Source: Alphaproteobacteria bacterium (GTDB lineage Bacteria; Pseudomonadota; Alphaproteobacteria; Rhizobiales; Xanthobacteraceae). Taken from it: DNA of 31,748 nt. The translations under genes and the position numbers were made by a program. Below the pieces are notes generated by a model, which saw only the letters and a program-made list of their open reading frames with translations, was not told where the DNA came from and ran no database searches. The stretch covers positions 1 to 31,748 of the forward strand of contig VAZH01000025.1 of NCBI GenBank assembly GCA_005884465.1, read 5' to 3'. Shown here piece after piece: positions 1 through 31,748 of the stretch; the stretch's first letter is position 1; every line of letters begins with the position of its first letter.

Positions 1-1
1 C

Positions 2-565
2 ACGCCGGCCGATATTGTTGTGCTGACCGCGGCAATCATCGCCAAGCTGGCGGAAGAGAGCTGGGTCGTTTCCACTTCGATCGCCGATATCGGCCTGGTC
101 GAAACTGCGATTGCCGTGCGCATCGGTGACCCGCTGGTCGCTATCGCCGATGCCGCTACGCTGCGCGACGCGTTGCTCGCGGCCGACGCCATCTTTGTTC
201 CCGATATAAGAGCGTCAACCGCCGGCACTCATGTCGCAAAAATTCTGCAACAACTAGGCATTGCCGACGACGTGACCGGCCGCCTCAAGATCTTTCCGAA
301 CGGCGCGACCGCGATGCGCAGTCTTGCTGAAAGCGGCGCGTTGCGGCCGATCGGCTGTACGCAATCGACCGAGATCATCTGCACTCCGGGCGTGGTCCTG
401 TCCGGACCGCTGCCGCCGGGATACGACCTCTCTACGATGTATACGGCGGCCATGACCACGCGGGCTGCTAACGCAAAGCAGGCTCAGAGCCTGATCGATC
501 TATTGATCGGCGCCGATCAAGACAAACTGCGTCAACGAGCGGGCTTTCTAGACGCCCGGAAGTAA
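2..565 (+). CDS. ModA-like periplasmic substrate-binding protein, C-terminal part (5' end outside window)
   Basis: The reading frame is open from the first bases of the window (Thr-Pro-Ala-Asp-Ile-Val-Val-Leu), so the gene begins upstream; the GTG at 20 is an internal codon, not a start. About 187 residues are visible. The run ADIVVLT near the start and the later TEIICTPGVVLSGPLP segment resemble type-2 periplasmic binding proteins of the molybdate (ModA) class, which deliver an oxyanion or small organic anion to an ABC transporter. The visible part has the C-terminal lobe pattern with an alanine-rich last helix. No matching permease or ATPase follows, so it looks like a stand-alone binding protein. 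The family call is moderate; the substrate is unknown. Confidence 0.6.
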   Translation, partial: TPADIVVLTAAIIAKLAEESWVVSTSIADIGLVETAIAVRIGDPLVAIADAATLRDALLAADAIFVPDIRASTAGTHVAKILQQLGIADDVTGRLKIFPNGATAMRSLAESGALRPIGCTQSTEIICTPGVVLSGPLPPGYDLSTMYTAAMTTRAANAKQAQSLIDLLIGADQDKLRQRAGFLDARK

Positions 566-768
566 AGTTTCAGGCCTTTCCCGCGGGCCGGACCCGGGGC
601 TCGCCATTCTCGAGGGCCAGATGCTGGACCCCAGGAAATCTTCAACCGACGGCATCCATAGACGCGCCCGGAAAGCTTGCTTAAACTCGCACCGGTACCG
701 CCGACGCCGGAGCAACCGGCGCGGACGAAACGCTAGGCCTTACCGCCGGCAAGTTAGGGGAGAAAATC

Positions 769-2079
769 ATGAAACGTTTTTCGCGGCTCAACCGCTCTTT
801 GGCATCGTTATCTGTTGTCGCCGCGACGACGCTGGCCTTGGCACCGCCGGCGTCGGCGCAAGAGACTTTCAAACTGGGCATCGTCACGTTCCTGTCCGGG
901 CCCGCCGCTGATAGTTTCGGCGTCCCGGCCCGCAACGGCGCTCAATTTGTCATCGACCAGTTGAACAAAGGCGCTGCCCCCGCTCCTTACGAGAAGGTCG
1001 GGTTCGGCGGCATGAAAATCGAACCGGTTATCATCGACGAGAACGGCGGCGCGACCAAGCAGGTCCAGGAGCTGCGTAACCTCTATCAGCGCGACAATGT
1101 CGATGCCGTGCTCGGCTATATCAGCTCGGGCGATTGTCTCGCGGTTGCGCCGATTGCGGAAGAATTGAAAAAGATGCTGGTGCTGATGGATTGTGGCACG
1201 CCGCGCATCTTCGAGGAAGGGAAATACAATTATGTGTTCCGTACCGCCGCGCATGCCACGATGGATAACGTTGGCCTCGTCAGGTACATGAAGGCGAAGA
1301 ACATCAGGATGGACACGCTGTCGGCCATCAACCAGGACTACGCCTGGGGTCAAGATAGCCGGGCCGACTTCGTCGCTGCAGCAGGACAACTTTATCCCAA
1401 CGTCAAACTCGAGACGGACCTTCTGCCGAAGTTCGGCGCCGGTCAGTACGGCACTGAAATCTCCGCCCTGGTCGGCGCGGGCTCCGACGTGGTCTATTCG
1501 AGCCTGTGGGGCGGCGACCTGCAGGCTTTCGTTTTGCAGGCCTCTCCCCGCGGCCTGCCGAAGAAGAGCCAGCTGGTATTCAGTGCCGCCGATCACGTGT
1601 TGCCGCCGCTCGGCGACAAGATGCCCGACGGCACCATCATCGGCGCGCGCGGGGCCTACGGCCTGATGTCGCAGAAATCGCCGCTGAATGATTGGCTGTT
1701 CAGAGGTTATGAGGCCGCCAACGGCGTCTATCCGGTTCAGGCCGCCTATCGCGCGACGCAGTCAATCCTCGGGCTGAAGAGCGCCGTCGAGAAGGCCATG
1801 ACCAAGAACGGCGGCAAGAAACCTTCGACCGATGAGCTGGTCGCGGCGATGACTGGCCTTGAATGGCAATCCCCCGGCGGCCTGATTCAGATGAAGCTTG
1901 CGGACGGCCATCAGGCGATCCAGACGATCGCGATCAGCCGCACCAAATATAATCCTGACAGCAAGCGGGTCGATCTGGTCGACATCCAGTACTTTCCCGC
2001 CGAATGCGTCAATCCGCCGCCGGGCGTAAAGTCGATCGACTGGATCAAGGGCGGCATGCAAGGCGCCAAGTGCAACTGA
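769..2079 (+). CDS. HAAT-family ABC transporter substrate-binding protein (Peripla_BP_6 / LivK type)
   Basis: A 436-residue secreted protein. An N-terminal signal peptide has basic residues, a hydrophobic core and an ASA|QE cleavage site after about residue 30. It is followed by the typical opening of the leucine/amide/aromatic-acid binding family (FKLGIVTFLSGPAA). A strong Shine-Dalgarno sequence (AGGGGAG) precedes the ATG. It leads an operon with LivH, LivM, LivG and LivF genes downstream, so it should capture the substrate in the periplasm for that transporter. In Rhodopseudomonas and Bradyrhizobium many such proteins bind benzoate-type acids rather than leucine; with the aromatic island 9 kb away an aromatic substrate is plausible but not shown. 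It is longer than a typical LivK (about 370 residues). Confidence 0.9.
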   Translation: MKRFSRLNRSLASLSVVAATTLALAPPASAQETFKLGIVTFLSGPAADSFGVPARNGAQFVIDQLNKGAAPAPYEKVGFGGMKIEPVIIDENGGATKQVQELRNLYQRDNVDAVLGYISSGDCLAVAPIAEELKKMLVLMDCGTPRIFEEGKYNYVFRTAAHATMDNVGLVRYMKAKNIRMDTLSAINQDYAWGQDSRADFVAAAGQLYPNVKLETDLLPKFGAGQYGTEISALVGAGSDVVYSSLWGGDLQAFVLQASPRGLPKKSQLVFSAADHVLPPLGDKMPDGTIIGARGAYGLMSQKSPLNDWLFRGYEAANGVYPVQAAYRATQSILGLKSAVEKAMTKNGGKKPSTDELVAAMTGLEWQSPGGLIQMKLADGHQAIQTIAISRTKYNPDSKRVDLVDIQYFPAECVNPPPGVKSIDWIKGGMQGAKCN

Positions 2080-2105
2080 ACGGCGAACGCGTACAGAAGA
2101 TGACT

Positions 2106-2138
2106 GAAGCGGCGCGAGCCCAGCACTCGCGCCGCTTC
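2106..2138 (+). terminator. Strong hairpin between binding-protein gene and livH (attenuator-like)
   Basis: GAAGCGGCGCGAG (2106-2118) pairs perfectly with CTCGCGCCGCTTC (2126-2138) around a 7-nt loop, starting 26 nt after the stop codon. There is no U-run after it, so it is not a classic intrinsic terminator. In binding-protein-dependent operons such a hairpin often protects the binding-protein mRNA or partly stops transcription, giving more binding protein than membrane parts. That role is inferred from position. Confidence 0.6.
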
Positions 2139-2424
2139 CTTGGCGGCCTTTCCGAGCCACGACCTGCTCTGTAGCACTTTCAAATGGTTTTTCGAATTCG
2201 ACTTCGCACGCAATGACCAGCATGAAACCAGCGCAATGAATTTCTTTCTGACGATTGTTGTCGATGGGCTGATTCAGGCTTCCTGGCTTTTCATCGTTGC
2301 ATTGGGACTGACGCTGGTATTCGGCGTTCTGAAGATCCTCAACATCGCGCATGGCAGCTTCTACGCGCTCGGCGCCTACATCGCGGCGACCGCGGTGACC
2401 ATGGTCGCGGCGCGCAGCCTGCCG

Positions 2425-3023
2425 CCCAGCGTCGGCTTTGTCGCGATGCTGGTTTCCGTCGCCCTGATCGCGTCCGCGGTCGGTCTCCTGCTCGAACGCG
2501 GTCTGCTGAAGATGTTCTACAGCCGCGACGAAGTGGTTCTGCTGCTGGTAACCTACGCGGTGTTCCTCATCCTCGAGGACGTTACCAAGCTGATCTGGGG
2601 CGTGAACCCCATCTACGCGACGCAGCCCTACGAGCTGTTCGGCAATGTCGCATTCGCCGGTCTCTACTATGTCGGCTACGATCTGGTGCTGATACCGATC
2701 TCCGCCGCCATCGGCTTCGCGGTGTGGTTCGGACTCAATCGCACGGTTACAGGCAAGATCGTGCTGGCGGTAATCCACAACGAGGAAATGAGCGTCAGCA
2801 TGGGTGTAAGGGTGAACCGGGTTTACGCGGTCGCCTTTGCCTTCGGCGTGCTGCTCGCCAGCCTGGCCGGGGCGCTGACCGCGCCCAAAATCTCGATGCA
2901 GCCGGGCCTCAGCTCGGACGTCATTATTTTGAGTTTCGCGATTGTCGTGATCGGCGGCTTGGGCAGCGTCGAGGGCGCGGCGGTCGGCGCGATCCTTGTA
3001 GGGCTGGCGCGCGCAGCCTCGGT
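2425..3023 (+). repeat. Tandem duplication, copy 1 (599 bp) inside livH
   Basis: Directly followed by a second copy at offset 599. I compared the copies base by base and found two differences: C2919 versus T3518 (synonymous, Asp) and A3015 versus G3614. The unit length is 3 x 199 + 2, hence the frameshift at the junction. An imperfect 11-base match (GCGCGCAGCCT at 2410-2420 and 3009-3019; GCGCGCGGCCT at 3608-3618) lies at the unit ends and may mark the recombination site. Confidence 0.95.
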
Positions 3024-3622
3024 CCCAGCGTCGGCTTTGTCGCGATGCTGGTTTCCGTCGCCCTGATCGCGTCCGCGGTCGGTCTCCTGCTCGAACGCGG
3101 TCTGCTGAAGATGTTCTACAGCCGCGACGAAGTGGTTCTGCTGCTGGTAACCTACGCGGTGTTCCTCATCCTCGAGGACGTTACCAAGCTGATCTGGGGC
3201 GTGAACCCCATCTACGCGACGCAGCCCTACGAGCTGTTCGGCAATGTCGCATTCGCCGGTCTCTACTATGTCGGCTACGATCTGGTGCTGATACCGATCT
3301 CCGCCGCCATCGGCTTCGCGGTGTGGTTCGGACTCAATCGCACGGTTACAGGCAAGATCGTGCTGGCGGTAATCCACAACGAGGAAATGAGCGTCAGCAT
3401 GGGTGTAAGGGTGAACCGGGTTTACGCGGTCGCCTTTGCCTTCGGCGTGCTGCTCGCCAGCCTGGCCGGGGCGCTGACCGCGCCCAAAATCTCGATGCAG
3501 CCGGGCCTCAGCTCGGATGTCATTATTTTGAGTTTCGCGATTGTCGTGATCGGCGGCTTGGGCAGCGTCGAGGGCGCGGCGGTCGGCGCGATCCTTGTAG
3601 GGCTGGCGCGCGCGGCCTCGGT
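3024..3622 (+). repeat. Tandem duplication, copy 2 (599 bp) inside livH
   Basis: Second copy of 2425-3023. It runs into the original 3' part of livH (GCACTTGG onward from 3623). The junction at 3019-3024 carries four bases (CGGT) taken from the downstream end of the unit where the upstream flank has GCCG, so the joint follows the downstream flank up to the first repeated base. Confidence 0.95.
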
Positions 3623-3730
3623 GCACTTGGTGCCACAGGCCGAATTGTTCATGATTTACCTGATCATGACGGCGGTGCTGATGTTTCGCCCCGAGGGTCT
3701 GTTCAAGCGCGAGACGGCAAGGCGAATCTG

Positions 3731-4723
3731 ATGAAGCAAGGCCTGCATCCTCTCCTCATGATCGCGCTGGTAGCGGCAGTAACGCTGTTTGGCCGCGTGC
3801 TTCCGACATGGACGCTGTCGCTGGCGACCGTCGCCGCCTCCAATGCCCTGATCGCGCTCGGCATCGTGGTATTGGCGCGCACCGGCAATGTGTCGTTCGG
3901 CCAGGGCCTGTTCTTCGCGGCGGGTGGCTACGGTGTCGCGCTGATCGCCAACGTCTGGGGTGTTACTGACGCGGTGGCGCAAATGATCATCGGCGCCGTC
4001 TGCGGCGGCCTGCTCGGCCTTGTGATCGGTCCGCTCATTGCCCGCTATAGCGGCATCTTCTTCGGCATGCTGACGCTCGCGCTATCCATGGTGTTGTATG
4101 GCGCGCTGGTCAAATCGACCGCGCTCGGCGGCTCCGACGGCTTCAATGTCGGGCGGCCGAGCCTGTTCGGCATGAGCTTCAACGACCCGCGCGAGGCGGA
4201 TTTCATGCTGTATGCGGTCTCGGTGATCACCACAGGGTTCGCCGGCATCGCAGCGACGATCCTGTTCCGGTCCGAGCTCGGCCTCGCGAGCCTCGCGGTT
4301 CGTGAGAACAATCTGCGCGTTGAGTATCTCGGGATATCGGCCAACCTCGTCATCACTATCAATTTCGTTATCGCGGCGATTTTCGCCGGCGCCAGCGGCG
4401 CGTTCGCCCTGATGGCGCAACGGCACATCGATCCGCAGTTCGCCTATTGGACCACGTCAGGCGAATTCGTCTTCGTGGCGGTGCTTGCGGGATATCAAAG
4501 CGTTGCCGCCGTTTTCGTCGCATCGATGGCGCTCGAACTGGTTCGCTCGTTCTCGAATCTGTATCTTCCCAACACTTGGCAGCTCGTGCTTGGCGTTTTC
4601 CTGTTATGCGTCATTTTGTTTCTGCCCCGCGGCATCGGCTCGCTCTGGATCAGGGAACGTCAAAAACGGATGAGGCCAACGGCCGCGACGCCCATTGCGG
4701 CCCAAAAAGAGGCAGCGCTGTGA
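3731..4723 (+). CDS. livM: LivM-type ABC transporter permease
   Basis: The second membrane subunit of the HAAT transporter, 330 residues. The ATG at 3731 overlaps the TGA of livH by one base, giving translational coupling; the frame is open further upstream but only as a shadow of livH. The protein has about eight to ten hydrophobic segments, the LivM-typical stretch ARTGNVSFGQGLFFAAGGYG near residues 50-70, and the conserved loop RSELGLASLAVRENNLRVEYLGI that contacts the ATPases. It ends in a basic, hydrophilic tail. It would pair with LivH as the transmembrane channel; because livH is broken here, LivM may lack its partner. Confidence 0.92.
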   Translation: MKQGLHPLLMIALVAAVTLFGRVLPTWTLSLATVAASNALIALGIVVLARTGNVSFGQGLFFAAGGYGVALIANVWGVTDAVAQMIIGAVCGGLLGLVIGPLIARYSGIFFGMLTLALSMVLYGALVKSTALGGSDGFNVGRPSLFGMSFNDPREADFMLYAVSVITTGFAGIAATILFRSELGLASLAVRENNLRVEYLGISANLVITINFVIAAIFAGASGAFALMAQRHIDPQFAYWTTSGEFVFVAVLAGYQSVAAVFVASMALELVRSFSNLYLPNTWQLVLGVFLLCVILFLPRGIGSLWIRERQKRMRPTAATPIAAQKEAAL

Positions 4724-5469
4724 AGCCGGTCCTTTCCGTGCGCGGGCTCGATAAGCGTTTTGGCGCCGTGGTCGCCGCCGACGCCTTGTCGATCGATATC
4801 GCGCCCAGTCAGAAGGTCAGCCTGATCGGCGCCAACGGCGCCGGCAAAACAACCTTCGTCAACATGGTCACCGGTTATCTCAAGCCCGACTCCGGCTCGA
4901 TCGAGCTCGACGGGATGGATATCGGCAGACGCTCGCCAAGACATGTCGCCCGGCTCGGCATATCCAGGTCGTTCCAGATTCCGCAATTGTTTATCGAACT
5001 CACCGCCGCCGAAAACCTGGCTGTGGCGGTCTCCGGCGCGCGCGCGCAAGCACTTTCATTTCATTCGCCGGCGGAGGCACAAGGGCGTCGCGACAAGGCA
5101 CTGGAATTGCTGGCACGGTTCGGGCTCACGGATGTGGCCGACCGCCCGATCTTGGAACTCGCGGGCGGCGTGCGCAAACTGGTCGACATTGCCATGGCGC
5201 TGGTCCGTCGGCCCAAATTGCTGCTTTTGGACGAGCCGACATCAGGCGTTTCGGCGGAAGAGAAATTCGCAACGATGGACCGCGTGATTCATGCCATCGC
5301 GCCCGATGCCGCCACCATCGTCTTTGTCGAACACGACATGGAGATCGTCGGCCGTTACGCCGACCGTGTGGTGGCGTTTTACCAAGGGCGGATTCTCGCT
5401 GACGGCAATCCGCACGATGTGCTGAAGGATCCGGAGGTGCGCCGCTATGTCACGGGGGGCGCGCAATGA
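4720..5469 (+). CDS. livG: LivG-type ABC transporter ATP-binding protein
   Basis: A 249-residue ATPase of the HAAT transporter. I place the start at GTG 4720, which overlaps the livM stop (GTGA), because the sequence from VKPVLSVRGLDKRFG onward is the family's normal N-terminus and everything upstream is livM in another frame. Walker A is GANGAGKTT, Walker B is LLLLDEPTSGV, and the switch His lies in VEHDMEIVGRYADRV. The signature motif is degenerate, LAGGVRKLVDIA instead of LSGGQ; a shortened signature of this kind occurs in LivG proteins. It couples ATP hydrolysis to import on the cytoplasmic face together with LivF. Confidence 0.92.
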   Translation: MKPVLSVRGLDKRFGAVVAADALSIDIAPSQKVSLIGANGAGKTTFVNMVTGYLKPDSGSIELDGMDIGRRSPRHVARLGISRSFQIPQLFIELTAAENLAVAVSGARAQALSFHSPAEAQGRRDKALELLARFGLTDVADRPILELAGGVRKLVDIAMALVRRPKLLLLDEPTSGVSAEEKFATMDRVIHAIAPDAATIVFVEHDMEIVGRYADRVVAFYQGRILADGNPHDVLKDPEVRRYVTGGAQ

Positions 5470-6131
5470 ACAAAGCAGTGCCATTACTCGAGATCGACCA
5501 TCTGGTCGTCGAGATTCAGTCGATGCCCGCACTGCGCGGCTTTTCGATGTGTGTATCGCGGGGCGCCATGGTGAGTCTCGTCGGCCGCAATGGCGCCGGC
5601 AAGACCACACTGATGCGCTCGATAATGGGGCATCTCAAGCCGGCGCAGGGCACCGTCCGATTCCAAGGCGCCGATCTGTCGGCACGCCCGCGGCACGCCC
5701 GCGCGGCTCTCGGGATCGGCTACATGCCGGAAGACCGGTGCCTGGTCCCTCAATTGACAGTGGAGGAAAACATTCTGTTGCCGCTGTGGGTGGCGCAGCA
5801 TCTCGACCGCAGGGAGCGGCTTGATTTCGTCTACGAGGTCATCGGCGAACTCGCCGAGATGCGCTATCGCAAGGCGCTGCTTCTGAGCGGAGGCCAACAG
5901 AAGCTGGTCGCGCTTGGCCGCGCGCTCGGTATCGGCACAAAATGTCTGCTGCTCGACGAGCCGTTCGAGGGGATAGCGCCTGCGCTGTCCGAGCGGCTAT
6001 CCGAGGTCCTTGCTTCGCTCAAGGGCAAGGACCTCGCACTGCTGATGTCGCAATCCGACATGAATCATTCGCGCGGCCTGATCGACGTCGAGTTCACGAT
6101 CGAGCGCGGCGCCAATCTCGTGTGCGGATAG
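5466..6131 (+). CDS. livF: LivF-type ABC transporter ATP-binding protein
   Basis: The second ATPase subunit, 221 residues, starting at an ATG that overlaps the livG stop (ATGA). Walker A is GRNGAGKTT, the signature is LLSGGQQKLVALGRAL and Walker B is CLLLDEPFEGIAP. The protein is slightly short for LivF (about 233-240), and the H-loop region reads LLMSQSDMNHSRG, where the usual switch histidine (VEQ/VEH in LivF/LivG) is replaced by SQS; LivF proteins often carry Gln here. It closes the operon: the next gene is on the opposite strand 12 bases further on. Confidence 0.9.
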   Translation: MNKAVPLLEIDHLVVEIQSMPALRGFSMCVSRGAMVSLVGRNGAGKTTLMRSIMGHLKPAQGTVRFQGADLSARPRHARAALGIGYMPEDRCLVPQLTVEENILLPLWVAQHLDRRERLDFVYEVIGELAEMRYRKALLLSGGQQKLVALGRALGIGTKCLLLDEPFEGIAPALSERLSEVLASLKGKDLALLMSQSDMNHSRGLIDVEFTIERGANLVCG

Positions 6132-6143
6132 ACTGGCCTCGCG

Positions 6144-6395
6144 TCAATTGGCCTTCACGGTTCGAATTTCGATGGCCGGGTTCGCAGGTTGCGCCGGAGC
6201 GGCCTCTGGCCTGTAGTTGGCGCCTGCAAACTCAGCCTCGGTCGCCTGCGATATCCAATTCGGCGCGGCCTTCGGGGTCATCGCCAAACCGACCAGAGCG
6301 ATCGCGAGCAGCACGGGCAAGGCAAAAACGCCAATGCCCCAGCGCTGGTAGATACGCTTGATGGTTTCGCCCGATTTGTCCAACAAGCCCTGCAT
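6144..6395 (-). CDS. Small single-pass membrane protein, unknown function
   Basis: An 83-residue protein. The frame extends further upstream to a TTG, but the ATG at 6395 is chosen because GTGGAGG lies 5 bases before it. A hydrophilic N-terminus (QGLLDKSGETIKRIYQRW) precedes one membrane helix (residues about 20-39, GIGVFALPVLLAIALVGLAM) and a Pro/Ala-rich tail probably outside the membrane. I do not recognise a family. It is convergent with livF and lies downstream of the Crp/Fnr gene on the same strand, separated by 150 bases, so co-transcription is possible. Confidence 0.6.
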   Translation of the reverse strand: MQGLLDKSGETIKRIYQRWGIGVFALPVLLAIALVGLAMTPKAAPNWISQATEAEFAGANYRPEAAPAQPANPAIEIRTVKAN

Positions 6396-6545
6396 AAATG
6401 CCTCCACGGTGCGGATGTGCACCAGCGTGACTAGCTCAATGCGCGCCAAGTCCATGTGAAGGCTTTCACATTTGCCGGGATCAAAGATTTGTGAGATGCG
6501 TCGGGTCAAGACCGGGCGGCGCCGTCGAACTCGTTGTTGGTCGCG

Positions 6546-7283
6546 CTAATCGCCTTCATCGGACCCCGCTTCGGCCAGCTCTCGAAGCATTCCGGCGTTG
6601 AGTACAACGATCGCCCCGTGCTCAAGTCGAACCCAGCTGCGCGCTGCCCAGGCCCGCAACTGCTTGTTGATGCTTTCCCGGCTCATGCCGACCATTTCGC
6701 TGATTTCCTGCTGGGTGATGGCGATCGTTCGGTCCCCCGGCTTGTGTTTCTCGGTTAAACGAAGAAGTGCACTGGCGAGCCGGCCGGGCAAATTCTGAAG
6801 AATAACCTCTTCCACCTGGTCGCTCGTCCGTCGCAACCGCATGCAAAGCAGCTCGATGAACTTCATTGCCAGCGCCGGCTGGCTTCGCACAAATGGAATA
6901 AATTCACGACGGTCGATAACAAAGATCTCGCAATTGGTATTTGCCGTGGCATCGGCCGACCGCGCCAGACCGTCGAGCAGCGAGATTTCCCCGAAAATCT
7001 CACCGGCTCCGACGAGATTCAAAATCGCGTTGCGGCCGTCCACGGAGGAGACGCTGATCTTCACCGTGCCACTGATCACCGCGATGAGGCTGGTGCCGGG
7101 ATCTCCCTTGGAAAAGATCGTGGCTCCCCGCTTCAGCGTGGCGTGCTTGGCGTAACGGCAGAGCTGATCGAAGGCCTCAGGATCGAGATCGCAAAAGTAT
7201 GGATGCTTGCGCAGCACAGCCAGTTTGCTGCTCGCAAACGGCCGAGGTACAGCTTTATTGTCTTCGGGCACCCGATCATCCAA
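6546..7283 (-). CDS. Crp/Fnr-family transcriptional regulator
   Basis: A 245-residue cytoplasmic regulator. An N-terminal cyclic-nucleotide-binding-type beta barrel covers about residues 25-145 (GATIFSKGDPGTSLIAVISG, then GEIFGEISLLDG). A dimerisation helix follows, then a C-terminal winged helix with ITQQEISEMVGMSRESINKQL. The N-terminus lacks the cysteine cluster of FNR, so an oxygen-sensing Fe-S role is unlikely. The first codon is TTG at 7283; a GTG at 7271 is the alternative, as no in-frame ATG exists nearby. A good sigma-70-like promoter lies about 70 bases upstream. It has no obvious link to the transporter operon it faces. Confidence 0.88.
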   Translation of the reverse strand: MDDRVPEDNKAVPRPFASSKLAVLRKHPYFCDLDPEAFDQLCRYAKHATLKRGATIFSKGDPGTSLIAVISGTVKISVSSVDGRNAILNLVGAGEIFGEISLLDGLARSADATANTNCEIFVIDRREFIPFVRSQPALAMKFIELLCMRLRRTSDQVEEVILQNLPGRLASALLRLTEKHKPGDRTIAITQQEISEMVGMSRESINKQLRAWAARSWVRLEHGAIVVLNAGMLRELAEAGSDEGD

Positions 7284-7359
7284 CAGTTTCGTTGCCCATC
7301 ATCGACGGATCGCGCTGCCTGCAAGGCTGGCCGAGAGCTATCGTCCGCCACACTCGTCG

Positions 7360-7388
7360 ATTATACGCCGGCTCGACGCGCACAGCAA
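7360..7388 (-). promoter_or_regulatory. Sigma-70-type promoter for the Crp/Fnr gene
   Basis: On the minus strand TTGCTG (7388-7383) is followed after exactly 17 bases by a perfect TATAAT (7365-7360). Expected transcription start is near 7352, giving a leader of about 70 bases before the TTG at 7283. This is the clearest housekeeping-type promoter I see in the window. The rest of the 7284-7594 gap holds only this promoter and the adjacent hairpin; I see no RNA gene there. Confidence 0.55.
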
Positions 7389-7415
7389 GAAAGGCCCGGG
7401 GACCTCAGGCCTTTC
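7389..7415. terminator. Perfect GC-rich hairpin, terminator-like, next to the promoter
   Basis: GAAAGGCC (7389-7396) pairs with GGCCTTTC (7408-7415) around an 11-nt loop. On the minus strand the stem runs into TTTCTTGC, a weak U-tract; on the plus strand it runs into TTTCAATT. It abuts the -35 box of the Crp/Fnr promoter, so it may insulate that promoter from transcription coming from either side. Confidence 0.45.
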
Positions 7416-7594
7416 AATTGGTCGCTCATGAAGGATTCCGGCCGGATGATGGCTCAAGCCCGCCGGCTGAAATTTATGGTGAACCTCTTCATACAATAAA
7501 TGCACTAACTGCACGGGTTTCGGCCATTGAACACCAAACTGCGAGGGCTCGGAGCGTTCGACCGGCATGCTGATTTATTCCAAGGAGAACACCC

Positions 7595-7865
7595 GTGACG
7601 GCATTCGCGCTCCTGGCAGCTTTGGCCCTCGTGTCTGCAATGGCCGCAACGAAGGTTACGGCGCGAGGTTATCTATAACCCCGGCTACTGCGCTCAGTTC
7701 TATCCAAACGCCAACTGCCAGAACAAGGGACCAAACAATCCCTATACCGGCGATTATCAGCTCAGGAACCAACTGCGCGGCGCGTTAGCCCGGAGCGCCA
7801 ATCCCTGCGCGCAGGGCGCGCAGTCCTATCGCGGCCGCGACGGCCGGCGGTACTTCTGCTACTGA
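7595..7865 (+). pseudogene. Small secreted protein gene broken by a frameshift
   Basis: AAGGAG lies 7 bases before a GTG at 7595, which opens a signal-peptide-like segment (TAFALLAALALVSAMAA) but stops at TAA 7676. In the next frame the sequence continues without a stop to TGA at 7863: REVIYNPGYCAQFYPNANC, then QNKGPNNPYTGDYQ, and ends RGRDGRRYFCY. The composition (paired cysteines, Asn/Tyr/Pro-rich) fits small exported proteins common in Bradyrhizobium. A single-base change around 7655-7665 would join the halves to about 89 residues. It could be a recent mutation or a sequencing error. Function unknown. Confidence 0.5.
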
Positions 7866-7901
7866 GGGACTTGCGAAGCGGTCCGCCGTTGGCCGGCGCT
7901 T

Positions 7902-8870
7902 TCATTCGTTGGCGATACCCATCTCCTTAATTACCCGGGCATATTTGGTGAGCTGATCGCGTGTCATGGCGCGCAGCTCCTCGGCCGAACTGCCGCGCAC
8001 CGCAAAACCCAGGTCCTCGAGCTTGCGGCGAACCTCGGGATCGCGGACTGCCTTCACGACTTCGGCATTCAGCCTGGCGATGATGTCCTTCGGCGTCCCG
8101 GCCGGCGCCATGATCGTAAACCACGAATTGAAGAAGAATCCGGGCAGACCAGATTCGGAAACGGTGGGTACATCCGGAAATTGCGGTAATCGGCTTTGCG
8201 TGGTCACCCCGATCAGTCTGAGCTGACCACCGCGCACCAGTGCCGCGACGGTCCCGAGACCCTGAAAGCCGACCGGGATCTGCCCGGCGGCGATGTCGGT
8301 CGCAGCCTGCGTGGCGCCTTTGTAGGGCACGTGGGTCAGCGATATGCCGGCGGCGGAGGCGAACATCGCCATCGCCAGATGCTGCGGGCTGCCCGGACCG
8401 CCGGAGCCATAGTCGATCTTTCCGGGTGCCGCCTTTGCGGCCGCGATCAGGTCTGCCGCGGTTTTGTAAGGGGTCTGGTTGGTGGCGACCAGTCCCCACT
8501 CCACCGTCGCAACGAGCGACACCGGCTCGAAATCCTTAAGGATGTCCCAACGCATTTTGGACTGCAGGTTGGGCACCATGGTCATGATGCTGTCGTTGAA
8601 CCCGCCGATCGTGTAGCCGTCCGGCTCGGCTCTCGCGACCTGCTCCGCGCCGATCAGCCCGGACGCGCCCGGCTGGTTCATGATCACGAATTGCTGGCCC
8701 ATATTGTCGGCCATTTTTTGCGTCACGATCCGGGCGGCGACGTCGACAGCGCTCGCCGCGGCCAGTGGAACAATCATCTTGATAGGCCGGTCGGGATAGG
8801 TCGTCTGCGCGCTGGCAGTGGAACCGGCAAGGACCACAAGCGCCAGAACCAGCCGATGAGGCAAGCGCAT
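7902..8870 (-). CDS. TctC/Bug-family tripartite tricarboxylate transporter substrate-binding protein
   Basis: A 322-residue periplasmic binding protein. The ATG at 8870 is chosen because CGGAGA precedes it by 7 bases and a signal peptide follows directly (MRLPHRLVLALVVLAGSTASA|QTTYPDRP). The mature N-terminus YPDRPIKMIVPLAAASAVDVAARI and the later GPGSPQHLAMAMF and HVPYKG motifs are diagnostic for the Bug family, which binds carboxylates. The usual GGPxD loop is AAASAVD here. No TctA or TctB membrane gene is nearby; orphan Bug proteins of this kind are very numerous in Bradyrhizobium and related bacteria. Its ligand is unknown. The 205 bases upstream, to the next small gene, show no gene. Confidence 0.9.
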   Translation of the reverse strand: MRLPHRLVLALVVLAGSTASAQTTYPDRPIKMIVPLAAASAVDVAARIVTQKMADNMGQQFVIMNQPGASGLIGAEQVARAEPDGYTIGGFNDSIMTMVPNLQSKMRWDILKDFEPVSLVATVEWGLVATNQTPYKTAADLIAAAKAAPGKIDYGSGGPGSPQHLAMAMFASAAGISLTHVPYKGATQAATDIAAGQIPVGFQGLGTVAALVRGGQLRLIGVTTQSRLPQFPDVPTVSESGLPGFFFNSWFTIMAPAGTPKDIIARLNAEVVKAVRDPEVRRKLEDLGFAVRGSSAEELRAMTRDQLTKYARVIKEMGIANE

Positions 8871-9075
8871 CCAATTTCTCCGTGTAAATTGGATGGCGTT
8901 CCCGAGTGGCGGCCGCAATCCTTTCAGGCATGATTGCCCTCTCGCCTGCGAATTGGCAACGTATTCGATGAGGCATTTGGTAGCGCGGGTCGGCCCCCCT
9001 AAGCGGCCCGGGGCCTGCGGCAACGCGTATGACGACGGGGCGCGTCAGCAGCTAACCTGCCACTCGGCCGCTGCC

Positions 9076-9219
9076 TCAAAAGCTTCGGCGCCTTTGAGGA
9101 TGCACAACCACCCGCTGCCGCGGTGGCCGCGTTTGAAAATCAGCCCAGATGAGCACGACCGCAAACACCACAAATACAGCTATCACCGCCGCACTCACCA
9201 GCATCGAATCCAACGGCAT
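9076..9219 (-). CDS. Small membrane protein, unknown function
   Basis: A 47-residue protein. The ATG at 9219 follows a near-perfect Shine-Dalgarno sequence (AGAGGAGG, 5 bases spacing), which favours it over an upstream in-frame start. One membrane helix (about residues 7-26, VSAAVIAVFVVFAVVLIWAD) is followed by a strongly basic tail. No family recognised. It is divergent from the hypothetical gene at 9300. Confidence 0.6.
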   Translation of the reverse strand: MPLDSMLVSAAVIAVFVVFAVVLIWADFQTRPPRQRVVVHPQRRRSF

Positions 9220-9299
9220 GACGTCCTCCTCTTGAAAACAATATCCTCGATGGGGGAGGACGATCATTGATATGCATCAAATTGCGGGAGGGGGCCCTA

Positions 9300-9677
9300 A
9301 TGAATGGCGCGGCCGGGGACCTCGGCGCGCGCTGGATGCCGCAGGAAGAGGCTTCATGGCCTGCAAGCTCATTCCGTCGCCGCCGGCGCGGTGCTTGCCG
9401 GACGATGCAGCGCGCCGCGATCTGCGATGCCGCGCGCAAGCTAAGTATCGGGTTTGTCGGCCTTTTTCTCGTCACCGACCTTGCGACCAGGTTGAACCGC
9501 GTCGGCCGCCGCGAGGCCGACGCCTCCGACGCCACGCCGGAGATTGCCGGACTTCAGGAGAAATATAGTATTGGCACGGTCGATTGGGCGGTTATCGATG
9601 CATCCGGAACGCCCGGGCAGACTCTGAAACAATGCCAAACCCGGCTCGCTCACTGTGAGGCGGCTCAGGACCGATAG
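9300..9677 (+). CDS. Hypothetical protein, uncertain
   Basis: A 125-residue frame with ATG at 9300 preceded by GGAGGGGG at about 7 bases. It contains an Arg-rich stretch (FRRRRRGACR), a possible membrane segment (KLSIGFVGLFLVTDLATRL) and an ordinary C-terminal half. It ends 12 bases before the CHAD gene on the same strand, so it could be the first gene of a two-gene operon. I recognise no family, and other frames are also open here, so it may not be coding. Confidence 0.35.
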   Translation: MNGAAGDLGARWMPQEEASWPASSFRRRRRGACRTMQRAAICDAARKLSIGFVGLFLVTDLATRLNRVGRREADASDATPEIAGLQEKYSIGTVDWAVIDASGTPGQTLKQCQTRLAHCEAAQDR

Positions 9678-9689
9678 CGCGGAACAGCA

Positions 9690-10661
9690 ATGTCGCCATC
9701 CCCGAAATCAGCAAGTAAAGCCATCTCTCGGGCCAAACCGGCGCAGCGGCAACGCCCCTACCCCACCTTGAGATTGAATCCAACGATGGCGTGCGACACT
9801 GCATTTCGGGTGGTAGCGCGCCGCTGTCTTGACAATTTGACCGCAAATCATGAGGCGACATGCAAAGGCGACCCCGGAGCCCTGCACCAAATGCGCATTG
9901 CGCTTACGCGCCTGCGCACCGCCATATTGTTTTTCTCGCCGATGGTCGATGACCCCGAGCGGACGCGAATAAGGGACGAATTGAAGTGGCTGAATGCTCA
10001 GCTCGGCAGCGTGCGAGATCTGGACGTCGCGATCGAGCGACTGAAGGACGCCAGCAAGCAGCGGCCACAAGCAATTTCCGATTATGAGCACTGGAACGAG
10101 AAGCGCGCGGACAGCCATCGCCATCTGGCCCGGGCGCTTCGGTCGGCCAGGTATCGGCGTCTGATCGAAAGCCTATTCAGTTGGGTGGAGAATGGACCGT
10201 GGTCTATCAAGGAGGGAAAGCAGGCCGCGCAGGAGCGCGCAATGCCGATCGCTACATACAGTGCGCGCAAGCTGACACGATGGGAAGAAAAGATTCTGAA
10301 GAAGCGCCGCAAGCTTCTGAAAATGGGCACCAAGGAGCGACATCGGCTGAGCCTGATGAACAAGAAGCTATGTTATTCGATCGAAGCATTCGAAGACCTG
10401 TTTCCGGACAAGAACTTTTCGAAGCAGCAAGCTTCGCTGAAGTATCTGCGGAAGGCTCAGAAATCTCTCGGGCAGTTAAACGACGATGCAAATGGCCATT
10501 CTTTGGCAACTGCCCTGCAAGGAAACGGTATCCCCGCGCCCTTGGAGTTTCTCAGCGCGAAGCGTGAAAAGCGCCTGATACGGACTGCGGCCGCGGCATA
10601 CCGGAAGCTGGCTGCGCTGAAGCCATTTCGGGATTTGAGAGGCCACCACGATCACTGGTGA
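9690..10661 (+). CDS. CHAD domain-containing protein
   Basis: A 323-residue protein. After a basic, probably disordered N-terminus (about 35 residues, KSASKAISRAKPAQRQ) it is an all-helical CHAD domain (conserved histidine alpha-helical domain). The hallmark first helices show the GALHQMRIALTRLRTAILFF motif with conserved His and Arg residues, followed by WLNAQLGSVRDLDVAIERL. CHAD domains carry many conserved basic residues and bind inorganic polyphosphate, which suggests a link to polyphosphate granules. The usual N-terminal CYTH phosphatase domain is absent, so this is a CHAD-only protein. Confidence 0.88.
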   Translation: MSPSPKSASKAISRAKPAQRQRPYPTLRLNPTMACDTAFRVVARRCLDNLTANHEATCKGDPGALHQMRIALTRLRTAILFFSPMVDDPERTRIRDELKWLNAQLGSVRDLDVAIERLKDASKQRPQAISDYEHWNEKRADSHRHLARALRSARYRRLIESLFSWVENGPWSIKEGKQAAQERAMPIATYSARKLTRWEEKILKKRRKLLKMGTKERHRLSLMNKKLCYSIEAFEDLFPDKNFSKQQASLKYLRKAQKSLGQLNDDANGHSLATALQGNGIPAPLEFLSAKREKRLIRTAAAAYRKLAALKPFRDLRGHHDHW

Positions 10662-10785
10662 TCGTAGTCTCCTGGCGTATCATCTGGCAGGCTGCCCTCA
10701 ACGCTGATGTCATGGATTCCGCGCTCGCTTGCTTCGCTCGCTCCTCTGAGCATGACACTGCACAATTACACCTCGGCACCTTGCT

Positions 10786-11244
10786 TCACCGCGGCACTAC
10801 CGCCGTCGCCTCGATCTCGACCCGCGCTGCTTTTTCAACGAGACGCACGACCTGGACCAGCGCCATGGCCGGATAATGCGCTCCCAAGATATCGCGATAG
10901 ATCTGGCCAAGCGTCTTGAGGTTCGCCAGATATTCTTTCATATCGACGACATACCAGGTGAGACGAACGAGGTGCTCGGGCCGCGCGCCGCCCTCCGCCA
11001 GAATGGCTGAAATGTTGCTCAGGGTTTGGCGGACCTGCGCCACAAAGTCGGCCGGCAAATGACCCTGATGATCCCAGCCGATCACGCCGCCAGTCACTAC
11101 GAGGCGGCCGTCGGCCGCCATGCCGTTGGCGTAACCCTTTGGCGCCGGCCAACCGCTTGGCTGCAAGATTTGCGGGCCGTCGGCTGAAGTCTCACCCTTC
11201 GTGGTCGGCAAGACCGCAAGCGTGGGCGCTTTTGGCGTGCTCAC
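10786..11244 (-). CDS. RidA/YjgF-family protein (candidate enamine/imine deaminase)
   Basis: A 152-residue protein of the RidA superfamily, starting at GTG 11244 with GGAGA about 9 bases upstream. It shows the family layout: PSGWPAPKGYANGMAADGRLVVTGGVIGWD, then QVRQTLSNISAILAEGGARPEHLVRLTWYVVD and a C-terminal VEKAARVEIEATAVV. The key arginine of true RidA (in the RVEIEA stretch) is present. RidA enzymes hydrolyse reactive enamines and imines to ketones and ammonia. It is 28 bases downstream of the 2-aminobenzoate-CoA ligase gene on the same strand and surely co-transcribed. That suggests a dedicated role on the amino-substituted dearomatised CoA intermediate (inference). Other RidA-superfamily members bind ligands without catalysis. 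Confidence 0.88.
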   Translation of the reverse strand: MSTPKAPTLAVLPTTKGETSADGPQILQPSGWPAPKGYANGMAADGRLVVTGGVIGWDHQGHLPADFVAQVRQTLSNISAILAEGGARPEHLVRLTWYVVDMKEYLANLKTLGQIYRDILGAHYPAMALVQVVRLVEKAARVEIEATAVVPR

Positions 11245-11272
11245 TGGTCGTTCTCCATCGCTTCAGAGGCAT

Positions 11273-12952
11273 TTATTCCGCTGCCATGCCCGCCGACGAA
11301 GCGCCGGCCTGGGCCATCTGCCGCAATGCAAATCGCTTCAGTTTGCCGGTTTCCGTCTTGGGCAGTTGCGCGACGAATTCGATCGCGCGCGGATATTTGT
11401 AGGGCGCGATCTCGCGCTTGACATGGTCCTGCAAGTCAGCCGTCAGCGCCGCATCTCCGGTGATGCCGGGCGCCAAAACCACATAGGCCTTCACGATCAT
11501 GCCGCGCGCTTCGTCGGGCGCGCCGACGACGCCGCACTCGGCCACCGCCGGATGAGTCAGCAAGACCGATTCGACCTCCGGGCCGGCGATGTTGTAGCCC
11601 GCGGAGATAATCATGTCGTCCGATCGGGCTACGAAAGACAAGCGGCCCTTCTCGTCGCGGATGAACGCATCGCCTGTCAGATTCCAGCCATTGCGCACAT
11701 AGTTCGACTGCCGCGAATCCGCGAGATAGCGGCACCCGGTCGGGCCGCGAACCGCAAGCTTCCCGACGGTTCCCGGCGGCAATTCGTTCATGTCATCGTC
11801 GACGATCCTTGCTTCGTAACCGGAAACCGGGTGCCCCGTCGTTCCGGCGACGGCGTCGCCTATTCGGTTCGTAATGAAGATATGCAGCAATTCCGTGCTG
11901 CCAATCCCGTCGAGAATCGTCTTGCCCGTCTTGCGAATCCAGCTTTCGAAAACCGGCGCCGGCAAAGTCTCCCCCGCCGAAACCGCAAGACGCAGCGACG
12001 ACAGATCGGCGCCCTTGTCCATCGCGGCCATCATCGCCCGATAGGCGGTCGGCGAGGTAAAGCAAATCGTGGCCTTGTAGGTTTGAATGATATTGACCAT
12101 CTCGCTGGGTGCCGCGTTTTCCAGCAGCGTCGCGGTAGCGCCGAACCGCAACGGAAAGATCGCAAGACCGCCGAGTCCGAACGTAAAGGCAAGCGGCGGT
12201 GATCCAACGAAGATATCATCCGGAGTGACGTTGAGCACTTCCCTGGCATAACCATCCGCGACGATCAGGAGATCGCGATGGAAATGCATCGTCGCTTTTG
12301 GTTCGCCCGTGGTGCCCGAGGTAAATCCCAGCAAGGCGACGTCATCCCGGCCGGTTTTGACCGCATCGAACCGGACCGGCTTGTTCAGCGCCACCCGATC
12401 GAGCTCGGCGTCATGGTTTGAGGTTCCGTCAAAATTCACGACCTGCTTGAGAAATCGGCTTGTTTTCGCGCACGCGACCAGCTCATCGGCGACACGACTG
12501 TCAGTCAGCGCAAGGCCGATCTCCGCCTTGTCAACGATCTTGGTCAATTCACCGGCACGAAGCATCGGCATGGTATTGACGACAACGGCGCCTGCTTTCG
12601 TTGCCGCAAGCCATGCAGCAACCAGGGCCGGATTGTTGCCCGAGCGTATCAGGACCCGGTTGCCGGGCTTCACGCCGTAATTTTCCACCAACGCATGCGC
12701 AAGGCGGTTCGACCAGTCTGCCAGCTCCTTGTAGGTGCGCTGGCGACCGTTGCCGATGAGCGCGATACGATCGCCGAACCCCTTCTCTACAATCCGGTCG
12801 GTCAGCTCGACCGCGACATTAAGATATTCGGGATACTGAAACTCCGGCCGGTCGAGAAGCAACTCCGGCCATTGGTGTAACGGTGGAAGATTTCGCCGCG
12901 CAAAATCATCAATGTGACCCGATGGGCCAAGGCTGGGAATTCCACCCGACAT
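11273..12952 (-). CDS. abmG: 2-aminobenzoate-CoA ligase (benzoate-CoA ligase family, AMP-forming)
   Basis: An adenylate-forming enzyme of about 559 residues that activates an aromatic carboxylic acid to its CoA thioester. I prefer the ATG at 12952 because AAGGGGG lies about 6 bases before it; another ATG at 12958 overlaps that site. Visible motifs are the phosphate loop FTSGTTGEPKATM (about residues 210-222), SAGETLPAPVFESW, GIGSTELLHIF, the hinge region GWNLTGDAF and the C-terminal catalytic lysine in PKTETGKLKRFALRQ. Overall similarity to benzoate and 2-aminobenzoate-CoA ligases, the co-transcribed RidA gene and the fused monooxygenase/reductase 5 kb away point to anthranilate as substrate. 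A salicylate or benzoate ligase is the alternative. A copy of the shared operator-like motif lies 76 bases upstream. Confidence 0.85.
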   Translation of the reverse strand: MSGGIPSLGPSGHIDDFARRNLPPLHQWPELLLDRPEFQYPEYLNVAVELTDRIVEKGFGDRIALIGNGRQRTYKELADWSNRLAHALVENYGVKPGNRVLIRSGNNPALVAAWLAATKAGAVVVNTMPMLRAGELTKIVDKAEIGLALTDSRVADELVACAKTSRFLKQVVNFDGTSNHDAELDRVALNKPVRFDAVKTGRDDVALLGFTSGTTGEPKATMHFHRDLLIVADGYAREVLNVTPDDIFVGSPPLAFTFGLGGLAIFPLRFGATATLLENAAPSEMVNIIQTYKATICFTSPTAYRAMMAAMDKGADLSSLRLAVSAGETLPAPVFESWIRKTGKTILDGIGSTELLHIFITNRIGDAVAGTTGHPVSGYEARIVDDDMNELPPGTVGKLAVRGPTGCRYLADSRQSNYVRNGWNLTGDAFIRDEKGRLSFVARSDDMIISAGYNIAGPEVESVLLTHPAVAECGVVGAPDEARGMIVKAYVVLAPGITGDAALTADLQDHVKREIAPYKYPRAIEFVAQLPKTETGKLKRFALRQMAQAGASSAGMAAE

Positions 12953-13027
12953 TTCCATCCCCCTTGTTTTTCGGGATGATAGCTTTGAGACCAAGCTGCA
13001 GGCGGTCCGGCAGCGCTATTCCCAAAC

Positions 13028-13048
13028 ATTTTATACTTAAAGTAATTT
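13028..13048 (-). promoter_or_regulatory. MarR-type operator candidate A, upstream of the CoA ligase
   Basis: Plus strand ATTTTA then TACTTAAAGTA then ATTT. The core TACTT-A-AAGTA is a perfect 5+5 inverted repeat. The site lies 76 bases before the ligase start and is one of six related sites (see 14486, 14563, 20198, 22201, 22808). Confidence 0.6.
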
Positions 13049-13091
13049 GGTGCAATAGACCAAATTCGGGCAATCCATTACTTTTTGAAAC

Positions 13092-13910
13092 CTAGCGTCC
13101 CGCCAATTCCTTCAGGCGCAGCACCATCGGCGAATGTGGATCGGCCAGCGGGGCAATCGCGGTGAAGTGGTTGGCACCGGAAACTACCCCAAACCGTGTC
13201 GTGACCCCGGCAGCCCCCCAGAGGTCAACGATGGTCCTGCTTTGCCGGAAATATTCCGCGCTTTCGTTTTCGCCGACCACCGCGTCGAGGCTTCCGCGCA
13301 GGGGCGCGTTCCAGAACAACGGGCTCGCAGCCCGGGCCGCTGCGTGGTCGAGACGCAACGCATTGTTGATCGAGGTCTCGACCAGCGGCCCGAGATCGAA
13401 CAGGCCCGAAATGGCGTAGGCCGCCACGACGAGGTCTTCGGGTAACGTACTATCGAACGCCGGCCAGTCGGTCCCCAGCATGCAGGCCGCAAGATGCCCT
13501 CCCGCGGAATGGCCGCTGATGACGAGAGACCGCCCAAGCCGCGCCAGCTCACGCGATGCCGCCCGCATCTGTTGGATGATGTCGTCCACGGTGACGCTGG
13601 GACAAAGGTCGTAGCTTGGAATGGCGACGCTGATCCCGTGGGCGTTCAGTCCTCCCGCGAGGTGGCTGAAAGAGGAACCGTTCAGCGATTGCCAGTAGCC
13701 GCCATGAATGAAAACAACGATCGGGCCTTCATGATCGCCGGGGAAGAAATCGATCATGTTCCGCGCGCCGGGACCGTAGGAAATAGAGCGCGGGGCGTAC
13801 CGTGCGCGATAGGCTGCCGCGTCTTTTGCCCAACCGGCGAATAGCGAGGGGTGTTCCGGAACCCGCGCCCGGTTGTTGTATTCGACCTCGTAGTCGACAC
13901 TCGCGTTCAA
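13092..13910 (-). CDS. Alpha/beta hydrolase with HGGYW motif (kynurenine formamidase-like)
   Basis: A 272-residue alpha/beta hydrolase. The oxyanion-hole motif is HGGYW (residues 69-73) and the nucleophile elbow GHSAGG (Ser135). The likely acid and base are a Glu/Asp near 214 (VVGENES) and His248 (SGANHFTAIAPL). HGGxW with GHSAGG is the pattern of eukaryotic-type kynurenine formamidase and related aryl-esterases, so it may release anthranilate or an aryl acid from an N-formyl or ester precursor; the substrate is not determined by sequence. The frame opens at TTG 13910, only 4 bases after the MarR stop codon, with no clear Shine-Dalgarno of its own, so it is probably translationally coupled to MarR. 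Confidence 0.82.
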   Translation of the reverse strand: MNASVDYEVEYNNRARVPEHPSLFAGWAKDAAAYRARYAPRSISYGPGARNMIDFFPGDHEGPIVVFIHGGYWQSLNGSSFSHLAGGLNAHGISVAIPSYDLCPSVTVDDIIQQMRAASRELARLGRSLVISGHSAGGHLAACMLGTDWPAFDSTLPEDLVVAAYAISGLFDLGPLVETSINNALRLDHAAARAASPLFWNAPLRGSLDAVVGENESAEYFRQSRTIVDLWGAAGVTTRFGVVSGANHFTAIAPLADPHSPMVLRLKELAGR

Positions 13911-13914
13911 GGCG

Positions 13915-14439
13915 CTACAATGCCCGTCGCTTCGCGGATTTCTGCGCGGAGGCTTTTGTCTTTGCCAACAGACGCATCAATTCGCGGACATCCTTCGGGG
14001 TGAGATCTGAAAATATGTCGGCGATCCAGTTCTCGTGCTCCGCGGCCATCTTGCGAAACTCGGCGCGGCCGATTTTCGTCAGCCGTATCACCTGCACGCG
14101 CCGGTCGGTACCAGATGTTCGCCGGTCAAGATGGCCGGATTCGACGAGGCGCTCGACCAGCCCGGTCACGTTGCCGTTGGAGACCATCATCCGCTTCGAG
14201 ACATCGGACAAAGTCATGCCTTCCGGCACCTTGTCGAGCTGGGCCATCAGGTCGAACCGCGGCAGCGTGACATCGAACCGCTCACGCAGCCGGCTGCGCA
14301 CTTCGCCCTCGATCAGGGTCGTGCAGGTCAGCAGGCGAAGCCACAATCGAAGCTCGTTGCCGTGATCTTCCGGGAGTTCGACGGCCTTGGTCTCGGAATC
14401 AAGGATCATGATCCAATCATACCTGCTTGCAGCCTTCAT
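13915..14439 (-). CDS. MarR-family transcriptional regulator
   Basis: A 174-residue winged-helix regulator. Helices typical of the MarR dimer interface flank the DNA-binding part: DLMAQLDKVPEGMTLSDVSKRMMVSNGNVTGLVERLVESGHLDRR, the wing SGTDRRVQVIRLTKIG, and a C-terminal helix bundle. MarR proteins in aromatic-CoA clusters usually repress and are released by the aryl-CoA or aryl acid. The ATG at 14439 is used; an ATG at 14409 is possible. It lies head to head with the second binding-protein gene, and two copies of the repeated motif lie in between, one 47 bases from its own start. That suggests autoregulation and makes it the likely controller of the island. A short basic tail (KASAQKSAKRRAL) ends the protein. 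Confidence 0.9.
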   Translation of the reverse strand: MKAASRYDWIMILDSETKAVELPEDHGNELRLWLRLLTCTTLIEGEVRSRLRERFDVTLPRFDLMAQLDKVPEGMTLSDVSKRMMVSNGNVTGLVERLVESGHLDRRTSGTDRRVQVIRLTKIGRAEFRKMAAEHENWIADIFSDLTPKDVRELMRLLAKTKASAQKSAKRRAL

Positions 14440-14485
14440 GACATACCGGCATCGCCGATCTCGCGTTTGTCGGGTTTTTCGCCCG

Positions 14486-14507
14486 TTATTTTGACCTTCA
14501 AATAATT
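14486..14507 (-). promoter_or_regulatory. MarR-type operator candidate E, upstream of marR
   Basis: Plus strand ATTTTG then ACCTTCAAATA then ATT. ATTTTGA and TCAAATA form an imperfect inverted repeat. It lies 47 bases upstream of the MarR start, in line with autoregulation. It is the most divergent of the six sites. Confidence 0.5.
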
Positions 14508-14562
14508 CAGGAGACGCTGCAAGTCAAAACGGCCTTGATGGCAGCTTGCGCCGCTTTCCGGA

Positions 14563-14584
14563 TTTCTTTAGGCTTCAAGCAACT
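14563..14584 (+). promoter_or_regulatory. MarR-type operator candidate F, upstream of the second binding protein
   Basis: Plus strand TCTTTA then GGCTTCAAGCA. It matches site C (22201) closely: TTTAGGCTTCAAGC versus TTTAGACTTCAAGC. It lies 146 bases before the ATG at 14730 and is the only site whose orientation relative to its gene is reversed. The remainder of the 14440-14729 gap shows no gene. Confidence 0.5.
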
Positions 14585-14729
14585 GGCGCACGCCTTGCAT
14601 GCTGTTTGCTGATGGACTTGAACTGCTTGCGGCGATAGCCGTCATGAGAATGGGCTTAAACCTCGAAGGCTCGGATGTGGTCGGCGTGGATTGCGGCGGC
14701 GCGCGTTGCAGTCGATCAGGGGAGGAACC

Positions 14730-15905
14730 ATGAAGCGGCAATTGAAATTGGCGGGGCTGGCGGTTCTGTTGAGCGTCGCGGCTCATCCGGCCGTTGCACA
14801 GGAGAAGCTCAAGATCGGGATCATCGTGACCTTGTCCGGCCCGGCGGCGGTGCTCGGCCAGCAGGTTCGCGACGGTTTCGCGCTCGCAGTCAAGGATCTC
14901 GGCGGCAAGGTGGGCGGCCGCGACGTCGACGTCGTGGTGGTCGATGACGAACTCAAGCCGGACGGCGCCGTGACAAAGGTCAAAGGCTTGCTCGAACGCG
15001 ACAAGGTCGATTTCGTGGTGGGACCGATCTTCTCCAACATTCTCCAGGCGATCCACAAGCCGGTTACGGATTCAAAGACCTTTCTGATCAGCCCGAATGC
15101 CGGCCCGTCGAGCTACGCCGGCAAGAACTGCAGCCCGTTTTTCTACGTGACCTCCTACCAGAACGATCAGGTGTTCGAGATTCTCGGCAAGGTCGCCCAG
15201 GATCGCGGTTACAAGCGCGTCTATGTGCTGGTTCCGAACTATCAAGCCGGCAAGGATTCCGCTGCAGGATTCAAGCTCGATTACAAGGGAGAGATTGTCG
15301 AAGAGACCTACATGCCGCTGGGTACACTGGATTTCCAGGTTGAACTCTCCAAGATGGCATCACTCAAGCCCGAGGCCGTGTTCACCTTCATGCCCGGCGG
15401 GATGGGCGTAAGCCTGGTGAAACAGTACAGGCAGGCAGGCCTGGCCGATCAAATTCCAGTCCTTTCCGCATTCACGGTCGATGAATCGACGCTGCCGGCG
15501 CAGCAGGATGCAGCGATCGGCATGTTTGGCGGCTCGAACTGGGCGCCCAATCTCGACAATCCGCAGAACAAGAAATTCGTTGCTGCTTATGAGGCCGCCC
15601 ACAACAGCGTGCCCGGCACCTACGCCTTCCAGGCCTATGATGCGGCCAAGCTGATCGACAGCGCCGTCAAGGCGGTCAAGGGCGACCTCTCCAACAAGGA
15701 TGCGGTGGCCGCGGCATTGAAGAAGGCGGACTTCACCTCGCTGCGCGGCGGTTTCAAGTTCAACACCAACGGCTATCCGATCCAGAATTTCTACCTGACC
15801 AAGGTCGCCAAACGCCCCGACGGCAAATTTCAGACCGAGATTGTCGAGAAGGTATTCGAAAATTATGGCGACCGTTACGCCAAGGAATGCACGCCGGGCA
15901 ACTAA
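14730..15905 (+). CDS. HAAT-family ABC transporter substrate-binding protein, aromatic-acid type
   Basis: A 391-residue periplasmic binding protein. The ATG at 14730 is chosen for its strong GGGGAGG Shine-Dalgarno and because a signal peptide starts there (KRQLKLAGLAVLLSVAAHPAVA|QEKLKIG). The mature protein opens KIGIIVTLSGPAAVLGQQVRDGF, the Peripla_BP_6 signature. No permease or ATPase gene is near it, so it must share membrane components with another HAAT transporter, perhaps the one at 2236-6131. It is 20 bases upstream of a cupin gene and divergent from MarR, so the likely ligand is the aromatic acid degraded by this island (inference). Close relatives in Rhodopseudomonas palustris bind benzoates. 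Confidence 0.9.
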   Translation: MKRQLKLAGLAVLLSVAAHPAVAQEKLKIGIIVTLSGPAAVLGQQVRDGFALAVKDLGGKVGGRDVDVVVVDDELKPDGAVTKVKGLLERDKVDFVVGPIFSNILQAIHKPVTDSKTFLISPNAGPSSYAGKNCSPFFYVTSYQNDQVFEILGKVAQDRGYKRVYVLVPNYQAGKDSAAGFKLDYKGEIVEETYMPLGTLDFQVELSKMASLKPEAVFTFMPGGMGVSLVKQYRQAGLADQIPVLSAFTVDESTLPAQQDAAIGMFGGSNWAPNLDNPQNKKFVAAYEAAHNSVPGTYAFQAYDAAKLIDSAVKAVKGDLSNKDAVAAALKKADFTSLRGGFKFNTNGYPIQNFYLTKVAKRPDGKFQTEIVEKVFENYGDRYAKECTPGN

Positions 15906-15925
15906 AACGACGAGAAGGAAACGCG

Positions 15926-16381
15926 ATGAAGAGCGAGATCACTGGTATTACCCGGGCCAATGAGGGCATGCAGGGGATTTCCTGGAATATCCTCGGCCAG
16001 ACCTATGTCCCGAAAAACTGCACCGACCATTGCTTCTCCTGGCATGCGATGTTACCGCCCGGCACCTTCGTTCCGCCGCATATTCATCCGGATCAGGACG
16101 AGTATCTTTATATGCTGGAAGGCAAACTCGATTTCATGCTTGCCGGCGCCGATGCGCAGGCGACGCCGGGCGACCTGATACGCCTTGGGATGGGCGTTCC
16201 CCACGGCATCTTCAACAAATCCGACCAGACCGCGAAAGTGCTGTTCTGGGTATCGCCGACCCAAAAACTGTACGATCTGTTCTGGGGCCTTCACAACATG
16301 AAGGAGCAAAAGCCCGAGGACGTCGTGGCGATGGCCGCCGAATACAATATTCACTTCCTGCCGCCACCGCCGGGGGCATGA
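15926..16381 (+). CDS. Small single-domain cupin protein (copy 1)
   Basis: A 151-residue protein; the ATG at 15926 follows GAAGGAAA. It carries both cupin motifs: PPHIHPDQDEYLYMLEG with His52, His54 and Glu59, and GDLIRLGMGVPHGIFN with His93. The full metal-ligand set (HxH, E, H) is therefore intact and catalysis with Fe, Mn or Ni is possible. The N-terminal WNILGQTYVPK and C-terminal HFLPPP segments recur in the second cupin at 22331, with the same ligand spacing. It is co-transcribed with the binding protein. Candidate roles are a dioxygenase, isomerase or decarboxylase step of the pathway, or protection of a labile intermediate; sequence alone does not decide. Confidence 0.85.
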   Translation: MKSEITGITRANEGMQGISWNILGQTYVPKNCTDHCFSWHAMLPPGTFVPPHIHPDQDEYLYMLEGKLDFMLAGADAQATPGDLIRLGMGVPHGIFNKSDQTAKVLFWVSPTQKLYDLFWGLHNMKEQKPEDVVAMAAEYNIHFLPPPPGA

Positions 16382-16393
16382 GAGCATTCTCGT

Positions 16394-16470
16394 AGCCCGG
16401 ATGGAGCGCAGCGAAATCGGGGACCGCACTCGTTGGTATCACAATCCCCGGATTGCGCTCCATCCGGGCT
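16394..16470. repeat. REP-like palindrome between convergent genes
   Basis: AGCCCGGATGGAGCGCA (16394-16410) pairs perfectly with TGCGCTCCATCCGGGCT (16454-16470); a weaker inner stem includes TCGGGGA and TCCCCGGA. The AGCCCGGATGGAGCG type is a dispersed palindrome familiar from Bradyrhizobium-like genomes. A fragment of another repeat type (CTCCTCGCAATGACG, 16481-16495) follows. Between two converging genes it could act as a bidirectional terminator. Confidence 0.8.
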
Positions 16471-16506
16471 CCCAGCTTTGCTCCTCGCAATGACGAGAGT
16501 GGATAG

Positions 16507-17757
16507 TCACGCCCGCACGGCCGCCAGCCCCGGCACGGCCGCGAAGCCGGCCTTGCTGGCATAGCCGCGCACGATCGCTTCGCGCTGGGCATAGCTCAGC
16601 ACATTCTCGACATTGTCGAAGCCGTCCGGCGCCAGCTGCTCCACCGCGTCGATCACACCTTCCGGGCCGCCGCGTCGGTTGGAGCGCACAATCTCGGCTG
16701 TCATCGGCAACCGCTGTTGCTCATACGCCACCAGCGCCTGGCGCGGGTGCTCGGAACGCGCCAGCGTATCCGCCAGGCAGCGCGCATCGAGAATGGCTTG
16801 CGATGCGCCATTTGATCCCACCGGATACATTGGGTGCGCGGCGTCGCCGAGCAGCGTGACGCGGCCACTGGACCAATAGGGCAAGGGATCGCGGTCGCAG
16901 GTCGGATACTCGTAGAACTCCGGCGTCGCCGAGATCAGGTTCGGCACATCGACATAGGGCACCGAGAACCGCGCCACATGCGGCATCAGTTCCTCGCGCT
17001 TGCCCGGCCGCGACCAGTCCTCGCGGCGAGGCGGCGGCGCGTTGCCGTCACCGACTTTCACCAGCACCGCCCAGTTGGTCAGACGGCTCGCCGGGCTCGA
17101 TCCTTCGCCAATGGGATAGACCACGACCTTGGCATGGAGGCCGCCGGCGACAATCATCGACCGGCCGGTCAAAAACACCGGCCAGTCGCGGGCGCCGCGC
17201 CACAGCATCAGCCCGTTCCAGCAGGGTGGACCTTCGTCCGGGAACAGGGTTTCGCGCACCCGAGAGTGAATTCCGTCGGCACCGACCAGAATATCGCCGC
17301 GCACGGTCTTGGTGTGCTGACCTGCGCGATCGAAGAAATACGCGGTGACGCCGCCCTCGTCCTGGTTAAACGCCCCAAGTCTGCAGCCGGTATGGATCGC
17401 GTCCCGCCCCAGTCGCTCCTCGACGGCGCGGTGGATCACGCTCTGCAGCCGGCCGCGATGAATCGAGAATTGCGGCACGTCATGGCCGGCATCGATGCCG
17501 CGGGATTCGCGCCAGACTTCCTGGCCATGGCGATTGAGATAATAGAGCACGTCGGTGCGGATCGCGACGTCGTCGAGCCTTTGCAACAGGCCGAGGCCGG
17601 CGAGCTCGCGGATCGCATGCGGCAGCGTATTGATACCGACGCCGAGCTCGCGGATGGTATCGGACTGCTCGAACAGTTCGCAACCGATGCCGCGGGCGCG
17701 CAGCATCAGCGCAGTGGTAAGGCCCCCGATACCGCCCCCGACGATAATCGCCTTCAT
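16507..17757 (-). CDS. FAD-dependent aromatic monooxygenase (PhzS/salicylate-hydroxylase-like, group A)
   Basis: A 416-residue flavoprotein hydroxylase. It has the N-terminal Rossmann motif VGGGIGGLTTA (residues 6-16), the DG motif LVGADGIHSRVRE near 160, and the GD motif VTLLGDAAHPMYPVGSNGASQAILDA near 310. It lacks any extra C-terminal domain. Such enzymes use NAD(P)H and O2 to hydroxylate activated aromatic rings. The layout with VGINTLPHAIREL and GLMLWRGARDW is that of the flavin-dependent oxidoreductases close to PhzS (phenazine hydroxylase). It is on the same strand as, and 55 bases downstream of, the fused monooxygenase/reductase gene, so the two are probably co-transcribed. It may hydroxylate a related substrate, feeding the same pathway. 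Confidence 0.85.
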   Translation of the reverse strand: MKAIIVGGGIGGLTTALMLRARGIGCELFEQSDTIRELGVGINTLPHAIRELAGLGLLQRLDDVAIRTDVLYYLNRHGQEVWRESRGIDAGHDVPQFSIHRGRLQSVIHRAVEERLGRDAIHTGCRLGAFNQDEGGVTAYFFDRAGQHTKTVRGDILVGADGIHSRVRETLFPDEGPPCWNGLMLWRGARDWPVFLTGRSMIVAGGLHAKVVVYPIGEGSSPASRLTNWAVLVKVGDGNAPPPRREDWSRPGKREELMPHVARFSVPYVDVPNLISATPEFYEYPTCDRDPLPYWSSGRVTLLGDAAHPMYPVGSNGASQAILDARCLADTLARSEHPRQALVAYEQQRLPMTAEIVRSNRRGGPEGVIDAVEQLAPDGFDNVENVLSYAQREAIVRGYASKAGFAAVPGLAAVRA

Positions 17758-17812
17758 CGCCCAACTCCACGCAATACCTTACCGCAACGGACCGCCAAAC
17801 TCGCATGGTCGG

Positions 17813-20164
17813 TCACTCGGCCGCAAGCGGCTTTGCCGCCTCCGCCTTCAGCTCGGCCCGGGTCTTCGGCTTAGCCTTAATTTTCAGATCCTCGAAATCC
17901 TGCCGGTCGCGCACGCTGTTACGGAAAATCTGCTCCTTGCCCGGCAAATATTGCGGCGGGCAGAATACGGCATCGACGCCGTACCAGGCCGCGGCCTTCA
18001 GCGTGAAAGATGGATCGACCAGATGCGGGCGCGCGAGCGCCACCAGATCGGCGCGGCCTGCGGCGAGGATGGTGTTGACCTGATCGGCCGTTGTGATGTT
18101 GCCGACGCACATGGTGGCGACGCGCGCCTCGTTGCGGACCTGGTCGGAGAATGGCGTCTGGAACATGCGGCCATAAACCGGCTGGGCGTCGCGCACGGTC
18201 TGGCCGGTAGAGACATCCACCAGATCGACGCCGGCTTCGGCGAAGGCGCGTGCGATCGCTACTGCGTCGTCGCCGGTAATGCCGCCTTCCGCCCAGTCGG
18301 TCGCGGAGATGCGTACCGACATCGGCTTGTGCGCCGGCCACGCCGCCCGCAACGCCTCGAACACTTCGAGCGGAAAGCGCAAGCGATTGGCAAGCGAACC
18401 CCCGTAGGCGTCGGTGCGCGTGTTGGTCAGCGGCGAAATAAAGCTCGCGAGCAGATAGCCGTGGGCGCAATGCAGCTCCAGCATGTCAAAGCCGCAGCGT
18501 TCGCCGCGCTCCGCCGCGGCAACGAATGCTGCCTTTACCGCCTCCATTGCGGCGCGGTCCATCTCGCGCGGCACCTGGCTGTCGGGGAAGTAAGGAATCG
18601 GCGATGCCGACAAAACATCCCAACCGCCCTCTTCCAACGGACGGTCCATGCCATCCCACATCAGCTTGGTGGCGCCCTTGCGGCCGGCGTGGCCAAGCTG
18701 CAGGCAAATCTTCGCTGCAGAATTGGCGTGGACGAAATCGACAATCCGCAGCCAGGCGGCTTCCTGCTCGTCGTTCCACAGCCCGGTACAGCCCGGCGTG
18801 ATGCGCGCATCGCGGCTGACACAGGTCATTTCGGTGAAGATCAAACCGGCGCCACCGATGGCGCGCGATCCGTAATGCACGAAATGAAAATCGGTAGGCA
18901 CGCCTTCCTTTGCCGAATACATGCACATCGGCGACACCACTGCGCGATTGGTCAGTTCCATCTCGCGCAATCGCAACGGCTGGAACATCGGCGCCACCGG
19001 TTTCTCGACATCGACGTCGAAGCCTTTGGCGCGAACCTGCTTCGCGAACGCCTTGTCGACCTCTCTGACAAAATCCGGTGCCCGCAGCGTCAGATTGTCG
19101 TAGGTGATCGCCTTGGCGCGGGTCATGACGCCGAACGCGAACTGCACCGGGTCAAAATCCCAGAAGCGATCGACGTGCTCGAACCAAACCAGCGACACAT
19201 CAGCGGCGTGCTGGGTCTTCTCGACCTCCTCGCGGCGTCCTTCCTCGTATTGCTGCAACGCGGCGTCGACTGTGGGCGCGCGATGCATGGCGTCCGCCAG
19301 CGCAATCGCGTCTTCCATCGCAAGCTTGGTGCCGGAGCCGATCGAGAAATGCGCGGTCGCCTTGGCGTCGCCTAACAGCACCATGTTGGCCTTGACCCAT
19401 CGCTTGCTGCGGATCATCGGGAAATTGCGCCACATCGAGCGGTTGGTCAGGAGCTGATGCCCTTGGAGGAACCAGCCGAAAATCTCGGCCATTCGATCGG
19501 CAGATTGCCTCTCGCTCAGGCCCTCGAGCCCCGCGCGCCTGAAGGTCTCGGGATCGGTCTCAAAGATCCAGGTCGAGCGTCCTACTTCGTACTGATAAGC
19601 GTGGGCGATAAACGGGCCCCACTCGGTTTCCTGAAAAATAAAGGTGAAGGCGTCGAGCGGCCGGGTCGAACCCATCCAGGCGAACATATTGGAGCGAACA
19701 TCCACCTCGGGCTGGAAGTGCTCGATATATTTGTCACGAAAGCGGCTATTGATGCCATCGGCCAGCACCACCAGATCGGCATCAGTAAAGCGGGCCTCGT
19801 CGTCAATGTCTGCCTCGAACAGCAAGGCGACGCCGAGTTCGCGCGCCCGCTCCTGCAGGATCAGCAACAGCCTGCGACGCGAGCAGCCACAGAAGCCGTT
19901 GCCGCCGACCCTATGCACCGTGCCCCGAAAATGCACGGCGATATCATCCCAATAGGCGAACTCCTGGGTGATGCGGCGATAGCTCGGCGGATCGTATTTC
20001 TCGAAATTGTCGAGGGTCGCGTCGGAAAACACCACGCCGAAACCGAAGGTGTCGTCGGCACGGTTGCGCTCATAGACCGTGATCTCGGCCTCCGGGCGCT
20101 GCTTCTTGAGCAGGATCGCGGCATAGAGACCGGCCGGTCCGCCACCGATAATCGCGATCTTCAT
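17813..20164 (-). CDS. abmA: 2-aminobenzoyl-CoA monooxygenase/reductase (fused FAD hydroxylase and old-yellow-enzyme domain; also annotated salicylyl-CoA 5-hydroxylase)
   Basis: A 783-residue fusion enzyme, the size expected for the Azoarcus evansii protein. The N-terminal half is an FAD monooxygenase: GGGPAG at residues 7-12, DG at 136-137, GD at 265-266. From about residue 395 there is an old-yellow-enzyme FMN domain: [30 protein letters not shown] at 488-496, His566 and His569 in HCAHGYLL, and [14 protein letters not shown]. Known relatives hydroxylate 2-aminobenzoyl-CoA at C5 and then reduce the ring with NADH to a non-aromatic 2-amino-5-oxocyclohexene carboxyl-CoA. Some current annotations call the family bifunctional salicylyl-CoA 5-hydroxylase/oxidoreductase, so salicylyl-CoA is the alternative substrate. 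Ligase and RidA genes in the same island favour the amino substrate. An operator-like site lies 34 bases upstream. Confidence 0.88.
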
Positions 20165-20197
20165 GTCAGCCTCCGGCGCAGCGGGACCATGGCAATT

Positions 20198-20219
20198 ATT
20201 TTAAACCTAAAGCAATTTT
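20198..20219 (-). promoter_or_regulatory. MarR-type operator candidate B, upstream of the monooxygenase/reductase
   Basis: Plus strand ATTTTA then AACCTAAAGCA then ATTTT, starting 34 bases before the ATG at 20164. It agrees with site D (22808-22829, read on the minus strand) at 19 of 22 positions by eye. Confidence 0.6.
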
Positions 20220-20304
20220 CCTGCAAGGTCTGGCGTACATACTAGGTCATCTCCGGATGAGCGTATATGCGCTCACTCGGGAGGGGCCGCGCTCGCGCGG
20301 CGTA

Positions 20305-20341
20305 TCGAAGGATGCGCCGCACCGACCGGATCATCCTTCGA
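20305..20341. repeat. Small intergenic inverted repeat
   Basis: TCGAAGGATG (20305-20314) pairs with CATCCTTCGA (20332-20341) around 17 bases. The core resembles a dispersed Bradyrhizobium-type palindrome. It separates the crotonase gene end from the operator and start of the monooxygenase/reductase gene, and could end transcription of the former. Confidence 0.6.
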
Positions 20342-20390
20342 GACTCGCACCTCCAGCGATAACGGCGAAGCCGTTACGCAGGGATGACGT

Positions 20391-21227
20391 CTAGTTTCCC
20401 TGAAATACCGGCTTCGCCTTGCTCGAAAACGCCTCGAATGCCCGGGTAAAATCTGCGGTCGTCATGCATAGCGCCTGCGCGATCGCCTCGGCCTCGATCG
20501 CCTCCTCCACCGACATCGCCCATTCCATCGCCAGCATTCGCTTGGTCATGGTATTGGCGAATGTCGGCCCCTCTGCAATCTCTCTGGCGAGATGTTGCGC
20601 CTGTGACAACACCTGCTCCGGCGCAACGATCCGGCTGAAGAAACCCCACCGCTCGCCCTCCTCCGCGGTCATGAAGCGGCCGGTGTAAAGTAGTTCCGAC
20701 GCCCGCGATTGCCCGATGATGCGCGGAAGGATCGCACAGGCGCCCATGTCGCAGCCGGCAAGACCAACCTTGTTGAACAGGAACGCGACCTTGGCACTCG
20801 TTGCCGCCAGACGCATGTCCGACGCCATGGCAATGATCGCGCCCGCGCCGGCGCAGATGCCTTCGACCGCCGCGATGATTGGTTGCGGGCAAGACCGCAT
20901 TGCCTTGACGAGGTCGCCAGTCATCCGGGTGAAGGCGGTGAGGCCTTTGGTATCCATCTTCACCAGTGGGCCGATGATCTCGAACACATCGCCGCCTGAC
21001 GAAAAATTGCCGCCGGCGCCGGTCACCACGACGGTCTTCACTGCATCGTCAAAGGCGCAGGCGCGGAAAAAATCCGTCAGTTCGCGGTAGCTCTCGAATG
21101 TCAGCGGATTTTTCCGCTCGGGGCGGTTGAACGTCACGGTCGCCACGCCGTCAGCCAGCGCCAGCAGAAAATGTTGGGGCGAATACTGCACCAATGGCAG
21201 CGTGACCGGATTGGCTGATGTGCTCAT
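20391..21227 (-). CDS. Crotonase-superfamily protein (enoyl-CoA hydratase family) with altered active site
   Basis: A 278-residue cytoplasmic protein; the ATG is preceded by AAAGGAG. Crotonase features are [11 protein letters not shown] (CoA-binding/oxyanion loop, about 74-84), [21 protein letters not shown] (121-141) and the C-terminal helices. The catalytic glutamates of classical enoyl-CoA hydratase (CELA and PEI motifs) are replaced: AIIA near 130 and FNKVG near 151-155. Asp160 (AGCDMGA) sits near the Asp used by 4-chlorobenzoyl-CoA dehalogenase. It may therefore hydrate or hydrolytically open the dearomatised ring rather than do standard hydration. Its order after the monooxygenase/reductase in the island fits a later step on the alicyclic CoA ester. 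The exact reaction is unknown. Confidence 0.85.
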
Positions 21228-21247
21228 GGAATCTCCTTTACACCGTT

Positions 21248-21365
21248 GTCATTGCGAGAAGCCAACGGGTCCGGCCTCCGGCCGGCCCGATGATAAACTC
21301 CGCGACGAAGCAATCCAAAACTGTCTTGTCCGGGGCCTGGATTGCTTCGCTACGCTCGCAATGAC
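21248..21365. repeat. REP-like element with nested inverted repeats
   Basis: Outer arms GTCATTGCGAG (21248-21258) and CTCGCAATGAC (21355-21365) enclose inner arms GAAGCAATCCA (21307-21317) and TGGATTGCTTC (21338-21348); all pair perfectly. This is the well-known dispersed CATTGCGAG...GAAGCAATCCA element of Bradyrhizobium-type genomes. It lies between the SDR and crotonase genes on the same strand. Confidence 0.85.
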
Positions 21366-21393
21366 GATTTCAAACTTGCGCAGTACACGCGCC

Positions 21394-22155
21394 TTAAATC
21401 TCTCCGCCTGCAACCGCGATGGCCTGCCCTGTGATCGCGCTTGCTCCTTCGCCGCACAGCCACAACACGGTATCGGCGACTTCCGCAGGGGTCACGAGAC
21501 GCGCTTGCGGATTATGCCTGGAAAGTTCAGCCACCGCCTGCTCGTGGCTGCGGCCGGTTTTCTTCATGATGTTGTCGATACTGCCGGCAAGCAGGTCGGT
21601 ATCGGTGAAACCGGGACACACCGCATTGACCGTCACGCCCGGGCTTGCCAGTTCCAGCGCGAGCGAGCGCACCAGCCCGACCACCGCGTGTTTCGCGGCG
21701 CTATAGGCACTGACATAGGCATAGCCTTTCAGCCCAGCGGTTGATGCGATAGCGACAATGCGACCATAGCGCCGGTCCCGCATCGAAGGCAGCGCCGCCT
21801 GTATGGCATGAACCACGCCCATAAAATTGACATCCAGCATTCGCTTGAATAGCGCCGCGTCGGATTTACCGAACGGCGCGGACTCCGCGATCCCTGCATT
21901 GGCAATCAGGATATCGATCGGTTGACGCGCCGCCGCTTCCGCGATTGCGGCGCGGACGGCCGCCTGATCCGCGACATCGGCCACGGCCGCGAAGTGCGCG
22001 GCACCGGCGGCAATTGCGTCATCCAGCGTTGCGCGATGGCGGCCGAGCACTGTAACCGTCGCTCCGGCGCGCGCAAGCGTGGACGCGATCTCGCGGCCGA
22101 TGCCTCGCCCGCCGCCTGTGACGAGCGCGTGGGAGGAACGCGGCAGTCCGGACAT
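21394..22155 (-). CDS. Short-chain dehydrogenase/reductase (classical SDR)
   Basis: A 253-residue NAD(P)-dependent oxidoreductase. The cofactor motif TGGGRGIG is at 13-20, NAG at 86-88, and the full catalytic tetrad is Asn110, Ser138, Tyr151, Lys155 (YSAAK). The C-terminal AITGQAIAVAGGEI matches the 3-oxoacyl reductase/3-hydroxyacyl-CoA dehydrogenase type. A likely role is oxidation or reduction of a hydroxyl/keto group on an alicyclic CoA intermediate. It is on the same strand as the crotonase gene, but a REP-like element intervenes. An operator-like site lies 46 bases upstream, so it appears to head its own unit, divergent from the second cupin. Confidence 0.9.
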   Translation of the reverse strand: MSGLPRSSHALVTGGGRGIGREIASTLARAGATVTVLGRHRATLDDAIAAGAAHFAAVADVADQAAVRAAIAEAAARQPIDILIANAGIAESAPFGKSDAALFKRMLDVNFMGVVHAIQAALPSMRDRRYGRIVAIASTAGLKGYAYVSAYSAAKHAVVGLVRSLALELASPGVTVNAVCPGFTDTDLLAGSIDNIMKKTGRSHEQAVAELSRHNPQARLVTPAEVADTVLWLCGEGASAITGQAIAVAGGEI

Positions 22156-22200
22156 GCTCAGCCTCCCTGAGTGGATTCGTCAACATAACAACTTGCGTAT

Positions 22201-22222
22201 ATTTTAGACTTCAAGCTTTTGC
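22201..22222 (-). promoter_or_regulatory. MarR-type operator candidate C, between SDR and cupin 2
   Basis: Plus strand ATTTTA then GACTTCAAGCT then TTTG. It lies 46 bases before the SDR start and 109 bases before the divergent cupin start, so it could control both. Confidence 0.55.
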
Positions 22223-22330
22223 AAGAAATCCGCTCCCGATCAGCGCAACGAGGTCAACCGCATCGTTCAGGCACGCTTGACAGATGAAGCGCCGCGGGTA
22301 GCGTCGAGTTGACAAGCCGGAGGATTAGTT

Positions 22331-22780
22331 ATGGCAGCGCTCGAAAAAGGCATTACCCGGAATGGAGAGGGATTTTCAGGCAAGACCTGGAACATCCTCG
22401 GTCAGGTTTATTTTCCGAAGGCAGTATCCGACTCTACCTTCGCCTTTGAGACCAACAGCGAGCCGGGGCAGTTTGTCCCTGTCCACATTCATCCAACGCA
22501 AGAGGAGTTTATCCTTGTGCAGGTGGGCATGCTGGATCTCAAACTCGATGGCGTTTGGGTGCAGGCCAAGGCCGGAGACTTGGTACGCTTGCCGCGAGGC
22601 ATTTCGCACGGCTATTTCAACAAATCGGACAAGCCTGCCCGCGCCCTGTTCTGGGTGTCACCCTCCGGAAAGCTGGAGGCGCTGTTCAACCAGTTGCACA
22701 ATCTGACAGATGTCGAGGAAATCGTCCGCATTTCCGCCGAGCACGAAGTTAACTTCCTGCCTCCCGAGGCCAATGACTGA
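22331..22780 (+). CDS. Small single-domain cupin protein (copy 2)
   Basis: A 149-residue paralogue of the cupin at 15926. It has the same metal ligands at the same numbers: His52, His54, Glu59 in PVHIHPTQEEFILVQVG and His93 in GDLVRLPRGISHGYFN. It shares WNILGQ, FNKSD and FWVSP blocks with copy 1; roughly half the residues agree by eye. The ATG follows GCCGGAGG. It stands alone between the SDR (divergent) and the five-gene operon downstream. Retention of two copies, each near the shared operator motif, suggests both serve the pathway, perhaps on different intermediates. The reaction is not known. Confidence 0.85.
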   Translation: MAALEKGITRNGEGFSGKTWNILGQVYFPKAVSDSTFAFETNSEPGQFVPVHIHPTQEEFILVQVGMLDLKLDGVWVQAKAGDLVRLPRGISHGYFNKSDKPARALFWVSPSGKLEALFNQLHNLTDVEEIVRISAEHEVNFLPPEAND

Positions 22781-22807
22781 TTGAACCGGCGAGCATCGCT
22801 CGATCCC

Positions 22808-22829
22808 AAAATTGCTTTAAATATAAAAT
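22808..22829 (+). promoter_or_regulatory. MarR-type operator candidate D, upstream of the five-gene operon
   Basis: Minus strand ATTTTA then TATTTAAAGCA then ATTTT. It lies 65 bases before the GTG at 22894. Relative to its gene it has the same orientation as sites A, B, C and E. Confidence 0.6.
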
Positions 22830-22893
22830 TATTGCTTTTCAACCGCCGCGGTCCTGTTAGCATCGGCAGGTCCGATTTGACCGGAGGTCCGGC

Positions 22894-23721
22894 GTGCCTC
22901 ATCTCGCGCCCATGAAAACCAAAGATTGCCGTTTTGGCTATGTGGCCGCCGGCGATCCCGGCATGCCGCCGCTGGTGTTCCTGCATGGAATCGGCGGCGC
23001 GGCGCGGGCGTGGCGCGGCCAACTGGATTTTTTTAAGCATCGCTATCGCGCCATCGCCTGGGACATGCCGGGCTATGGCGGATCGGCGCTGCTTCCAACC
23101 GTTAGCATTGCTGCGCTCGCGGACGCGTTGCAGGATTTCCTGGGGCAGGTCGGCGCAACCAAACCCATTCTCGTTGGGCATTCGATCGGCGGCATGATCG
23201 TTCAGCAACTGCTGGGGAAACATTCTCGTATCGCCAGCGCTATCGTTCTCGCACAAACCAGTCCGGCATTCGGCAAACCTGACGGCGACTGGCAGAAAGC
23301 CTTCATCGAGGCGCGGCTCGGCCCGCTCGATCGCGGCGAAACGCTGGCCTCGCTTGCGCCATCCCTTGTGAAGGAACTGGTAGGTGACGACCCGGACATC
23401 GGCGGCATCGAGCTTGCCCGCGACTGCATGGCCTGCGTTCCCGAGGCGACCTATCGCGCCACGATGCTCGCGATGTTGGGGTTCGACCAGCGCAACAGAC
23501 TCAAGGATATCGCGGTGCCGTCGCTGCTGCTGTCGGGCTCGAAGGACAAGAATGCGCCGGCGCCGATGATGGCCAAGATGGCGACGTATATACCATCGGC
23601 AGAATACGTTGAACTTAAAGGCGTCGGCCACCTTGCCAATCTGGAACGTCCGGGTGCCTTCAACGCCGCGCTGGATGCTTTTCTGAAAGCCAACGCGGCT
23701 GCAACACATGTGACGGCATGA
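22894..23721 (+). CDS. Alpha/beta-fold hydrolase (enol-lactonase/ring-cleavage-product hydrolase type)
   Basis: A 275-residue hydrolase and the first gene of a five-gene operon. The GTG at 22894 is taken as the start because GGAGG lies 6 bases before it; an ATG 18 bases later is less well placed. The triad is visible: Ser97 in GHSIGG, Asp218 in LLSGSKDKN and His246 in KGVGHLANLERP; the HG oxyanion motif is at 31-32. This pattern is shared by 3-oxoadipate enol-lactonases and meta-cleavage-product hydrolases. It may hydrolyse a ring-opened or thioester intermediate. Its last codons overlap the next gene by 4 bases (ATGA). Confidence 0.87.
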   Translation: MPHLAPMKTKDCRFGYVAAGDPGMPPLVFLHGIGGAARAWRGQLDFFKHRYRAIAWDMPGYGGSALLPTVSIAALADALQDFLGQVGATKPILVGHSIGGMIVQQLLGKHSRIASAIVLAQTSPAFGKPDGDWQKAFIEARLGPLDRGETLASLAPSLVKELVGDDPDIGGIELARDCMACVPEATYRATMLAMLGFDQRNRLKDIAVPSLLLSGSKDKNAPAPMMAKMATYIPSAEYVELKGVGHLANLERPGAFNAALDAFLKANAAATHVTA

Positions 23722-25010
23722 TGACGGTGCAGGCCAGCAAAAGCGTAACTGATATCGACGAGATCGATCCGGATGCGCCGATCTTCGATTCACAGGCGTT
23801 CCGGCTGAACGACGAACAGGCCGCAATCATCGCGAGCGCGCGAAAGCTTGGCCAAAATGTGTTCGCGGGCCGCGCAGCGGCCTATGATCGTGACGCAAAA
23901 TTCCCGACCGAGAATTACAGGGACCTGCATCGCGCCGGTCTGCTCGGCATCGCCATTCCCAAAAAGCACGGCGGGCTCGGCGCAGATTATCAGACCTACG
24001 CCATAGCGGCGGCCGAGATCGGCCGCTATTGCGGCGCGACCGCGCTAACCTGGAACATGCACGTCTGCTCGACGCTGTGGTCCGGCCCGCTGGCCGACGA
24101 TCTCGAGATGGACGCCGCGACCCGCGCCGAGCACGAACGCCGGCGCGCCATCCACTACAAACGCATCGTCGAGGACGGCGCGATCTATTCGCAGCCCTTC
24201 TCGGAAGGCGGCGCGGCCGCGGCGGGCGGCGTTGCGTTCGGCACAGAGGCAAAACCGGTCAAAGGCGGCTGGCTCGTCACTGGCAAGAAGATTTTTGCGT
24301 CGCTTTCCGGCCATGCCGATTATTACGGCGTGCTCTGTACCGAAGTTGCCGAAGGTGAGAAGGCCTCCCGCCGCAACACGCTCTACCTCGCGATACCAGC
24401 CAAGGCCGCTGGCGTATCTGCCGTCGGCGACTGGGATCCGCTGGGCATGCGCGGCACGGTCTCGCGCACGCTGTTCTTTAAGGATGCATTCGTGCCGGAG
24501 GATGCGGCGCTGATGCCACGCGGTGTCTATTTTCAGGCAGCGATGCGCTGGCCGCACATGTTCCTGACGCTGTCGCCGACTTATGTCGGCCTGGCGCAGG
24601 CGGCTTACGATTTCACCGTGCGATACTTACGCGGCGAGGTACCGGACACGCCGCCGGTAAAGCGTCGGATGTATCCGACCAAGCAGATCGCGGTGGCGCA
24701 GATGCAGATCAAGCTGGAACAGGTCAAGGCGATCTGGTTTCAGGCGATCTCCGAAGCCCGCGCCAATCCGACCAAGGAGCAGGTGCTCCGCGCCTATGCC
24801 GCGCAGTATTCGGCAATGGAAGGCGCCAACGAGATCGCGACGCTGGCGATCCGCACCTGCGGCGGTCAGGCGATGCTGAAATCGCTGCCGCTGGAACGGA
24901 TCTATCGCGACAGCCGCTGCGGTTCGCTGATGCTGCCGTGGACTGCCGAACTCTGTCTCGATCGCATCGGCCGCGAAGCGCTGTACGAGACTGGCGAAGC
25001 GGACGAGTAA
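23718..25010 (+). CDS. Acyl-CoA dehydrogenase-family flavoprotein lacking the usual catalytic glutamate
   Basis: A 430-residue protein with the acyl-CoA dehydrogenase fold: N-terminal helical domain (FRLNDEQAAIIASARKLG), LGIAIPKKHGGLGADYQTYA at 76-95, the beta domain with GKKIFASLSGHADYYGVL, GDWDPLGMRGTVSRTLFF, and the C-terminal helices with AMEGANEIATLAIRTCGGQAML. The catalytic-base position, usually YEGT after the YRD arginine segment, reads SLMLPWTAE (403-411) and has no Glu at that point. The isovaleryl-type alternative Glu is not evident either. It may be a dehydrogenase with another base, or a non-dehydrogenase member such as a flavin monooxygenase. It overlaps the gene before by 4 bases and is 2 bases from the next. 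Confidence 0.87.
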   Translation: MMTVQASKSVTDIDEIDPDAPIFDSQAFRLNDEQAAIIASARKLGQNVFAGRAAAYDRDAKFPTENYRDLHRAGLLGIAIPKKHGGLGADYQTYAIAAAEIGRYCGATALTWNMHVCSTLWSGPLADDLEMDAATRAEHERRRAIHYKRIVEDGAIYSQPFSEGGAAAAGGVAFGTEAKPVKGGWLVTGKKIFASLSGHADYYGVLCTEVAEGEKASRRNTLYLAIPAKAAGVSAVGDWDPLGMRGTVSRTLFFKDAFVPEDAALMPRGVYFQAAMRWPHMFLTLSPTYVGLAQAAYDFTVRYLRGEVPDTPPVKRRMYPTKQIAVAQMQIKLEQVKAIWFQAISEARANPTKEQVLRAYAAQYSAMEGANEIATLAIRTCGGQAMLKSLPLERIYRDSRCGSLMLPWTAELCLDRIGREALYETGEADE

Positions 25011-25012
25011 CT

Positions 25013-26548
25013 GTGGACCTCTGCAGTTTGATCGAGCGCAACGCGGCGTTCACGCCGGACAAGCCCGCGATCATATTTGAGGGCGAGGCTTTGAGTTACG
25101 CGGGCTTGAGTGCACGCATCGACCAGACGGCATGCGCGCTGAAGGCTGAATTGGGTGTCAGCCGCGGCGATCGCGTCGCGATCCTCAGCTTGAACAGGTC
25201 TGACTATCTGGTGCTGCTTTATGCCTGCGCACGGCTCGGCGCGATGCTGGTGCCGCTGAACTGGCGTCTTGCAGTGGCCGAGCAATTGTTCATTCTGTCG
25301 GATGCCGGGGTAAAGGTGCTGGTGCTCGAGCAGGCTTTTGCGGAGATTCTGCCAGCGCTTGAAAAAAGCCTGCCTAACACAGCCATCGTGGGGCTCGATT
25401 TTACCCCTCCCAAGGGACGCGCGTTTGACCTGCTGCTGGCGCAAGCGCGCGGCGACGGCCGCAATCCGCATGCTGATTTGTCTTGTCCGCTGCTGATTGT
25501 CTACACATCGGGCACGACAGGAAGACCCAAGGGCGCGGTGCTGCGACAGGAGGCTTTACTGTGGAACGGGGTGATGAGCCAGCACATGCACGCCCTCACC
25601 TCGGATGATCATGTGCTCACCGTGCTGCCTTTTTTCCACGTCGGCGGCCTCAACATTCAGACCACGCCGGCCCTGCACCACGGTGCCACCGTGACGATCC
25701 ATCCGCGCTTCATTCCGGAAGTAGCGCTCGCCACCATTGAACGGGACCGTCCAACATTGACGGTGCTGGTGCCCGCAATCATTCAGGCGGTGACCGACCA
25801 TCCCGATTGGACCTCGACCGATCTGTCTTCGCTAAAGGCGATCTCGACCGGATCGACCGTCGTGCCACCGCATCTGATCGAACGCTTTGTCGCGCGCGGC
25901 GTGCCGGTGCTGCAGGTCTACGGCTCGACCGAAACCTGCCCGGTTGCGATCTATACCCGCCTCGGCGGCGATCTTTCGCGTGTCGGCTCGACCGGCCTCC
26001 CCGGCCTCTGCTGCGAAGCGGCGGTGATCGATGATTCCGGCGTCGAGCTGCCGCCGGACACACCGGGCGAGATCGTCGTGCGTGGTCCCAACGTTTTCTC
26101 GGAATATTGGGGCAATGAAGCAGCGACCCGGGAGGCGCTGCACGACGGCTGGTATCGCACCGGCGACATCGGCCGCCGCGATGCCGACGGTTATTTTTGG
26201 GTGCACGACCGCAAGAAGAACCTGATCATTTCCGGCGGCGAAAACATCTATCCGGCCGAGGTCGAACGCGTGCTTCTGGAGCACCCCGATGTGGTTGAAT
26301 GCGGCGTCATTGGCCGGTCTGATCCCAAATGGGATGAGGTACCGGTCGCCTATGTTATCAGACGGGCGGGCTGTTCGGTCGAGGCGGAGGATCTGAAGGC
26401 GCATGTGCTGACGCAGCTTGCCCGCTTCAAGGTGCCGCGCGATATTGTTTTTGTCGACGATTTGCCGCGAACGGCCTTGGGCAAGGTCCAGCATTTCATG
26501 CTGAGACAGCTTGCCGAGCCCACGCGCGCGCAAGGAGAGACCCATTGA
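25013..26548 (+). CDS. Acyl-CoA ligase (AMP-binding, fatty/aryl-acid type)
   Basis: A 511-residue adenylate-forming ligase. The GTG at 25013, two bases after the previous stop, gives the normal N-terminus VDLCSLIERNAAFTPDKPAIIFEG; the longer open frame upstream lies inside the previous gene. Motifs are VYTSGTTGRPKGAVLRQ (near residue 165), VYGSTETCPVAIYTR, GWYRTGDIGRRDADGYFWVHDRKK, SGGENIYPAEVE and the C-terminal catalytic lysine in PRTALGKVQHF. It is clearly a different subfamily from the ligase at 11273. It may activate a free acid made by the hydrolase, or a second aromatic/alicyclic substrate. Substrate unknown. Confidence 0.9.
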   Translation: MDLCSLIERNAAFTPDKPAIIFEGEALSYAGLSARIDQTACALKAELGVSRGDRVAILSLNRSDYLVLLYACARLGAMLVPLNWRLAVAEQLFILSDAGVKVLVLEQAFAEILPALEKSLPNTAIVGLDFTPPKGRAFDLLLAQARGDGRNPHADLSCPLLIVYTSGTTGRPKGAVLRQEALLWNGVMSQHMHALTSDDHVLTVLPFFHVGGLNIQTTPALHHGATVTIHPRFIPEVALATIERDRPTLTVLVPAIIQAVTDHPDWTSTDLSSLKAISTGSTVVPPHLIERFVARGVPVLQVYGSTETCPVAIYTRLGGDLSRVGSTGLPGLCCEAAVIDDSGVELPPDTPGEIVVRGPNVFSEYWGNEAATREALHDGWYRTGDIGRRDADGYFWVHDRKKNLIISGGENIYPAEVERVLLEHPDVVECGVIGRSDPKWDEVPVAYVIRRAGCSVEAEDLKAHVLTQLARFKVPRDIVFVDDLPRTALGKVQHFMLRQLAEPTRAQGETH

Positions 26549-27639
26549 AGATCGCGGTGCTTGGCGGCGGCAACGGCTCCTTCGCAGCCGCAGGCGATTT
26601 TGCGCTGCAAGGCCATGACGTCCGCTTGTGGCGACGCGATGCGGCTGAGGTAGCGGCCCATCGGGCCGTGGGCTCGCGCATTATGCTTAAGGACGCCAAT
26701 GGCCGGCGCGACGTGCAACTGGCGCAAGTGACTACAGACATCGCCGAAGCCGTCCGGGATGCTGAACTGATCTTGTGCCCCACACCGGCCTTTGCGCAGC
26801 AGGATATTGCGAGGCTGCTCGCGCCGCATCTAATCGATGGGCAGGTGGTATTCCTGCCGCCGGCAACCTTCGGCTCGATGATCTTTGCGAGAGCCCTCCG
26901 CGACGCCGGCAACCGCGCGGCGGTGGGCTTTGCTGAGACCGGCACGCTGCCGTGGCTGACGCGCAAGCACGGACCGTTCGAAGTCGCCATCACCATACGC
27001 GCCAAACGGCTGCCGGTCGGCGTATTTCCACTGAAGGCTGCCGGGCATGCGCTAGATGTAATCGGGCGGGCATTTCCCGGCGTGATTGAGTCCTGCGGCG
27101 ACGCGCTGTCGGCGGCGCTGATGAATGCCGGCCCGATCATCCATCCGCCGCTGATCGTGATGAATGCCGGCGCCATCGAACATTTCGGGCGTTGGGACAT
27201 TCACAAGGAAGGCACGCAGGCTTCGATCCGCCGGGTCACGGACGCGCTCGACGCCGAACGCATCGCGGTACGCGAACGCTTTGGCTATGGCAGCCCGCAC
27301 TTTCCACTGGCCCATCATTACGCGACCGAGGGCGAGCAATGGATGTATGGCCGTGGCTCGCATGACCGCCTGACCGATTCCGGCGACTGGCGCGAGCGGA
27401 TTGTGCTCGCAGAGCATCGCTATATGCGGGAAGATTTACGCCTTGGTCTGTCGTTTCTGGCCTCAATTGCTGAGCTGGCCGGCGTTGCAACGCCGCTGGT
27501 GAAAGCTTTTCTGACTATCGGAGGAGCGATCTGCGGCGAGGATTTCATGAATCAGGGACGCACTCTCGCAAGTCTCGGTCTCGGCGATCTCGACCGCGAG
27601 CGATTGCAGACTTTGTTGCGGGAAGGCTTTCGCCAATGA
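26545..27639 (+). CDS. NAD/NADP octopine-dehydrogenase-family protein
   Basis: A 364-residue oxidoreductase. The start is TTG at 26545, supported by AAGGAG 7 bases upstream and by the Rossmann fold beginning at once (KIAVLGGGNGSFAAAGDFALQGHDVRLW). The C-terminal half is the all-helical opine-dehydrogenase domain: GPIIHPPLIVMNAGAIEH with the catalytic-type His, then FGYGSPHFPLAHHY. Family members reduce imines formed from an amino acid and a 2-oxoacid, or act on 2-/3-hydroxy acids. It overlaps its neighbours by 4 bases on both sides, between an acyl-CoA ligase and a 3-hydroxyacyl-CoA dehydrogenase, a surprising company for an opine enzyme. Its role here is unknown. Confidence 0.87.
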   Translation: MKIAVLGGGNGSFAAAGDFALQGHDVRLWRRDAAEVAAHRAVGSRIMLKDANGRRDVQLAQVTTDIAEAVRDAELILCPTPAFAQQDIARLLAPHLIDGQVVFLPPATFGSMIFARALRDAGNRAAVGFAETGTLPWLTRKHGPFEVAITIRAKRLPVGVFPLKAAGHALDVIGRAFPGVIESCGDALSAALMNAGPIIHPPLIVMNAGAIEHFGRWDIHKEGTQASIRRVTDALDAERIAVRERFGYGSPHFPLAHHYATEGEQWMYGRGSHDRLTDSGDWRERIVLAEHRYMREDLRLGLSFLASIAELAGVATPLVKAFLTIGGAICGEDFMNQGRTLASLGLGDLDRERLQTLLREGFRQ

Positions 27640-28628
27640 CTACTCGTTCCACGATTGCCTGTCTCGGCGCCGGCCGCATGGGCCGCGGCATTGCGGTGGC
27701 ATTCGCCTATGCCGGCCACGCCGTCATCCTGATCGATGTCAAGTCGCGCTCTACGGACCAGTTCGCGACGCTCGAGGCCGAGGCGCTCGGCGAAATCAGG
27801 AAGACGATGGCAAGCCTGGCGCGGTTTGGATTGCTGGCGGAGAAGGACGCCGGCGCGGTGGTCGCCCGCGTCTCCGTGATGCCCGTGCAAAATATGGCCG
27901 CCTCGCTCGCCGCCGCCGGCATCGTGTTCGAGGGCGTGCCGGAAGTGATAGACCTCAAGCGCGAGGTGCTAGCGGCGGCCTCAAAATGCGTCGGGCCTGA
28001 AATCATCATCGCCTCGACGACGTCGACGATTCTGGTCGACGACCTCTCCGGCGCGGTCGATCACCGTGAGCGCTTTCTCAACGTGCACTGGCTTAATCCT
28101 GCCTATCTGATTCCGCTGGTCGAGATTTCGCCAGGGGCTGCCACGAACCCGGCCGTCATTGCGCGGGTCAAGACCTTGCTCGAGAGCATCGGCAAGGTGC
28201 CGGTGGTGTGTGCAGCCACGCCGGGCTTCATCGTACCGCGCATCCAGGCGCTCGCCATGAACGAGGCGGCGCGGATGGTGGAAGAGGGCGTCGCCAGCGC
28301 CGAAGACATCGACAAGGCGATCCGCTACGGCTTCGGTTTCCGCTACGCGGTGCTGGGGCTTTTGGAGTTCATCGACTGGGGTGGCGGCGATACTCTGTTT
28401 TACGCCAGCCGGTATCTCGAAGGTACGCTTGGCAGCGACCGCTATCGCGCGCCCGAGGTGATTTCACGCAACATGCGCGACGGCCGCATCGGCCTGCGGA
28501 CTGGCGCCGGCTTCCTCGACTATTCCGGCCTCGACGTCGACGCCTACCGCGAGCAGCGGCTCGCCGCCCTCGTCGAAATGCTCAGGCATTTCGGATTGGC
28601 AAGGCCGCCGGTACTCGATCGGGATTAG
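27636..28628 (+). CDS. 3-hydroxyacyl-CoA dehydrogenase (HAD/beta-hydroxyacid type)
   Basis: A 330-residue NAD-dependent enzyme, starting with an ATG that overlaps the previous stop (ATGA). It has the Rossmann motif GAGRMGRGIA at 11-20 and the catalytic His151-Glu163 pair in NVHWLNPAYLIPLVEI. The helical C-terminal domain starts at PGFIVPRI, where the family's usual Asn after FIV is Pro. It carries one C-terminal domain, as in single-function 3-hydroxybutyryl-CoA and carnitine dehydrogenases. It should oxidise a 3-hydroxy intermediate in the beta-oxidation-like branch. Its stop codon interlocks with that of the convergent NicX-like gene (TTAG shared). Confidence 0.9.
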   Translation: MTTRSTIACLGAGRMGRGIAVAFAYAGHAVILIDVKSRSTDQFATLEAEALGEIRKTMASLARFGLLAEKDAGAVVARVSVMPVQNMAASLAAAGIVFEGVPEVIDLKREVLAAASKCVGPEIIIASTTSTILVDDLSGAVDHRERFLNVHWLNPAYLIPLVEISPGAATNPAVIARVKTLLESIGKVPVVCAATPGFIVPRIQALAMNEAARMVEEGVASAEDIDKAIRYGFGFRYAVLGLLEFIDWGGGDTLFYASRYLEGTLGSDRYRAPEVISRNMRDGRIGLRTGAGFLDYSGLDVDAYREQRLAALVEMLRHFGLARPPVLDRD

Positions 28629-29671
28629 CCGAACACGTCCTGCAGCACGCCTTCGCGGACCACGGCGACGCCGTCGAGTTCGATCGTGGTGCCCATCATG
28701 GGAAGATCGAAATGGCCGGCGGTGTAGCGCCCGGCGAATTCATTGGCGCCGGTGGAAAACAGGAAGTTGCCGGCAACAGCGCGCAGCTCGGTGCCGTTGG
28801 TATCGCGCTGGTCGTACATCGCCAGCGCCTCATAGCGGGCGCCGGGATTCATGCCGAACCCGACATGGGATACCGCATAGGCCTCGCGGTCGCCCCACGC
28901 CGCGAGATAGGCGCGCATCATCATCGCGTCGGCGCCCTCGCCTTCAAGATCGGTAACGTAATCGTTCCTCAGCATCATCCGAACCGGCGACGTCAGATAA
29001 CGCTTGAAAGTCAGATTGATGTCGCCGGCCGCCATCACAAGCGTACCGTTGACGGTGCCGCTCTTGGGAAAGCTGACGACGATGCCGCCGGGCCAATGCG
29101 CCAGCGTGCCCGGTTTGTCGGTCCAGCCCCACACGCCAACCGTCGAGGCGCCGGCCATGTCGACGTTGAGGTCGGTCCCCGCTTTGGAGGTCACGCGCAT
29201 CCGCTTGGTTCCGCGCAGCATTTTCGCCGCCGCGCGCACGCGCTTTTCCAGTGCCGCATCGGGCACCATGCGCTCGAGCGCTTCGGGATGCTCGTTGGAG
29301 ATAACCAGGATGCGCGCGCCCGCTTTCAGTATTTCCGGGGTCTCTACCGCGTGCATCAGCCCCTCGATGGTGCAATCGACCACGAAACCCGCTTGCTGCA
29401 GTGCTGTGACAACCGGCGCAAGCCGCTGGATCACCTCGCTGGCGCCGGTTGAGCGGATCGGCACGATCTGGCGGTTGCGCGGCGTCGGTACGATGACGTG
29501 AAACGGCTTTGCGCCCATCCGTAACAGCGCGAGTTCGGCCAGATGAACGTTGAGCGCGCGCGACTGCGTCTCCGAAAGTATCGCAGCGGTGTCACCGGGT
29601 TTAACCGCGCACCGCTCGAAAATCTCGCAGAACGCGTCGATCCATTTCGCTTCGATGCGATCCGCCAACAT
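28625..29671 (-). CDS. NicX-like Fe(II) ring-cleavage dioxygenase (2,5-dihydroxypyridine 5,6-dioxygenase family; M29-peptidase-like fold)
   Basis: A 348-residue protein, the same length as Pseudomonas NicX (about 350), with collinear blocks recalled from that family: AGARILVISNEHPEALERM (118-134), SKAGTDL (162-168), DKPGTLAHWPGG (185-196), VSHVGFGMNP (267-276) and GNFLFSTGAN (301-310). The three metal ligands of NicX correspond to His269, His320 and Asp322 (GHFDLP), all present. NicX opens the pyridine ring of 2,5-dihydroxypyridine. The substrate here could instead be an aminohydroxybenzene-type ring, and an aminopeptidase-like activity is the other annotation seen for this fold. It is the last gene of the ABC transporter operon, 27 bases after the permease gene, so the transporter probably supplies its substrate or a precursor. 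Confidence 0.75.
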   Translation of the reverse strand: MLADRIEAKWIDAFCEIFERCAVKPGDTAAILSETQSRALNVHLAELALLRMGAKPFHVIVPTPRNRQIVPIRSTGASEVIQRLAPVVTALQQAGFVVDCTIEGLMHAVETPEILKAGARILVISNEHPEALERMVPDAALEKRVRAAAKMLRGTKRMRVTSKAGTDLNVDMAGASTVGVWGWTDKPGTLAHWPGGIVVSFPKSGTVNGTLVMAAGDINLTFKRYLTSPVRMMLRNDYVTDLEGEGADAMMMRAYLAAWGDREAYAVSHVGFGMNPGARYEALAMYDQRDTNGTELRAVAGNFLFSTGANEFAGRYTAGHFDLPMMGTTIELDGVAVVREGVLQDVFG

Positions 29672-29698
29672 GCTTTTAGCTCCAGCTCAAGCGTTGCA

Positions 29699-30466
29699 TC
29701 AGACTTCCGGAAATCCTCGCAGCAAGTAGGACCGCAGCCCCTGCAGCAGGCCGTTGAGAATCAGTCCCAGCAGCGAAATCGTGATCAGCGGAACGAACAT
29801 GTCGACTGCCTGAAAGGTCCGCGCCGCCGTCACCAGGAGATGGCCGAGACCCTCGGTCGAGGTAATCATTTCGGCGAGGAACACCACGATGCAGGAGATC
29901 ACCAGCCCGATGCGGCAGCCGGTCAAGATTGAAGGCACCGCCGCCGGCAGCACAACCTTGAACAAGATTTGACGGCGTGGCGTACCCGCCGCCATCGCCG
30001 ACCAGATCAGCTTCTGTTCCACCATCGACGCGCCGTAATAGGTCGAAAGCAGAATCGGAAACAATGCGTCAGCGGCAACGAGCGTGATCTTCGATTCGTG
30101 GCCGAAGCCGAGCAACAACAGTAGTGCCGGGTACAGCGCGACCTTGGGCAGCGGTGCCAGTACCCGCACGATAGGACGCACCACTGCGTTGATCGCCGGG
30201 ATGGCCGCGGCGATAAGACCGATGGTGACGCCCAGGATCACCGCGATCGAGAAGCCTGCGAACAAGCGGAACAGCGTGGCCGCAATCTCGTGCTGAAACG
30301 TAGTGTTAGTGAGTTGCTGCGCGAGCCTCATGAGCACGACACCGGGCGGTGGCAACAGCGTCGCCGGGGCGTAACCAAACGATGCAATCGCCTGCCAAAC
30401 TGCGATCAGCAGCGCGATCGGTGCGATCCCAAGCAGAACATCTGATGTAACAGCGCGTGCGTTCAT
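29699..30466 (-). CDS. ABC transporter permease (SsuC/TauC type), second subunit
   Basis: A 255-residue inner-membrane permease with about six helices. The ATG at 30466 overlaps the stop of the preceding permease gene (ATGA), and sequence upstream in this frame is a shadow of that gene. The EAA-type loop is WSAMAAGTPRRQILFKVVLPAAVPSILTGCRIGL near residues 160-190. This BPD_transp_1 class serves nitrate, taurine, sulfonate and many aromatic or pyrimidine-type substrates. Two different permeases in tandem indicate a heterodimeric channel. Confidence 0.9.
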   Translation of the reverse strand: MNARAVTSDVLLGIAPIALLIAVWQAIASFGYAPATLLPPPGVVLMRLAQQLTNTTFQHEIAATLFRLFAGFSIAVILGVTIGLIAAAIPAINAVVRPIVRVLAPLPKVALYPALLLLLGFGHESKITLVAADALFPILLSTYYGASMVEQKLIWSAMAAGTPRRQILFKVVLPAAVPSILTGCRIGLVISCIVVFLAEMITSTEGLGHLLVTAARTFQAVDMFVPLITISLLGLILNGLLQGLRSYLLRGFPEV

Positions 30467-31248
30467 GCGAAACTCAATGGAATGTCGAAGCCTGGCTCGG
30501 ACCATCTTACGAGCCTGCTGCGCAGCTTTTCGAAGGCGGCGTCGAGACCGATGCCCATTGCGCCAATGATGATGATCATCGCGTAGACGGTGTCGTACTG
30601 TCCCATATCGAGCGAATTGAACAGGATATTTCCGGCGCCGGACTGCCGCGCGATCATCTCGCTCGTAACCATGGTGATCAGCGCGAGCACCAGCCCGGTG
30701 CGGCAGCCGGTGAGAATTTCCGGCAGCGCCGCCGGCAGTACGATCCGAGTCATCCGCTGCATTGCCGACAGCCCCATGGCAGCGCCCGACCACAGCATCT
30801 TTTCCTCGACCGCTTTTGCGCCCTGAAAACTGTGATAGATCACGGGGAGGCTGACGCCGAGAAAGATAACCAGTATTTTTGCAACTTCGCCGACGCCGAG
30901 CCAGAGCATGATGATCGGCATCAGCGCAGCCTTCGGCACCGGATAGGTCACCATCAGCAGCGGATTGAAAAACGACGCCACGCCGCGGCTCCGGCCCATC
31001 ATCAATCCGAGCGGGATAGACACCATAATAGCAACGCCGAAGCCGATCGCCATGCGCCGGATCGATGCCAGAATGTTGATCAGGGATTCCTTGTCGCCAA
31101 GGATGGAGGGGATGGCGCGAAGTGCTTCCAGCGCGGTCGGAAAACTGTCAGTGCTCAGGATTAGCGCAGCGACCTGCCAGACCCCAAGCAGGCCGAGGCA
31201 GGCCAGCAGCGGCGCCAAACGCGAGATGAGTGCGTGACCTGAAATCAT
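30463..31248 (-). CDS. ABC transporter permease (SsuC/TauC type), first subunit
   Basis: A 261-residue permease, starting at an ATG that overlaps the stop of the ATPase gene (ATGA). It has about six hydrophobic helices and the ATPase-contact loop WSGAAMGLSAMQRMTRIVLPAALPEILTGCRTGL. It is similar to but clearly distinct from the next permease (shared core LPAAxPxILTGCRxGL). Transport substrate is not predictable from the permease; the NicX-like enzyme in the operon hints at an N-heteroaromatic or aminoaromatic acid. Confidence 0.9.
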   Translation of the reverse strand: MISGHALISRLAPLLACLGLLGVWQVAALILSTDSFPTALEALRAIPSILGDKESLINILASIRRMAIGFGVAIMVSIPLGLMMGRSRGVASFFNPLLMVTYPVPKAALMPIIMLWLGVGEVAKILVIFLGVSLPVIYHSFQGAKAVEEKMLWSGAAMGLSAMQRMTRIVLPAALPEILTGCRTGLVLALITMVTSEMIARQSGAGNILFNSLDMGQYDTVYAMIIIIGAMGIGLDAAFEKLRSRLVRWSEPGFDIPLSFA

Positions 31249-31748
31249 GGCTGCAACTTGTCTTCGCTGGTGTCATCGATCATGCGCTCGATTTCGACGA
31301 CGTATTTCTGATAACGGGGATCTAGCAGAAGCTCTGCCCGGCGGCGCGGACGCGCCAGATTGATATTGACGACCTGTTTGATACGGCCGGGCGAACGCGT
31401 CATCACCACAACCTTGTCCGACAAGAACACCGCCTCATCGACCGAGTGCGTTACAAACAGCACGGTCTTGCGGTCGCGTTCCCAGATATTGAGCAAGTCG
31501 TTCTGCAGCCGCGTGCGGGTATGCGCATCGAGCGCGCCGAACGGCTCGTCCATCAGCAGCACCGCGGGGTGATAGGCCAGCGTCCGCGCCAGCGCGACGC
31601 GCTGCTTCATGCCCCCGGACAGTTCCTTCGGGTAAAAGTGCTCAAAACCCCTGAGGCCGACCATCTCGATCAGGCGGCGGCTTTGCGCTTCAGCTTCGGC
31701 GTGCTTGACGCCCTGCTGGCGCGGACCATACATCACGTTGCCGAGCAC
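31245..31748 (-). CDS. ABC transporter ATP-binding protein (SsuB/TauB type), C-terminal part
   Basis: The window ends inside this gene: the frame is still open at 31748, so the first 90 or so residues with Walker A are missing. The visible 168 codons hold the signature LSGGMKQRVALARTLA, Walker B LLMDEPFGALDA and the switch histidine in VTHSVDEAVFLSDKVVVM, all intact and typical of the nitrate/sulfonate/taurine importer ATPases. It is the first visible gene of the minus-strand operon that continues with two permeases and the NicX-like gene. The binding protein of this transporter must lie beyond the window. Confidence 0.9.
   Translation of the reverse strand: MLGNVMYGPRQQGVKHAEAEAQSRRLIEMVGLRGFEHFYPKELSGGMKQRVALARTLAYHPAVLLMDEPFGALDAHTRTRLQNDLLNIWERDRKTVLFVTHSVDEAVFLSDKVVVMTRSPGRIKQVVNINLARPRRRAELLLDPRYQKYVVEIERMIDDTSEDKLQP

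Follow-up and report, generated by a model that had tools for sequence, protein, structure and literature searches.

The question raised by this locus is whether six short AT-rich sites, distributed among several transcription units and around a gene for a MarR-family regulator, tie these units into one regulon, as was proposed in the preliminary description of this DNA. The window, i.e., the whole stretch analyzed, comprises 31,748 nucleotides of Bradyrhizobium-like DNA on contig VAZH01000025.1 from an alphaproteobacterium of the Xanthobacteraceae, and its own assembly has 3.83 Mb and is 70.9% complete. As judged from sequence comparison, the sites stand upstream of the first genes of apparent transcription units, belong to one family of 24-bp dyads and have been conserved together with the MarR gene. 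They are copies of one palindromic site, very probably the operator of the proposed MarR repressor whose gene lies between them.

Table 1. Genes and putative operators of the window (scores in bits for the genus and other-family matrices; otherwise E-values).
Feature	Position	Strand	Basis
RidA/L-PSP family protein, downstream of ligA	10786..11244	-	PF01042 6.3e-22
Aryl-CoA ligase (ligA)	11273..12994	-	best solved relative anthranilate-CoA ligase 4wv3, 1.1e-87
Operator 1, ligA promoter	13024..13047	.	37.7 genus; 36.5 other-family; TTGCAC-N16-TAAAAT towards ligA
Alpha/beta hydrolase, related among others to kynurenine formamidase	13092..13910	-	2pbl putative esterase 5.2e-37; 9n8r lipase 2.1e-30; 4e11 kynurenine formamidase 1.1e-21
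MarR-family regulator, proposed repressor	13915..14439	-	PF12802 9.9e-12; PF01047 3.6e-8
Operator 2, marR-proximal	14484..14507	.	26.1 genus; 21.6 other-family
Operator 3, between marR and binding-protein gene	14561..14584	.	29.2 genus; 18.0 other-family
Branched-chain-type ABC substrate-binding protein	14730..15905	+	PF13458 3.3e-77; start picked by translation
Cupin A	15887..16381	+	PF07883 1e-15
FAD monooxygenase, downstream of abmA	16507..17757	-	3c96/2rgj 5e-86
abmA, FAD monooxygenase/old-yellow-enzyme fusion (2-aminobenzoyl-CoA monooxygenase/reductase or salicylyl-CoA 5-hydroxylase type)	17813..20164	-	PF01494 + PF00724
Operator 4, abmA promoter	20194..20217	.	41.3 genus; 38.1 other-family; TTGCAG-N17-TAAAAT
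Enoyl-CoA hydratase, downstream of SDR	20391..21227	-	PF00378 3.1e-46
Short-chain dehydrogenase (SDR)	21394..22155	-	PF00106 1e-55
Operator 5, SDR promoter, divergent from cupin B	22197..22220	.	27.1 genus; 18.7 other-family
Cupin B, divergent from SDR	22331..22780	+	PF07883 3.4e-16
Operator 6, upstream of five-gene operon	22810..22833	.	37.1 genus; 31.8 other-family
Five-gene operon	22894..28628	+	Pfam; NF006125 for last gene

The regulator carries the MarR winged-helix domain (PF12802, 45.3 bits, cut-off 27; PF01047, 33.6 bits, cut-off 24.6), and its nearest solved structure by sequence, among the matches listed, is 3boq (E 7.7e-21). The product of ligA corresponds, by homology to 4wv3 alone, to the 2-aminobenzoate-CoA ligase of abm clusters; against the NCBIfam benzoate-CoA ligase family it scored 370.3 bits, slightly below the cut-off of 375.25. 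AbmA combines PF01494 and PF00724 in a single protein of 783 amino acids, as is characteristic of the flavin monooxygenase/old-yellow-enzyme fusion, and it matched NF006101, the NCBIfam model of salicylyl-CoA 5-hydroxylase (1149.7 bits, cut-off 1078), and no 2-aminobenzoyl-CoA model. The structures 3c96 and 2rgj, to which the neighboring FAD monooxygenase is related, are presumably PhzS. The formamidase-related hydrolase is 37% identical to the kyn-operon hydrolase, and the five-gene operon encodes an alpha/beta hydrolase, an acyl-CoA dehydrogenase-like protein, a CoA ligase, an octopine-dehydrogenase-like protein and a 3-hydroxyacyl-CoA dehydrogenase.

All six sites were found, 1–3 bases from where the preliminary description had placed them, and they do stand upstream of the genes it named. 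Five of them matched TTTTANACTTNAAGCAATT with at most three mismatches, at 13029, 14566, 20199, 22202 and 22810 (minus strand), for a chance expectation of 0.02; the site at 14489 has four mismatches, as counted on the sequence. A 24-column scoring matrix was built from the sites of relatives, and a second one was derived from other families, of which 17 sites were used; with a threshold of 10 bits, this second matrix returned exactly the six window sites. The operator unit, as delimited by self-complementarity over the relatives' sites, is a 24-bp dyad with the consensus AATTATTTTAAGCTTAAAATAATT, or AATTR-YTTKA-N4-TMAAR-YAATT in degenerate form. The inverted repeat ACTTnAAGT, previously taken for the core, lies on the wrong axis: over the 253 different sequences of relatives' sites, the best self-complementarity (correlation 0.877) was obtained about the axis that separates motif positions 7 and 8, which is 3.5 bp from the ACTTnAAGT core; the axis of that core gave 0.047. 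The usual size of MarR operators is given as 16–20 bp (PMC10458429, in part), and a 24-bp dyad near gene starts agrees with a palindrome of about this length or longer near target promoters. Two operators, starting at 14484 and 14561, stand upstream of marR itself, as with the own-gene operators of the CouR/HcaR type. When gapped palindromes were sought de novo in 44 loci, with reversed sequence as the control, the excess consisted mostly of GC-rich, codon-type palindromes, because the reversed control loses codon bias, so that this search backs the operator weakly; TTTAA-N2-TTAAA, which is the operator core, was the sole AT-rich pattern in the top 12 (18 loci against 0 reversed). A recurrent match, AATATTTTCCTTTTCAAGTATT, yielded no 15-bit site at L161 and was taken to be another element.

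In the whole 3.83-Mb assembly, the four matches to the 19-mer with at most two mismatches all lie inside the window, and with at most three mismatches seven were found, five of them inside it, against three for the reversed pattern. Among the 198 genomes of the family surveyed, those with MarR had a mean of 6.7 pattern matches (reversed control 1.1) and those without it 1.1 (control 1.2); the matches tracked MarR presence (Mann–Whitney p about 9e-20), the reversed control did not, and counts were higher with MarR in 12 of the 13 genera that have both kinds of genome. At least one match occurred in 61/98 MarR-negative genomes, which equals the control rate, and at two mismatches 9/100 MarR-positive genomes had none. 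The preliminary description would have abandoned the regulon had the motif been equally frequent at unrelated promoters; it is instead concentrated in the window and exceeds the control only in genomes with MarR. MarR and abmA occurred together in 99 genomes, MarR alone in 1, abmA alone in 3 and neither in 95. One of the three genomes with abmA and no detected MarR (G159) still had nine pattern matches.

The sites have also been kept at the same promoters. The operator was found in 79 of the 80 genus-level loci of close relatives and in 35 of 36 selected family-level loci. An upstream site was present for 86/93 abmA, 80/81 binding-protein, 22/23 five-gene operon, 34/43 ligA and 57/80 SDR orthologues, and within 260 bp upstream of 87/97 marR homologues; homologues of abmA and ligA of merely about 50–60% identity were still preceded by it. 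No site of their own was found upstream of the homologues of the operon-internal FAD monooxygenase (0/77) and enoyl-CoA hydratase (0/81), of RidA (0/67) or of the formamidase-like hydrolase (0/52). With growing distance the site weakens: scores stayed below 20 bits in 4/20 longer and 11/29 short order- or class-level loci and in 7/23 abmA loci outside the family, and at L303 and L304, where MarR is 42–43% identical, the operator was not found. At L086, the one site-less locus of the 80, the MarR gene alone was matched. In the likely recognition helix, M85, V86, G89, N90 and T92 were kept in more than 95% of 46 MarRs (below 75% identity, lowest 46%). The helix is mostly the same in loci with a weak or absent site, and no covariation with the operator is therefore claimed.

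The operator also extends to genes outside the cluster. In Bradyrhizobium, it was found upstream of the tryptophan dioxygenase (kyn) genes in 29/30 loci and of AndR-like AraC genes in 30/30; neither these distal sites nor a tryptophan dioxygenase was detected in the 70.9% complete assembly to which the window belongs. The ligase and the distal kyn sites point to anthranilate as the substrate, whereas the NCBIfam model of AbmA says salicylyl-CoA 5-hydroxylase. The co-occurrence of MarR with abmA, the conservation at the same promoters, the sites at marR and the distal sites on the tryptophan-to-anthranilate route support one MarR regulon, as originally suggested, devoted to anthranilate.

We hold with high confidence that MarR would be an autoregulated repressor with promoter-overlapping operators at several genes, from which an anthranilate-derived ligand would release it. 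A MarR dimer would occupy both TTTA/TAAA half-sites, which are spaced by roughly one turn of the helix, and block RNA polymerase, also at its own gene. The ligand, for which 2-aminobenzoyl-CoA from the regulon's ligase is the likeliest candidate and plausible from the pathway, would lower the affinity for DNA, and the genes for uptake, CoA activation, ring attack and beta-oxidation would be switched on jointly. In Bradyrhizobium relatives, the kyn operon and the AndR-like AraC regulator would come under this repressor as well.

The position of the operator bears on how the regulator would act. At ligA, abmA and SDR, the gene-proximal operator half reads TAAAAT, which is -10-like, and a -35-like box of the TTGC/TTGA type immediately precedes the operator. 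That the motif is merely a conserved AT-rich promoter element without a repressor could be read from this arrangement, but it is extremely improbable, as the 24-bp dyad reaches beyond any hexamer, the motif is at control level in MarR-less genomes, and it is absent upstream of the four operon-internal genes. The same overlap is the position expected of a repressor, and it argues against MarR being an activator or a dual regulator at some sites, a reading that we consider unlikely. Activation would concern above all the site between marR and the binding-protein gene, which lies about 150 bp from the binding-protein start (median 151.5 bp) and is preceded by a -35-like box in 22/78 cases (control 9), less commonly than at abmA, ligA and SDR; such boxes are not enriched towards marR (1/85, control 8) or before the operator of the five-gene operon (2/20, control 2), and for BadR both repression and activation are given (PMC10458429, in part). 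The orientation shared by five of the six sites, earlier counted in favor of the regulon, may reflect the promoter overlap at ligA, abmA and SDR, but it is weak evidence because the operator is a palindrome.

It is very unlikely that the neighboring MarR is incidental and that the sites are read by another regulator, for instance a further MarR or the AndR-like AraC protein. Some genomes do encode a second MarR (43–48% identical), and that of G064 neighbors an abmA-type gene (51%) whose operator is the same (L125). However, the AndR-like protein was found in only 39/60 genomes of the genus and was not detected in the assembly of the window, the sites track the window-type MarR over the 198 genomes and stand upstream of marR or its operon, and half-sites one turn apart in a dyad fit a MarR dimer. 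If the operator does belong to MarR, the inducer might be an upstream compound, such as free anthranilate or kynurenine, in place of 2-aminobenzoyl-CoA, which seems a real, though lesser, possibility. The operator is borne by the kyn operon and the AndR-like regulator gene, and sequence cannot reveal the ligand of a MarR protein. In Arthrobacter Rue61a, the PaaX-type repressor MeqR2 reportedly answers to anthraniloyl-CoA, which counts against a free-anthranilate inducer. For the auxin regulator IadR (MarR_73), the ligand is IAA as the free acid (PMC9613470, in part), whereas CoA thioesters are given as ligands of CouR, HcaR and BadR, MarR regulators of aryl-CoA routes (PMC10458429, in part), and p-coumaroyl-CoA, not p-coumarate, acts on CouR of R. 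jostii (PMC4737184, in part).

Several known systems resemble this putative regulon. Schuhle et al. 2001 are said to have found a MarR-like regulator, a substrate-binding protein and a RidA-like protein in Azoarcus evansii. The two similar clusters of this species for aerobic 2-aminobenzoate degradation share with the window a 2-aminobenzoate-CoA ligase (abmG), 2-aminobenzoyl-CoA monooxygenase/reductase and beta-oxidation (PMC4539516, PMC8388817, both in part). Compared by description, the window differs in that the operator is defined and that the regulon adds the formamidase-like hydrolase, two cupins, the FAD monooxygenase and the five-gene operon. PaaX-type regulators are mentioned for an Arthrobacter route through the 2-aminobenzoyl-CoA pathway (PMC3534580, in part); the quinaldine/anthranilate regulators of Arthrobacter sp. 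Rue61a, likened here by description, belong to the PaaX family of an actinobacterium, whereas the window regulator is a MarR protein. CouR, HcaR and BadR are MarR proteins beside a CoA-ligase pathway, as in the window, with a thioester ligand that is here just proposed (PMC10458429, in part); their pathways differ, and none so named is among the best 60 of 61 solved-structure matches of the window MarR. IadR/IacR are likewise MarR repressors of an aromatic catabolic locus, and the iad route ends in anthranilate (PMC9613470, PMC11630574, PMC12633357, each in part). IadR/IacR-type structures match the window MarR weakly (7kua 8e-7, 7kfo 7.4e-5, 7kym 0.0034), and a Pfam scan of 28 ORFs of the window revealed no Rieske oxygenase domain (iadDE); an auxin (iad/iac) regulon was ruled out on these two grounds. 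KynR is an Lrp/AsnC-type protein. Like the proposed MarR, it controls tryptophan-to-anthranilate genes (PMC7057948, in part), whereas in Bradyrhizobium relatives the kyn operon carries the MarR-linked operator.

Among the matches listed in the open-access PMC literature, no MarR regulator or operator is described for the 2-aminobenzoyl-CoA pathway. With an operator, a candidate repressor and a regulon list that includes the kyn genes, control of this pathway becomes directly testable, and the operator and candidate repressor may provide an anthranilate-responsive biosensor part. Anthranilate links the breakdown of tryptophan, plant auxin and indole to central metabolism, and Bradyrhizobium encounters compounds of this kind around roots. 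The chances are about even that a single old MarR-operator pair operates across many Alphaproteobacteria, and partly beyond the class, with the CoA thioester of anthranilate as the switch of the whole route and a positive-feedback hub for anthranilate. If so, the ligase product would lift repression from the genes for its own degradation and uptake and, in Bradyrhizobium, from the kyn operon and an AraC-type co-regulator as well.

All six AT-rich sites that the preliminary description had placed upstream of pathway genes are present: its 19-mer matches five of them in the window at up to 3 mismatches (0.02 expected), and the one at 14489 carries 4 mismatches, counted by eye on the sequence. 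The short inverted repeat ACTTnAAGT, which had been taken as the symmetry core, did not survive, as its self-complementarity correlation is 0.047 and the true axis lies 3.5 bp to one side. The axis was located with 280 sites, 253 of them distinct, collected from 80 loci around close relatives of the MarR onto which the window genes were mapped (named records, mostly Bradyrhizobium and some Tardiphaga, plus relatives with less precise names). The distinct sites gave one sharp peak, with a correlation of 0.877 and 62.6% complementary pairs, against 46.4% at the runner-up axis. The operator reads AATTR-YTTKA-N4-TMAAR-YAATT, with the symmetrised consensus AATTATTTTAAGCTTAAAATAATT.

The operator stands ahead of the same units in the relatives (see table). 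By the same criteria, namely a site of at least 20 bits within 260 bp in loci L038-L153, none was found upstream of the operon-internal genes for the FAD monooxygenase (0/77), enoyl-CoA hydratase (0/81), RidA (0/67) and formamidase-like hydrolase (0/52). It persists beside abmA, SDR and hydratase sets at only about 52-61% identity, and beside ligases at about 50-60%. In L165, a single open frame (189-2366) holds a ligA homologue (56%) and, after it, one of RidA (77%), and operators lie at the beginning of the frame; this is possibly a ligase-RidA fusion.

Operators and -35-like boxes upstream of window genes and their homologues. Site upstream: genes in L038-L153 with matched N-terminus and at least 200 bp upstream, site of at least 20 bits within 260 bp; these fractions are slightly favourable, since matrix training included part of L038-L153. 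Box: TTGA, TTGC or TTGG within the 14 bases preceding the operator; control: equal window further up.
Unit	Window coordinates	Site upstream	Box before operator	Control
abmA (box: distinct promoters)	17813..20164 (-)	86/93	73/86	19/86
binding-protein gene		80/81	22/78	9
marR	13915..14439 (-)	87/97	1/85	8
five-gene operon, first gene		22/23	2/20	2
ligA		34/43	31/33	1
SDR		57/80	39/56	5
cupin B		14/23		
cupin A		2/75		

Enrichment of the box before the operator at abmA, ligA and SDR supports a predicted overlap with sigma-70-type promoters there, the position expected of a repressor; the remaining units show no clear overlap. With spacing counted by hand, TTGCAG-N17-TAAAAT precedes the window abmA and TTGCAC-N16-TAAAAT precedes ligA, and in both the operator supplies TAAAAT.

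The genome scan, expected to return these sites and few others, covered the 678 contigs (3.83 Mb, 70.9% complete) of the assembly to which the window belongs. It gave 7 matches to the 19-mer at up to 3 mismatches, against 3 for the reversed control; 5 of the 7 are inside the window, including all four at up to 2 mismatches. With the genus matrix all six window sites score at least 26 bits, and 2.19 Mb of reversed loci yielded one match of at least 15 bits (between 20 and 22) and zero of at least 22. A matrix from 17 sites of other families, themselves selected with the genus matrix, picks out precisely the six window sites (18.0-38.1 bits), and nothing else in the window reaches 10 bits. A 22-mer, AATATTTTCCTTTTCAAGTATT, recurs exactly at G024:C1:1362973, G196:C5:190330, G064:C55:82969 and G026:C78:169668 (genome:contig:position); as an operator it falls below 15 bits where scored (locus L161), and it is probably an unrelated conserved element.

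The proposed tie between motif and MarR was supported across 198 family genomes, the window's own included. MarR (E <=1e-25) was found in 100 and abmA (E <=1e-120) in 102; 99 hold both, 1 MarR alone, 3 abmA alone and 95 neither. The pattern WWTNYTTTANRYTTMAARNAWT was counted at up to 2 mismatches, so that a single palindrome may score once per strand. Genomes with MarR average 6.71 matches, against 1.09 for the reversed pattern; those lacking it average 1.14, against 1.18 (Mann-Whitney p ~9e-20, control p 0.46). Of the 13 genera holding both states, 12 have the higher mean in their MarR-positive genomes, with genus g6 opposite (0 vs 1). Against the link, however, 9 MarR-positive genomes have zero matches, at least one match occurs in 61 of 98 MarR-negative genomes, and no MarR was detected in G159, which carries abmA and 9 matches. 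In genome G064, the main locus (L130) holds MarR (90%) and neighbours without abmA, and locus L125 holds an abmA-type gene (51-52%) next to another MarR (48%), where the same operator scores 42 bits; these two paralogous repressors may share sites.

The 36 family-level loci were chosen at one or two per genus, with five from the genus of the window, and 35 of them hold an operator of at least 20 bits somewhere along their length; the exception, L147 (19.9 bits), comes from G031, the single genome with MarR without abmA. At order and class level MarR was matched in 51 genomes, own included. Among 20 chosen longer loci, 16 reach 20 bits, 2 lie at 15-20 and 2 have nothing above 9; 18 of 29 short loci reach 20 bits. 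Beyond the family, 16 of 23 abmA loci reach 20 bits and 3 lack any site of 12 bits. Five abmA loci lie outside the class: L289, L294, L301 and L302 have operators of at least 15 bits, and L303 has none of 15 bits. MarR at 41-46% identity is present within L294, L302 and L303, and the short flanks of L289 and L301 showed no MarR. At class level, L304 has a MarR at 43% with the operator absent. Residues M85, V86, G89, N90 and T92 are conserved in >95% of 46 MarRs under 75% identity.

The nearest solved structure to the window ligase is anthranilate-CoA ligase 4wv3 (1.1e-87), and abmA fuses a flavin monooxygenase to an old yellow enzyme, as expected of 2-aminobenzoyl-CoA monooxygenase/reductase. 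The best NCBIfam model for abmA is salicylyl-CoA 5-hydroxylase (1149.7 vs cut-off 1078), so homology alone cannot choose the substrate. Distal sites favour anthranilate. In two genus genomes, G024 and G196, operators lie 70-80 bp upstream of a hydrolase gene (37-38% identity to window 13092-13910), and the genes for tryptophan 2,3-dioxygenase and kynureninase come next. We infer that this hydrolase is a formamidase, and put it no more strongly because NCBIfam names the G196 copy hormone-sensitive lipase. The dioxygenase is matched in 47 of 60 genus genomes, and 29 of 30 fetched loci, G024 included, have an operator of at least 15 bits (two at 18.7) about 1 kb upstream, beyond the hydrolase position known from G196; the sole locus without one, L177, starts near a contig edge. 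An AraC regulator gene, matched at E 1e-30 by a single NCBIfam model, AndR (157 bits, below the cut-off of 350), is present in 39 of the 60, with an operator in all 30 loci fetched from those, G024 included.

Other operators are located close to a LivH-type permease gene (L159), acyl-CoA dehydrogenases (L155, L331), two divergent CoA ligases (L329) and, in L332, an ABC ATPase gene. The L159 operator (genome G138; 32 bits) sits between the permease gene and a binding-protein gene, and L332 (G026) carries the same five-gene operon and permeases, then the ATPase gene with a 35-bit operator upstream. In the window, a second branched-chain-type ABC set (769-6131; binding protein, permeases, two ATPases) is without an operator. 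Part of the LivH-type permease gene occurs twice: 300 nt at 2410-2709 recur 599 bases further on, at 3009-3308, with 99% identity, though the tool may have capped the reported length. This is either an assembly artefact or a tandem duplication. At 29699-31748 (-), genes for ABC permease and ATPase proteins run off the contig end, with their promoter out of view.

The 2-aminobenzoate clusters of Azoarcus evansii reportedly carry a MarR-like gene. The enzymes belong to the known 2-aminobenzoyl-CoA pathway of that organism, as described in excerpts of PMC4539516 and PMC8388817. Among the open-access matches listed, none described a MarR regulator or operator for this pathway; passages of PMC8879955 and PMC13141888 name abm genes with no mention of a regulator, and an excerpt of PMC3534580 mentions PaaX-type regulators in Arthrobacter Rue61a, where quinaldine is degraded via anthranilate-CoA. 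By analogy, a CoA thioester is the preferred candidate ligand, because such thioesters are the ligands of MarR regulators in aryl-CoA routes (excerpts of PMC10458429 and PMC4737184) and the ligase belongs to the regulon. Most likely, the MarR is an autoregulated repressor that would cover the promoters and be released from its operators by an anthranilate-derived ligand.
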